NCBI GenBank assembly: GCA_002011495.1
Contig: MTNR01000044.1
Coordinates: 1-47,545, forward strand
Direction of reading: 5' to 3'
Length of the DNA: 47,545 nt
Source: Dehalococcoides sp. JdFR-56
Lineage (GTDB): Bacteria > Chloroflexota > Dehalococcoidia > Dehalococcoidales > RBG-16-60-22
Position 1 is the stretch's first letter. The number at the start of each line of letters is the position of its first letter. The notes below the pieces were generated by a model. The model did no database searches, was not told the origin of the DNA, and was given only the letters and a program-made list of their open reading frames with translations. This document shows positions 1 through 47,545 of the stretch, piece after piece. A program made the translations under genes and the position numbers.

Positions 1-621
1 GAGCGGAACAACTACCTCGGTGGCGGGTTCTGGATCGGGGGCTACCTGATGAACAAGGTGACGGTGAGACACCCCGCAGAGCGGGTCTTGGACGAGCTCG
101 GCATCCCCTACCAGGCGGTCAGCGAGGGGCTCTTCGTGGCGGATGGGCCGCATGCCTGCTCCAAACTCATCGCCGCCGCCTGCGATAGCGGCGTCAAATT
201 CGCCAACATGACCGTCTTTGAGGACCTGGTCTTGAGAGAAGATGGTCAGGTCTGCGGCGCGGTGATCAACTGGACACCCGTGGCGGCACTCCCCAGAGAG
301 ATAACCTGTGTTGACCCGGTGGCCATAGAATCGGCCATAGTGATTGACGCCACCGGACATGATGCCCAGGTGGTAAAGAAACTGGAGGAGCGGGGGCTGT
401 TTCAGACCAAGGGCTACGGCGCCATGTGGGTGGAGAGGTCAGAAGACCTGATCATTGAGCATACCGGCGAGGTGCATCCCGGGCTAGTCGTCGCCGGCAT
501 GGCGGTATCAACCACCTACGGACTACCGCGCATGGGGCCAACCTTTGGGGCCATGCTTCTCTCCGGGGAGGTGGCCGCTCAGGTCGCCGCGGAGAAACTG
601 CAGGAGAGGCTAGCCGTGTAG
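1..621 (+). CDS. thi4: Thi4-family thiazole synthase, C-terminal part
   Basis: This is the C-terminal part of a Thi4 enzyme, which makes the ADP-thiazole precursor of thiamin from NAD, glycine and sulfur. The frame is open from base 1 and begins with [11 protein letters not shown], typical of Thi4 proteins, so the FAD/NAD-binding N-terminus lies outside the window; the ATG at 49 is internal. The later block [10 protein letters not shown] and the C-terminal segment [16 protein letters not shown] are also family-like. A cysteine (TCVDP, codon at 307-309) sits where yeast Thi4 has its sulfur-donor Cys and methanogen enzymes have His. The stop overlaps the next start by one base, so it heads a thiamin operon. 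The assignment is firm; the sulfur source is inference. Confidence 0.9.
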
Positions 622-1409
622 TGAGGATCGCGCTCTACGATGAGGGCGCTGATGAGGCGCTCAATATCGCCGAGGTCGCTGGGTATCTGGCACAAAAGCT
701 GGCGGGGGCCGCAACTGAGCTGAGGGGAAGCCCCTTTGCCCCCAATCTCCCTGCGGAGCAGGTCTCAGACTACGCCCGCAGGATGGCCCAGGCCAAAATC
801 GGGGAGATAACGAGAAAGATACCCCCCAGCCAAGAGCCCCTCCCCGCGGAGATAGAGTACGAAAGGAGAAGAATCCTGGGCAGAACGCGGGCCTTTGGCG
901 TCCCCTACGATGGCCTCAAGCTGCAAAGGCTCTTCTGCGAGCTTATCCCCGGTGAAGAACTCGGCCCCGAGTATGTCCACATCATCTTCACCAACCGCCT
1001 GCTTGCCACCTGGGATGAAGGGGACAAAAGATACCACCTGAGGACAAGCCTGTACGCGGTCCCTTGCCTTATCTCAACCTCCGGGCTGGTGGAGGCCCCG
1101 GCCAAACCGAGGGAATACTACCTAGCCAGGCAGCAATATGAGCGCCTGGGCAAGGACCCGCTGGAGCTCAAAGAGCGGTTCCGGGGCAGTTTCCTTGACT
1201 ACGGGGATGAGCGGCTGACCGAGGTGGCCAAGGGATATGCCATGCAGGCAGTCTTCTACGCGCTCACCGGCGAGCCCTTCTGCCAGGATAAGGGCTGCCG
1301 GCTGTATAACGCCCACTGGCAGGAGGAGATGCTCTTCGCCCAGCTGGAGAGCGGATACGAGTTCTGCCCGCGGCATGCCGAGGTCTTGAGACACTGGAGG
1401 ACAAAATGA
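621..1409 (+). CDS. Unassigned protein in the thiamin operon (DUF6775-like?)
   Basis: A 262-aa soluble protein starting at GTG (621), whose first base is the last base of the thi4 stop, so translation is probably coupled. I do not recognise a solved family. The C-terminal quarter has a cysteine/histidine-rich pattern (FCQDKGCRLYNAHWQEEM, then FCPRH) that could bind a metal. From memory it resembles a prokaryotic family called DUF6775, described as putative metallopeptidase, but I see no HEXXH motif. It ends in a 4-base ATGA overlap with thiN. Its place between two thiamin enzymes suggests a role in thiazole or thiamin-phosphate formation, such as metal or sulfur handling; that is inference. 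Confidence 0.6.
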   Translation: MRIALYDEGADEALNIAEVAGYLAQKLAGAATELRGSPFAPNLPAEQVSDYARRMAQAKIGEITRKIPPSQEPLPAEIEYERRRILGRTRAFGVPYDGLKLQRLFCELIPGEELGPEYVHIIFTNRLLATWDEGDKRYHLRTSLYAVPCLISTSGLVEAPAKPREYYLARQQYERLGKDPLELKERFRGSFLDYGDERLTEVAKGYAMQAVFYALTGEPFCQDKGCRLYNAHWQEEMLFAQLESGYEFCPRHAEVLRHWRTK

Positions 1410-1999
1410 ACCGGAGGCAGGAGATTGACCTAGTGCTGGGCAACCTGGCGGCGGCCGTGGCACAGCTGGAGGCATGCCCAGAATTTGCCGCCCTCATCCC
1501 TGAGGTAAGGGTGAATCTGGTTTACGCCCCACGGCAGGCCACCACCCCCAAGGAGGTGGCCGCCATTGAGGGGAGGATAACAGTGGTCCAGGGTATGCCC
1601 CACGCCTCAGGTATGCCCGCCCTGGGGGTTTCAGACCATCTGGCCCGGCGCATAATTGAGGTGCGCAAATACGCCCCTGAGATCAACGCCGCCCTCAACT
1701 TCAAATGTGACGAAGTGGTGATTGAAGTGGTGCAGGAGTACTGCTCCCAGCGAGGGCTCCTCTTCGGCTGGCTTGACCGAAGCGATGAACCCGCCGAGAT
1801 GGCCGAGCGTGACGGAAGCTCCATGCCCTGGAAGGTAAAGCAGCTGGTCACTAAATACGGTGCCGTGCCCCGGCTCTTCTACGAGGGAGCGGGCTGGGGA
1901 AAGGAGCCTCTCTTTCTGGCGCTGGGTAACGACGCGGTTGAAGTTGCCACCATGGCCATAGAGATAGCCCGCCGCTACCAGGCACGGACCAGCGGCTAG
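1406..1999 (+). CDS. thiN: ThiN-type thiamin-phosphate synthase
   Basis: A 197-aa protein matching the stand-alone ThiN domain, which joins thiazole phosphate and HMP-pyrophosphate to thiamin phosphate; it is best known as the C-terminal part of archaeal ThiDN and replaces ThiE. Visible family features are NLVYAPRQA, the AIEGRI segment, GVSDHLARRIIEVRKYAPEINAALNFKCDE, and the C-terminal block VPRLFYEGAGWGKEPLFLALG. An N-terminal helix of about 35 residues precedes the domain. The ATG overlaps the upstream stop (ATGA). With Thi4 upstream, the operon supplies the thiazole branch and the final coupling; no HMP-kinase is visible. The call rests on remembered motifs. Confidence 0.8.
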   Translation: MNRRQEIDLVLGNLAAAVAQLEACPEFAALIPEVRVNLVYAPRQATTPKEVAAIEGRITVVQGMPHASGMPALGVSDHLARRIIEVRKYAPEINAALNFKCDEVVIEVVQEYCSQRGLLFGWLDRSDEPAEMAERDGSSMPWKVKQLVTKYGAVPRLFYEGAGWGKEPLFLALGNDAVEVATMAIEIARRYQARTSG

Positions 2000-2028
2000 A
2001 AAGCCCCCGAACTGGGCGAGCCTCTCTA

Positions 2029-2057
2029 TTGTGATTTCTCGTGATAAGGGCTATAAT
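2029..2057 (+). promoter_or_regulatory. Sigma-70-type promoter for the aminotransferase
   Basis: TTGTGA (2029-2034), a 17-base spacer and a perfect TATAAT (2052-2057) lie about 60 bases before the aminotransferase ATG. The position separates the aminotransferase and small lipoprotein-like gene from the thiamin operon, and it makes the longer start at 2031 in the ORF track unlikely, because that start lies inside the promoter. Confidence 0.6.
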
Positions 2058-2120
2058 TTTAGCCAAACTCACCCCCAGCATCATCCAGAGAGATTTCAAT
2101 CTAGGAAGGAAACTTTCAAG

Positions 2121-3320
2121 ATGGCCAGTGAGCGCACAGCCAAGCTGAAAAAACGAACTTCAAAGCAGGTAGACCAGGTCTCCGATGTGGGCTTCGCCAA
2201 GTTCCTGAACCTGTTTCATTCGGTGGGCAAAGAGGGGCTTATCTCTTTGAGCGTGGGCGAGCCTGATTTTGCCACCCCGTGGCACATCTGTGAGGCTGGC
2301 ATTGAGGCGCTGAAACAAGGCATCACCAGCTACACCCCGACCGCCGGATTCCCCGAGCTACGCCAGGCTATAGCCCAGCATCTGGAGAAACGCTATGGCA
2401 TAAGATATGACCCTGAGACCGAGATAGTCATCACTGTGGGCTCAAGCCAGGCCATGGACCTGGCCTTCCGCACCATCCTGGACCCCGGCGATGAGGTCAT
2501 CATGTCCGACCCGTACTACGTCTGCTACCCGTCCTGCATCTACTTAGCCCATGGCGTCCCGGTGCCGGTACCGACGACGCCGGAGAGCGGTTTCAAGCTG
2601 GGAGCAGAGCAGATTGAGGCCGCAATTACCCCGAGGACCAAGGTGCTCCTCCTGGGCTACCCGGCCAATCCCACCGGCACCCAGATGTGCCAGGAGGAGC
2701 TGGCCGAGATCGCCAGGGTGGTGGAGAAACATGACCTGCTGGTCATTTCGGATGAAATCTACAGCCGCCTGACCTACGGGATGGAGCACACCTGCTTTGC
2801 CAGCCTGCCCGGGATGAAGGAGCGCACCATCCTCCTTGACGGCTTCTCCAAAGCCTACGCCATGACCGGCTGGCGTCTGGGCTACGCCGCTGGCCCGGCC
2901 GAGCTCATCGCGGCCATAACCAAGGTGCATCAGCACACCATGCTCAGCCCGCCCAGCATGGCCCAGATGGCCGCCCTGGAAGCCCTCCAGCACGGCGAGG
3001 AAGATGTCAAGCGGATGGTGGCGGAGTATGACCAGCGCCGCAAGGTGATCGTCAGCGGCCTCAACCAGATAGGGCTGGCCTGCCACGAGCCCAAGGGCGC
3101 CTTCTACGCCTTCCCCTCCATCCAAGTCACCGGGCTCAGCTCAGAGGAGTTCACCGAGAAGCTCCTCCTTGAGGAAAAAGTGGTGGTCATGCCCGGCAAC
3201 CTCTTCGGACGGCAGGGCGAGGGTTTTGTGCGCTGCTGCTACGCCACCTCTCTCCCTGACATTGAGGAGGCCTTAAAAAGAATGGCTCGCTTCGTCGAGC
3301 GCTACCGAAATAGAGCGTGA
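2121..3320 (+). CDS. Class I/II PLP-dependent aminotransferase
   Basis: A 399-aa aspartate-aminotransferase-family enzyme (fold type I) that moves an amino group between an amino acid and a 2-oxoacid through pyridoxal phosphate. Visible landmarks are ISLSVGEPDF near the N-terminus, GSSQAMDLAF in the cofactor-binding part, GYPANPTGTQ, SDEIYSRLTY, the PLP-lysine motif DGFSKAYAMTGWRLGY and the substrate-arginine region GFVRCCYATS. I chose ATG 2121 because AGGAAGGAAA lies just upstream and a promoter lies between it and the track start at 2031. Substrate cannot be told; aspartate/alanine or aromatic 2-oxoacids are typical. It probably shares an mRNA with the next gene. Confidence 0.9.
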   Translation: MASERTAKLKKRTSKQVDQVSDVGFAKFLNLFHSVGKEGLISLSVGEPDFATPWHICEAGIEALKQGITSYTPTAGFPELRQAIAQHLEKRYGIRYDPETEIVITVGSSQAMDLAFRTILDPGDEVIMSDPYYVCYPSCIYLAHGVPVPVPTTPESGFKLGAEQIEAAITPRTKVLLLGYPANPTGTQMCQEELAEIARVVEKHDLLVISDEIYSRLTYGMEHTCFASLPGMKERTILLDGFSKAYAMTGWRLGYAAGPAELIAAITKVHQHTMLSPPSMAQMAALEALQHGEEDVKRMVAEYDQRRKVIVSGLNQIGLACHEPKGAFYAFPSIQVTGLSSEEFTEKLLLEEKVVVMPGNLFGRQGEGFVRCCYATSLPDIEEALKRMARFVERYRNRA

Positions 3321-3331
3321 GGTGGAGAAAG

Positions 3332-3652
3332 ATGAACAAAATACTCCTTATCTGGAATCTGCTGCTAACCCTGCTGCTTATCGGGATAATCATCAATGGC
3401 TGCGGCCCCCAGTATGACCTCTCCGCAGAGATAAAGGCCAACCGAGAGGCCATTGAACAGCTCACCACCTCGGTCAATTCCAACCGGGAGGCCATCAACA
3501 AGAATAATAAGGCCATTCTGGCCAACAAAGTGGCCATTGAGTCCTTCGCCCAAACCACGCAAACGGCCATCAACGCCCTGGAGGCCTCGCTGACCTCATA
3601 CATCGAACAGTACGTTCAGACGTACGTAGACCAAGCGGTGGGCACAAAGTAG
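3332..3652 (+). CDS. Small membrane-anchored coiled-coil protein
   Basis: A 106-aa protein beginning with one hydrophobic segment (LLLTLLLIGIII) followed by NGC, which could be a weak lipobox or a simple signal anchor. The rest is a hydrophilic helix of imperfect repeats around NREAI/NKAI spaced for a coiled coil, ending in a Tyr-rich amphipathic tail. ATG 3332 follows a GGTGGAG ribosome site, so I prefer it to the track start at 3317, which overlaps the aminotransferase stop. I do not recognise a family. It could be an oligomeric envelope spacer in the style of Lpp, but that is only shape similarity. Confidence 0.6.
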   Translation: MNKILLIWNLLLTLLLIGIIINGCGPQYDLSAEIKANREAIEQLTTSVNSNREAINKNNKAILANKVAIESFAQTTQTAINALEASLTSYIEQYVQTYVDQAVGTK

Positions 3653-3690
3653 GCCGTCTCATTCGCTTAAAAAGCCAAGCCCGCAGATTT

Positions 3691-3711
3691 CCGGGGTATC
3701 TCCTTCCCCGG
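3691..3711 (+). terminator. GC-rich hairpin after the small membrane protein gene
   Basis: CCGGGG (3691-3696) pairs perfectly with CCCCGG (3706-3711) around a 9-base loop, about 40 bases after the stop at 3652. There is no T-run behind it, so it may be a weak terminator or an mRNA 3' end stabiliser. The rest of the 3653-3938 gap holds only AT-rich sequence with no promoter I would defend. Confidence 0.35.
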
Positions 3712-3938
3712 TAAAGCGCCCTTGTATGCCCGATTTTGCCCCGCTATGACCAATTAACTATACTCGGCGTGACTAAAGTACTACGGTTTGGCGTATCTTT
3801 TCCCCCTATAAAGCAAGCATAATAGAGCTAGGGAGTGCACGTACTCCTGCACTAGAGAAATAGTACCGGTGGTATATAGGCAAACCGGCTTGAAAGCCCG
3901 CCTTTGCCTGGGGTACCTGTGTGCCACGAGGTGCCAAA

Positions 3939-5918
3939 GTGAAAGCCACCATGCACAAGATGAAAGAAAACTGGACAGAAGAGCAACTGGTAAGCAAACT
4001 GGCGCAACTACGCCAGCGGGTGGCTGAGCTGGAGGCGGCGGAAGCTGAGCACAGGCAGGTGGAGGCGGGGATGGAGCGAGCCGCCAAAGAGTGGCGGACG
4101 ACTTTTGACGCCATCTCAGATTGGATCTCAATTCATGACCTAAATTTCAAGATTACCCGGGTAAATCTGGCCTTTGCCCGAGCCTTCAAGCAGAGCCCCA
4201 AAGAGCTCATCGGCCAGACCTGTTACCGCCTTATCCATGGCTCCAATGCGCCCTGCCCCAATTGCCCTCATAAGCTGACCGTTGAGACAGGAAAGCCACA
4301 CGCTGCGGAATTCTTTGAGCCCCACCTGGGCGTTTACCTAGAGGTATCCACCTCCCCCATATTCAGTGAGAAAGGCGACGTCACCGGCTGCGTACACATC
4401 GCCAAAAATATCACCCAGCGCAAGCGGATGGAGGAGGAGCTGCGGGAGCGGGAGGAGAAATATCGCGGCATCTTCGAGAAGGCTCCGGTGTCAATCATCG
4501 TGACGGATAAAGATGGCCAGATAATTGACGTCAACCCCTACCATATAGCTGTCATCGGCAAGGGCAGAACCACCAAGGAAGACTACGTCGGGAAAAATGT
4601 GCTAACCCATCCCGTCACCGTGCGTGCTGGGCTCTCCGCGACGTATAAAAAGACGCTCCGGGGAAGGCCCATCGAGGTAAAGGAGGCGCATTTCCCCATC
4701 ACCACCGGGGGGACTGAGGCATATCTTACCATCAAGGGCGTTCCCCTGTTCAAGGGAAATGCGGTAAACGGTGCCATCTTCATCACGGAAGACATCACCG
4801 AGCGCAAGAATGCGGAAAACGCCTTGCGTGACTCAGAGGCCCGCTATGAGGCCCTGGTGAACCTGGGCAGCGCCGTGGGCGAAGCCATCATCATGGTGCA
4901 GGATACAGATAAGGGATATGGCATGCTCACCTTTGCCAATGACCAGATGGTGCTGCTTACCGGTTACAGCAAGCCCCGATTACTGAATATGTCATGGTTC
5001 GACCTCGTCCACCCGAGATACCGGGAGGAAGTCATAAACCGCTACCAGCGACGCATGCGCGGTGAGCTGATTCCGGGGCTTTTTGAGAGCTCCATAGTCA
5101 GGAAGGATGGCACCGAGGTTCCGGTTGAGCTGGTAGCCACCACGGTAAAGTATAAAGGGCAGCCCGCCACCGTGGTCTATATCAGAGACATCACCGAGCG
5201 CAAGAAAATGCAGGAGCAGCTCATCCTCACCGACCGGCTGGCCTCCCTCGGCGAGCTGGTTTCAGGGATAGCCCACGAGCTCAATAACCCCCTGACCAGC
5301 ATCATCGGCTTCGCCGAACTCATGCTGAGCCGAGATGTCCCCCAAGATATGAGAGAGGATATCATGGTCATCCACAGGGAAGCCAAACGCACCGCCAAGG
5401 TGGTGAGAAGCCTGCTCACCTTCGCCCGAAGGCATGAGACAGAAAGCCACCTGGTGAACATCAACAAGGAAATCCAGACAGTCCTGGAGCTGCGCGCCTA
5501 CGAGCAGAAGGTAAACAGAATCCGCGTCAATACTCGCTTTGCCCCCGACCTGCCCGAGGTCATGGCGGACAGCTTTCAACTGCAGCAGGTGTTTCTCAAT
5601 ATCATCATCAACGCCGAATACTTCATGATTGAGGCACACGGGGGCGGCACCCTCACCATCACCACCGAGCGGGTGGGAGATATTATCCGGGCCAGTTTCG
5701 CCGATGACGGCCCGGGCATCCCCAAAGAGAACCTAGGCCGCCTCTTTGACCCCTTCTTCACCACCAAGGAGGTGGGCAAGGGCACTGGTCTGGGACTAAG
5801 CATCTGCCATGGAATAATAGCTGAACATGGCGGCCGTCTATACGCCGAAAGCGAGCCAGGCAAGGGAGCTACCTTTACTGTGGAGCTGCCGGCAAATCAG
5901 GGAGGTGATAAAAAATGA
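3939..5918 (+). CDS. Multi-PAS sensor histidine kinase (copy A)
   Basis: A soluble 659-aa sensor kinase with no membrane segment. In order: an N-terminal coiled coil (about 10-40, LAQLRQRVAELEAAEAEH), three PAS domains (about 50-160, 170-290, 300-420), each ending in an ITxRK-type linker, a HisKA helix with phospho-acceptor His (about 446, GIAHELNNPLTSIIGF), and an HATPase domain with N-box NIIINAEYF, DDGPGIP, FDPFFTTK and GKGTGLGLS. PAS1 carries a C-x10-C-x2-C pattern (CYRLIHGSNAPCPNC) that could hold a metal or sense redox. GTG 3939 has GAGGTG five bases upstream; ATG 3951 or 3960 are alternatives. It overlaps its receiver gene by ATGA. The ligand is unknown. Confidence 0.88.
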   Translation: MKATMHKMKENWTEEQLVSKLAQLRQRVAELEAAEAEHRQVEAGMERAAKEWRTTFDAISDWISIHDLNFKITRVNLAFARAFKQSPKELIGQTCYRLIHGSNAPCPNCPHKLTVETGKPHAAEFFEPHLGVYLEVSTSPIFSEKGDVTGCVHIAKNITQRKRMEEELREREEKYRGIFEKAPVSIIVTDKDGQIIDVNPYHIAVIGKGRTTKEDYVGKNVLTHPVTVRAGLSATYKKTLRGRPIEVKEAHFPITTGGTEAYLTIKGVPLFKGNAVNGAIFITEDITERKNAENALRDSEARYEALVNLGSAVGEAIIMVQDTDKGYGMLTFANDQMVLLTGYSKPRLLNMSWFDLVHPRYREEVINRYQRRMRGELIPGLFESSIVRKDGTEVPVELVATTVKYKGQPATVVYIRDITERKKMQEQLILTDRLASLGELVSGIAHELNNPLTSIIGFAELMLSRDVPQDMREDIMVIHREAKRTAKVVRSLLTFARRHETESHLVNINKEIQTVLELRAYEQKVNRIRVNTRFAPDLPEVMADSFQLQQVFLNIIINAEYFMIEAHGGGTLTITTERVGDIIRASFADDGPGIPKENLGRLFDPFFTTKEVGKGTGLGLSICHGIIAEHGGRLYAESEPGKGATFTVELPANQGGDKK

Positions 5919-6352
5919 GTGAGAAGGTGGAAAAGGCTGGCAGCGCCAGGAAAGTGCTGGTAGTGGAAGATGAGCCAGCCATCTCCGAGGTCTGCCGGCG
6001 CGTGCTCACCGAGCAAGGCTGGGAGGTGGACATCGCCACCAATGGCAGGATAGCCCAGGGCATGATAAGGAAAACTAGCTATTACCTCTGCCTGATTGAT
6101 ATCAGGACGCCAGCCATGAACGGCAAGGAACTCTACCAGTGGCTGCTGGAAGAGCACCCTGCCCTAGCCAGGCGCGTGGTCTTCACCACCGGGGATGTCA
6201 TGGGCGGTGAGATTCAGAGCTTTCTGGAAAAGGCGGCCCGACCATTCCTCCCCAAACCCTTCACCCCTGAGGAGCTGATGACCATCATGAAACACGCGGA
6301 AAGAGGCCAAGCCGCCGAGGACTGGGGCAGGAACCCTGCCCTTAAGCCATAG
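5915..6352 (+). CDS. Stand-alone response regulator receiver (copy A)
   Basis: A 145-aa CheY-like receiver with no output domain. The acidic pocket is VVEDEP, the phospho-acceptor is Asp62 (CLIDIRTPAMNG), the switch Thr is in FTTGD and the conserved Lys is about 114 (PKPF). A basic/acidic tail of about 20 residues follows the last helix. The ATG overlaps the kinase stop (ATGA), so the kinase upstream is almost certainly its phosphodonor. A closely similar receiver sits behind kinase B (8803-9195). With no effector domain it must act by protein contact or as a phosphate carrier or sink for the PhoB-type regulator downstream; that is inference. Confidence 0.88.
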   Translation: MSEKVEKAGSARKVLVVEDEPAISEVCRRVLTEQGWEVDIATNGRIAQGMIRKTSYYLCLIDIRTPAMNGKELYQWLLEEHPALARRVVFTTGDVMGGEIQSFLEKAARPFLPKPFTPEELMTIMKHAERGQAAEDWGRNPALKP

Positions 6353-6420
6353 CTTGCGCAAAGCACTTCAAGCATTTGCCCCATCCACCCCTTTTCAAAA
6401 ACCCCAAAACCGCTGCGGAG

Positions 6421-6449
6421 TTGACAACCACCACGTTAAGCGATAGCAT
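6421..6449 (+). promoter_or_regulatory. Sigma-70-type promoter for kinase B
   Basis: Perfect TTGACA (6421-6426), 17-base spacer, TAGCAT (6444-6449). It would start RNA near 6456, supporting ATG 6521 as the start of kinase B rather than ATG 6455, and giving a leader of about 65 bases. It lies in the 6353-6520 gap, which holds no other feature I can support. Confidence 0.6.
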
Positions 6450-6520
6450 TTCCTATGAAAGCGCACTTTGGCTCAAGTGTGCTCTGCTTCCGCTGGTTAA
6501 TACAATGCGGAGGGGTGGAG

Positions 6521-8806
6521 ATGAAGGACGAAGATAAGACCAGAGAGCAGCTGCTAAGGGAGCTGGCGCAGCTACGCCAGCGCCTCGGCGAACTGGAGCA
6601 AGCTAATAAGGCCCTGCTTGAGAGTGAGAACGAGTACCGCACCATCTTTGAAACCACCACTGCCGCCAACATCGTAATCGAAGAGGACACTACCATCTCT
6701 CTGGTCAATAGACAGGCGGAAAAGCTCTCCGGTTACTCCAAAGAGGAGATAGAGGGGAAGAAGAGCTGGATGGAGTTCGTCGCTAGCGGCGACCTAGAGC
6801 GGATGCGGGATTACCATCGCCTGCGGCGCGCTGACCCAGATGCCGCACCCAAGCAGTACGAATTCCGCTTCATTGACCGAAACGGCGATGTCCGGGACGT
6901 GCTGGTCAACGTTGACCTTATCCCGGGGACCAAGCGGAGCGTGGCCTCCCTCATTGACATCACCGAGCGCAAGCGCGCCGAGGAGGAACTCAGGAAGTTC
7001 AAAACCATCGCTGACCAGGCTCCTTACGGCGTAACCATAAGCACCATAGAGGGAGAGCTAGTCTACGTCAACAAGAGCTACGCCGAGATGCACGGATATT
7101 CGCCAGAGGAGCTAATCGGCAAGCACTTCTCCGTCCTCTACACTAAAGAGCAGATGAAGACCGTGCGCCAATTAAGAGAACGCCTGCTGCGGGAGGGCAG
7201 CTTCCCTGGGGAAGAGGTATGGCACAAGCGAAAAGACGGCACGGTCTTCCCCACCCTGATGAGCGCCCATCTGGTGAGGGATGAGAGGGGAACCCCACTG
7301 TATCTCACCGCCTCAGTGCTTGACATCACCGAGCGCAAGCGGATGGAGGAGGAGGTTCTCAAATTCAAAGCCATTTCTGACCAGGCTGGCTACGGCGCCT
7401 CCATCACCACCCTGGAGGGAGAGTTCACCTACGTTAATGACGCTTATGCCCGTATGCACGGCTATGAGCCAAGCGAACTGATCGGCAAACACTACTCCTT
7501 GCTCTATACTGATGAGTCCCTAAGATACCTGGAGAAGGTAAGAAGTGAGCAAATCCTAAAAGGCAAGTTTGTCACCATAGAGCTATGGCGCAAGCGCAAA
7601 GACGGGACCGTCTTTCCCTCTTTGACCACTGCCGGCAGCATTAAAGATGAGAAAGGCGCTCTCCTATTTACCGTGGCCATAACCATCGACATCACCGAGC
7701 GCAAAAAGATGGAGGAGGCGCTGCAACGCAGCGAGGAGAGGTTCCGAGAACTCGCCGAGCTACTCCCAGAGACCATCTTTGAAACCGATAGAGAGGGTAA
7801 GCTCACCTTCGCCAACCGCAACGCCCTCAACATCTTCGGCTACTCCCAGGAGGATATCGATGCCGGGCTGGACTCCGTCCAGATGCTGGTCCCCGAGGAC
7901 CGGCCCAGAGCCAGAGAAAACCTGAAGCGGATACTGAATAGAGAGAATCTGGGCTGCATTCAGTACACCGCGCAGAGAAAAGATGGCTCCAGCTTCCCCG
8001 CCCTCATCTATTCCTGCCCCATCATCCGCGAGGACGAGGTGACCGGCATCAGGGGCATCCTCACCGATATCAGTGAACAGGAGAAAATACAGGAGCAACT
8101 CATCCTCGCCGACCGGTTGGCCTCCCTCGGTGAGCTGGCCTCGGGGATAGCCCATGAGCTCAATAACCCCCTGACCAGCATCGTCGGCTTCTCCGACCTC
8201 CTATCGGGCGAGGACCTCCCCGAGCGCGTCAAGGAAGACCTCAAGGTGATCAATAAAGAAGCCCACCGCGCCGCCGGGATAGTCAAAAATCTCCTCGCCT
8301 TCGCCCGAAAACACCCAGAAACGAAGGAGCCGGTGGACATAAACGAGGTGATACGGCAGGTGCTGGAGCTGCGCGCCTACGAGCAGAAGGTGCACAATAT
8401 CGAGGTCAAGACCCACCTCGCCCCCGACCTGCCCAAGGTCATGGCCAACGCCTTTCAGCTCCAGCAGGTCTTCTTGAACATCATCATCAACGCCGAATAC
8501 TTCATGATTGAGGCACACAAGAGAGGCACCCTCACCATCACCACCGAGCGAGTGGGAGATATTGTCCGGGCCAGCTTCGCCGATGATGGCCCGGGCATCC
8601 CCAAAGAGAACCTGCGGCGGATATTCAACCCCTTCTTCACCACCAAGGAGGTGGGCAAGGGCACCGGCCTGGGACTGAGCATCTGCCACGGAATAGTAGC
8701 TGAACATGGCGGCCGGATATACGCCGAAAGCGAGCTGGGCAAGGGGGCTACCTTTACCGTGGAACTGCCCGTGGCGGGCAGCGACGAGGGAGGAGAAGGG
8801 AAATGA
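6521..8806 (+). CDS. Multi-PAS sensor histidine kinase (copy B)
   Basis: A soluble 761-aa paralog of the kinase at 3939. It starts with the same coiled coil (ELAQLRQRLGELEQ), then four PAS domains (about 36-150, 155-278, 284-405, 410-525). PAS2 and PAS3 are near twins (FKTIADQAPYG.. / FKAISDQAGYG..). HisKA follows with acceptor His545 (GIAHELNNPLTSIVGF), then an HATPase domain with NIIINAEYF, DDGPGIP, FNPFFTTK and GKGTGLGLS. ATG 6521 has GGAGGGGTGGAG just upstream and matches the start of copy A. The catalytic half is almost the same as copy A at DNA level, whereas the PAS arrays differ, so the copies probably sense different inputs. It overlaps its receiver by ATGA. Confidence 0.88.
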   Translation: MKDEDKTREQLLRELAQLRQRLGELEQANKALLESENEYRTIFETTTAANIVIEEDTTISLVNRQAEKLSGYSKEEIEGKKSWMEFVASGDLERMRDYHRLRRADPDAAPKQYEFRFIDRNGDVRDVLVNVDLIPGTKRSVASLIDITERKRAEEELRKFKTIADQAPYGVTISTIEGELVYVNKSYAEMHGYSPEELIGKHFSVLYTKEQMKTVRQLRERLLREGSFPGEEVWHKRKDGTVFPTLMSAHLVRDERGTPLYLTASVLDITERKRMEEEVLKFKAISDQAGYGASITTLEGEFTYVNDAYARMHGYEPSELIGKHYSLLYTDESLRYLEKVRSEQILKGKFVTIELWRKRKDGTVFPSLTTAGSIKDEKGALLFTVAITIDITERKKMEEALQRSEERFRELAELLPETIFETDREGKLTFANRNALNIFGYSQEDIDAGLDSVQMLVPEDRPRARENLKRILNRENLGCIQYTAQRKDGSSFPALIYSCPIIREDEVTGIRGILTDISEQEKIQEQLILADRLASLGELASGIAHELNNPLTSIVGFSDLLSGEDLPERVKEDLKVINKEAHRAAGIVKNLLAFARKHPETKEPVDINEVIRQVLELRAYEQKVHNIEVKTHLAPDLPKVMANAFQLQQVFLNIIINAEYFMIEAHKRGTLTITTERVGDIVRASFADDGPGIPKENLRRIFNPFFTTKEVGKGTGLGLSICHGIVAEHGGRIYAESELGKGATFTVELPVAGSDEGGEGK

Positions 8807-9195
8807 AAGAGGTAAATAGCGCCAGAAAGGCGCTGGTAGTGGAAGATGAGCCAGCCATCTCCGAGCTGTGCTCGCGCGTGCTCACCGAGCAAGGCTGGGA
8901 GGTGGACATCGCTGCCAATGGCAAGATAGCTCAGGGCCTGATAGAGAAAGCCAGCTACGAGCTCTGCCTGATTGACATCAGGACGCCAGCCATGAATGGC
9001 AAGGAACTCTATCAGTGGCTGCTGGAGAAACACCCTGCTCTAGCCAGGCGCGTGGTCTTCACCACCGGCAGCCTGCTGGGGGAGGAAACCATGGCCTTTA
9101 CCAAGCAAACCGGCCGGCCACTTCTGCCCAAGCCATTCACCCCAGAGGAACTGAAGGCCATCGTGGTGGAAACTCTAAAGGAGGTAGCCAAATGA
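8803..9195 (+). CDS. Stand-alone response regulator receiver (copy B)
   Basis: A 130-aa CheY-like receiver, paralog of the one at 5915: the two share long identical runs (VVEDEPAISE, LTEQGWEVDIA, CLIDIRTPAMNGKELYQWLLE). Asp58 is the acceptor, FTTGS carries the switch Thr and LPKPF the Lys. It overlaps kinase B upstream and the next receiver downstream (ATGA on both sides), so three proteins are translationally coupled. No output domain is present. The kinase-receiver pair has evidently been duplicated as a unit, and this copy lost the charged tail seen in copy A. Confidence 0.88.
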   Translation: MKEVNSARKALVVEDEPAISELCSRVLTEQGWEVDIAANGKIAQGLIEKASYELCLIDIRTPAMNGKELYQWLLEKHPALARRVVFTTGSLLGEETMAFTKQTGRPLLPKPFTPEELKAIVVETLKEVAK

Positions 9196-9821
9196 AGGAA
9201 GAGCAGGTGAGAATTTTGGTGGTTGATGATGAGGAGGGAGTGCGCAACCTCCTCCAGCGCATCCTGCAGGAAAGAGGCTATGATGTGCTCACCGCCGCGG
9301 ATGGTGAGGAGGCCCTCTATGTCGTCTCGCAAGGAGAGGCTGACGTGGTGCTCCTTGATATTAAAATGCCCGGCATGTCTGGACTGGAAGTGCTGGACGA
9401 GCTGGCTGCCCAGTACCCTGATACCTGCGTGGTCATGGTAACCGCCGTTGCCGATACCGAGACCGCGGTGAGCGCCCTAAAACGAGGCGCCTATGACTAC
9501 ATCACCAAGCCCTTTAACCGGGATAGCGTGATACAGAAGGTGCAGGAAGCCATCCAGAAGTGGAGCCAGCGCCTGCAGGACAAACGCCGCTACCTCCAGC
9601 TCAAGGAAAGCTTTACCGAGCAGACCAAGCGAATGCAGGAGCAGTTTGCCGAGCTGGTCAACAGCCTGGCCCGGGAGCATCGGCTGCTCCACGAGCTGGC
9701 GGCAAGACAAGGTAAGGCCGGCAAGGCGCTGCTCTCAGAGCTTCCCCAGGAACTGCAGGAGCCGATGGCCTCGGTTGAAGAGTTCAGAAACGCCCTGCTC
9801 AGAATCCTGAAGAAGGGATGA
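9192..9821 (+). CDS. Response regulator with coiled-coil output segment
   Basis: A 209-aa protein with a receiver (1-120: VVDDEEG, Asp56 in LLDIKMPGMSG, Thr in VTAVAD, Lys106 in YITKPF) followed by about 85 residues of charged helix (KWSQRLQDKRRYLQLKESFTEQTKRMQEQF..), probably a coiled coil. No DNA-binding or enzymatic motif is visible in the tail. ATG 9192 overlaps the previous stop by ATGA; the longer track ORF from 9015 is a read-through of the previous gene in another frame. The receiver is NtrC/AtoC-like but the AAA+ domain is absent. It may link the receivers to a partner protein. Confidence 0.85.
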   Translation: MKEEQVRILVVDDEEGVRNLLQRILQERGYDVLTAADGEEALYVVSQGEADVVLLDIKMPGMSGLEVLDELAAQYPDTCVVMVTAVADTETAVSALKRGAYDYITKPFNRDSVIQKVQEAIQKWSQRLQDKRRYLQLKESFTEQTKRMQEQFAELVNSLAREHRLLHELAARQGKAGKALLSELPQELQEPMASVEEFRNALLRILKKG

Positions 9822-9849
9822 CGGGGCCTTAAACCTCGGAGGCAAATTC

Positions 9850-10539
9850 ATGGTCAAAACACGCATCTTGGTCGTTGATGATGAGCTCAGCATTATCAAA
9901 TTCCTCCGCGCCAACCTTGAGGCCAGAGGCTATGAGGTGCTCACCGCCATGGACGGCGCTCAGGCCCTCCAGGTCATCGAGATGGAGCTCCCTGACCTGG
10001 TCATCCTGGATATCATGATGCCCAAAATGGATGGCTTCGAGGTCTGCCGCCGGCTGCGCGAATGGTCGCAGATCCCCATCATCATGCTCAGCGCCCGGGG
10101 GGATGAGGAGGACAAGGTGAAATGCCTCAACCTCGGTGCCGATGACTACATCACCAAACCCTTCAGCGCCAGCGAACTCACCGCCCGGGTCAGCGCCGTG
10201 CTCCGCCGCACCCAGAAGGCCACCCCCACCCAGCCCTTCTTCGCCTCCGGCGACCTTAAGATCGACTTCGCCAAGCGGCAGGTAACCATGGCCGGCCGGG
10301 AAGTTAAGCTCACCCCCACGGAATACGCCCTTCTCCAGGAGCTCACCCTCAACGCGGGCAAGGTCCTCACCCATACCCATCTGCTGAACAAGGTATGGGG
10401 GCCGGAATATCAGGACGAGAGAGAGTACCTGCACGTTTTTATCCGCCGCCTGCGGGCCAAACTTGAGCCTGAGCCAACCAATCCCAGCTACATCCTGACC
10501 GTGCCCGGCGTTGGCTACCTGTTCCGAGATTCAACATAA
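9850..10539 (+). CDS. OmpR/PhoB-family response regulator
   Basis: A 229-aa transcription factor with a receiver (VVDDELS, acceptor Asp54 in VILDIMMPKMDG, SARGDEEDKV, YITKPF) and a C-terminal winged helix (about 130-228) with VKLTPTEYALLQELTLNAGKVLTH, the recognition-helix region EREYLHVFIRRLRAKLE and the closing hairpin YILTVPGVGYLF. It is the only DNA-binding regulator of the signalling island, so it is the likely final target of kinases A and B. CGGAGG precedes the ATG. It is the last gene before a strong terminator. The direct repeats at 10631-10660 fit the tandem binding mode of this family and are a plausible target. It is KdpE/PhoP-like by sequence; the regulon is unknown. Confidence 0.93.
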   Translation: MVKTRILVVDDELSIIKFLRANLEARGYEVLTAMDGAQALQVIEMELPDLVILDIMMPKMDGFEVCRRLREWSQIPIIMLSARGDEEDKVKCLNLGADDYITKPFSASELTARVSAVLRRTQKATPTQPFFASGDLKIDFAKRQVTMAGREVKLTPTEYALLQELTLNAGKVLTHTHLLNKVWGPEYQDEREYLHVFIRRLRAKLEPEPTNPSYILTVPGVGYLFRDST

Positions 10540-10577
10540 TCTCTAGCCCTCGCCCGAGATAGACGTCCCCAAGAGCC

Positions 10578-10603
10578 AGGCACCCCAAAAGGGTGCCTTT
10601 TTT
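10578..10603 (+). terminator. Rho-independent terminator of the two-component operon
   Basis: AGGCACCC (10578-10585), loop CAAAA, GGGTGCCT (10591-10598), followed by a run of six T. A classical intrinsic terminator about 40 bases after the PhoB-type regulator stop. It closes the kinase/receiver operon and isolates the secreted-protein gene that follows. Confidence 0.9.
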
Positions 10604-10630
10604 ATTGCCCTTATTACCCCTTTAAAGAAC

Positions 10631-10660
10631 GTTTAGAAAATGTTTAGAACCCCCCTTAGA
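10631..10660 (+). promoter_or_regulatory. Direct repeats, candidate PhoB/OmpR-type operator
   Basis: GTTTAGAA occurs at 10631-10638 and again at 10642-10649, an exact 11-base period, and TTAGA recurs a third time at 10656-10660 (12 bases on). A degenerate TTAAAGAA lies one step upstream. Tandem half-sites at 11-base spacing are how OmpR/PhoB winged-helix regulators bind. A possible -10 (TATATC, 10688-10693) lies downstream with no good -35, as in activated promoters. The gene controlled would be the secreted protein at 10728. Confidence 0.5.
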
Positions 10661-10727
10661 TTTTTAGCCGTTGTTTCGCATCCTAGCTATATCCTGAAGC
10701 TAGATAAAGCAAAAGGAGATAACTAGG

Positions 10728-11273
10728 ATGAACGGCAAACTAAGAAACAAATGGACCAAGCGGCTCTTCCCCTTCTTCGCCCTGGTGCTGCTGCTTCTTC
10801 CCTGGTCAACGGCCTATGCTGTTGACGACAATGCGGCGGCCAGCCAGGAACTGATTCGGATAGAGGTCGCCGAGCTTCCGGAGGCGCCATCTTACACCGT
10901 CTTCGGGCGCGCCTTGGGCGGCGTCAGCAACCCCCAAGACCTCTTCTACATTGACGCCACCGATAACCCGGCCGACATGGTGGCCACCCTCTACCTCATC
11001 AACACCCAAAAGCTCATCAACTACTACTCATACCTCATCCTCCACGTCGGGGTCTACGTGGAGAGGCAAGGCGAATGGGAGAAAGCAACCGGGAGCGACG
11101 GCAAGCCGCTCTCCGACATCATCATCTCCCTGCGCAATGGGCAGGCGAGCTTCACCCTGCCTGGCCTAGCCAAGTACAAGGTCACCATTGACAGCGGCGG
11201 CTTTTACAGCCCCAGCGTCAGGAACGCTGACCCAGAAAGCTTATCGCCCCAGTTTTACCTGGAGGTGCGCTAG
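10728..11273 (+). CDS. Secreted protein of unknown function
   Basis: A 181-aa protein with a clear Sec signal peptide: basic NKWTKR, hydrophobic FPFFALVLLLLP, likely cleavage after AYA (about residue 31). The mature part, about 150 residues, looks like a beta-rich fold (ILHVGVYVERQGEWEKA, ISLRNGQASFTLPGLAKYKVTIDSGGFY) and has no cysteine. I do not recognise a family. AGGAG lies nine bases before ATG 10728. Its position directly behind the kinase operon terminator and behind PhoB-like repeats suggests that it is an output of the signalling island. It heads a likely run 10728-12234. Confidence 0.7.
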   Translation: MNGKLRNKWTKRLFPFFALVLLLLPWSTAYAVDDNAAASQELIRIEVAELPEAPSYTVFGRALGGVSNPQDLFYIDATDNPADMVATLYLINTQKLINYYSYLILHVGVYVERQGEWEKATGSDGKPLSDIIISLRNGQASFTLPGLAKYKVTIDSGGFYSPSVRNADPESLSPQFYLEVR

Positions 11274-11303
11274 AGGCCCAACTCAGAGAGGAGGTACAGG
11301 AAA

Positions 11304-11567
11304 ATGGCAGTAGTCTGGAATGGTAACGGAGGCTCCTATCAAGAACACGATGAGCGGATGAGATGGTTCCGCAGGTCCCATGCCAGCGTCGCCATGGCCA
11401 GCGCTCCAAGGGAGGAGGGGCCTTCTCTTGCCGAAAGCACCCGCCCCTTATCCCTGGGCGAGGTCATCGTTGAGCTCGGGGGGACAAGACTCTCCAGCGC
11501 TAGCTCGGAATGGTCAAACCTGATGCTTCTACCCCGGGTAGCCCGCTACAAGCTTTCGCCAAACTAG
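11304..11567 (+). CDS. Small hypothetical protein
   Basis: An 87-aa protein with a strong ribosome site (GAGGAGGT) before ATG 11304. No signal peptide, membrane segment or family motif is visible; the sequence is rich in Ser, Arg and Glu, with one compact segment LSLGEVIVELGGTRLSS. It lies 30 bases after the secreted protein and 32 bases before the next receiver, in the same direction, so it is likely co-transcribed. The good ribosome site and spacing support it as real; function is not inferable. Confidence 0.5.
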   Translation: MAVVWNGNGGSYQEHDERMRWFRRSHASVAMASAPREEGPSLAESTRPLSLGEVIVELGGTRLSSASSEWSNLMLLPRVARYKLSPN

Positions 11568-11599
11568 GGAGAAAAGACTAAATACGGGGGACTTTGGAG

Positions 11600-11995
11600 A
11601 TGAAGAGGCGCCCCTACATAATGGCAGTGGATGATGAACAGGAGATACTGACGCTGCTTAAGCGCAGTCTGGAGCCAGAAGGCTATGAGGTGGCCCTCGC
11701 CTGCGACGGCCGCTCCGCCCTGGCACTGATGGAAAAGCGTCAGCCAGACCTCATCATCCTGGATATCATGATGCCTGACCTCAACGGCTTTCAGGTTCTC
11801 AGCCTCATCCGGCAGCGCTCCAGCGCTCCGGTAATCATGCTCACGGGAAAAGGTGAGGTGACCACCCTGCGCGATGCCCTGCTTCTGGGTGCCGATGACT
11901 TCGTGCGTAAGCCGTTCTACATCAAGGAGCTTCTGGCTCGCGTCAAAGCCAAACTGAGACGCGCCGGCTTCCCCGAAGCCAACAGCCAAGAGTAG
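11600..11995 (+). CDS. Stand-alone response regulator receiver
   Basis: A 131-aa receiver: AVDDEQE pocket, acceptor Asp55 (IILDIMMPDLNG), LTGKGEV switch, FVRKPF lysine. It resembles the receiver half of OmpR-type regulators (LLARVKAKLRRAG ends where a DNA-binding domain would follow) but stops there, so it looks like a regulator that lost its output domain. I chose ATG 11600; the TTG at 11594 is also possible because the GGGGG site at 11586 is better spaced for it. It sits with the probable targets of the signalling island rather than with the kinases. Confidence 0.85.
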   Translation: MKRRPYIMAVDDEQEILTLLKRSLEPEGYEVALACDGRSALALMEKRQPDLIILDIMMPDLNGFQVLSLIRQRSSAPVIMLTGKGEVTTLRDALLLGADDFVRKPFYIKELLARVKAKLRRAGFPEANSQE

Positions 11996-12009
11996 AAAGG
12001 AGTTGTATT

Positions 12010-12234
12010 ATGAGCAGCAAAGGTATAAGAGTAATCAGTTGCCCCATCGGGCTGGAGTACTGCTATCAGTCCTGCCGCTTCCGCCGTGGTACCTGCTGTT
12101 ACTTTGCCAGCGAGCGCGGCAGGGAGATACCAGAACTCAAAAAGGAAAAGGACAGCCATCACCTTGAATGGAAGGACACCCGCGACAAGAGCTGGATACC
12201 CTGCCCAGCCTCCTCAACAATCTCACTCCAGTGA
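12010..12234 (+). CDS. Small cysteine-rich protein
   Basis: A 74-aa protein with AGGAG before ATG 12010. It has six cysteines: five cluster in residues 11-30 (CPIGLEYCYQSCRFRRGTCC) and one lies near the end (WIPCPA). The cluster could bind zinc or an iron-sulfur cluster. A basic/acidic middle (GREIPELKKEKD) follows. It is the last gene of the co-directional run after the receiver. I do not recognise the family; similar mini-proteins exist as uncharacterised genes in anaerobes, from general knowledge only. Confidence 0.6.
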   Translation: MSSKGIRVISCPIGLEYCYQSCRFRRGTCCYFASERGREIPELKKEKDSHHLEWKDTRDKSWIPCPASSTISLQ

Positions 12235-12279
12235 GACTAGCCGGACCCGGCACTCAACAATGGCTGGTCTTCCCTCCAG

Positions 12280-14115
12280 CTACGTCTGGCGTATTCTGCC
12301 CCAGAAGTGCCAGACCACGCCCACCCCAATGAGCACCCCGGATACAATCAGCAGACCAAGCGCCTGACCTCTAAGCCCCCCGATGAAGCTATCAATGGCA
12401 TTTTGCGCTAGGCTAACGCCCTTCTCCGCCGCCAGCGCCTGGAAGCCGCTGACCTGGCCCACGGCTGACATCAGGGCCTCATCTATCCTCGGCTGCGCCA
12501 TCGCCGAGAACAGAGGTCCAAAGGCAAGGTAAGCTAGAACAGCCATCGCCGCCAGCACTACCGCTGCCCAGAGTAGCCTAGCGCTCCACCGCCGGCTTCC
12601 CAGCACCCCGATGGCGAGTAGCAGGAGCGCCGGGATGACCCACGCCGCCATCAGCCACCGGCGCACCATCCCCAGCGTGGAGCGTGCCTGTTCCAAGGTA
12701 CCCAGCTGCTCACTCCCTATACCCTGGCGCAGGTCCTGGTCAGTGAAAATAAGCCCGGTGGCTATCCACCGCCGCACCTTCTCAACCGTTTCGTAGTCTG
12801 GGCCCAGGTTCTCCCTGAGGTCCTCGCTGGTAAAGACCAGCCCCGTCTGCACCCATTCCCGGGCCTTCTCCAGAAAATCTTCCTCACCTTCGCCACCAAA
12901 CATCTGGCGCAGTTCGGCCTCGGACAGCGTCCACTGGTCTGGAACCCACATGTCCACCAGCGGGATGAGCATGAGCTCAAAGTCAATACCCACCAGCTCC
13001 TTGAACTCCTGGTAAGACATGCCCGGGGGCTTGCACTCAGGGATGGTCTCCAGCGGCGCCTTGGCCAAAAGCTCCCAGAGATGCCCTGAGGTGCACTCGG
13101 GAAGGGAATCAAAAATGCTCTCCAGCTTCTGGTCAGCTAGTTCCCCCAGCGCTCTAGCTATGGCTGGCTTGCGCTCGCCCAGAGGTATAGTCACCTCCAG
13201 AGTTTCACTTTCACCCTTGAGGTAGGAGAAGAGCTGGGCCAAGATATCGCTCACCCTCGCCTGATACCACTCAAGCGGCATGGTCTCCCTCACCGCGGCC
13301 AGGACCTCTTCGCTAGTGAGGCTCAAGCCGATGGGAAGCTGCGCCATCTCTCCGGTGCTCTGCTCTATGACTGGCGCCAGCGCCACTTCAAAGAGGCGCT
13401 CATAGCTCTCCGCACGCCCGAGCATATCCGCCAGAACCTCCTCCAGAGCATCCAGCCGGTCTATTATCTCTATCCGCACCGTAAATCGCTCGGTGTCTCC
13501 GGTGAAGTAGGGCACCACCTCATCAATGGCCGCATCTACCTGTCTCAAGACCCACGCTTCAGGCAGCACCGTGCGCAATACCCTCTCCATCTCCTCCACA
13601 CTGAAAGCGAAGAACGGAGGTAGCTCCGCGTCGGCCTCAAGCTTGGCGATAATAAGCCCGATTATCCCGTCATAGAGTTCCGAGAAGATTTCTTCCTTAT
13701 GTAAAGTGTCTTTTAGCGCCTGGGCTCCAGCCTCCACCCTATCCTTGAGGGTGATATTCACCTGGAAACCTTCAGTATCCCCCCAGAGATAAGGCACCAC
13801 CTGTTCTATCGTCTGCTCCACCTGAGCCTCAAGCCACTCCGGAGGCAGCGTCTGCTCCGCTATCCCCATGATATGGGGTTTAAGCTGGGAGATATCCAGG
13901 CCAATGTCCGCGTCACCGAGCTCAGTCTCCTCCAAGGCGGCGGGCAAGACCTCAGTATAGATGAAATTATAGATATCCGCCTGGCGCAGCTGCTCATTAT
14001 AGAAATCAGGGTTTCCCACGGTGGCGTTGACGCGGAAGACGACGAGTAGCAGGATGGAAAGGATGATAAAGAGAAGCGCCAGCGGCAGGATAATGGCTCT
14101 GCGTAACCACATCAT
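12280..14115 (-). CDS. Membrane protein with triplicated outer domain
   Basis: A 611-aa protein with a first membrane helix at about 7-28, a large soluble region (30-490) and three membrane helices near the C-terminus (about 497-515, 523-550, 582-602). The soluble region holds three repeats of about 80-100 residues starting near 71, 169 and 262, each with a P-x-x-W-x-x-x-x-V core, a short stretch ending in a G-[DE]-[ST]-E motif, a V-x-I strand and a helix (LPPEW.., LPEAW.., MPLEW..). Only two cysteines are seen, SLPECTSG and TIPECKPP, perhaps a disulfide. With the N-terminal helix as anchor the repeats would face outward. No family recognised; a sensor or cell-surface role is a guess. Confidence 0.75.
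   Translation of the reverse strand: MMWLRRAIILPLALLFIILSILLLVVFRVNATVGNPDFYNEQLRQADIYNFIYTEVLPAALEETELGDADIGLDISQLKPHIMGIAEQTLPPEWLEAQVEQTIEQVVPYLWGDTEGFQVNITLKDRVEAGAQALKDTLHKEEIFSELYDGIIGLIIAKLEADAELPPFFAFSVEEMERVLRTVLPEAWVLRQVDAAIDEVVPYFTGDTERFTVRIEIIDRLDALEEVLADMLGRAESYERLFEVALAPVIEQSTGEMAQLPIGLSLTSEEVLAAVRETMPLEWYQARVSDILAQLFSYLKGESETLEVTIPLGERKPAIARALGELADQKLESIFDSLPECTSGHLWELLAKAPLETIPECKPPGMSYQEFKELVGIDFELMLIPLVDMWVPDQWTLSEAELRQMFGGEGEEDFLEKAREWVQTGLVFTSEDLRENLGPDYETVEKVRRWIATGLIFTDQDLRQGIGSEQLGTLEQARSTLGMVRRWLMAAWVIPALLLLAIGVLGSRRWSARLLWAAVVLAAMAVLAYLAFGPLFSAMAQPRIDEALMSAVGQVSGFQALAAEKGVSLAQNAIDSFIGGLRGQALGLLIVSGVLIGVGVVWHFWGRIRQT
13111..13905 (-). repeat. Three protein-level repeats inside the membrane protein
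   Basis: Codons for residues about 71-150, 169-245 and 262-335 of the 611-aa protein encode three diverged copies of one domain. Matching landmarks are W-x-x-x-Q/R-V followed by a helix, a Y-[LF]-[WTK]-G-[DE]-[ST]-E turn (YLWGDTE, YFTGDTE, YLKGESE), a V-x-I strand and a closing helix. The DNA of the three copies is well diverged, so the repeat is old. Confidence 0.65.
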
Positions 14116-14202
14116 AATAATACTAGCCTCAATCGCTTTTCAGCTGGTGAAATAGTTTAACCACATGGCCGCCAAAAGGTCAAACCAAAAAGCGCCAGCA
14201 TA

Positions 14203-14231
14203 TTGACAAAGGGAGCCTAGGTAGCTAAAGT
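14203..14231 (+). promoter_or_regulatory. Sigma-70-type promoter for the zinc dehydrogenase
   Basis: Perfect TTGACA (14203-14208), 17-base spacer, TAAAGT (14226-14231), 33 bases before ATG 14265. It sits in the gap between the divergent 611-aa membrane protein gene and the dehydrogenase. Confidence 0.6.
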
Positions 14232-14264
14232 ATCCGAGGAATGCTTAACTGGGAGGCATAAACT

Positions 14265-15386
14265 ATGGCAAAATGTCGCGCTTGGGTGATACATGAGCCG
14301 GGCAAGATAGTGATGGAAGAGTTTGAGCTACCCAAGGTGGCCGAGGACGGGGCGCTGCTCAAAGTTGAGGCCTGCGGTATCTGCGGTACAGACAAGCACA
14401 TCTACCTCGGTCACTTCCCCACCGACCAGTATCCCTTCATCATGGGGCATGAATTCATCGGCACCATCGTGGAGCTGGGCAGCCGGGCCAACGAGACCAT
14501 GGCCGTCTTTGGTGGTACCTTACAGGTTGGTGACCGGGTGGCCGTGGCCCCCAGCTCCATGGGCTGTGGCTACTGTTATTTCTGCCTGCACTCGCCGCAT
14601 CGCCAGGCCCTCTGCTCCAACCGGAGCATGATCTACGGATTTATCTCCACCCGCAAAGCCCCGGGCCTCTGGGGTGGCTACTCAGAATACGTTTATATCG
14701 TCCCCAGAAGCTATGTCTTCAAGCTCCCCAAAGACATGCCCATGAAGCGGGCCATCCTCACCGAACCAGGAGCAACTGGGCTGAGAGCCGTGGACCGGGC
14801 CCTGAATACCGGAGAGCCTTTCTTAAGCCAGGGGCTCAGCGTGGGGCGCAGCGTCATGGTGCTGGGGGCTGGCCCCATTGGTCTCCTGATAATCTCCGCC
14901 TTCCGCTACAGCGGAGCTGGCCTGATTATCTCCCAGGACTTATTCCCCAGCCGGCTGAACATGGCCAAGCGCCTGGGCGCTGACCTCCTCATTGACGGCA
15001 ACCTGCCCTTTGCAGCGCGCCTAGAGCAGGTGCGCCAGGCCACCGATGGCGTCGGGCCAGACATCGTGGTTGAGGCCGCCGGCTCCCCGGCCGCCTTCCG
15101 CGAGGCCCTGGACTTCACCCGCCGGGGCGGCAAACTGATTGAGGCCGGAAACTTCACCGATGCCGGGCCAGTTGAGATAAAGCCCTTCGCCATCTGCTTC
15201 CAGGACCTGGACATCCTCGGCTGCCGCTACTCCCCGCTCCTGTTCAAAGACGTTATCTCCATGCACCAGAGAACATGGCTCCCCGTGGAAGAGGTGGTGA
15301 CCCATGTCTTCCCGCTTGAGGAGCTCCCCAAAGCACTGGAGGTAACCGGTTCCAAGGACGCCGGGAAGGTGGTCATCACCCCGTAA
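14265..15386 (+). CDS. Zinc-dependent alcohol dehydrogenase (MDR family)
   Basis: A 373-aa medium-chain dehydrogenase. Catalytic zinc ligands are visible: Cys40 (CGICGTDKH), His62-Glu63 (GHEFIG) and the later acidic residue in TEPGATG. The structural-zinc lobe is MGCGYCYFC..ALC with four cysteines. The nucleotide fold is VMVLGAGPIG (about 205-214), followed by an acidic residue in SQDLFPSR that suggests NAD. GGGAGG precedes ATG 14265. It stands alone behind its own promoter. The substrate is an alcohol or polyol of unknown identity; a small insertion around residues 72-85 (ANETMAVFGG) is unlike typical sorbitol/threonine dehydrogenases. Confidence 0.88.
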   Translation: MAKCRAWVIHEPGKIVMEEFELPKVAEDGALLKVEACGICGTDKHIYLGHFPTDQYPFIMGHEFIGTIVELGSRANETMAVFGGTLQVGDRVAVAPSSMGCGYCYFCLHSPHRQALCSNRSMIYGFISTRKAPGLWGGYSEYVYIVPRSYVFKLPKDMPMKRAILTEPGATGLRAVDRALNTGEPFLSQGLSVGRSVMVLGAGPIGLLIISAFRYSGAGLIISQDLFPSRLNMAKRLGADLLIDGNLPFAARLEQVRQATDGVGPDIVVEAAGSPAAFREALDFTRRGGKLIEAGNFTDAGPVEIKPFAICFQDLDILGCRYSPLLFKDVISMHQRTWLPVEEVVTHVFPLEELPKALEVTGSKDAGKVVITP

Positions 15387-15475
15387 ACAGAAAGGCTGCC
15401 CAGACCGGGACCAGTGATATAAAGGGTATAATATGGTTAATATGCCAGTCACCCGCCGGGCCTAGGGGAAAAGGC

Positions 15476-15940
15476 TTATCCCGAGGCGCCCAGCTCCAGA
15501 CTGCGCAGCCAGCCGACTTCGTCCTTCTTCACATCCAGAATGACGAAGGTCTCGCTCTTCCTTATCCCCGGAACCTTGGCCAGATAATCCTTGACGAACT
15601 GGGTGAGCTCGCCTGAGGAGTGAAACCAGGTCCCGATGAAGATATCATGGTTACCGGTGCACAGCGAGACGTAGCGCACGTTGGGGCAGAGGGCCAGCGA
15701 TTCTGAGATTTTGTCTATGCTCCCCAAATCCACTTCCAGGGCGATGATGGCGATGATATTATACCCCAGCTTGGCCGGATTCAGTATGGCGGTGAAAGTG
15801 ATGATGCCCTGCTCCTCCAGGTGCTGAATCCGGCGCCGGATGGTGGTCTCGCTGACTTTGAGCTTGCGAGATAGCTCAGCGCTGGTCTGTCGGGCATCCC
15901 TGGCCAGTTCAGTTATCAGGCGCTGGTCGAGCTCATCCAT
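15476..15940 (-). CDS. Lrp/AsnC-family transcriptional regulator
   Basis: A 154-aa Lrp-type regulator with an N-terminal helix-turn-helix (MDELDQRLITELARDARQTSAELSRKLKVSETTIRRRIQHLEEQGII) and a C-terminal RAM/AsnC ligand domain (NIIAIIALEVD.., VRYVSLCTGNHDIFIGTWF). I start it at 15940, not 15985: a TTGACA-N17-CATACT promoter covers the upstream codons, and RNA would begin only two or three bases before this ATG, so the mRNA looks leaderless. It diverges from the 2-oxoacid:ferredoxin oxidoreductase operon and is its likely regulator, perhaps responding to a branched-chain amino acid; that link is inferred from position. Confidence 0.9.
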   Translation of the reverse strand: MDELDQRLITELARDARQTSAELSRKLKVSETTIRRRIQHLEEQGIITFTAILNPAKLGYNIIAIIALEVDLGSIDKISESLALCPNVRYVSLCTGNHDIFIGTWFHSSGELTQFVKDYLAKVPGIRKSETFVILDVKKDEVGWLRSLELGASG

Positions 15941-15949
15941 TGCGCCATT

Positions 15950-15978
15950 AGTATGGCACGGGATGCTGCCCCTGTCAA
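15950..15978 (-). promoter_or_regulatory. Promoter of the Lrp-type gene, giving a leaderless mRNA
   Basis: On the minus strand: TTGACA (15973-15978), 17-base spacer, CATACT (15950-15955). Only nine bases separate the -10 from the start codon, so the transcript would have almost no 5' leader. No Shine-Dalgarno sequence precedes the ATG, in line with that. Confidence 0.6.
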
Positions 15979-16153
15979 CCATCACCCCCGGAAGATAGGG
16001 CTAAATCCAAAAATTTCAAAGAGGCTGACCCCTTGCTGTTTTTGAACATGCCTTTGGCTCGGTCTAGGCGAATTACGACATTAAGCTGGGAAAAAACGCA
16101 GAGAACAGACATTATTTTCAAAAATTCCGCCTTTTCCCGCCACTTTTCGCACC

Positions 16154-16181
16154 TTGACAGTGCCCTGACGGCGACCATAAT
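16154..16181 (+). promoter_or_regulatory. Promoter of the oxidoreductase/mutase operon
   Basis: TTGACA (16154-16159), 16-base spacer, CATAAT (16176-16181). RNA would start near 16188, about 48 bases before ATG 16236. The AT-rich 170 bases between this and the Lrp promoter hold no gene and would be the natural place for Lrp binding, though I find no clean palindrome there. Confidence 0.65.
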
Positions 16182-16235
16182 GGAACTAGAGGGAGTATTA
16201 TCCCCGGTGGAGCGGTGAAAGGGGGCTTTGAAGAC

Positions 16236-16499
16236 ATGGAAGCGCCGCAGCACTCTGGTTCCTCCTATATCGTCATCGATGCCGAGCGATGCAAGGGATG
16301 TCACCTCTGCGTCTCTGTCTGCCCCAAGGGGATAATCGCCCCCGCCTCCTACACCAACCAAAAGGGGTATATCCTGGCGGAGGTCATCGCGGCCAAGGCC
16401 CAAGAGTGCACCGGCTGTACCGCCTGCGCCCTTATCTGTCCTGACGCTGCCATTTCCGTATACCGCCACAGCCGGGTTTTGAGCCCGGCGGCCCGGTAA
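16236..16499 (+). CDS. 2-Oxoacid:ferredoxin oxidoreductase, delta (ferredoxin) subunit
   Basis: An 87-aa protein with two [4Fe-4S] motifs, CKGCHLCVSVCPKG and CTGCTACALICPDA, that pass electrons from the catalytic subunits to soluble ferredoxin. GGGGG about ten bases upstream supports ATG 16236 over the GTG at 16215 used in the track. It is the first gene of the delta-alpha-beta-gamma operon. Eight cluster cysteines are all present. The enzyme is oxygen-sensitive in known members, which points to anaerobic or low-oxygen metabolism. Confidence 0.9.
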   Translation: MEAPQHSGSSYIVIDAERCKGCHLCVSVCPKGIIAPASYTNQKGYILAEVIAAKAQECTGCTACALICPDAAISVYRHSRVLSPAAR

Positions 16500-16525
16500 T
16501 CACTCGCCATTTGCGGAGCGGCCTG

Positions 16526-17590
16526 ATGCCAAAAAAGATTCTCATGGCCGGCAACATCGCCATCGCCGAGGGCGCTATCCTAGCTGGCTGCCAAGCCTAC
16601 TTTGGCTACCCCATCACGCCCCAGAATGAGCTCCTGGAACACATGGCAAAGCGCATGCCTGAGGAGGGGCGAGTCTTTGTGCAGACGGAGAGCGAGCTGG
16701 CGGCGATCAGCATGCTCTATGGGGCCGCCGCCGCCGGCTGCCGGGCGATGACCTCAACCTCCAGTCCCGGATTTAGCCTGCAGCAGGAGGGCATCTCCTA
16801 CATGGCAGGCGCCGAGCTGCCGGCGGTGCTCGTCAACGTGATGCGGGGTGGCCCCGGGCTGGGCAACATCGGCGGCGCCCAGGGAGACTACTTCCAGGCC
16901 ACCAAAGGCGGTGGTCACGGCGATTACCGCCTAATCAACCTGGCGCCAGCCTCAGCCCAGGAGATGATGGACCTCACCATGCTGGCCTTTGAGCTGGCGG
17001 ACAAATACCGTAACCCGGTGGTGCTGCTGACAGACGGCTTTCTGGGCCAGGCCATGGAGCCGGTGATAATACGCCAGCCGGTCACTGAGTTGCCCGATAA
17101 GCCCTGGGCCATCACCGGAGCCGCCGGCCGCCCCAAGAACGTGATCAACTCCTTTGAGATGGAGCCGGCCAATTTTCAACCCCGGGTAAGCCTTTTGCTC
17201 CAGAAATTTGAGCGGATAAAGCAGAATGAGGTTCGCTACCAAGGCATTCATCTGGATGATGCTTCCCTCGTGATAGTGGCTTACGGGAGCGCCAGCCGCT
17301 CGGCACTCACCGCCCTAAAGATGGCGCGCCAGAAGGGGCTGCGGGTGGGGTTACTGCGCCCCATCACCCTCTTTCCCTTCCCCTACCAGATACTAGCTGA
17401 CCTCGCCCAGAAGGTGAGCGATTTCCTGGTGGCAGAGCTGAGCTCTGGTCAGTTCATTGAAGACGTCAAACTGGCGGTGGGCCTGGATAAACGGGTGGAG
17501 CTAGCGAGTCAATACGGCGGTGTGCCGCTTGCGCCCGAGACAATACTGGAAACCATAGAGAGGATGTCAAAAGTAACTATTGGCAGGTAG
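16526..17590 (+). CDS. 2-Oxoacid:ferredoxin oxidoreductase, alpha subunit (VorB/KorA-like)
   Basis: A 354-aa alpha subunit: the pyrimidine-binding ThDP domain and the transketolase-like C-terminal domain fused. Landmarks are FGYPITPQNELLEHM, the conserved ESELAAISMLYGAAAAG, TSTSSPGFSLQQEGISY, RGGPGLGNIGGAQGDYFQATKGGGHGDYRL and the C-terminal VGLLRPITLFPFP. These fit the 3-methyl-2-oxobutanoate type (VorB) as well as 2-oxoglutarate (KorA). ATG 16526 has GGAG upstream; the track start (TTG 16511) is less likely. It catalyses oxidative decarboxylation of a 2-oxoacid to acyl-CoA with the beta, gamma and delta subunits. Confidence 0.9.
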   Translation: MPKKILMAGNIAIAEGAILAGCQAYFGYPITPQNELLEHMAKRMPEEGRVFVQTESELAAISMLYGAAAAGCRAMTSTSSPGFSLQQEGISYMAGAELPAVLVNVMRGGPGLGNIGGAQGDYFQATKGGGHGDYRLINLAPASAQEMMDLTMLAFELADKYRNPVVLLTDGFLGQAMEPVIIRQPVTELPDKPWAITGAAGRPKNVINSFEMEPANFQPRVSLLLQKFERIKQNEVRYQGIHLDDASLVIVAYGSASRSALTALKMARQKGLRVGLLRPITLFPFPYQILADLAQKVSDFLVAELSSGQFIEDVKLAVGLDKRVELASQYGGVPLAPETILETIERMSKVTIGR

Positions 17591-17591
17591 G

Positions 17592-18392
17592 ATGATGACA
17601 CTGGACACCCCAGAACTGGATACCGTGCTCTACCACAAGCCCGAAGCCCTGGAGGATTATCCCTTCCACTTCTGCCCCGGCTGCGGACACGGCATCGTGT
17701 TTCGTCTCATCGCCGAGGTGATCGATGAGCTCAAAATCAAGGAGAGGGCGGTGTGCGTGGCCTCCATTGGCTGCACGGTAACCTCCTATCACTATTTCAA
17801 CTTTGACGGCCTGGAATCGGCGCACGGGCGTGCCCCGGCGGTGGCCACCGCCATCAAGCGCTGCCGGCCCAACCTGGTTCCCTTCACCTATCAGGGAGAC
17901 GGGGATCTAGCCGCCATCGGCACCGCCGAGATAGTGCACGCCTGCGCCCGTGGCGAGAATATCACCACCATATTCGCCAACAACGCCATCTATGGCATGA
18001 CCGGTGGGCAGATGGCCCCCACCACCCTACTCGGCATGTACTCCACCTCCACCCCTGGGGGCCGTCAGCCCTCCCGGGCCGGCTACCCCATCCGCGTCTG
18101 CGAGATGCTCTCCACCCTGGACGGGCCAGCCTACGTCGCCCGGGTCTCGGTGCACAACCCAGCAGCGGTGCGCAAGGCCAAGCAAGCTATCAAACTTGCC
18201 TTCCGAGCCCAGCTGGCCAACCTGGGCATGTCGCTGGTGGAGGTGCTATCCCCCTGCCCCACCAACTGGCGGGTGGAGCCGGTGAAGGCGATGGACTGGC
18301 TGGTGGAGCACCTGCTGCCCCAGTACCCGCTGGGCGAGTACAAGGTTATCCCGGCCGTGGCCGACCTGAAGAAGGAGTCCCGCCGTGCATGA
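17592..18392 (+). CDS. 2-Oxoacid:ferredoxin oxidoreductase, beta subunit
   Basis: A 266-aa beta subunit that binds the pyrophosphate end of thiamin diphosphate. It shows FCPGCGHG at the N-terminus, SIGCTVTSYHYFNFDGLESAHGRAPAVATAIK, the ThDP/Mg motif GDGDLAAIGTAE followed by NNAIYGMTGGQMAPTT, and LSPCPTNWR. The start is ATG 17592 or 17595, right after the alpha stop, with AGGTAGG as ribosome site. It overlaps the gamma gene by eight bases. The residues that select the 2-oxoacid cannot be judged by eye. Confidence 0.9.
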   Translation: MMTLDTPELDTVLYHKPEALEDYPFHFCPGCGHGIVFRLIAEVIDELKIKERAVCVASIGCTVTSYHYFNFDGLESAHGRAPAVATAIKRCRPNLVPFTYQGDGDLAAIGTAEIVHACARGENITTIFANNAIYGMTGGQMAPTTLLGMYSTSTPGGRQPSRAGYPIRVCEMLSTLDGPAYVARVSVHNPAAVRKAKQAIKLAFRAQLANLGMSLVEVLSPCPTNWRVEPVKAMDWLVEHLLPQYPLGEYKVIPAVADLKKESRRA

Positions 18393-18945
18393 AGAGCTCA
18401 TCATCGGGGGCTTCGGTGGTCAGGGGGTGCTGTTCATCGGCCGGCTGCTGGCCGAGGCAGCCTTCCGGGAGGGACATGAGGTGGTCTTCATGCCCTCCTA
18501 TGGGGCGGAGAAGCGGGGAGGCACGGTCTGGTGCCATGTCACCATCTCCGATGAGGAGATAGGCTCTCTATTTATCACCAAGCCCACCATGGCCATCGCC
18601 ATGAACTCGGCATCTCTAATTAAACTAGAGCCCATGATGAAGCCGGAGAGCCTGCTCGTGGTCAACCAGTCGCTGGCCCCCCAAGAGATAAGCCGGGCGG
18701 ACATCCAGGTAGTCTCTGTGCCCGCCAATGACCTAGCTGCGGAGCTGGGGGATAGCTCGGTGAGCAACCTGGTGGCGCTAGGGGCGCTGCTAGCCGGCCG
18801 CCCCGTGGTGCCTCTAGCCAGCCTCACCACGGCGCTGGAAGGCATGCCCGCCAAAAACAAAGAGCTCCTCCAGCTGAACAAGCGGGCCCTTGAGGTGGGC
18901 TACACCCGGGCACAAAAGGACGCTGTGCCTCATGGCCGGAGGTAG
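18385..18945 (+). CDS. 2-Oxoacid:ferredoxin oxidoreductase, gamma subunit
   Basis: A 186-aa gamma subunit (CoA-binding domain) starting at GTG 18385, eight bases inside the beta gene, with GAAGGAG upstream. Landmarks are [41 protein letters not shown], and the Asn-rich [14 protein letters not shown]. The GGQG loop and the RGG motif are characteristic. It completes a four-subunit enzyme. The mutase gene follows immediately, which ties production of an acyl-CoA to its carbon-skeleton rearrangement. Confidence 0.9.
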
Positions 18946-18956
18946 GGAGGATGACC

Positions 18957-20633
18957 ATGTTCAGCGATAAGACGCTGGATGAAGCGCGCCGCGGGATGGA
19001 GAGGTGGCGGGAGGAGGCCAGGAAATCCGCAGACAGGTTCCCGGAGCAAAAACTATTCTGCACCATCTCTGGCCTCCCGGTTGAGCCGGTATATACTCCG
19101 GAGAACATCAAGGACTCAGACTTTGCTGAAAGTATCGGCTATCCTGGCATGTACCCATTTACCAGGGGCTGCCAGGCCACCGGCTATCGGGGGAAGGTGT
19201 GGACCTTCCGCATGTTCTCCGGCCTGGGCACCGCTGAGGATACCAACCGGAGATGGCACCAGCTGCTCAAAGAGGGTGAAACGGGCTTGAGCACTGCCTT
19301 TGACTTCCCCACCCTCATGGGCTATGATTCCGATTCGCCCAGAGCCGTCTCTGAGGTGGGCAAGTGCGGCGTCGCCATTGACACCCTGGCTGACTTTGAA
19401 ATCCTGACCCGGGGTATCCCCTTGGACAAGGTAACCACCTCCATGACCATCAATCCCCCAGCCAGCGTTCTCTGGGCGATGTACCTGGTGGCTGCGGAAA
19501 AGCAAGGGGTGAGCTGGGATAAGGTGGGCGGGACCATCCAAAACGATATGCTGAAAGAGTTCATCGCCCAGAAGACCTTTATGTGCCCCCCGGAGCCCTC
19601 CATCAGGCTCATCAGCGATACTATCGAGTTCGGCACCAAGTATGTCCCCCGCTGGAACACGATAAGCATCAGCGGCTATCACATGCGGGAGGCCGGGGCC
19701 ACCGCGGTGCAGGAGCTGGCCTTCACCCTGGCTGACGGGATTGCCTACGTAGAGGATGTCATCAGGAGGAAGAAGCTGGAGGTTGACGCCTTCGCCCCCA
19801 GGCTCTCCTTCTTTTTTGACGCCCACATGGACTTCTTTGAGGAGATCGCCAAATTCAGGGCTGCCCGCAGGATGTGGGCCAAAATCATGAAGGAACGCTT
19901 CAAGGCAAAGAACCCCCGCTCCTGGTGGCTCAGGTTCCACACCCAGACTGCCGGCTGCTCCCTCACCCACCAGCAGCCATACAATAACATCGTCCGCACC
20001 ACCATAGAGGCGCTGGCGGCAGTTCTAGGGGGGACGCAGTCTCTGCACACCAATTCCTTCGATGAGGAATTTGCCCTGCCCACGGAATTTGCCGCCACCA
20101 TCGCCCTGCGCACCCAGCAGATCCTGGCGGAAGAGACCGGGGTTATCAACACCATAGACCCTCTGGCCGGCTCCTACTTTGTCGAGGCACTGACCAACCA
20201 GATAGAGGCGGAAGCCTGGAAGTATATTGAGAAGATCGATGAGATGGGGGGAATGCTGGCGGCGATCGCCCAGGGCTTCCCGCAGCGGGAGATCGCCAAT
20301 GCCGCCTATGAGTTCAAACGCCAGGTGGATAGCCAAAAGAGAGTGGTGGTGGGGGTGAACAAATACGTGGCCAAAGAGGAAACCCCAGTTGAAATCCTGA
20401 AGATTGATGAAAGGGTGGAAGCGGAACAGGTAAAGCGACTGCGAGAAGTCAAGCGAACCAGGGATAACCGCAAGGTTGCCCAGACGCTGCGCGAGCTGCG
20501 CCGCGCCTGCCAAGGTGAGGAAAACGTCATGCCCTACGTCATTGAGGCGGTCCGAGCCTACGCCACCGAGCAGGAAATCTGCGATGTCTACCGCGAGGTC
20601 TTTGGCGAGTATCGAGACCCCGGCTTCTACTAA
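18957..20633 (+). CDS. B12-dependent acyl-CoA mutase, large subunit (methylmalonyl-CoA mutase type)
   Basis: A 558-aa catalytic TIM-barrel subunit of the methylmalonyl-CoA mutase family, without the cobalamin domain. Family blocks: [34 protein letters not shown] with the Arg that binds the substrate carboxylate in methylmalonyl-CoA mutase, [12 protein letters not shown] with the catalytic His, [20 protein letters not shown] and [11 protein letters not shown]. The substrate loop [19 protein letters not shown] departs from the common RGxxPTMYRGRxWTxRQYAG form. GGGAGG favours ATG 18957 over 18951. It works with the B12 subunit 15 bases downstream. Likely methylmalonyl-CoA/succinyl-CoA; a related acyl-CoA is possible. 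Confidence 0.9.
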
Positions 20634-20648
20634 ACCTAGGTGGCTTAA

Positions 20649-21056
20649 ATGAAGCAAAAGAGGAAATTGAGAGTTTTGATTGCCAAGCTGGGCCTGGATG
20701 GCCATGACCGTGGCGCCAGAATCGTGGCCAGGGGATTTAGGGACGCCGGCTTTGAGGTCATCTATACCGGCGTGCACCAGACCCCAGAGCAGGTGGCCAA
20801 CGCCGCCATCCAGGAGGATGTTGACCTAGTGGGCTTAAGCTGCCTCTCCGGCGCCCACCTATACCTTTTCCGTGAGGTGGTCAGACAGCTGAGAGAAAGG
20901 GGAGCAGATAACATCACCGTCATCGGCGGTGGCGTCATTCCCCAGGAGGATATTCCCAAACTGAAGGAAGCCGGCATTAAGGAGATATTTCTGCCCGGTA
21001 CCCCTCTGGATGAGATACTTAAATGGACTGAAGAGAACGTCAAACCGGCGGGCTAG
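20649..21056 (+). CDS. B12-dependent acyl-CoA mutase, cobalamin-binding subunit
   Basis: A 135-aa cobalamin-binding subunit with the base-off motif DGHDRG (Asp-x-His-x-x-Gly), SCLSGAHL and [10 protein letters not shown], as in the C-terminal domain of methylmalonyl-CoA mutase. Separate large and small subunits are the form found in archaea and several anaerobic bacteria. AGGTGG lies before ATG 20649. It is the last gene of the operon that starts with the ferredoxin subunit. No MeaB/ArgK chaperone or epimerase gene lies in the window. Confidence 0.93.
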
Positions 21057-21069
21057 GCCCACTTCAGGA

Positions 21070-22050
21070 CTACACGATCTCCTCTACCGCCTTGATCAAT
21101 TTCTCCTCATTGGGCATCCAGAAGTCCTCCAGCACCACGCCGTAGGGAACTGGGGTATCCGGAGCATTCACCCTCTTTACCGGGGCATCAAGATAGTCAA
21201 AGGCCTCATCAGCCACGATGGCAGCAACCTGGGCAGCGAAGCTCCCCGTCTGGCATTCCTCAGTGAAGATGACGATTCGGCCCGTCTTCTTCACTGAGTT
21301 AAGCACGGTCTCCTTATCAAAGGGCACGATGGTGCGCGGGTCAATGATCTCTAGGCTGATGCCCTTTTCCTTCTCCAGCTTCTCGGCGGCGTTGAGGGCT
21401 CGGGTGACCATGTAGGCGGTGGCCACCACGGTGACGTCACCACCCTCACGCACAATGTTGGCCTGACCGAAGGGGATAAGATATTCCTCCTCCGGCACCT
21501 GGCTCTTGGGGCCGGCCCACATCAGCATCTTGTGCTCCAGGAAAATCACCGGGTTATCATCCCTGATGGCCGTTTTGAGCAAGCCCTTGGCGTCATAGGC
21601 GTTGGAAGGGAGCACAATCTTCAGCCCGGGGATGCTCATCAGCATCCCCTCTATGCTCTGGGAGTGCTGCGCCGCCTGCCGGCGCCCGGCGCCGGTGAGG
21701 GCATCCATGGTGAGCGGCATCTTGATTTTGCCCCCGAACATGTATTTCATCTTGGTCATCTGGTTCATTATCTCATCCCAGGCCACTCCCAGGAAGTCGG
21801 CAAACCTCATCCGCGCTATCGGCCTCATCCCGGTGATGGCGGCCCCAATGGCTGCCCCCAAGATAGCCGCCTCAGAAAGGGGGGTATCCCTCACTCTATC
21901 CACCCCGTATTTCTCATATAGACCCCCGATCTCCCCCATCAGACCTCCCATCTTGCCCACATCCTCCCCCAGGATGAAGACTGATGGGTCCCGTGCCATC
22001 TCCTCATCCAGAGCTTCACCTATCGCTTGGCGAAAGTTTATCTCTCTCAC
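21070..22050 (-). CDS. 2-Oxoacid/acetoin dehydrogenase E1 beta subunit
   Basis: A 326-aa E1 beta subunit of a thiamin-diphosphate 2-oxoacid dehydrogenase (pyruvate, branched-chain or acetoin type). Landmarks: FILGEDVGKMGG, RVRDTPLSEAAILGAAIGAA, GAGRRQAAQHSQSIEGMLMSIPGLKIVLPSNAYDAKGLL and EIIDPRTIVPFDKETV. The start is GTG 22050 with TAGGAG overlapping the E1 alpha stop, a gap of only nine bases. GRRQAAQHSQS resembles acetoin-dehydrogenase-type E1 (AcoB). No E2 or E3 gene lies nearby. Confidence 0.88.
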   Translation of the reverse strand: MREINFRQAIGEALDEEMARDPSVFILGEDVGKMGGLMGEIGGLYEKYGVDRVRDTPLSEAAILGAAIGAAITGMRPIARMRFADFLGVAWDEIMNQMTKMKYMFGGKIKMPLTMDALTGAGRRQAAQHSQSIEGMLMSIPGLKIVLPSNAYDAKGLLKTAIRDDNPVIFLEHKMLMWAGPKSQVPEEEYLIPFGQANIVREGGDVTVVATAYMVTRALNAAEKLEKEKGISLEIIDPRTIVPFDKETVLNSVKKTGRIVIFTEECQTGSFAAQVAAIVADEAFDYLDAPVKRVNAPDTPVPYGVVLEDFWMPNEEKLIKAVEEIV

Positions 22051-22059
22051 TTTTATCTC

Positions 22060-23019
22060 CTAAGAATAGACGTTTTTCAAGGCTTCCTCAGGCTCGGGGA
22101 AGGGACTCTCCAGGGCAAACTTCACCGCCTCATCCATCTCCTCTCGCGCCGCCTGGTCAATCTCCTCCGCCTCCTTTTCGGTGAGCACCTTCATCTTGAT
22201 GAGCTTTTCCTTAAAATTATTGACGGGGTCTCGTTTGAGCCACTCCTCAACCTCCTCCTTGGGCCGGTAGGTGCCGGCGTCCCCCTCAAAGTGCCCGCGG
22301 AAACGGTAGGTCTTGGCCTCAATGAGCGTCGGGCCCTCACCCCGCCTTGCCCTGGCCACCGCTTCCCCGGCCGCTTCATACACCGCCATGACATCCATGC
22401 CATCCACCACCACGCCGGGAATGCCGTAGCCGGCAGCCCTATCGGCCACGTTGGGGACGGATAGAGAGCAGCTTGTGGGCACAGAAACCGCCCAGAGGTT
22501 ATTCTCACAGACGAAGACCACCGGCAGGCACCACACCGAGGCTAAGTTTATCCCCTCATGGAACCTGCCGATGTTGGCGGCGCCATCGCCGAAGAAGCAG
22601 ATGGTGACCTGGTCAGTGCCCCTCAATTTGGCGGAAAGACCGGCCCCGGTGGCGATGGGGATGCCTGAGCCCACGATGCCGGCAGCCCCCAGCATACCGA
22701 TGTCCAGGCTAGCGATATGCATCGAGCCCCCTTTGCCCAGGCAGTAGCCGGTCTTCTTGGCAAAGAGCTCGGCCATCATTAGCCTAGGGTCCCCACCCTT
22801 GGCAATGAGGTGCCCGTGCCCGCGGTGGGTGCTCATGATGTAGTCGTCCTTCCTTAAATGCGCTATCGCCCCGGTGGCCACCGCCTCCTCCCCGATATAC
22901 AGGTGCACGCTGCCGGGGATGTTCCCCTCAGCAAACTCCCGGGCCACCCTCTCCTCAAAGCGCCGGATGCGCACCATGGTGCGGTAAAGCTCCTTCAATT
23001 TTTCCTTTTCAATGGCCAT
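22060..23019 (-). CDS. 2-Oxoacid/acetoin dehydrogenase E1 alpha subunit
   Basis: A 319-aa E1 alpha subunit. The ThDP motif is complete: GDGAANIGRFHEGINLASVWCLPVVFVCENN; other blocks are HLYIGEEAVATGAI, STHRGHGHLIAKGGD and GKGGSMHIAS. I start it at ATG 23019 with GGAAAGG upstream; the track start is a GTG three codons earlier. The protein is nearer to AcoA (acetoin) than to classical PdhA by the KGGSMHIA and RGHFEGD blocks. It makes a heterotetramer with the beta subunit encoded next. A -10 element at 23094 suggests its own transcription start. Confidence 0.88.
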   Translation of the reverse strand: MAIEKEKLKELYRTMVRIRRFEERVAREFAEGNIPGSVHLYIGEEAVATGAIAHLRKDDYIMSTHRGHGHLIAKGGDPRLMMAELFAKKTGYCLGKGGSMHIASLDIGMLGAAGIVGSGIPIATGAGLSAKLRGTDQVTICFFGDGAANIGRFHEGINLASVWCLPVVFVCENNLWAVSVPTSCSLSVPNVADRAAGYGIPGVVVDGMDVMAVYEAAGEAVARARRGEGPTLIEAKTYRFRGHFEGDAGTYRPKEEVEEWLKRDPVNNFKEKLIKMKVLTEKEAEEIDQAAREEMDEAVKFALESPFPEPEEALKNVYS

Positions 23020-23053
23020 ATTATTCACCTTTCCGTTTTGATAAGGCTTCCTC

Positions 23054-23073
23054 GGCTGGAGATGAGCCCAGCC
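23054..23073 (-). other. Hairpin in the E1 alpha leader
   Basis: GGCTGG and CCAGCC form a perfect 6-bp stem with an 8-base loop in the untranslated leader between the -10 element and the E1 alpha start. It may stabilise or attenuate the mRNA; no T-run follows on the minus strand. Confidence 0.3.
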
Positions 23074-23093
23074 ACCCAGAACTTCCCGGCATA

Positions 23094-23099
23094 ATTATA
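23094..23099 (-). promoter_or_regulatory. -10 element upstream of E1 alpha
   Basis: A perfect TATAAT on the minus strand about 75 bases before the E1 alpha ATG. No convincing -35 lies 16-18 bases upstream, so it may need an activator or be an extended -10 type. Confidence 0.4.
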
Positions 23100-23149
23100 C
23101 ACCCAGTCCCTCCCCAAGAGAAATGCCACTCAGCCTCTCAGCACCTTCT

Positions 23150-23959
23150 CTATTTCTGCCACCCCCTGATGGTTCCAGTTAGACCACCGTCCACCAGCAG
23201 GGTGGTCCCGTTGACGTATTTCGCCTCGTCAGAGGCCAGGAACAGGGCGGCATGGGCGGTATCCCAAGCATCACCTTGCTTGCCGGTGGGGGACATGGCA
23301 TCCCGCCGCCGCCACATCTCCTCAATATCTCCTCCGGCCCAGGCATCCTTATTGTAAAATTCAGCCTGAGGGGTGCGCATCAGCCCGGGGAGGATGGCGT
23401 TGCAGCGTATTCCCTTGGCAGCATACTGCAGGGCGACATCCCGGGTGAGGGCAAGCACCGCCGCCTTTGAGGCCGCATAGGCACAGTTGGGCAGGGGGGT
23501 TCTGATGGCGGCGATGGAGGCGATATTGATGATGACCCCGCCTCCCTGCTTTAACATATGGGGAATGACGTACTTGCAGGTCAAAAACATGCTCTTCACG
23601 TTGACCGCCATCACCCTGTCCCAGGTCTCCTCATCGGTTTCCACCACACCACCCCACTGCCCGATGCCGACGTTATTGTGCAGGATGTCAATCCGGCCAA
23701 ACTTCTCTAAGCAAGCCGCAACCATCCGCTCACAGTCGCTCGCCTTGGATACATCCGCCTTGAAGGTGATACACTCCCCGCCTTCCTCCTCAATCAGCCG
23801 CCGGGTCTCTTCAGCCGCCTCAAGATTTAAGTCAACCGCCATCACTTTAGCCCCCTCCCGAGCAAAGACGATGGCGGTAGCTTTGCCATTGCCGATGCCG
23901 GCCAGAATTGAGCCAGCGCCGGTAACAATGGCTACTTTACCTTTAAGTCTCTCTCCCAT
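23150..23959 (-). CDS. SDR-family oxidoreductase (paralog 1)
   Basis: A 269-aa short-chain dehydrogenase. The cofactor loop is the expanded form TGAGSILAGIGNGKA (three residues longer than the usual TGxxxGIG), followed by Asp in AVDLN, suggesting NAD. NNVGIG, Ser in NIASIAAI and the YAASK dyad complete the active site. The C-terminal block VNGTTLLVDGG is typical. It is one of three paralogs in the window (also 23987 and 40596) that share MWRRRDAMSPTGKQGDAWD. It lies 27 bases after paralog 2 in one minus-strand operon with the zinc dehydrogenase. The substrate is probably a sugar, polyol or hydroxyacid. Confidence 0.9.
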   Translation of the reverse strand: MGERLKGKVAIVTGAGSILAGIGNGKATAIVFAREGAKVMAVDLNLEAAEETRRLIEEEGGECITFKADVSKASDCERMVAACLEKFGRIDILHNNVGIGQWGGVVETDEETWDRVMAVNVKSMFLTCKYVIPHMLKQGGGVIINIASIAAIRTPLPNCAYAASKAAVLALTRDVALQYAAKGIRCNAILPGLMRTPQAEFYNKDAWAGGDIEEMWRRRDAMSPTGKQGDAWDTAHAALFLASDEAKYVNGTTLLVDGGLTGTIRGWQK

Positions 23960-23986
23960 GGCTTAAGCCCCCCTCTTACCTCGCGA

Positions 23987-24793
23987 TTACCATCCTCTTA
24001 TCGTTCCCGCGATGCCGCCGTCCACCAGCAGCGTGGTTCCGGTGATGTATTTGGCCTCATCAGAGGCTAAAAACAGGGCAGCGTAGGCAACATCCCACGG
24101 CTCCCCCTGCTTGCCGGTGGGAGACATGGCGTCCCGCCGCCGCCACATCAGCTCAACATCACCATCACCATAGGCATCCGGGTTGTAGAATTCAACCATC
24201 GGGGTCTTCATCAGCCCAGGGAGGATGGCATTACAGCGTATCCCCTTGGCGGCATACTGCAGGGCCACCTCCCGGGTGAGGGCGACCACCCCAGCCTTGG
24301 AACAAGCGTAGGCGACGGCTGGCGACGGCTGCGCCCTGATGGCATTGAGCGAGGAGATATTGATGATGACACCGCTTCCTTGCCTCTCCATATGGGGCAG
24401 CACATACTTGCAGGTCAAAAACATGCTCTTCAGGTTGATGGTCAGCATCTTATCCCAGATTTCCTCGCTGGTTTCCACCGGCCCACCATATCCCCCCATG
24501 CCGACGTTATTGTGCAGAATATCAATCCGGCCAAACTTCTCAAGGCAAGCCTGCACCATTTTCTCACAGTCACTCGCCTTGGAGACATCAACCTTGAAGG
24601 TGACGCACTCCCCGCCTTCCTCCTCAATCAGCCGCCGGGTCTCCTCGGCCGCCTCAAGATTATAATCAACCGCCATCACTTTAGCCCCCTCCCGAGCAAA
24701 GACGATGGCGGTAGCCTTGCCATTGCCGATGCCAGCCAGAATTGAGCCAGCGCCGGTAACAATGGCCACTTTGTCTTTTAGACGCTCTCCCAT
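23987..24793 (-). CDS. SDR-family oxidoreductase (paralog 2)
   Basis: A 268-aa short-chain dehydrogenase, tandem paralog of the preceding entry. The first 60 codons are nearly the same at DNA level in the two genes (TGAGSILAGIGNGKATAIVFAREG). Active-site landmarks are NNVGMGGYGG, Ser in NISSLNAI and YACSK. It is closer to paralog 3 (40596) in the middle (NNVGMGGYGGPVETSEEIWD) than to its neighbour, so the order of duplications is not simple. It lies 33 bases after the zinc dehydrogenase gene and shares its direction. Confidence 0.9.
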   Translation of the reverse strand: MGERLKDKVAIVTGAGSILAGIGNGKATAIVFAREGAKVMAVDYNLEAAEETRRLIEEEGGECVTFKVDVSKASDCEKMVQACLEKFGRIDILHNNVGMGGYGGPVETSEEIWDKMLTINLKSMFLTCKYVLPHMERQGSGVIINISSLNAIRAQPSPAVAYACSKAGVVALTREVALQYAAKGIRCNAILPGLMKTPMVEFYNPDAYGDGDVELMWRRRDAMSPTGKQGEPWDVAYAALFLASDEAKYITGTTLLVDGGIAGTIRGW

Positions 24794-24826
24794 AACACCA
24801 TCCTTCTTGAATTCTATGGTTTTTAA

Positions 24827-25861
24827 TTACTCTGGGTAGAGTAATATCTTGCCCGCCTGGCCGCTGGTGGCCAGCTCAAAGGCTTCCTTAAATTCCGAGA
24901 GCGGGAAACGATGGGTGATTACCGGCAGGGGGTCAAACTTCCCGGTATCCAGCATCGCCCGCACCTGCCACCAGGTCTGCCAGACCGCCCGACCAAAGAC
25001 GCCAAATACCCGGGCTTCCTTCAGGATAATGTCTTTATGAACCTCCAGCTCCACCGGCCCCGGGGGCACGCCAACCAGGCTCACCCTGCCCTCGCGCCTG
25101 AGCACCTTAAAGGTCTGCTTCATCGCCTCAGGGCTGCCACTGAGCTCGATGGATACGTCCACCCCCAGTCCATCGGTGGCTTCCATGATAACTTGCACCG
25201 GGTCCTGTTCCTTGGGGTTGATCAGTATGACATCCGGGAATAACTTCCGGGCCATCTCCAGCCGCTTGGGGGCTACCTCCAGCCCAAATACCTTGGTGGC
25301 GCCGAAGACCTTCGCCTCGCCGATGGCAAATAGCCCGATGGGGCCGCAACCAAAAACGGCCACGCTTTTTCCGTTTACCTCCCCGGCCATGACGCCGTGC
25401 ATGGCCACCCCTAAAGGCTCGTGAATGGCGCCGAGCTCATACGGTGTGCCTTCAGGATGTTTCCAGCAGACAATCTCGGGGACCCGGGCATACTCGGCAA
25501 AGGCGCCATCGGCGCTGAGACCAAAGAGCCCCAGGTTCTGACAGTTGAGCGCCGCCCCGGTCTGGCAATAATAACAGTTCCCGCAGAAAATATGCGGCTC
25601 CGGGGAAACAAGGTCACCTTTCTTCAGCCTGGTGACGCACTCCCCAACCTCCACCACCTCACCACAGGTCTCATGCCCCAGGATTACCGGGAGCTTCATC
25701 ATGTGCATTATGCCCGGAGACGAGTGGTAGGCATGGATATCGCTGCCGCAGATGGTCGTTCCCTTCACCTTGATCAGGACGTCTCTGGGCCCGATTTTGG
25801 GAACATCGGTATCAATATATTCAAATCCCGGGGCCTCGTTTGCTTTGACTAGTGCTTTCAC
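24827..25861 (-). CDS. Zinc-dependent dehydrogenase (threonine/polyol dehydrogenase-like)
   Basis: A 344-aa medium-chain dehydrogenase starting at GTG 25861 with GGAAGGGGGA upstream. Catalytic zinc: Cys38 (TICGSDIH) and His-Glu in GHETCGE; structural zinc: FCGNCYYC..ALNC with four cysteines. The nucleotide fold is VAVFGCGPIG, with Glu in LEVAPKR favouring NAD. It resembles L-threonine 3-dehydrogenase and sorbitol/galactitol dehydrogenases. It heads the minus-strand run with two SDRs, so a two-step oxidation of a polyol or hydroxyacid is plausible. Confidence 0.9.
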   Translation of the reverse strand: MKALVKANEAPGFEYIDTDVPKIGPRDVLIKVKGTTICGSDIHAYHSSPGIMHMMKLPVILGHETCGEVVEVGECVTRLKKGDLVSPEPHIFCGNCYYCQTGAALNCQNLGLFGLSADGAFAEYARVPEIVCWKHPEGTPYELGAIHEPLGVAMHGVMAGEVNGKSVAVFGCGPIGLFAIGEAKVFGATKVFGLEVAPKRLEMARKLFPDVILINPKEQDPVQVIMEATDGLGVDVSIELSGSPEAMKQTFKVLRREGRVSLVGVPPGPVELEVHKDIILKEARVFGVFGRAVWQTWWQVRAMLDTGKFDPLPVITHRFPLSEFKEAFELATSGQAGKILLYPE

Positions 25862-26011
25862 GCTATCCCCCTTCCTTCGACTAGGTATTTAGGTGACGAC
25901 ACAAAAAATTCCCCCTCCTCCCTTTTGCCTCATAAGGGAGCCCATCGCCAGGATACTACACCTGCATCTCCCCCACCATTCTAGCGCCGGGGGCATTCAA
26001 AATTTTGGCCG

Positions 26012-26434
26012 CTATTTTGTCCTCGGGAGCAAGCTTTCCAGCATTTTATCGGCGGCTTCCTTGGCCGACATGCCCGCGCTCACGCCGAGCTTCCTCGCCA
26101 CCTCATTGGCCACGGAGATTCTGCCTTGCTCATAGGTGCTCATCCCGAAGCCAATCTTCGCCGACATGCAGGCTACCGCAGCCGCCGGAATGCCGTGCTT
26201 CTCTAAGAGTTTCAGGCCGGCGATGCCAGCCTCATTCTTGCCCAAGCCAGCATCGTTGCCAATGAGACCCCGAATTCCATTGTGGAGCGCCAACTCACCC
26301 ACATTTATCCCGCAGTGGGAGCCAACCACCAGGATGTCATTGCAGTTGCTCTCATCCATGGCCGCGGCAGAATCGGCAACGATGATCCGGCTTTCTCCAA
26401 GCTGTCTTACTATTTTCTGCTCTTCCTTAGCCAA
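26012..26434 (-). CDS. Conserved small protein of unknown function (copy 2)
   Basis: A 140-aa soluble protein starting at TTG 26434 with a strong GGAGGAG site. I do not recognise a characterised family. The most striking parts are VVGSHCGINVG, LIGNDAGLGKNEAGIAGLKLLEKHGIPAAAV and the motif SAKIGFGMSTYEQGRIS, all shared with the adjacent copy. The GSHCG and NDAG motifs look like active-site or ligand loops of a small alpha/beta fold. It closes the TRAP transporter operon, so a role in processing or sensing the imported substrate is likely but unproven. Confidence 0.75.
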   Translation of the reverse strand: MAKEEQKIVRQLGESRIIVADSAAAMDESNCNDILVVGSHCGINVGELALHNGIRGLIGNDAGLGKNEAGIAGLKLLEKHGIPAAAVACMSAKIGFGMSTYEQGRISVANEVARKLGVSAGMSAKEAADKMLESLLPRTK

Positions 26435-26465
26435 TCTCCACTCCTCCTACCACGCCTCGGGGCGC

Positions 26466-26873
26466 CTACATGCTCTCAAACATCCTATCGGCAGCCTCCT
26501 TGGCCGACATGCCCACGCTCACGCCGAGCTTCTCAGCCACCTTATTGACAGCCGAGATAACACCCTCCTCGTAAGTAGACTGGCCAACGCCAATTTCGGC
26601 AGACATGGCCGCCACCGCGGCGGCAGGGATGCCATGTTCCTCAAGGACTTTCAAACCGGCAATCCCAGCCCCCTCTAGGCCAATCCCGGCATCATTGCCG
26701 ATCATGCCCCGGGCTCCGGCTTTCAGCACGTAACCGGCGACATTCTCGCCGCAGTGAGAGCCAAAGACGGCAATGTCATTTCGATTGCCCTCGTCGAGAG
26801 ATGTCGCCGAGTTGGCAATGATGATCCGGCGCTCGCCAGACTGTCTGGCTACTTTGTGAACCTCCTTGACCAA
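26466..26873 (-). CDS. Conserved small protein of unknown function (copy 1)
   Basis: A 135-aa paralog of the next gene, also starting at TTG (26873). Shared landmarks: VFGSHCGENVAG, MIGNDAGIGLEGAGIAGLKVLEEHGIPAAAV, SAEIGVGQSTYEEGVIS and the ending GVSVGMSAKEAADRM. The two copies differ mostly in the N-terminal third, and the GSHCG cysteine and histidine are kept in both. It lies 42 bases after dctM. The tandem pair could form a heterodimer or a two-lobed active site. Function not known to me. Confidence 0.75.
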   Translation of the reverse strand: MVKEVHKVARQSGERRIIIANSATSLDEGNRNDIAVFGSHCGENVAGYVLKAGARGMIGNDAGIGLEGAGIAGLKVLEEHGIPAAAVAAMSAEIGVGQSTYEEGVISAVNKVAEKLGVSVGMSAKEAADRMFESM

Positions 26874-26915
26874 GCCTTCACCTCGCTTCCGGCAGGATTC
26901 CCAAGCAAGTTTTCA

Positions 26916-28250
26916 CTATCTTATCATCTGGCCTGGTAGCCAGGTGATTATCTCAGGGAAAATGGTGAAGATGGCAAGCCCCACCATGATGAGGCCAACA
27001 TGTGGCAGCACCCCCCGGACGATGTCACCCATGGTCACCCCCAACTTCGGGTCACAGGCGCCACGGCAGATGAATATTCCGGAGGCGAAGGGCGGCGTCA
27101 TGAAGGCCATCTGCAGGTTAACGCAGACCATGATGGAGAACCAGAGGACGTTAAACCCGGCAGCCTCGGCGATGGGGGTGATAATGGGCACCATGATGTA
27201 AACGATGCCGATCCACTCAATAAACATGCCCATGATGAAGATGATGAACATGATGACGGCAAAGACACCCCACTTGCCACCGGGAGCACTCATGATGATT
27301 TCCTGCATGACCTCTCTGCCCCCGCCACCAAGAAAGACGGCGGTAAACGCCACCGCCATGGAGACGATGACAAAGATGAAGCCACAGGCCCTCATGGTGA
27401 GGAGGGCAACTTCCTTGAGTACGCTCCAGCTGAACCGGCGGTAGGCAATGGTGAGCAGGGTGGCGGTAAAGGCGCCAACGCCGGCTGCCTCGGTGGGAGG
27501 CGCTATCCCCAGGAAGATGACACCCAGCACCGCCATGATGAGGATGGCCACCGGCCCCAGGGCTATGGTCAGCATCCACGTTTTCTTGAGGAAGGGAACC
27601 TTCCTCTCCTCAGGGGGCACGGCGGGTGCGATGTTTGGCTGCAGGAAACTGCGCACCGCGATGTAAATGATGTATAAGGCGGAGAGGGTAAACCCGGGGA
27701 AGAAGGCGCCAAAAAAGAGCTTGCCCACGGAAACCCCAGCCATCGGCCCGTAAAGGACCAGCATAATGCTGGGGGGAATGAGAATGCCCAGACATCCCCC
27801 GGCGGTGATCGAGCCCGTGGCCAGGCTCTTGCTATAACCCCGCTTCATCATGGAGGGGAGAGCAACCATGGTCAGCATGGTGATTGAGGCGGCGATGATA
27901 CCGACCGTGGCCGCGATGATGGTGCCCATGAGCACGGTGATGATGGCCAGGCCACCCCTTAACCCGCCGAGCCAGACATACAGGGCATCGTACAGCTTCT
28001 CCGATATCCCGGAACGCTCCAGCATCACCCCCATGAAGACAAACAGGGGCACCGCCAGGATAACATACTCGGTGATTATCCCGTAAATGCGGCTGTAGAT
28101 GACGTCAACTACCTGACCTCCGAAGACGAAGTAGCCAACGCCCAGGGCCAGAGCGCCAACAATGAAGCCTAACGGGTAACCGGTGAGAACCCCTATAAAG
28201 ACCCCGCCCATCATGATGGCGGTCAAAAGCTCTGGACTCATATTAGTCAT
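26916..28250 (-). CDS. dctM: TRAP transporter large permease (DctM)
   Basis: A 444-aa membrane protein with about twelve hydrophobic segments and DctM landmarks: VPLFVFMGVMLERSGI, GGCLGILIPPSIMLVLYG, the C-terminal LQMAFMTPPFASGIF and an Asn/Gly-rich family pattern. It moves the substrate, driven by a sodium or proton gradient, with DctQ and the DctP binding protein. ATG 28250 overlaps the dctQ stop by ATGA. Family members carry dicarboxylates, sugar acids, keto acids and similar organic anions; the substrate here is open. Confidence 0.93.
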   Translation of the reverse strand: MTNMSPELLTAIMMGGVFIGVLTGYPLGFIVGALALGVGYFVFGGQVVDVIYSRIYGIITEYVILAVPLFVFMGVMLERSGISEKLYDALYVWLGGLRGGLAIITVLMGTIIAATVGIIAASITMLTMVALPSMMKRGYSKSLATGSITAGGCLGILIPPSIMLVLYGPMAGVSVGKLFFGAFFPGFTLSALYIIYIAVRSFLQPNIAPAVPPEERKVPFLKKTWMLTIALGPVAILIMAVLGVIFLGIAPPTEAAGVGAFTATLLTIAYRRFSWSVLKEVALLTMRACGFIFVIVSMAVAFTAVFLGGGGREVMQEIIMSAPGGKWGVFAVIMFIIFIMGMFIEWIGIVYIMVPIITPIAEAAGFNVLWFSIMVCVNLQMAFMTPPFASGIFICRGACDPKLGVTMGDIVRGVLPHVGLIMVGLAIFTIFPEIITWLPGQMIR

Positions 28251-28753
28251 AGGGCTTTATTCCTTATCAAGAGATAAAAGTCACGGACCAGCTGCGCCAT
28301 GCCTTGCAGGGCAAACAGAGCTAGCCCCAGCATCACGATCGTTCTCAATGGCCCAGCTGGCGGGTACCAGCCAGTAATCGGCATACGCTCACCGGTTTCC
28401 CAGGCGTACCACATCCAGTCCCAGGCATTGAGAACCAGCAGAATGATAAAGGGGGAAAAGAGGAATATGTCACCAAGAACGTCAATGATTGCTTTGCCCC
28501 GAGGGGGAAGATGCGCGTAAATCATGTCAACCCTGACGTGGGCCTGATGCAGGTGGGTATAGGCAAAGGCAAGGATATAGAGGCTTGCCCCCAGCATCAC
28601 GCTGACCTCATAGGCCCAGAGCGATGGGGCATTGAAGAGATAGCGCATCATCACTTCATAAGTGACCACCCCCACTAGAGCTACACCAAACCAACTTCCT
28701 ATCCTTCCCGTCCACTCACTGATGGCATCAATTATCCCAATAATAGTTCTCAT
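28247..28753 (-). CDS. dctQ: TRAP transporter small permease (DctQ)
   Basis: A 168-aa four-helix membrane protein: helices at about 15-40, 45-65, 88-110 and 130-150, with the family pattern YEVMMRYLFNAPSLWAYEVSVML and HQAHVRVDMIYAHLPPRGKA. It pairs with DctM. The start ATG 28753 has only a weak ribosome site. A 15-bp hairpin lies between dctP and this gene and could lower its expression compared with dctP. Confidence 0.92.
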   Translation of the reverse strand: MRTIIGIIDAISEWTGRIGSWFGVALVGVVTYEVMMRYLFNAPSLWAYEVSVMLGASLYILAFAYTHLHQAHVRVDMIYAHLPPRGKAIIDVLGDIFLFSPFIILLVLNAWDWMWYAWETGERMPITGWYPPAGPLRTIVMLGLALFALQGMAQLVRDFYLLIRNKAL

Positions 28754-28779
28754 GGCTCGTCTTTCTCAAGTTTAAAGGT

Positions 28780-28815
28780 CCCCCTGCTTCGAGGGGGAAA
28801 CCTCGAAGCAGGGGG
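28780..28815 (-). terminator. Long perfect hairpin between dctP and dctQ
   Basis: CCCCCTGCTTCGAGG (28780-28794) and its exact complement (28801-28815) surround a 6-base loop: a 15-bp perfect stem in the gap between dctP and dctQ. On the minus-strand mRNA it is followed by ACCTTTAAAC, not a T-run, so it is better read as an mRNA stabiliser or partial terminator that keeps the binding protein more abundant than the permease. Confidence 0.7.
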
Positions 28816-28830
28816 TTGAGGCCTGGGAGA

Positions 28831-30003
28831 TTAGAGGCGCGGATAGGTGGCATCGTAGCGGTCGCGCCACGAGAAGAGGGAATCCATGAGCTTGGCATAG
28901 AACGGGTCTTCCGCGGCCCTCTTCTGGTAGAACTCCGTGGCCAGCTTGATCAGCTCGTCTTCCAGCGACTTGGGCGCAGGCAGAACGTTCACGCCAGCCT
29001 GGATCCAGTCCTGAGCGGCAGTGGTGTTCTTGTAGGTCCACTCGGCATAGTGCCGAATGCCCTCAGCCCACCACAGCTCCTGGACGATGACCTTCAGGTC
29101 GTCAGGCAGTGCTGCCCAGGATTCCTTGTTGACGATGTAGATGTACATATCGGTGGGCTGGCGGACTGGGGAGACGTAGGCGTAGTCAACCACTTCCTGG
29201 AAGCCCATGTTCCAGTCAACCGCCAGGCTGCTGTGCTGGAAGCCGTCGATCACGCCACGCTGTATGGCCTCGTAGAGCTCTGGGCTGGGGGTGGCCACAG
29301 CGGCGACCTTCAGCTTGCCGAAGATCTCTGCCTCGTCACCGAGCAGACGCATCTTCTTCCCAGCTAGGTCCTCAGGCCCCTCCACTGGGAAGGTGGTGTA
29401 GAGGAAGGTCTCCGGCTCACGGCAGACAGCCGCTATCGGCATCACCTTGTCATAGCCGCCGTTGTCAAACATCTCCTGCATCAGGTCAAAGCCCTCGCCC
29501 CACATGTACCACATGTAGTACTCAAGGGCCGTCGGGCCGCCAACGGTGGTGGAGAACGGCGGTGCCGCGGGGAGATTGGAGACCCAGAGTATGGGGCCGT
29601 TATGGGCTACATCCAGAACGCCCCTCTGCACCCCGTCAATCTCGGTGTCAGCAGGGACGATGGCGCCACCCTCATTGGACTGAATGACCAGACGCCCGCC
29701 AGTAGCCTCCTCAATCAGCTTGTTCACCCTCTCGAAAGACTGGTAGGTTGAAGTGGTGGTGGGGTTGTCATCCTGGCCAATCCACTTGATCACTTCAGCT
29801 GGCTGTGCCGGTGCTGGCGCAGGAGCCGGGGCGGGTGCTGGTGATGGCGCCGGTGACGGTGCTGGTGCTGGAGCCGGTGCCGGGGCCGGCGCGGGTGCTG
29901 GTGCTGGTGCCGGTGCCGGGGCAGGTGCCGCGCAGGCGCTGAACAGACCGCCCAGCAGGACAACTACCATCGCCAAGGCAAATACTACTTTTCTTCTACT
30001 CAA
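28831..30003 (-). CDS. dctP: TRAP transporter substrate-binding lipoprotein (DctP)
   Basis: A 390-aa lipoprotein: signal peptide with lipobox LFSAC (lipidated Cys24), then about 40 residues of Ala-Pro repeats as a spacer, then the DctP fold (ATGGRLVIQSNEGGAIVPADTEIDGVQRGVLDV, LAGKKMRLLGDEAEIFGKLKVAAVATPSPELYEAIQRGVIDGFQHS). The Arg in KMRLLG is where the family clamps the substrate carboxylate. Start TTG 30003 follows GGAGGAGGT; no better start keeps the signal peptide. The length without the spacer is normal for the family. It leads the operon dctP-dctQ-dctM plus two small genes. Confidence 0.92.
   Translation of the reverse strand: MSRRKVVFALAMVVVLLGGLFSACAAPAPAPAPAPAPAPAPAPAPAPAPSPAPSPAPAPAPAPAPAQPAEVIKWIGQDDNPTTTSTYQSFERVNKLIEEATGGRLVIQSNEGGAIVPADTEIDGVQRGVLDVAHNGPILWVSNLPAAPPFSTTVGGPTALEYYMWYMWGEGFDLMQEMFDNGGYDKVMPIAAVCREPETFLYTTFPVEGPEDLAGKKMRLLGDEAEIFGKLKVAAVATPSPELYEAIQRGVIDGFQHSSLAVDWNMGFQEVVDYAYVSPVRQPTDMYIYIVNKESWAALPDDLKVIVQELWWAEGIRHYAEWTYKNTTAAQDWIQAGVNVLPAPKSLEDELIKLATEFYQKRAAEDPFYAKLMDSLFSWRDRYDATYPRL
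29806..29927 (-). repeat. Ala-Pro coding microsatellite in dctP
   Basis: About twenty repeats of a six-base unit coding Ala-Pro (a few Ser-Pro) follow the lipidation site. The codons vary (GCACCG, GCACCA, GCGCCC), so the tract is not a pure microsatellite but is still prone to unequal crossover. It produces a rigid extended stalk, which would hold the binding domain away from the membrane. Confidence 0.8.
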
Positions 30004-30186
30004 TTACCTCCTCCTTACTTCAAAGAGTATTTGGAGTCAACTTCTCCTAAGAAAGACGCTGCTTACTGAAAATCTCACCCCCTTTCTCCACAGCTTATTG
30101 GGTACTCACCCAAAATCTCGGGATGCCTCTTAAAAAGGCAGGAACCTTCAGAACTTATTTCCCGGAGAAATGAGCCTTCGCCCAAT
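30004..30186 (-). other. Long structured leader of the TRAP operon
   Basis: About 180 bases lie between the predicted transcription start and dctP. Two perfect stems can be seen: TTGGGT-ACTC-ACCCAA (30098-30113) and TGCCT-7-AGGCA (30124-30140). I recognise no known riboswitch consensus. The length and structure leave room for attenuation or translational control. Confidence 0.4.
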
Positions 30187-30192
30187 AATGGC

Positions 30193-30221
30193 ATAATATA
30201 CGAAGCCCCCAGACATGTCAA
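30193..30221 (-). promoter_or_regulatory. Strong promoter of the TRAP operon
   Basis: On the minus strand, TTGACA (30216-30221), 17-base spacer and TATTAT (30193-30198): 11 of 12 consensus bases at ideal spacing. It reads into dctP with a long leader. It is one of the best promoters in the window. Confidence 0.75.
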
Positions 30222-30394
30222 GACTCTAATTCCTCAAATCAGCACCGGGCTTTTACCCTGATTGGCTTAAGGCAAATATTGTAACCAAAGGTAAACTCTT
30301 TGTCAAACTAAAATCCCTCTTAAGCCCGATGCGGCTTAGGTTAAGCTCGCAACCGCTCTCACGGCCATTCAGGTTGCACCGGGAGGAAAGAGCG
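30222..30394. other. Divergent control region between TRAP and transketolase genes
   Basis: Part of the 430-base gap without a gene (30004-30433). It contains a near-perfect palindrome TTGGCTTAAGGCAA (30262-30275, 12 of 14 symmetric), a perfect inverted repeat TAAGCC-6-GGCTTA (30321-30338) and a further GGTTAAGC just after it. The shared GGCTTA core in three places suggests a regulator binding between the two divergent promoters. No ORF worth calling is present. Confidence 0.35.
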
Positions 30395-30400
30395 TATAAT
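30395..30400 (+). promoter_or_regulatory. -10 element for the transketolase genes
   Basis: A perfect TATAAT lies 34 bases before ATG 30434, with a good ribosome site (GAAGGAGGT) between. The best upstream match, TTGCAC at 30374, is only 15 bases away and weak, so activation by a regulator is plausible. Confidence 0.4.
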
Positions 30401-30433
30401 ATATTATAGCGTTTGAAGGAGGTCCGGTAAGTT

Positions 30434-31279
30434 ATGGCTTATGATGAAAAGCTAATCAAGAAGCTGGAGGAGAAGGCAAAGATTCTGCGCCGGGACGCCA
30501 TCGAGATGATCCGGGCCGGCGAGTCCGGCTGGGTCGGCGGCTCATTCTCCCAGGCGGATATCATCGCCGCGCTCGTGTTCCACCACATGAGACATGACCC
30601 CAAGAATCCCCACTGGGAAGAGCGGGACCGGCTGGTTGTCTCCAAAGCCCACTGCTGTGAAACCGTTTACGCGGCACTGGCTGAGGCGGGCTATTTCTCC
30701 AAGAAGGAATATCAGCTTTATGGCAAGCTGGGCGCTCTCCTGCAAGCTCACACCGAGCGCAAGGTGCCCGGGGTTGAGTATTCCGGCGGCTCCCTGGGAC
30801 AGGGGCTATCTTTCGCCCTAGGGGAGGCGCTGGCCGCCCGCATCGGTGCCCCCAGAGACAGTTCCGGCAGACCAGTCCCGCGCTACCGCGCCTTCTGCAT
30901 CGTTGGGGATGGGGAGAGCGACGAGGGGCAAGTCTGGGAGGCGGTCATGGCGGCAGCCCATTACCAGGTTGACAACCTCATCGCCATTGTTGACCACAAC
31001 AAATTCCAGTCCAGCGGCACCGTGGAGGAGAGGATAAACATCATGCCCCTGGCGGAGAAGTGGCGCGCCTTCGGCTGGGATACCACCGAGATCAATGGGC
31101 ATGATTTCAATGAAATCTTGAGCGCTCTGGAGAGGGCAGACCAGGTTAAGGGCAAACCCCACGCCATCATCGCCCACACCACCAAGTGCAAGGGCGTACC
31201 CTCTTTCGAGCATAAGAACCTGCACTTCTGCAAGCTCTCCGACGAAATGTATGCCCAGGCAATTGAGGCGCTTAAATAG
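30434..31279 (+). CDS. Transketolase, N-terminal subunit
   Basis: A 281-aa protein equal to the ThDP pyrophosphate-binding half of transketolase. The cofactor motif is GDGESDEGQVWEAVMAAAHYQVDNLIAIVDHNKFQSSG; other blocks are VVSKAHCCETVYAALAEAG and VEYSGGSLGQGLSFALG. It moves two-carbon units between sugar phosphates together with the C-terminal subunit encoded next. Split transketolases occur in many anaerobes and also serve in special sugar pathways. GAAGGAGGT precedes ATG 30434. The substrate may be a non-standard ketose, given the neighbours. Confidence 0.92.
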   Translation: MAYDEKLIKKLEEKAKILRRDAIEMIRAGESGWVGGSFSQADIIAALVFHHMRHDPKNPHWEERDRLVVSKAHCCETVYAALAEAGYFSKKEYQLYGKLGALLQAHTERKVPGVEYSGGSLGQGLSFALGEALAARIGAPRDSSGRPVPRYRAFCIVGDGESDEGQVWEAVMAAAHYQVDNLIAIVDHNKFQSSGTVEERINIMPLAEKWRAFGWDTTEINGHDFNEILSALERADQVKGKPHAIIAHTTKCKGVPSFEHKNLHFCKLSDEMYAQAIEALK

Positions 31280-31333
31280 AGGAAGCCTTCAAAGAGCCAA
31301 TAATAGCCACATAAAAGGGAGTTAAATAAAAAG

Positions 31334-32299
31334 ATGAAGCGTAGCTATGTAATGGAATCACCGGGCGAAGCCAAAGCCATGTATCAGGCCTACCATGAGG
31401 CCATGCTGGAGCTGGTGAAAAAAGACGGCAACATCGTTCTTCTCTACGGGGACTTCCCCCGGGGTGCCGCCGGCGAATTCATGGAAAAGGAATGTCCAGA
31501 CCGGATTTACGATGTCGGCATCGCTGAAGCCAACCTGATCACCACCGCCGCCGGTCTAGCCGCGGGGGGCAAGCTCCCCTTCACCCACTGCCATAGCATC
31601 TTTGCTGTGGGGAGAGCCTATAACCAGATAAGGCAGAACGTGGCCTTTGACAAGCTCAACGTGAAAATAGTCCTCTGCAACTCGGGGATGCTCTGGCCCT
31701 TCATGGGCGGCTCCCATCAGATTATTGAGGAGATCGCTGCCCTGCGCGTCATCCCTAACTTGGTCCTCATCTCCCCGGCCGACCAGGTGGAGACGCGGAA
31801 GGCGACCAGGGCAGCGGCAGAATTTCCCGGGCCGGTTGCCCTGAGACTGGCCAATCCCCCCGTGCCCACCATATACACCGAGCAGTTACCTTATGAGCTG
31901 GGGAAAGCGGTGACGGTGGTAGACGGGGAAGACGCCACCATCATCGCCACTGGCATCATGCTTGCTGACTCGCTTACCGCCACCGAGCTATTGGCCAAAG
32001 AGGGCATCAAAGCCCGGCTCCTTGATATGCACACCCTTAAGCCGCTGGATGAGGCGGCGGTGCTGAAAGCGGCCAAAGAAACCGGCGCCCTGGTCACCGT
32101 GGAGGACAGCAGCATCATCGGCGGGCTGGGAGGCGCGGTGGCCGAGGTTATCGCCGAGAATAGCCCGGTGCCGCTGCGGAGAGTCGGCATCAGGGACCGC
32201 TTTGGCCAGTCAGGAACCGTAGACGACCTGAAAAAGGAATACGGCCTCACCGCTCAGGACATCGCCCAAGCGGTGAAAGAAGCGCTCAAGAAGAAATAA
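31334..32299 (+). CDS. Transketolase, C-terminal subunit
   Basis: A 321-aa protein equal to the pyrimidine-binding and C-terminal domains of transketolase. Landmarks: RIYDVGIAEANLITTAAGLAAGGKLPFTH with the catalytic Glu that activates ThDP, FAVGRAYNQIRQNVAFDKLNVKIV and RLLDMHTLKPLDEAAV. It lies 54 bases after its partner, with AAGGGAG before the ATG. Its stop converges with the dehydrogenase gene that follows, only nine bases apart, with no terminator in between. Confidence 0.92.
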   Translation: MKRSYVMESPGEAKAMYQAYHEAMLELVKKDGNIVLLYGDFPRGAAGEFMEKECPDRIYDVGIAEANLITTAAGLAAGGKLPFTHCHSIFAVGRAYNQIRQNVAFDKLNVKIVLCNSGMLWPFMGGSHQIIEEIAALRVIPNLVLISPADQVETRKATRAAAEFPGPVALRLANPPVPTIYTEQLPYELGKAVTVVDGEDATIIATGIMLADSLTATELLAKEGIKARLLDMHTLKPLDEAAVLKAAKETGALVTVEDSSIIGGLGGAVAEVIAENSPVPLRRVGIRDRFGQSGTVDDLKKEYGLTAQDIAQAVKEALKKK

Positions 32300-32308
32300 G
32301 CCGCGCCG

Positions 32309-33211
32309 CTAGACTTCCTCTCCAGCCAGGCGCCGGATGACCTTGCTCACCACTGACCAGTCCTTATCCCCCAGGCCGCTGGCTCGGGCGGCCTCCATCA
32401 GCTGACGCGCCAGGCTGGCGGCGAGCAGAGGAATCTTGGTCTTCTCGGCGGCAGAGAGGATAAGGCCAAGGTCTTTGGCCATCAGGTCAGTGGTAAAGCC
32501 CGGGGCGAAGTCCTTATTAGCTGGGCTTTCCGGTATCACGCCAGGGTAGGGAACCCTGGTCTGCAAAAACCAGCAGTTCCCGGCGCTGGCGCTGATGACC
32601 TCAAAGAGCGTCTTGGGGTCAGCCCCGAGCCTAGTGCCGAAGAGAAAGCCCTCGCAAACGGCGATGCCGCACACCGCGCCGATGAGGTTATTGGCCAGCT
32701 TCACCACCTCCCCCATCCCCACCTCACCAACGTGAAAGATCTTCTCTCCCAGCACCTCAAGGATATCCCGGCACCGCTCAAAGACCTCCTTTTTGCCCCC
32801 CACCATGATGGAAAGGGTGCCATCCGCCGCCTTGGGGGGAGCGCCGCTCACCGGCGCATCTAGCATCTCAATTCCTTTTTCGGCGGCGGCCGCGGCCACC
32901 TTCCGGGTAACCGTCGGGTCAATCGTGCTCATCTCAATGATGGTGGCGCCGCTCCTCATCCCGGCCAGCACCCCATCAGGGCCAAACATCACCTGCTCCA
33001 CCTGTGGGGAGGAGGTCACTATGGTGATGACGACCTCCGATTTTTCGGCCACCTCGCGGGGAGAGCCTGCGGCCGCTGCCCCCATGGCGACTAGGTCTCT
33101 CACCGCCTCTGGCCTCAAGTCATGGACGGTGAGAGGATAACCGGCCTTGACCAAGTTGGTCGCCATCGGTTTACCCATATTGCCCAAGCCGATAAACCCG
33201 AGCTTCTTCAT
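32309..33211 (-). CDS. 3-Hydroxyisobutyrate dehydrogenase-family oxidoreductase
   Basis: A 300-aa beta-hydroxyacid dehydrogenase. It has the nucleotide fold GFIGLGNMGKPMATNLVKAG (1-25), the substrate block DAPVSGAPPKAADGTLSIMVGG and the catalytic lysine helix VVKLANNLIGAV. AAGGAGG precedes ATG 33211. Family members oxidise 3-hydroxyisobutyrate, tartronate semialdehyde, 2-hydroxy-3-oxopropionate or glutarate-type acids. In this neighbourhood a sugar-acid semialdehyde is as likely as valine breakdown. Confidence 0.88.
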   Translation of the reverse strand: MKKLGFIGLGNMGKPMATNLVKAGYPLTVHDLRPEAVRDLVAMGAAAAGSPREVAEKSEVVITIVTSSPQVEQVMFGPDGVLAGMRSGATIIEMSTIDPTVTRKVAAAAAEKGIEMLDAPVSGAPPKAADGTLSIMVGGKKEVFERCRDILEVLGEKIFHVGEVGMGEVVKLANNLIGAVCGIAVCEGFLFGTRLGADPKTLFEVISASAGNCWFLQTRVPYPGVIPESPANKDFAPGFTTDLMAKDLGLILSAAEKTKIPLLAASLARQLMEAARASGLGDKDWSVVSKVIRRLAGEEV

Positions 33212-33355
33212 CTTGCCTCCTTGGATGATAATTTTTTAGCGCTACCACGATAACTCATCCCTTTCCCCGATGTCAATACTCCCAAGCGTGTTATCAAGCG
33301 GATGATGTAGTAGAATAATATACGCCAAATCTCAAAACCAAAAGGAGGGAAGCTT

Positions 33356-34324
33356 ATGTCCATACTGATTACCGGTGGCACCGGCGGCATCGGGGTGGGG
33401 CTAGCGCATGAACTTGTGGCCAGGGGTGAAGAGGTCGTCCTGTTTGACATCGCGCCGCAGACCGAGCGCCTGGCGGATATCAGGGACAAGGTAAAAATCG
33501 TCCAAGGCGACCTCAAAGTCTGGCCCGAGGTGCTCAACGTGGTCAAGGAAAATGAAGTAGAGGGCATCTTCCACCATGGCTCAATGCTCAGCCTGCCCTC
33601 GGAGGCGAACCCCTGGGGCGCTTTCCAGGTATCGGTGATGGGGACAATGCACGTCCTGGAAGCCGCCCGGCTCTTCGGGGTAAAGCGGGTGCTCTTCGCC
33701 AGCACCGATGCCACCTACGGCCTGGGAACCGCCGACGTCATCACCGATGAGACACTGCAGCGCCCCATCACCATCTACGGGGCAAACAAGCTCTACGGTG
33801 AGCTCCTGGGCCGATTCTACCGGCGGAAGTTCGGCCTTGACTTCCGCTGCATCCGCTACTGCACCGTGCTCCGCCCTGGTATTAAGACGCCCGCCCTGCC
33901 CATGTTTGTCCCCTGGATGATTGAACACGCTGCCCTGGGCAAACCCTTTGAATGCTTCGTCGCTGAAGACGTGGCGGCGCCGGTCATCTACTATCCGGAC
34001 GCCATCCGGGCCACCATCATGCTCTACTATGCCCCGGAGGAGAAGATCAAGTCAGTGTGCTATAACCTCTCGGGAATATCGCCCACGCCCACCGCCAAGC
34101 AGCTGGAGATGGCCATCAAGGAGATCATTCCTGACGCCCAGGTTACCTATAAACCAGACCCACTGGTGATGGAGTATTACCGCACCCGGGGGGTGACCAC
34201 CATTGATGACCGCCGGGCGCGTGAGGAATGGGGCTGGCAGCCTGAATATACCGATTATAAAAAGGTGATCGCCCATTTCATCCAAGAGGTGAGGGAAAAC
34301 CCGCAGCGCTGGGGGCTCGCCTGA
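33356..34324 (+). CDS. NAD-dependent epimerase/dehydratase
   Basis: A 322-aa extended SDR. Landmarks: ITGGTGGIGVGLAHELV (TGxxGxG), FDIAP with the NAD-binding acidic residue, the active-site Ser/Thr in FASTDATYG and YGANK. AAAAGGAGGG precedes ATG 33356. The family includes uronate dehydrogenases, UDP-sugar epimerases and L-threonine dehydrogenases of the SDR type. The ARxEWGWQPEYTD tail resembles that of sugar-nucleotide epimerases and SDR threonine dehydrogenases. It starts a plus-strand pair with the SDR at 34368. Confidence 0.88.
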   Translation: MSILITGGTGGIGVGLAHELVARGEEVVLFDIAPQTERLADIRDKVKIVQGDLKVWPEVLNVVKENEVEGIFHHGSMLSLPSEANPWGAFQVSVMGTMHVLEAARLFGVKRVLFASTDATYGLGTADVITDETLQRPITIYGANKLYGELLGRFYRRKFGLDFRCIRYCTVLRPGIKTPALPMFVPWMIEHAALGKPFECFVAEDVAAPVIYYPDAIRATIMLYYAPEEKIKSVCYNLSGISPTPTAKQLEMAIKEIIPDAQVTYKPDPLVMEYYRTRGVTTIDDRRAREEWGWQPEYTDYKKVIAHFIQEVRENPQRWGLA

Positions 34325-34367
34325 AAAACCCGGTGGCGGGGAATATCCAAAGCGAAGGAGGTTAACC

Positions 34368-35216
34368 ATGACCGGTCCAATGTATTCTGGTCTGGCGGGC
34401 AAAATAGCCCTGGTGACAGGAGGCGGCCGCGGGCTGGGTAAGGCTATCTGCCTTGCCCTGGCCCGAGAGGGGGCAAAGGTGGCGCTCACCGACCTGCGCA
34501 ACGCCGAGCAAACCGCCAGAGAGATAGAGGAGATGGGCGGAAAGGCGCTCGCCTTCAGCGCTGATGTGCTCAAAGAGCCCGAGGTCAAAGCCATGGTCGA
34601 GCGCATCGTGGCGGCGTGGGGAGGCATTGACATCCTGGTGAATAACGTGGGCGGTGACCATGCCATCCTGCTTGAGGATATGACGGAACCAGAGTGGGAC
34701 TGGAGCCTGAACATCAACTTAAAGGGGATGTTCCACTGCACCAGGATAGTCGCTGAGGTGATGAAAAAGCGGGGAGGGGGCAAAATCATCAATATCGCTT
34801 CGCTCGCCGGCTTAAGGATGACCATGTATGGGGGAATCGCCTACAGTGCCGCCAAGGCTGGCGTTTTAGGTTTCACCCGGCACGCCGCCTTCGAGCTGGG
34901 GCACTACAAGATAAACGTCAACGCCGTCTGCCCCGGCCCCACCCTCACCGAGGTGGTCAAGAGCCGGATGACGCCCGAGATAGCGGAGAAAATGAAGAAA
35001 GCCACGCCTCTGGGGGACTTCGCCTACCCGGAGGACCAGGCAGACGCCGTGGTCTTTCTCGCCTCCGAGCGGGCCAGGATGATCACTGGCACCTATCTCC
35101 TGGTTGATGGCGGCGTGAGCCTGCCGGTGAGCTTTACCGAATGGGACGAGTTCTACTCCTCCCGCAAAAAGTGGCTGAAGGAGGGGAGATGGGAGGGCAA
35201 GGATACCTCGCTTTAA
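34368..35216 (+). CDS. SDR-family oxidoreductase
   Basis: A 282-aa short-chain dehydrogenase with TGGGRGLGKAICLALAREG, Asp in LTDLRN (NAD), NNVGGDH, Ser in NIASLAG and YSAAK. After the usual core (ending VDGG) it has an extra C-terminal tail of about 25 residues (FTEWDEFYSSRKKWLKEG) shared in style with the SDR at 36173 (VDWETYTSVKKEAKK), so these two form their own subfamily. GAAGGAGG precedes the ATG. It lies 43 bases after the epimerase. Confidence 0.9.
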   Translation: MTGPMYSGLAGKIALVTGGGRGLGKAICLALAREGAKVALTDLRNAEQTAREIEEMGGKALAFSADVLKEPEVKAMVERIVAAWGGIDILVNNVGGDHAILLEDMTEPEWDWSLNINLKGMFHCTRIVAEVMKKRGGGKIINIASLAGLRMTMYGGIAYSAAKAGVLGFTRHAAFELGHYKINVNAVCPGPTLTEVVKSRMTPEIAEKMKKATPLGDFAYPEDQADAVVFLASERARMITGTYLLVDGGVSLPVSFTEWDEFYSSRKKWLKEGRWEGKDTSL

Positions 35217-35219
35217 TTT

Positions 35220-36062
35220 TCAGCCGGTGGCGTGGGTGATCTCCCTCACGCTCCTCTGAATATTGCCGATATCAAAGACCTTCTGCTTCCAGTCCAGCTG
35301 GAAAATCTGCTCTCTGGCCTTGCTCGCCGCTAATTTAGCGCCATCGGAGACCGGAGCCCCGGCAAAATCAAAGACGATGGCCGCCGTGGTGCGAAGATGG
35401 CCATAGAGGAAGTCCCGAACCGCCGGCTCCGGGACGCCCATCCGGATGACCTCCTCCATCGCCTCCCGGATGACGATGATGCAGGTCAGGGCCAGCGTCT
35501 CCACCAGCGCCGGCTCCAGAATCGCCATCTGCTCGGTGGTGAGGCGGTGTGCCCTGGTCACCGGGGCAAAGATAGCTCGGGCGAGCGCCTCCCCCTTGGC
35601 GTAATCCTCCTCAGGGCCCTGATGTAGGGAACAGACGATGTTCTGCTTGGCCTTGACGCCACCAAACCAGTCACGCTGGGCCTCAAGGTCAGTCTCCTCA
35701 CCAAAGAGAGGCGGGTGGCAGGGATGGGAGATGAAGTAAGAGATATCATCACGCTTGGGCAATACGCCGGCATACGCCGCTGCCGGGTCAAGGCCCATGA
35801 CCATGGCGCCACTTTTGAGCTTGGGCACAATCTCGCCGCAGATTTTGGCCATGAGGGCATCTGGCACCGCCAGAATGACCACGTCGGCCTCCCTGATGGC
35901 TTCTTCCTGGGGGGTTACCGAGAGCCCAAGCTCGGCGAGAGCGGCTCTACCCGCCTCGCTGATCTCAACGTAATGGGTGGTATAGTCAGGGTTGTCCTTC
36001 AGATTGCGGGCGATGCGCAGCCCCATCTTGCCGCCAGCACCCATCAAGGCTACTGTGCTCAT
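35220..36062 (-). CDS. ApnO-like NAD-dependent oxidoreductase with PGDH-type C-terminal domain
   Basis: A 280-aa protein with the nucleotide fold VALMGAGGKMGLRIARNLK, the block SGAMVMGLDPAAAYAGVLPKR and the motif SHPCHPPLFGEET, followed by a helical C-terminal domain (HRLTTEQMAILEPALVETLALTCIIVIREAMEE..). This pattern recalls D-apionate oxidoisomerase (ApnO) and relatives whose C-terminus is like 6-phosphogluconate dehydrogenase, from memory. Such enzymes oxidise and rearrange branched sugar acids. AAAGGAG precedes ATG 36062. It runs opposite to the flanking SDRs, which otherwise form the plus-strand run. Confidence 0.72.
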   Translation of the reverse strand: MSTVALMGAGGKMGLRIARNLKDNPDYTTHYVEISEAGRAALAELGLSVTPQEEAIREADVVILAVPDALMAKICGEIVPKLKSGAMVMGLDPAAAYAGVLPKRDDISYFISHPCHPPLFGEETDLEAQRDWFGGVKAKQNIVCSLHQGPEEDYAKGEALARAIFAPVTRAHRLTTEQMAILEPALVETLALTCIIVIREAMEEVIRMGVPEPAVRDFLYGHLRTTAAIVFDFAGAPVSDGAKLAASKAREQIFQLDWKQKVFDIGNIQRSVREITHATG

Positions 36063-36080
36063 TTTAAGTCTCCTTTTATT

Positions 36081-36110
36081 TTGTTTCCGGCAGCGCTTAT
36101 CTGGTAAAAT
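36081..36110 (+). promoter_or_regulatory. Possible promoter of the SDR-amidase pair
   Basis: TTGTTT (36081-36086), 18-base spacer, TAAAAT (36105-36110), 63 bases before ATG 36173. The -35 is weak; the -10 matches five of six. It lies in the short gap between the divergent ApnO-like and SDR genes. Confidence 0.35.
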
Positions 36111-36172
36111 TTCACCACGGCGGACGGCGGGCTGTCAATATTAGTAAAACTTGAGAAAGGAAGGTAGCTAGC

Positions 36173-36997
36173 ATGGAAACGGGTCTCAAGGGTAAAATCG
36201 CCCTGGTCACCGGGGCCGGCAGCGGGCTGGGCAAGGCCATTGCCCTGGGCCTGGCCAGAGAGGGCGCGGATGTGGCAGTAAACGATGTCAAACTGGAAGC
36301 CGCTGAAGACACCGCTGAAGAAATCGCCGCCCTGGGCAGCCGCTCCATGGCCGTTCAGGCAGATGTGGCCGATGAAGCTGAGGTGAACAGAATGGTGGCG
36401 CGGATAGTCGGGGAGTGGGGAGGCATCGACATCCTGGTGAACAACGCCGGGGCAACCAGCCACCTCTTAATTGAGGATACGGAGAAGGCGGAGTGGGACC
36501 GGGTGCTATCCATAAACCTGGACGGGGCCTTCAACTGCTCTAAGGCGGTGATTCCCTCCATGAAGCAGCGGGGCGGGGGCAGGATCATCAATATCATCTC
36601 CTATTCAGGGGAAAGGATGACCATGATTGGTGGCGTCCCCTACACCGCCTCCAAAGCAGGTATCTGGGGGCTCACCCGTCAGCTTTCCTTTGAGCTGGGG
36701 CGCTATCAGATTACGGTCAATGGTATCTCCCCAGGAAATGTCATCACCCCGATGCTGCGCAGCGGCACCACGCCGGAGCGCCTTGAGGAGATGAAGAAGT
36801 GGTACCCGCTGGGCGATATGCCCACGCCTGAGGACGTGGCTGATGCTGCGGTGTTTCTCGCCTCCAGCCGGGCGCGGATGATCAACGGCGTTAACCTGGC
36901 GGTTGACGGCGGCATCACCGTGCCCGTCGCCATTGGGGTGGACTGGGAGACCTATACCTCGGTGAAAAAGGAAGCCAAGAAACGCGAGTCCAGATAG
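36173..36997 (+). CDS. SDR-family oxidoreductase
   Basis: A 274-aa short-chain dehydrogenase: TGAGSGLGKAIALGLAREG, Asp in VNDVK, NNAGA, Ser in NIISYSG and YTASK. It has the same C-terminal tail type as the SDR at 34368, and both carry the unusual RMTMxGGxxY segment before the catalytic Tyr. GAAAGGAAGG precedes the ATG. The amidase starts 13 bases later, so the two are probably one transcript. Confidence 0.9.
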   Translation: METGLKGKIALVTGAGSGLGKAIALGLAREGADVAVNDVKLEAAEDTAEEIAALGSRSMAVQADVADEAEVNRMVARIVGEWGGIDILVNNAGATSHLLIEDTEKAEWDRVLSINLDGAFNCSKAVIPSMKQRGGGRIINIISYSGERMTMIGGVPYTASKAGIWGLTRQLSFELGRYQITVNGISPGNVITPMLRSGTTPERLEEMKKWYPLGDMPTPEDVADAAVFLASSRARMINGVNLAVDGGITVPVAIGVDWETYTSVKKEAKKRESR

Positions 36998-37010
36998 CAA
37001 GGAGTTGATA

Positions 37011-38453
37011 ATGAAGAACAGAACACCAAGCACCAACTTGAGTGCCGAAGACCTCTGTTTTACTCCAGCGGTTGAGCTGAGAGAGATGCTGCGCGGCAAG
37101 CTCATCTCCCCGGTGGAGCTGGTGCAGATATTTCTTGAGCGCATTGAGCGCGTCAACCCCAAGATTAACGCCTACTGTACCCTGGTTCCGGAGATGGCGC
37201 TGGAGCTAGCTAGGAAGGCGCAGTCAGCCATTATGAGGGGAGAGGCCGGGATGCTCTGCGGCCTGCCGGTATCAATCAAGGATGTTACCCTGACCGCCGG
37301 CATCCGCACCACCTTTGGCTCCAAGCTGTATGAACACTTTGTTCCTGATACTGATGAGCTCATCGTGGAGCGGCTGAAGGAGGCGGGGGCAGTCGTTCTG
37401 GGCAAGACCAATACCCCCGAATTTGCCGCCGGGGGTTCCACCTTCAATAAGGTGTTTGGCATAACCCGCAATCCCTGGAACACTGATTTCACCGTTGGGG
37501 GCTCAAGTGGCGGGGCCGCTGCGGCCGTGGCCGCCGGGCTGGGCCCGCTGGCTACCGGAAGTGACCTGGGGGGCTCGCTCCGGCTCCCGGCTAGCTTCTG
37601 CGGCGTGGTTGGCCTGCGGCCCTCGCCAGGAAGGGTGCCCCGGCATCCCTATAAGCTTAACTGGGATGATTTATCCGTGCAGGGGCCGATCGCCCGCACC
37701 GTGGCTGACACCGCTCTCATGCTGGAGGCGATCTCCGGCCCTGACAGCCGAAGCCCGGTGTCTTGGCCCGAGAAGACGAGTTTCCTTGAGGCGGTGCAGA
37801 ACCCTGAGGTCAAGAACCTCCGCATCGCCTGGAGCGATAATCTGAACTTAATGCCGGTGGAACAAGAAGTCCTGGAGATAACGAGGTCAGCGATTGAGGT
37901 GTTCCGCAACTTGGGTACTGAGGTCAGCGAAGACACCCCTGACTTCAGCGGCGCCAAGGAGGTGGCGCTCACCCTGCGCGGGCTGCGCTTTGTTGCCTTA
38001 TATCAGGACCAGATGGCTGACCCGGAATTCAAGCGGTGGGTGAACCCGCTGGTGCAGGGCAACATTGAGCAAGGCCTAAAACTCTCCGTGCGGGATATCG
38101 CCCGGGCCCAGCGGCAGAGGTCGGAAATATGGGACCGGGTGAGGACGTTCTTTGATAAGTATGACCTATTGCTCACCCCTACCACCCCCATTCCGCCCTT
38201 CCCCGCAGAAACGCAGTACCCCACCGAGATCGCCGGCCAGCCCATGGCAAGCTATATTGACTGGGCCATGCTGACCTACGCCATCACCGTAGTTGGCCTG
38301 CCAGCGATATCGGTCCCCTGTGGCTGGACAAAGCAAGGACTGCCGGTGGGGCTTCAGATAGTGGCACGCCGCCATGATGAGGCGGCTCTGCTCCGGGCAG
38401 CGGCGGCTTATGAGTCGGCCGCCCCTTGGGCAGGGAGAAGACCGCCGCTCTAG
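37011..38453 (+). CDS. Amidase-signature family amidohydrolase
   Basis: A 480-aa amidase of the Ser-cisSer-Lys class. The lysine is in PVSIKDV, the cis-serine in GGSSGGAAAAVAAGLGPLATGSDLGGSLRLPA, where the final Ser is the nucleophile. AAGGAG supports ATG 37011 rather than the TTG at 37005. Members hydrolyse amide bonds in many small molecules; GatA is excluded by context, since gatB/gatC are absent. It might release an acid from an amide substrate for the neighbouring dehydrogenases. Its last four bases overlap the convergent RraA-like gene. Confidence 0.9.
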   Translation: MKNRTPSTNLSAEDLCFTPAVELREMLRGKLISPVELVQIFLERIERVNPKINAYCTLVPEMALELARKAQSAIMRGEAGMLCGLPVSIKDVTLTAGIRTTFGSKLYEHFVPDTDELIVERLKEAGAVVLGKTNTPEFAAGGSTFNKVFGITRNPWNTDFTVGGSSGGAAAAVAAGLGPLATGSDLGGSLRLPASFCGVVGLRPSPGRVPRHPYKLNWDDLSVQGPIARTVADTALMLEAISGPDSRSPVSWPEKTSFLEAVQNPEVKNLRIAWSDNLNLMPVEQEVLEITRSAIEVFRNLGTEVSEDTPDFSGAKEVALTLRGLRFVALYQDQMADPEFKRWVNPLVQGNIEQGLKLSVRDIARAQRQRSEIWDRVRTFFDKYDLLLTPTTPIPPFPAETQYPTEIAGQPMASYIDWAMLTYAITVVGLPAISVPCGWTKQGLPVGLQIVARRHDEAALLRAAAAYESAAPWAGRRPPL

Positions 38454-39160
38454 CTCTGCTCCTCATAGGTGCGAGTATGGTCAATGGCAACCGTCCCTAA
38501 CCTATCCAGGCCGAGAATCTGGCCCAGGCTTTCCCCTGCCTTGACCCGTTTGATTACCTTTTCCTCGTCTTTCAGGAATTTTCTCGTCCTCTCCAGCACC
38601 TCTTCAGCCTCATCCCGGGGCACGACGACCACGCCATTATCGTCAACGATGACGATGTCTCCTGGGTTGACCACCGCCCCTCCGCACTGTATCGGCACGT
38701 TGATATAGCCAGCGCCAACCAGCCCAGCGGCGTTGGGGGCGATGCCCTGACACAGCACCGGGAACCCCATCTCCTTTAGCTCCACGACGTCCCTCACCCC
38801 GGAGTCCAGAATCACGCCCACGGCTCCCTTCCGCTGCGCCTCCATGGTGACGATCTCGCCCCAGAAGGCGGTGTCCTTGGAGTTATGGGTATCAACCACG
38901 ATGACGTCTCCGCTTTGGACCAGCTCCAGGGATTTGATCACCGGGGCCAGGTCAGAAGCGCTGGTCTTCACGGTAAGGGCAACCCCGACCAGACGAACCC
39001 CGGGAAAGAGAGGTTTGATATCTGAGCTCATGGTGTTGAGCCGGTTCATCACGTCGGAGACGCCGGGGACAATGGAATAATACTCTTCTAGCAGACTGCG
39101 GAAACCTTCAACCACCTCCTGTGCGGGGCGCTTGACCTCAGTATTGACCTCAATCGGCAT
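38450..39160 (-). CDS. RraA-like / 4-hydroxy-4-methyl-2-oxoglutarate aldolase-family protein
   Basis: A 236-aa protein of the RraA/HMG-aldolase fold. It shows DVMNRLNTMSS, GVALTVKTSASD, VVDTHNSKDTAFWGEI, the metal/substrate site GVILDSGVRDVVEL (Arg-Asp) and the characteristic VDDNGVVVVPRDEAEEVLER. Catalytic members cleave 4-carboxy-4-hydroxy-2-oxoadipate or HMG to pyruvate; others are RNase E regulators, unlikely here. AAGGAGGTC precedes ATG 39160. The catabolic neighbours favour an aldolase or decarboxylase role. Confidence 0.85.
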   Translation of the reverse strand: MPIEVNTEVKRPAQEVVEGFRSLLEEYYSIVPGVSDVMNRLNTMSSDIKPLFPGVRLVGVALTVKTSASDLAPVIKSLELVQSGDVIVVDTHNSKDTAFWGEIVTMEAQRKGAVGVILDSGVRDVVELKEMGFPVLCQGIAPNAAGLVGAGYINVPIQCGGAVVNPGDIVIVDDNGVVVVPRDEAEEVLERTRKFLKDEEKVIKRVKAGESLGQILGLDRLGTVAIDHTRTYEEQS

Positions 39161-39214
39161 ATTTGACCTCCTTAAACTTTTCGCTGCTCAATTTCTGTTC
39201 TGGCACCTTGGGAA

Positions 39215-40579
39215 CTAACTAACATAGGGTGGCCGCAGACGCACTTCAAGCGCCCGCTCGCACCACCGCGCCACCGCCAGCAAACGGTCCTCAGCTAGAG
39301 GCGGCCCAGCCAGCTGAATGGCCAGGGGAAGACCATCTTGGCTTAAGCCCGTGGGCAGGCTGACGGCAGGCACTCCCATAATTGTCCAGGGCGCCTGCAT
39401 GACGGGGCTTCCTGTGCTGGCCAGCCCCTTGGGCGCAGCGCCCGGTGCCCCCGGGGTGAGCAAGGCGTCCACCTGCTCCAGCAAGGGCAGGGCACCAGCA
39501 ATTTGCTCAAGACGTGTTTCCAGCGCCCTGGCGTACTCGGTGGCGGAGATGGCCAGCCCATCCTCGATCAACTTCCCTATGCCCGGCCGGTATTGTTCGC
39601 GGTGCTTACCGAACTTCTCCTCATGGTAAGCGGCCGCCTCAACCGCCAGGATGACGCGGGCGTTATCCATGATGCTCATGAAGCTGGGGGGAAGGGTCAC
39701 TTCCTCTACCCTGGCGCCAGCCCGGCTTAAGTGCTCCGCCACGCTGTCAATGTGGGCCCGCATCTCGGCATCAGCATGCTCATAGAAGAACTGGCGCACC
39801 AGGCCCAGGCGTGGCGCCTCCTGCCTCTCCAGATTGCTCAGGCAGTCAGGCACCGGCTCAGCCAGCGAGCGATAGTCCCTGGGGTCATGGCCAGCTATGG
39901 CCTGGAAGATGAGCGCCGCGTCGGCCACGGTACGGGCCAGAATGCCCACGTGGTCCAGCGTCGGGCTCAAGGGGACCACCCCATAGGTGCTGATTCTGCC
40001 CTGCTGGGGTTTGAAGCCCACCACCCCATTATAGGCTGCCGGGCGCAGCACTGACCCCATGGTCTGGCTGCCCAGGGCAGCCAGACACATCCCGGCGGCC
40101 ACCCCCGCCCCCGAGCCACTGCTGGAGCCCCCAGGGGTATGCTCGGGATGCCATGGGTTGCGGGTGGGGGCCGGGTCAAGGTAGGCAAACTCGGTGGTGT
40201 GGGTCTTGCCCAAGATTATCGCCCCCGCCTCTTTGAGACGGACTACCACCGTGGCATCGTAAGAAGGGACAAAACCTGACCACAGCGGAGAGCCCGCCTC
40301 CGTCCGCAGCCCGGCGGTGTAGAAGATATCCTTGATTCCCACCGGGATGCCATGCAGCGGCCCACGCCGCTCCCCACGGCGCAGCTCTTGGTCAAGGCGC
40401 TGCGCTGTTTCCAGCGCCCCATCCCGGTCCACCAGGGCCCAGGCCTGAATTTTGTCTTCCAGCGCGTCAATGCGCTCAAGACATGAGCTCACCAGCTGCG
40501 ATGGCGATAGCTTTCCTTCGCCCATCGCCGCCGCTGCCTCCGCAATGGTCAGGTCACACGGTTTTTGGCTCATCGCCAT
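39215..40579 (-). CDS. Amidase-signature family amidohydrolase
   Basis: A 454-aa amidase. Lysine in PVGIKDI, cis-serine in GGSSSGSGAGVAAGMCLAALGSQTMGSVLRPAAYNGVVGFKP; the nucleophile motif is GSQTMGS in place of the more common GTDTGGS, a variant also seen in bacterial allophanate hydrolase/Asp-tRNA-type relatives. GAAGGAGG precedes ATG 40579. It is not closely similar to the amidase at 37011 beyond the signature, so it is not a recent duplicate. It is 16 bases after SDR paralog 3, probably in one transcript with it. Confidence 0.9.
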   Translation of the reverse strand: MAMSQKPCDLTIAEAAAAMGEGKLSPSQLVSSCLERIDALEDKIQAWALVDRDGALETAQRLDQELRRGERRGPLHGIPVGIKDIFYTAGLRTEAGSPLWSGFVPSYDATVVVRLKEAGAIILGKTHTTEFAYLDPAPTRNPWHPEHTPGGSSSGSGAGVAAGMCLAALGSQTMGSVLRPAAYNGVVGFKPQQGRISTYGVVPLSPTLDHVGILARTVADAALIFQAIAGHDPRDYRSLAEPVPDCLSNLERQEAPRLGLVRQFFYEHADAEMRAHIDSVAEHLSRAGARVEEVTLPPSFMSIMDNARVILAVEAAAYHEEKFGKHREQYRPGIGKLIEDGLAISATEYARALETRLEQIAGALPLLEQVDALLTPGAPGAAPKGLASTGSPVMQAPWTIMGVPAVSLPTGLSQDGLPLAIQLAGPPLAEDRLLAVARWCERALEVRLRPPYVS

Positions 40580-40595
40580 GATAAAGCGCCTCCTT

Positions 40596-41399
40596 CTACC
40601 ACCCTCTTACCGTACCGCTCAGGCCACCGTCAATGGTCAGGGTCGTGCCCGTGATGTACTTTGCCTCCTCGGAGGCGAGGAACAGGGCAGCATAGGCGGT
40701 ATCCCAGGCATCGCCCTGCTTGCCGGTGGGGGACATGGCGTCCCGCCGCCGCCACATCTCCTCCAAATCCCCGGCGGCGGTGCCGGCATAGTAGACCGCA
40801 ATCCTGGGAGTCCTCATCAAGCCGAGGATGATGGCGTTACACCTTATCCCTTTGGCGGCATACTCTAGGGCCACCTCCCGGGTGAGGGCAATCACCCCAG
40901 CCTTGGAAACCGAATAAGCCAGTGCCGGATACGGCTGAGCTCTGAGGGCATTGATGGAAGAGATGTTGATGATGACCCCGCTTCCCTGCCTCTCCATATG
41001 AGGCAGCACATACTTGCAGGTTAAAAACATACTTTTCAGGTTGATGGTCATAGTTCTGTCCCAGATCTCTTCACTCGTTTCCACCGGCCCACCATATCCC
41101 CCCATGCCAACGTTATTGTGCAGGATATCAATTCGCCCAAACTTCTCAAGGCAAGCCTGCACCATTTTCTCACAGTCGCTCGCCTTGGCTACATCAGCCT
41201 TGAAGGTAAAGCACTCCCCACCTTCCTCCTCAATCAGCCGCCTGGTCTCCTCGGCCGCCTCAAGGTTCAAATCAACCGCCATTACTTTAGCCCCCTCACG
41301 GGCAAAAACTATGGCGGTGGCCTTGCCGTTGCCCACGCCCGGGCCGATAGAGCCAGCACCGGTAATGATGGCCACCTTACCTTTCAGGCGCTCTCCCAT
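40596..41399 (-). CDS. SDR-family oxidoreductase (paralog 3)
   Basis: A 267-aa short-chain dehydrogenase, third copy of the family at 23150 and 23987. Shared features: MGERLKGKVAI, the expanded TGAGSIGPGVGNGKA loop, NNVGMGGYGGPVETSEEIWD, Ser in NISSINAL, YSVSK and MWRRRDAMSPTGKQGDAWD. GAAAGGAGGAAG before ATG 41399 supports that start; the track extends to 41468 without support. Its own promoter lies 25-55 bases upstream. It is more similar to paralog 2 than to paralog 1. Confidence 0.92.
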   Translation of the reverse strand: MGERLKGKVAIITGAGSIGPGVGNGKATAIVFAREGAKVMAVDLNLEAAEETRRLIEEEGGECFTFKADVAKASDCEKMVQACLEKFGRIDILHNNVGMGGYGGPVETSEEIWDRTMTINLKSMFLTCKYVLPHMERQGSGVIINISSINALRAQPYPALAYSVSKAGVIALTREVALEYAAKGIRCNAIILGLMRTPRIAVYYAGTAAGDLEEMWRRRDAMSPTGKQGDAWDTAYAALFLASEEAKYITGTTLTIDGGLSGTVRGW

Positions 41400-41424
41400 G
41401 ACTTCCTCCTTTCTGGCGGTTATT

Positions 41425-41453
41425 ATTATCAAGCAAAACGATATTTTATTCAA
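41425..41453 (-). promoter_or_regulatory. Promoter of SDR paralog 3 and the amidase
   Basis: On the minus strand, TTGAAT (41448-41453), 17-base spacer, GATAAT (41425-41430). It lies 26 bases before the start codon and diverges from the flavin reductase promoter at 41490. Confidence 0.6.
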
Positions 41454-41489
41454 ACCGCCTGGTAGCAAAAGCCGAAAATCCCGGCGCGG

Positions 41490-41518
41490 TTGACACTTTG
41501 TCAGCCTAAAGTTAGAAT
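41490..41518 (+). promoter_or_regulatory. Strong promoter of the flavin reductase operon
   Basis: TTGACA (41490-41495), 17-base spacer, TAGAAT (41513-41518): 11 of 12 consensus bases. RNA would begin near 41525, giving a leader of about 33 bases to ATG 41558. Confidence 0.75.
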
Positions 41519-41557
41519 TGAGCTTGCATGACTTTCCCGCTTTCGGAGAGGTGACAA

Positions 41558-42082
41558 ATGGATCTCAAGGCGCTGCATAAGCTGGGCTATGGTCTCTACG
41601 TGGTAACCTCGAGGAAAGGAGACCGCCTCAACGGACAAATCGCCAACACCGTATTTCAGGTAACCTCCGAGCCACCAACCGTTGCCGTGAGCATCAACAA
41701 GAACAACCTCACCTGGGAATTCGTCCGGGAAAGCCGGGTCTTTGCCGTCTCCGTCCTCTGCCAGGACACGCCTCTCCCCTTCATCGGCCGCTTTGGCTTT
41801 AAGTCAGGCCGGGACATAGATAAACTGGAGGGGATAAACTACCAGATAGGCCAGACCAAGGCCCCCGTGGTTATCGACCACGCCGTCTCCTACCTGGAAG
41901 CCAGGGTAGTCAAGGAGATGGACGTGGGCACGCACACCATCTTCGTTGGCGAAGTCGTGGGCGCAGAGGTGCTCAATGAAATGCCGTGCATGACCTATGA
42001 CTATTACCATAAGGTCAAGCGGGGCACCGTACCCAAAGCCGCCCCGAGCTACATCGGAAAAGAAGAAAGGAATAAAACATGA
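41558..42082 (+). CDS. Flavin reductase-family FMN-binding protein
   Basis: A 174-aa split-barrel flavoprotein: LHKLGYGLYVVTSRKGDRLNGQIANTVFQVTSEPPTVAVSINKNNLTWE, RVFAVSVLCQD, and a C-terminal VGEVVGAEVLNEMPCMTYDYYHKVKRG. It binds FMN and in relatives reduces flavin for a partner oxygenase or passes electrons from NAD(P)H or rubredoxin; here no rubredoxin domain is fused. GAGAGGTG precedes the ATG. It overlaps the D-2-hydroxyacid dehydrogenase by ATGA, so the two are made together. Confidence 0.88.
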   Translation: MDLKALHKLGYGLYVVTSRKGDRLNGQIANTVFQVTSEPPTVAVSINKNNLTWEFVRESRVFAVSVLCQDTPLPFIGRFGFKSGRDIDKLEGINYQIGQTKAPVVIDHAVSYLEARVVKEMDVGTHTIFVGEVVGAEVLNEMPCMTYDYYHKVKRGTVPKAAPSYIGKEERNKT

Positions 42083-43125
42083 GCCGGAAAGCGAGGATTG
42101 GCTTCACCCGCGATTTTCTGGATAAGGACGGGAATTTCATTCTGCCCGGCCCCGGGCTGAAGCTGCTGGACGAGATGCCCAATATAGAGCACCAGGTATT
42201 CGCCGAGGCCCTGCCCGAGGTAACCCCGCAGCAGATAGAGGGCTTTGACATCGTCATCTCCCGGGGGCTGCCCAGGTGGACGGAGCACAGCTTTATCGGC
42301 AACGAGCAACTTCTCTCCATCCATCGCAATGGCGTGGGCTATGACCGCATCGATGTCCCGGCACTTACCGAGGCTGGCGTCATGCTCTGCATCACCCCGG
42401 CGGCGGTGCGCCGCCCGGTGGCCGTCGCCATCCTCACCTTTATCCTCGCCTTAAGCACCCGGCTCATCACCAAACACTTGCTCACCAGAGAAGGGCGGTG
42501 GCATGAGGTGGCCAAACTGCACGGCTACGGGCTGGTGGGCAAGACGCTGGGGTCGCTAGGGGTGGGCAACATCGGCCATGAGATGTTCAAGCTGGCCAAA
42601 CCCCTGGGCATGAGGCACATCGCCCATGACCCCTATATCACCGAAGAGGTGGTGGCCGATGTTGGGGTCAAGCTCGTCGACCTGGACACCCTGCTAGCGG
42701 AGTCAGACTTCCTGAGCATCAGCTGCCCCTTAAACGAGCGCACCCACCATCTCATTGGCGAAAAAGAACTCCGCCGGATGAAGCCCACCGCCTTCCTCAT
42801 CAACACCGCCCGCGGGGCCATCGTGGATGAGGCGGCGCTGATAAAGGCCCTGCGGGAGGGCTGGATACGAGGGGCGGCCATAGACGTCTTTGAGCAGGAG
42901 CCAACCCCGCCGGATAACCCCCTGCTTCGACTAGATAACGTCATCACCACCGCCCACGCCATGGTCTTCACCGATGAGTTCCTGAGTAGCGTGTGGGAGA
43001 TAGTCTTCAGGCAGATATCGCAGATCATGCGCGGGGAGGTCCCCGAGGGTCTGGTCAACCGGGAGGTCTGGGATAAGCCCAAGTTTCAGGCCAAGCTGAA
43101 GCGATTCCTAGAGTCCATTAAATAA
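42079..43125 (+). CDS. D-isomer-specific 2-hydroxyacid dehydrogenase
   Basis: A 348-aa NAD-dependent dehydrogenase: nucleotide fold GKTLGSLGVGNIGHEMFKLAKPLGM, catalytic Arg in INTARGAIVDEAAL, Glu in DVFEQEPTPPDN and His in TTAHAM. It interconverts a 2-oxoacid and the D-2-hydroxyacid (glyoxylate/hydroxypyruvate or phosphoglycerate type). The N-terminal 90 residues diverge from SerA. Overlap with the flavin reductase gene is unusual for this family. It could reduce a 2-oxoacid made by the downstream HpaI-type aldolase; that link is inferred. Confidence 0.9.
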   Translation: MSRKARIGFTRDFLDKDGNFILPGPGLKLLDEMPNIEHQVFAEALPEVTPQQIEGFDIVISRGLPRWTEHSFIGNEQLLSIHRNGVGYDRIDVPALTEAGVMLCITPAAVRRPVAVAILTFILALSTRLITKHLLTREGRWHEVAKLHGYGLVGKTLGSLGVGNIGHEMFKLAKPLGMRHIAHDPYITEEVVADVGVKLVDLDTLLAESDFLSISCPLNERTHHLIGEKELRRMKPTAFLINTARGAIVDEAALIKALREGWIRGAAIDVFEQEPTPPDNPLLRLDNVITTAHAMVFTDEFLSSVWEIVFRQISQIMRGEVPEGLVNREVWDKPKFQAKLKRFLESIK

Positions 43126-43214
43126 AAGGCCAGGCTAACAAAATATTTAGGGTGTATGCTTGAGGCCTCCTGGTTTAAGGCAACGTAGATTTATATTTAG
43201 GAAAGGAGACCAAG

Positions 43215-43988
43215 GTGAAAAAGAACCGGGTAAAAGAGCTATGGCGTGAAGGGAAGGCGGCGGTGGGAACCTGGCTAGTGCTGGGAAGCCCACTTGTCGC
43301 CGAGATCGTGGCCAGCATGGGCTTTGATTGGGTGGTGGTCGATACTGAACACGGCGCCATTGACATCAGCGCCACCCAGAGCATCATCCAGGCGATCAAT
43401 ACCACCAACGCCGTGCCTATGGTCAGGGTGCCCTGGAATGACCCGATGGTGATCAAGCGCGCCCTGGACGCCGGTGCTTACGGGCTGGTGATTCCCATGG
43501 TGAACAGCCGGGAGGAGGCACAGCGGGCGGTGCAGGCGACGAGATATCCCCCGCTGGGCATCCGCAGCTACGGTGGCCCCCGCGCCCGCCTCTATGGTGG
43601 CGCCAGCTACTTTGAGCACGCTAACGAAGAGATCGCGCTCATCGTGCAGATAGAGCATATTGAGGCGGTCAACCACATTGATGACATCCTTTCGGTAAAG
43701 GGCATTGACGGCTTCTTCATCGGGCCGTCTGACCTGGCCATCTCCATGGGCCTCAAACCAGGCATGGATCAGACCGACCCGAGACACGTGGAGGCGGTGA
43801 ACAAGGTTCTGGCATCAGGGAAAAGACACGGTCTTCCGGGGGGCATACACGTGGGCAGCCCCGAGGCGGTCAATGAGCGCATCGCCCAGGGATGCCAGTT
43901 TATTGCCCTGGCTAGCGACGAGCGTTTCCTGCGCAGTTCGGCCCAAGCCGCGCTGGACAAGGTCACCAAAGATAGAAAGGTGGCTTAA
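43215..43988 (+). CDS. HpcH/HpaI-family class II aldolase
   Basis: A 257-aa TIM-barrel aldolase starting at GTG 43215 with AAAGGAG upstream. Landmarks: VVVDTEHGAIDI, RVPWNDPMVIKRALDAGAYGLVIPMVNSREEA, the metal-binding QIEHIEAVNHIDDI and GIDGFFIGPSDLAISMG. The metal ligands Glu and Asp are present. Members cleave 4-hydroxy-2-oxoacids such as 2-keto-3-deoxy sugar acids or 4-hydroxy-2-oxoheptanedioate to pyruvate or oxaloacetate-type products plus an aldehyde. It ends the catabolic block. Confidence 0.92.
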   Translation: MKKNRVKELWREGKAAVGTWLVLGSPLVAEIVASMGFDWVVVDTEHGAIDISATQSIIQAINTTNAVPMVRVPWNDPMVIKRALDAGAYGLVIPMVNSREEAQRAVQATRYPPLGIRSYGGPRARLYGGASYFEHANEEIALIVQIEHIEAVNHIDDILSVKGIDGFFIGPSDLAISMGLKPGMDQTDPRHVEAVNKVLASGKRHGLPGGIHVGSPEAVNERIAQGCQFIALASDERFLRSSAQAALDKVTKDRKVA

Positions 43989-44030
43989 AAGCGCGGTTTG
44001 GCTGAAGAAGCCTGGCCTCGGCCCACCCTA

Positions 44031-44059
44031 TTGACAAGAACCAAAGTTAGCGCTAATAT
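44031..44059 (+). promoter_or_regulatory. Promoter of the fatty-acid synthesis operon
   Basis: TTGACA (44031-44036), 17-base spacer, AATATT (44054-44059), or TAATAT at 16. It lies inside the longer track ORF that begins at 43998, so that ORF must start later, at 44100 or 44115. Confidence 0.6.
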
Positions 44060-44099
44060 TTGCGTATACATAGAGCACCTAGGTATTCTATCCCCTGAA

Positions 44100-44519
44100 A
44101 TGCCGAGCCGGGCGATGCCAAGAGTTGAATATCACCAGCTAGAAGTAGGCTATGAGTTTCCCCCCTCCCGCTACCAGGTGACCCCCCAAACGGTGGCGGC
44201 CTACCTTGAGGCGGTGGACGAGCCCGGCGCCCTCTACCGTGATAGTGACTTGGTTCCGCCACTGGCCGTGGGCGTGCTGGCCATGGCGGCGCTCTCAGAC
44301 TCCCTCTCCTTTCCCCAAGGTGCCATCCATGTCTCCCAAGAGTTTGAATTCTTGGCTACCGTCAGCACCAAAGATACCCTTACCAGCCACGCCCGGGTAA
44401 GCCGCAAACAGGACCGCGGCAAATTGCGCCTGCTCACCATTGACCTCAGCGTCCTCACCGAGGAGGGGAGAGAGGTGCTCACCGGGAAAACGAGCTTTAT
44501 CCTGCCTGAGCCGAGATAG
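44100..44519 (+). CDS. HadA-like dehydratase subunit (FAS1-like hot-dog fold)
   Basis: A 139-aa hot-dog protein related to the non-catalytic subunit of (3R)-hydroxyacyl-ACP dehydratase (HadA/HadC type). It shows QVTPQTVAAYLEAVDEPGALY, VPPLAVGVLAMAAL and the strand HVSQEFEFLATVSTKDTLTSHARV, but no catalytic His-Asp pair. I start it at ATG 44100 because a promoter covers the earlier codons; ATG 44115 is possible. It lies 21 bases before the catalytic partner gene. Together they would replace FabZ in fatty-acid elongation. Confidence 0.75.
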   Translation: MPSRAMPRVEYHQLEVGYEFPPSRYQVTPQTVAAYLEAVDEPGALYRDSDLVPPLAVGVLAMAALSDSLSFPQGAIHVSQEFEFLATVSTKDTLTSHARVSRKQDRGKLRLLTIDLSVLTEEGREVLTGKTSFILPEPR

Positions 44520-44540
44520 CCAACGCCAGCAGGTGAAGAG

Positions 44541-44975
44541 ATGCGAAATAAGCTTGAGCTGAAAGAGGGGGCGAGTCTCCCGGAGATAAAAAGGATTATC
44601 ACTCAACAGAAGATAAACCAGTATGCTGAGGCGAGCCGAGACTTCAACCCCATCCACATTGATGAGGAATTCGCCCGAAAGACGCCGCTTGGCGGCACCA
44701 TCGCCCATGGCATGCTGGTCTTGGCCTATATCTCGCAGGTGATGACCGCCGCCTTCGGCAGGCAGTGGCTTTCGGACGGCAGGCTCAATGTCAGGTTCAA
44801 GGCTCCGGCCCGCCCCGGAGATAGCCTAACCGCGGGCGGCCGGATATGCCGAGTGGAAAGGAGCGCTGGCCAGACGCTGGTCAATTGCGAGGTGTTCTGC
44901 CGCAACCAGAACGGTGAAGCGGTAATCATCGGAGAAGCCACAGTGAGGGTAGGAGAAGATGAAAATAGCAGTTGA
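44541..44975 (+). CDS. HadB-like MaoC dehydratase subunit
   Basis: A 144-aa MaoC-type hydratase/dehydratase with the catalytic motif DFNPIHIDEEFARKTPLGGTIAHGML: Asp and His are the active dyad, as in R-specific enoyl-CoA hydratases and HadB. It would dehydrate (3R)-hydroxyacyl-ACP with the HadA-like partner. Its last 17 bases overlap plsX. No FabZ or FabA gene is seen, and the FAS neighbours argue against a free-standing PHA-type hydratase. Confidence 0.85.
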   Translation: MRNKLELKEGASLPEIKRIITQQKINQYAEASRDFNPIHIDEEFARKTPLGGTIAHGMLVLAYISQVMTAAFGRQWLSDGRLNVRFKAPARPGDSLTAGGRICRVERSAGQTLVNCEVFCRNQNGEAVIIGEATVRVGEDENSS

Positions 44976-45966
44976 TGGCATGGGTGGCGATTACGCCCCG
45001 GAAGAGGCAGTCAAGGGCGCCGTTATCGCTGCCAAGGAGTACGGGGTTGAGATCGCTCTGGTCGGCCCGCCGGAGACGATGCAGCAAGAGCTGGCCAAGC
45101 ATGACCTAAAAAATGCCCAGATTGAGGTCGTGTCCGCCAGCCAGTATCTCGTTGAGGGGGAGCCCCCGGCCTACGCGCTGCGCCAGAAGCGGGATGCCTC
45201 CATCATAGTGGCAACCAAACTAGTGCGGGAGGGCAAGGCAGACGCCGTGGTCAGCGCCGGGCCCACCGGCGGCGTGGTGGCAGCGGCGCTCTACCTCCTG
45301 GGCACCATAGAGGAGATATCGCGCCCGGTGGTCGGCGGGCCCTTCCTGGGCTTTGCCCCTGACACCATCATGATGGACCTGGGCACCAATGTGGACTGCC
45401 AGCCATACCAGCTCCTTGATTTCGCCATCGTGGGCACGGTCTACGCGCGCAAAATGATGGGCATCTCCAACCCAACCGTGGCCCTGCTCAGCATCGGGGC
45501 AGAGGAGGGCAAGGGCAATGAGCTGGTCAAGGAGAGCTACCCCCTCTTCCAGAAAAGCGGGCTCAATTTCATCGGCAACGTTGAGGGCTATGATATCCCA
45601 TCTTGCCGCGCCAACGTCATCATCTGTGACGGCTTCGTGGGCAACGTGGTGGTCAAATTCTGTGAGTCTCTGGGCAAGACCATCGCCAACTGGCTTGAGG
45701 AGAAGCTCAGCGGGAAGCTGCCGGAAGACGCTGTCAGGGAGATGACCGAGGAGCTAGTGCGGGCCACCAACGCTGCTGACGTCCAAGGCGGAGGGCCGCT
45801 CTGGGCGGTAAATGGCGTTTGCTGCGTCTCCCACGGCCGCAGCCGGGCTGCGGAGATCGCCAAGACCATCGGTCAGGCTAAACTAGCGGTGGAGCAGGAC
45901 CTAGTCGGCACGCTCAAGGCGGAACTCGCCGCCGCCCGCGATAGACTAAAAGAAAGTGGCTCTTAA
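44959..45966 (+). CDS. plsX: Phosphate acyltransferase PlsX
   Basis: A 335-aa PlsX that makes acyl-phosphate from acyl-ACP for phospholipid synthesis. Landmarks: MKIAVDGMGGDYAPEEAVKGA at the N-terminus, VSAGPTGGVVAAA, GGPFLGFAPDTIMMDLGTNVDC, LSIGAEEGKGNELVKES, NVEGYDIPS and VICDGFVGNVVVKFCESLG. AGGAG precedes ATG 44959, inside the preceding gene. Length is normal. Residues such as GAEEGKGNE are standard; usual Pro/Thr-rich ASGNTGA appears here as SAGPTGG, a modest variant. Confidence 0.95.
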   Translation: MKIAVDGMGGDYAPEEAVKGAVIAAKEYGVEIALVGPPETMQQELAKHDLKNAQIEVVSASQYLVEGEPPAYALRQKRDASIIVATKLVREGKADAVVSAGPTGGVVAAALYLLGTIEEISRPVVGGPFLGFAPDTIMMDLGTNVDCQPYQLLDFAIVGTVYARKMMGISNPTVALLSIGAEEGKGNELVKESYPLFQKSGLNFIGNVEGYDIPSCRANVIICDGFVGNVVVKFCESLGKTIANWLEEKLSGKLPEDAVREMTEELVRATNAADVQGGGPLWAVNGVCCVSHGRSRAAEIAKTIGQAKLAVEQDLVGTLKAELAAARDRLKESGS

Positions 45967-46007
45967 AGCCATAGTAGCTTTCATTGAGGCGAGCGAAGGA
46001 GGCCAAT

Positions 46008-46247
46008 ATGTCAGTTGAGGAAACGGTGAAAAAGATCGTCACCCGCATTGTGCGCAAACCAGACATCAACTTCTCGCCCACCACCACCTTCCAGGACCTT
46101 GAGGCGGACTCGCTGGATATCGTGCAGATACTGGTGGCGCTGGAAGATACCTACGATATTGAGATACAGGATGAGGAGCTGCAAAAAGTCACCAATATGG
46201 GAGAGTTCATCGCCTATATTGAGCGCAAGGTAGCTGAGAAGGGATAG
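46008..46247 (+). CDS. acpP: Acyl carrier protein
   Basis: A 79-aa acyl carrier protein, acidic and helical, with the phosphopantetheine site LEADSLDIVQILVALED (Ser35). GAAGGAGG just before supports ATG 46008; the track start at 45984 adds eight unsupported residues. The canonical motif is DSLD, matched exactly. It sits between plsX and fabL, the common arrangement of a type II fatty-acid operon. Confidence 0.95.
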   Translation: MSVEETVKKIVTRIVRKPDINFSPTTTFQDLEADSLDIVQILVALEDTYDIEIQDEELQKVTNMGEFIAYIERKVAEKG

Positions 46248-46263
46248 CCCTGGAGCTAAAGCC

Positions 46264-47049
46264 ATGGCCAGTGAGAAGATACTTCGAGGCAAAATCGCTC
46301 TGATTACCGGTGGCTCGCGGGGCATCGGGCGGGCGATAACGCTGAAACTGGCCGCCGAGGGCGCTGACGTCATCATCAACTATTTCCGCAAAACTAGCAC
46401 CGCCGAGCTCACCGCCCAAGAGGCGCGTGATAGAGGCGCAAGCGCCCATATCATCAAAGCCAACCTGGCTGAGCCGGAGAAGATAGAAGGCATGTTTCAT
46501 GAGATAGAGGCCAAATTCGGCAGGCTGGATATATTTATCAATAACGCCGCCTCCGGAGTGGCGCGCTCGGCCCTGGAGCTGGACAGCCGAGGTTGGGACT
46601 GGACCATGGACATCAACGCCCGCGCCTTCCTGCTCTGCGCCCAGAGAGCGGCCAGGCTGATGAAGGACGGCGGCAAGATGGTGGCCATCTCCAGCCTTGG
46701 CTCCCGCTTAGTGCTGCCCATTTACACCGCGGTGGGGGTGTCCAAAGCCGCCCTTGAGGCGCTCACCCGCTATCTTGCCATCGAGCTGGCACCCCAGGGC
46801 ATCTGCGTCAACGCTGTCGCCGCCGGCGCCGTGGAGACCGAGGCGCTCAAAATGTATACCGCTGACCCGAACCTGCCCAAGCCAGCCTGGCAGACCACCC
46901 CGGCGGGCCGGATGGTGAAACCGGAGGACATCGCCGATCTGGTCGCCTTTCTCTGCACCGACCAGGCAGATATGATACGGGGGCAGACCATCGTCATTGA
47001 TGGCGGCGTATCCCTGACCCCGTTGAGTTCCCCCTCTCCAAAAGACTGA
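46264..47049 (+). CDS. fabL: Enoyl-ACP reductase FabL (NADPH, SDR type)
   Basis: A 261-aa SDR. Although it sits where fabG is usual, it carries the Tyr-x6-Lys active site of enoyl-ACP reductases (Tyr154 to Lys161 in YTAVGVSK) instead of Tyr-x3-Lys. Cofactor loop is TGGSRGIGRA with basic residues in YFRKTS favouring NADPH. Whole blocks recall Bacillus FabL: SSLGS, VGVSKAALEALTRYLAIELAP, TPAGRM and DMIRGQTIVIDGG. It reduces the enoyl-ACP double bond, the last step of each elongation round. GGAG precedes the ATG. Confidence 0.9.
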   Translation: MASEKILRGKIALITGGSRGIGRAITLKLAAEGADVIINYFRKTSTAELTAQEARDRGASAHIIKANLAEPEKIEGMFHEIEAKFGRLDIFINNAASGVARSALELDSRGWDWTMDINARAFLLCAQRAARLMKDGGKMVAISSLGSRLVLPIYTAVGVSKAALEALTRYLAIELAPQGICVNAVAAGAVETEALKMYTADPNLPKPAWQTTPAGRMVKPEDIADLVAFLCTDQADMIRGQTIVIDGGVSLTPLSSPSPKD

Positions 47050-47060
47050 AGGAGACGAAG

Positions 47061-47545
47061 TTGGCAGAGCACAGAGTGGTCATCACCGGACTCGGCGCCA
47101 TTACCCCTCTGGGGCTGAGCGCCGCCGATTACTGGCAGGGGTTGGTCCAGGGCAGAAACGGCGTGGGCCCCATAACCCTGTTTGATGCCAGCGCCTATCC
47201 GGTCAAGGTGGCCGCCGAGGTCAAAGGCTTTGAGCCGACCGACTATATGCACATCAAGCGGGTTGACCGCACCGCCCGCTGCACCCAGTTCGCCATCGCC
47301 GCCGCCAGGATGGCGCTAGAGTCAGCCAGACTAGATATCTCCCGTGAGGAGGCGGAGAAGGTGGGCGTCATCATCGCCACCAGCGGCATGGTCTGGATGA
47401 TCGCTGAGCAGGGTGACGTGCTCAAAAACCGGGGGCCAATGCGAATTGACCCGCTGTTCATCACCAAGACGGCGCCGAGCATGGTCACCGCGCAGGTGGG
47501 GCTGGAGATCGGGGCCAAGGGGCCGAACACCAGCCTCAACAGCGC
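47061..47545 (+). CDS. fabF: 3-Oxoacyl-ACP synthase II (FabF), N-terminal part
   Basis: Partial condensing enzyme cut by the window end; 161 residues visible. It starts at TTG 47061 with AAGGAG upstream and reads VVITGLGAITPLG, DASAYPVKVAAEVKGF, RVDRTARCTQFAIAAARMAL and GPNTSLNSA. The active-site Cys would be the next residue, just off the window. No start other than TTG keeps the GLGAITPLG block. It elongates acyl-ACP with malonyl-ACP. It is missing from the ORF track because no stop lies in the window. Confidence 0.92.
   Translation, partial: MAEHRVVITGLGAITPLGLSAADYWQGLVQGRNGVGPITLFDASAYPVKVAAEVKGFEPTDYMHIKRVDRTARCTQFAIAAARMALESARLDISREEAEKVGVIIATSGMVWMIAEQGDVLKNRGPMRIDPLFITKTAPSMVTAQVGLEIGAKGPNTSLNS

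Follow-up and report, generated by a model that had tools for sequence, protein, structure and literature searches.

A pair of small proteins of an undescribed family in a TRAP transporter and dehydrogenase operon of Dehalococcoides sp. JdFR-56

The window analyzed here is a stretch of 47,545 nucleotides (contig MTNR01000044.1) from Dehalococcoides sp. JdFR-56. On its minus strand, genes follow one another in the order DctP, DctQ, DctM, X1, X2, zinc alcohol dehydrogenase (ADH), two SDR dehydrogenases and, after a 121-nt gap, E1 alpha and E1 beta. DctP (28831..30003) is a TRAP solute-binding protein and probable lipoprotein with a Pro-Ala repeat linker, which matched TRAP_S1 at 64.7 bits (cut-off 50). 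The small permease DctQ (28247..28753) was named from its position between DctP and DctM, and the gene for the large permease DctM (26916..28250), one of 11 DctM genes in the genome, overlaps dctQ by 4 nt. The zinc ADH (24827..25861) resembles L-threonine 3-dehydrogenase and scored 345.7 bits, under the equivalog cut-off of 380. It is followed by the paralogous SDR dehydrogenases 1 (23987..24793) and 2 (23150..23959) and by the two E1 chains of a ThDP dehydrogenase, E1 alpha (22060..23028), at 385 bits below the PDH equivalog cut-off of 393.85, and E1 beta (21070..22050). In a simple scan, which is weak evidence, dctP was preceded by two promoter-like sites, and neither X1 nor X2 ended at a terminator-like site on the minus strand.

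X1 (26466..26873, minus strand) and X2 (26012..26434, minus strand) had been noted in a preliminary description as tandem paralogs of 135–140 residues that start at TTG with good ribosome sites and follow dctM closely, and all of this was confirmed. The two open reading frames encode 135 and 140 residues, respectively, with 67% identity across 135 residues (E = 4e-56), and contain the motifs GSHCG (38–42), GNDAG (59–63) and SA[KE]IG.G.STYE (91–102). Both start at TTG behind purine-rich ribosome sites (GAGGTG and GGAGGAG). X1 lies 42 nt behind dctM and X2 31 nt behind X1, while 150 nt separate X2 from the ADH gene. The start positions are supported by the orthologs, whose ATG, GTG or TTG start codons fall at nearly the same position. 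We take X1 and X2 to be real genes, since orthologs with 54–75% identity retain the reading frame and the motifs, and since every complete match within the same taxonomic family of genomes again belongs to a tandem pair. By column counts, X1 is an altered protomer, with Leu66 in place of Lys, and X2 a canonical one that retains H40, N60, D61 and K66. We refer to the protein family of X1 and X2 as the X family and to its single-domain members as solos.

Several other features of the window recur near X-family genes elsewhere. In DctP, the long Pro-Ala repeat lies between the probable lipobox and the binding domain (29753-29960, minus strand); it is also present, with differing lengths, in the orthologs of L003, L004 and G869. 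Transketolase is encoded as two split genes (30434-32299), divergent from the TRAP operon, and the same two genes sit just past E1 beta in G869. A dense catabolic region (35220-36062, 38450-39160 and 42079-43988) holds genes for a PGDH_C-type dehydrogenase, an RraA-type protein, a 2-hydroxyacid dehydrogenase and an HpcH/HpaI aldolase. Relatives of the latter two adjoin the X operon in G869 and L004, and a PGDH_C-type dehydrogenase gene is also found near a fused X in two haloarchaea.

The X family is undescribed, and neither Pfam nor NCBIfam names it. Searches of both with X1 and X2 gave no family above its curated cut-off, NCBIfam returning polymerase matches at chance level only, and a Pfam search with 35 X-family domains found no strong family. 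PDB sequence searches with one protein, 5 rows or 35 rows gave no acceptable match, and nothing on the family was found in the literature by accession or by its haloarchaeal and aco-type contexts. The earlier view of an unrecognised family thus stood, and the profile search that had been proposed as a check found no known enzyme family above cut-off. Several candidates were rejected. The motifs suggested AcnX-swivel (DUF126) and cyanuric acid hydrolase, and the 35 domains gave no Pfam match to families of this kind. Matches to TetR were short and local, and a RecA match in the PDB profile search (E = 1.5e-5) consisted of repeated weak matches in one multi-copy chain, none of them significant alone. 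Membership in IMS (PF00817) was dismissed as a short local match, with 17.8 bits over 30–37 residues against a threshold of 23.2. The Y-family polymerases (Pfam IMS, DinB) do share a GVIS..N..A...GV...M segment with the X family, and Foldseek returned DinB (4r8u) for the X2 model (prob 0.80–0.85, 30–53 columns); however, only this one short unit is alike, X has no polymerase domain, and the resemblance is local. Residues 106–124 of X2 (window 26012-26434), ISVANEVARKLGVSAGMSA, closely resemble the DinB segment ISTANYPARKFGVRSAMPT, and Foldseek independently returned DinB and Rev1 for X2 over 30–57 columns. The DinB-like segment is probably a recurring beta-alpha unit.

The top Pfam lead was DUF1805 (YunC/TA1206; PF08827, 1QW2), which 20 of the 35 domains matched at E values up to 1 (best 2.6e-5). 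Like X1 and X2, these are small proteins, with the C-terminal pattern A..(L/M)G(V/I)..GM...EA..KM. However, X1 and X2 scored only 21.3 and 19.7 bits against the gathering threshold of 29.5, and the scores in the genome search (22 and 21.5 bits) were also below it. The likeness is limited to 19–26 residues: hhalign covered 19–26 of 99 columns, at the C-terminal helices, with probabilities of 34–62% in local and 0.4–1.1% in global mode. We compared the family with genuine DUF1805 proteins and TA1206, gathered with an approximate YunC-like probe sequence; the aligned DUF1805 sequences lack the GSHGG, NDAG or SARIG motifs of the X family. The stretch in question matches DinB polymerases about equally well, and TA1206 does not appear in the list of the 50 best PDB folds for X2. 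On the Pfam score and hhalign, together with a fold search read to these 50 matches, DUF1805 was rejected as a family assignment. That X1 and X2 are divergent DUF1805 proteins seems to us highly improbable, and we ascribe the likeness to a local motif common to both rather than to family membership.

A search of genome contigs found X in two Dehalococcoidia-type MAGs and one delta-proteobacterial MAG. Whole-genome searches covered 301 genomes of the phylum, 393 of the class and 31 of the taxonomic family, of which 8, 5 and 10, respectively, contain X, as do 10 of 395 genomes from the phylum of the delta-proteobacterial MAG. Plasmid records with X numbered 13 in all (Rhodococcus, haloarchaea, Aminobacter, Rhizobium, Ponticoccus and Methylovirgula), while a scan of viral contigs found no relatives. 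The family is sporadic but wide, extending over Chloroflexota, the delta-proteobacterial phylum, haloarchaea, Rhodococcus and Alphaproteobacteria, which suggests horizontal spread of catabolic clusters.

Within the same taxonomic family, all complete X matches are arranged in tandem pairs (nine pairs in eight genomes, two of them in G869). Fused, two-domain forms occur in haloarchaea, Rhodococcus, Aminobacter, Rhizobium, Ponticoccus, Methylovirgula, G137 and G360, mostly with a length of about 267–317 aa (227 aa in Methylovirgula), and single-domain forms in one Chloroflexota genus (f33 g66), several delta-type genomes and G623. One of the fused genes is RLEG2_RS31475 of Rhizobium leguminosarum WSM2304. 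In a tree whose deeper branches are weak and in which several long branches meet, X1 and X2 formed separate clades (support 95/85 and 81/60), the single X of G623 fell outside both, and the fused N and C domains mostly formed groups of their own. The second pair in G869 (L073, contig 33, 126-982) is a diverged X1-X2 pair beside another DctPQM set, which suggests substrate-specific copies. The fused X on Aminobacter pAA02 (L016, 6419-7372) begins with an apparent twin-arginine signal (MNRRIFLGSSALLVVSLL...ALAQA), so this protein may be periplasmic. In G1059 (L099, 8164-8307), X is reduced to 48 C-terminal residues between PTE and E1 alpha, either by gene loss or by an assembly fault.

Among the solos, each of the 12 rows has S39, H40, N60, D61, S107 and N110; K66 is present in 11 of them and replaced by Arg in the remaining one. 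H40, N60, D61 and K66 were likewise kept in 5/5 X2 rows, and position 66 was Leu in 6/6 X1 rows. In the fusions, the N domains of Rhodococcus, Aminobacter and G137 have Tyr at position 40 (4/4), and the C domains of haloarchaea, Alphaproteobacteria and G360 have Phe or Cys at position 60 (7/9) and Glu or Ala at position 42 (7/9). Three pair lineages thus have one near-canonical partner and one with a lineage-specific change (K66L, H40Y or N60F/C); the retained partners are not all perfect, as exemplified by His at position 60 in the Rhodococcus C domain. Since the change differs in each lineage, the sequences suggest that the canonical/altered asymmetry arose more than once. A heteromer of X1 and X2, raised as a possibility in the preliminary description, is well supported, because many relatives, in several lineages, carry both domains fused in one chain, and one partner bears the lineage-specific changes. 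The suggestion that the motifs are catalytic is plausible as far as it goes. The Cys of GSHCG, however, is found in the Dehalococcoidia and in the delta-proteobacterial MAG and is replaced by Gly in most other sequences (GSHGG), so that there is no general catalytic Cys.

A model of X2 was predicted by AlphaFold from a seven-row alignment with X2 as the first sequence. The five models were uneven (pLDDT 82.8, 79.2, 73.1, 58.7 and 54.0), and the best one was used (pLDDT 82.8, pTM 0.81). With X1 as the first sequence, the pLDDT was only 51.7, a poor model from which a fold search is meaningless. In the X2 model, a hairpin at the N-terminus precedes an alternating series of helices and strands 3 to 6, and the chain closes with two C-terminal helices. 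Strands 3, 4 and 5 lead into GSHCG, NDAG and SAKIG, respectively, while S107 and N110 are located at strand 6 and directly beyond its end. Strand ends are the usual place of the active site in alpha/beta proteins, and this one model indicates such a placement for the motif loops of X2. A fold search with the model against 350,542 PDB chains gave no match with E below 0.001, and among the 50 matches listed the TM-score on the query was at most 0.36; the model thus appears to have no convincing fold match in the PDB.

The Dehalococcoidia pairs occur in three multi-gene arrangements. Type A, DctPQM-X1-X2-ADH-SDR(-SDR)-E1 alpha/beta, comprises the window, L003, L004, G869, G1055, G1057 and a cut-off G888, with several contigs stopping before E1; G1054 and G1056 are apparently the genomes of L004 and L003. 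In two type A genomes, a gene for a PCC-domain (DUF296) protein lies upstream of these genes. Type B (G869 contig 33) has the order DctPQM-SDR-E1 alpha/beta-X1-X2. Type C is PTE-X1-X2-E1 alpha/beta-DUF2148-(2-hydroxyacid dehydrogenase, in G1063)-NAD-kinase-like-E2-E3; in G1060, LipB and LipA (both identified by eye) come after E3, while the G1063 stretch ends at E3. The NAD-kinase-like and DUF2148 ferredoxin-domain genes of G1063 (L098, 2783-3769 and 4805-5371) lie inside this lipoyl-complex operon. Type C resembles the aco (acetoin dehydrogenase) clusters in its E1 alpha, E1 beta, E2, E3, LipB and LipA, with the NAD-kinase-like protein in the place of AcoX; in Pelobacter carbinolicus, acoABCSL, acoX of unknown function and lipB are found in one cluster (PMC3543383). 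Unlike the aco clusters, type C has the additional X1-X2, PTE-family and DUF2148 genes, and its E2 scores best against SucB, so that acetoin need not be the substrate. A further arrangement, type D (G623), consists of a PTE-like reading frame, PfkB and X, with an ADH on the opposite strand.

Outside these arrangements, the haloarchaeal clusters contain DctPQM, HpcH, SDR, VOC, fused X, and OiaX-like and OiaK-like genes. OiaX and OiaK are keto-sugar-acid enzymes. The clusters share relatives of both the RuBisCO-like OiaX and OiaK, plus TRAP and SDR genes, with the 3-oxo-isoapionate pathway, but both proteins score under the equivalog cut-off of 700 (504.5 bits for OiaX-like, 445.5 bits for OiaK-like), and we know of no X-family protein in that pathway as described. 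G360 has a ThDP enzyme, a DRL oxidoreductase, TAXI-TRAP and fused X, and Aminobacter has a TAXI-SBP, CoA transferase, HMG-CoA lyase, RraA, VOC, fused X, hydrolases and DctPQM. The Rhodococcus and Rhizobium contexts resemble acyl-CoA metabolism, and the solos of the f33 Chloroflexota genus and of several delta-type genomes have no recurring catabolic neighbors. In each of the three multi-gene arrangements of Dehalococcoidia, E1 alpha/beta are encoded with the pair on every contig of sufficient length, and a ThDP enzyme also adjoins or is near X in G427 and G360. An SDR gene is beside or near X in Dehalococcoidia, haloarchaea, Rhodococcus, Rhizobium and Methylovirgula. Compared with the TRAP genes, SDR/ADH dehydrogenases and, in Dehalococcoidia, the ThDP E1 chains are steadier partners of X.

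The pair had been described as tied to an uptake system, perhaps acting on the imported compound or serving as a sensor. DctPQM or TAXI-TRAP genes were indeed found near X in about five of nine pair or fusion contexts that, by our judgement, are independent. DctPQM is directly upstream in type A, present in type B and about 3 kb upstream of the fused X in four of five haloarchaea, TAXI-TRAP adjoins X in G360, and Aminobacter has both a TAXI-SBP and DctPQM. The probability of a random site falling within 5 kb of a DctM gene is about 7% at the rate of the window genome, from which other genomes may differ; at least five linked contexts of nine would then be expected with p of about 2e-4, rising to 0.05 at a rate of 25%. 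However, 10 of the 11 DctM genes in the window genome are without X. No TRAP gene was seen in the stretches read of Natronosalvus or of type C (G1063, G1060), which has PTE and a lipoyl complex instead, nor near X in Rhodococcus, Rhizobium, Ponticoccus, Methylovirgula, G137 or G623. None of the solos read is near TRAP genes, though one adjoins a family 5 ABC-type binding protein. TRAP genes thus do not lie next to most members, as they should for a TRAP-linked accessory protein, and the link is a partial one, genuine for many pairs but not defining for the family. The sensor proposal fell away: X has no DNA-binding or signaling domain, and no regulator stays linked across lineages. We consider it improbable that X1 and X2 are transport-linked proteins that process or sense the TRAP ligand itself.

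The reading that we tentatively prefer, as possible rather than probable, is that X1 and X2 are the two subunits of one small alpha/beta enzyme, a cofactor-free isomerase or epimerase acting on an alpha-hydroxy-keto intermediate. The sequences strongly indicate that a single-domain ancestor was duplicated, with the copies staying adjacent or fusing, and that one copy retained the motif residues while the other was altered. Such a pair of copies probably functions as a pseudo-symmetric heterodimer, or as a higher oligomer, of which one side is canonical. In the window, the TRAP system would import a hydroxylated carboxylate or polyol-type compound, which the zinc ADH and SDR enzymes would oxidize to an alpha-hydroxy-ketone or diketone. 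X1-X2 would then shift a proton adjacent to the carbonyl, as a racemase, epimerase or ketol-isomerase without cofactor, with candidate acid-base residues among H40, D61 and K66, and the E1 alpha/beta ThDP enzyme would cleave the right isomer. Our reasons for proposing acid-base chemistry beside a carbonyl, without a cofactor, are that the dehydrogenases encoded nearby produce carbonyls and that the ThDP enzymes depend on a specific alpha-hydroxy-ketone or alpha-keto acid. We also considered acetoin racemase as the activity of X; one paper describes this enzyme only as an old proposal that later work did not confirm (PMC4709696).

In favor of such an isomerase are the fused homologs, the column counts, the tree clades, the X2 model, the E1/SDR context and the haloarchaeal OiaX-like and OiaK-like genes. 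Against it, there is no match to an enzyme family or fold, and the reaction is derived from neighbors that differ between lineages: the acyl-CoA-like contexts in Rhodococcus and Rhizobium are not obviously alpha-hydroxy-ketone chemistry, and the solos of the f33 genus and several delta-type genomes have no recurring catabolic neighbors at all. With only 48 residues of X left in G1059, the pathway there may run without X, unless the assembly is faulty. Two other readings are serious rivals. X1-X2 might be an enzyme of the same operon with a different reaction, a lyase, dehydratase or hydrolase (e.g., for lactone ring-opening or dicarbonyl cleavage), for which the motif evidence is equal. PTE-family genes adjoin X in G1063, G1060 and G1059 and are near it in G623, and fumarylacetoacetate hydrolase, RraA and dienelactone hydrolase genes are near the Aminobacter fusion. 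However, those clusters already hold a separate hydrolase, and X has no known lyase or hydrolase signature and, apart from a single His and a single Asp, no conserved set of metal ligands; we regard this alternative as somewhat unlikely. Less likely still is a non-catalytic small-molecule-binding or carrier/chaperone protein for the dehydrogenases or the E1 complex, in which the motifs would form a ligand site. The small size, the glycine/alanine-rich loops, the one altered protomer, the variable pathways and the retention of X beside a multienzyme complex are consistent with such a role, but the strict conservation of S39, H40, D61, K66, S107 and N110 in the solos and X2 suggests chemistry, and the lineages share no co-transcribed regulator.

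The X family is a real, undescribed family within an otherwise ordinary type of catabolic operon. Its members mostly act in pairs, in operons for degrading organic acids or sugar-like compounds, probably as an enzyme. It is conceivable, if somewhat doubtful, that X1-X2 represents a new enzyme family whose fold arrangement is new to the PDB, that its canonical/altered heterodimer evolved independently at least three times, in different lineages, through duplication in tandem or through fusion, and that it catalyzes a step not yet described in the degradation of keto-sugar-acids or alpha-hydroxy-ketones in bacteria and archaea. X-family genes belong to operons that degrade organic compounds, in uncultured Dehalococcoidia as well as in haloarchaea, Rhodococcus and rhizobia, and the fused forms in cultured bacteria and archaea make its function directly testable. 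If X is an enzyme, it would fill a gap in several pathways simultaneously and would be a clean example of a two-part protein that evolved repeatedly, canonical in one partner and altered in the other.
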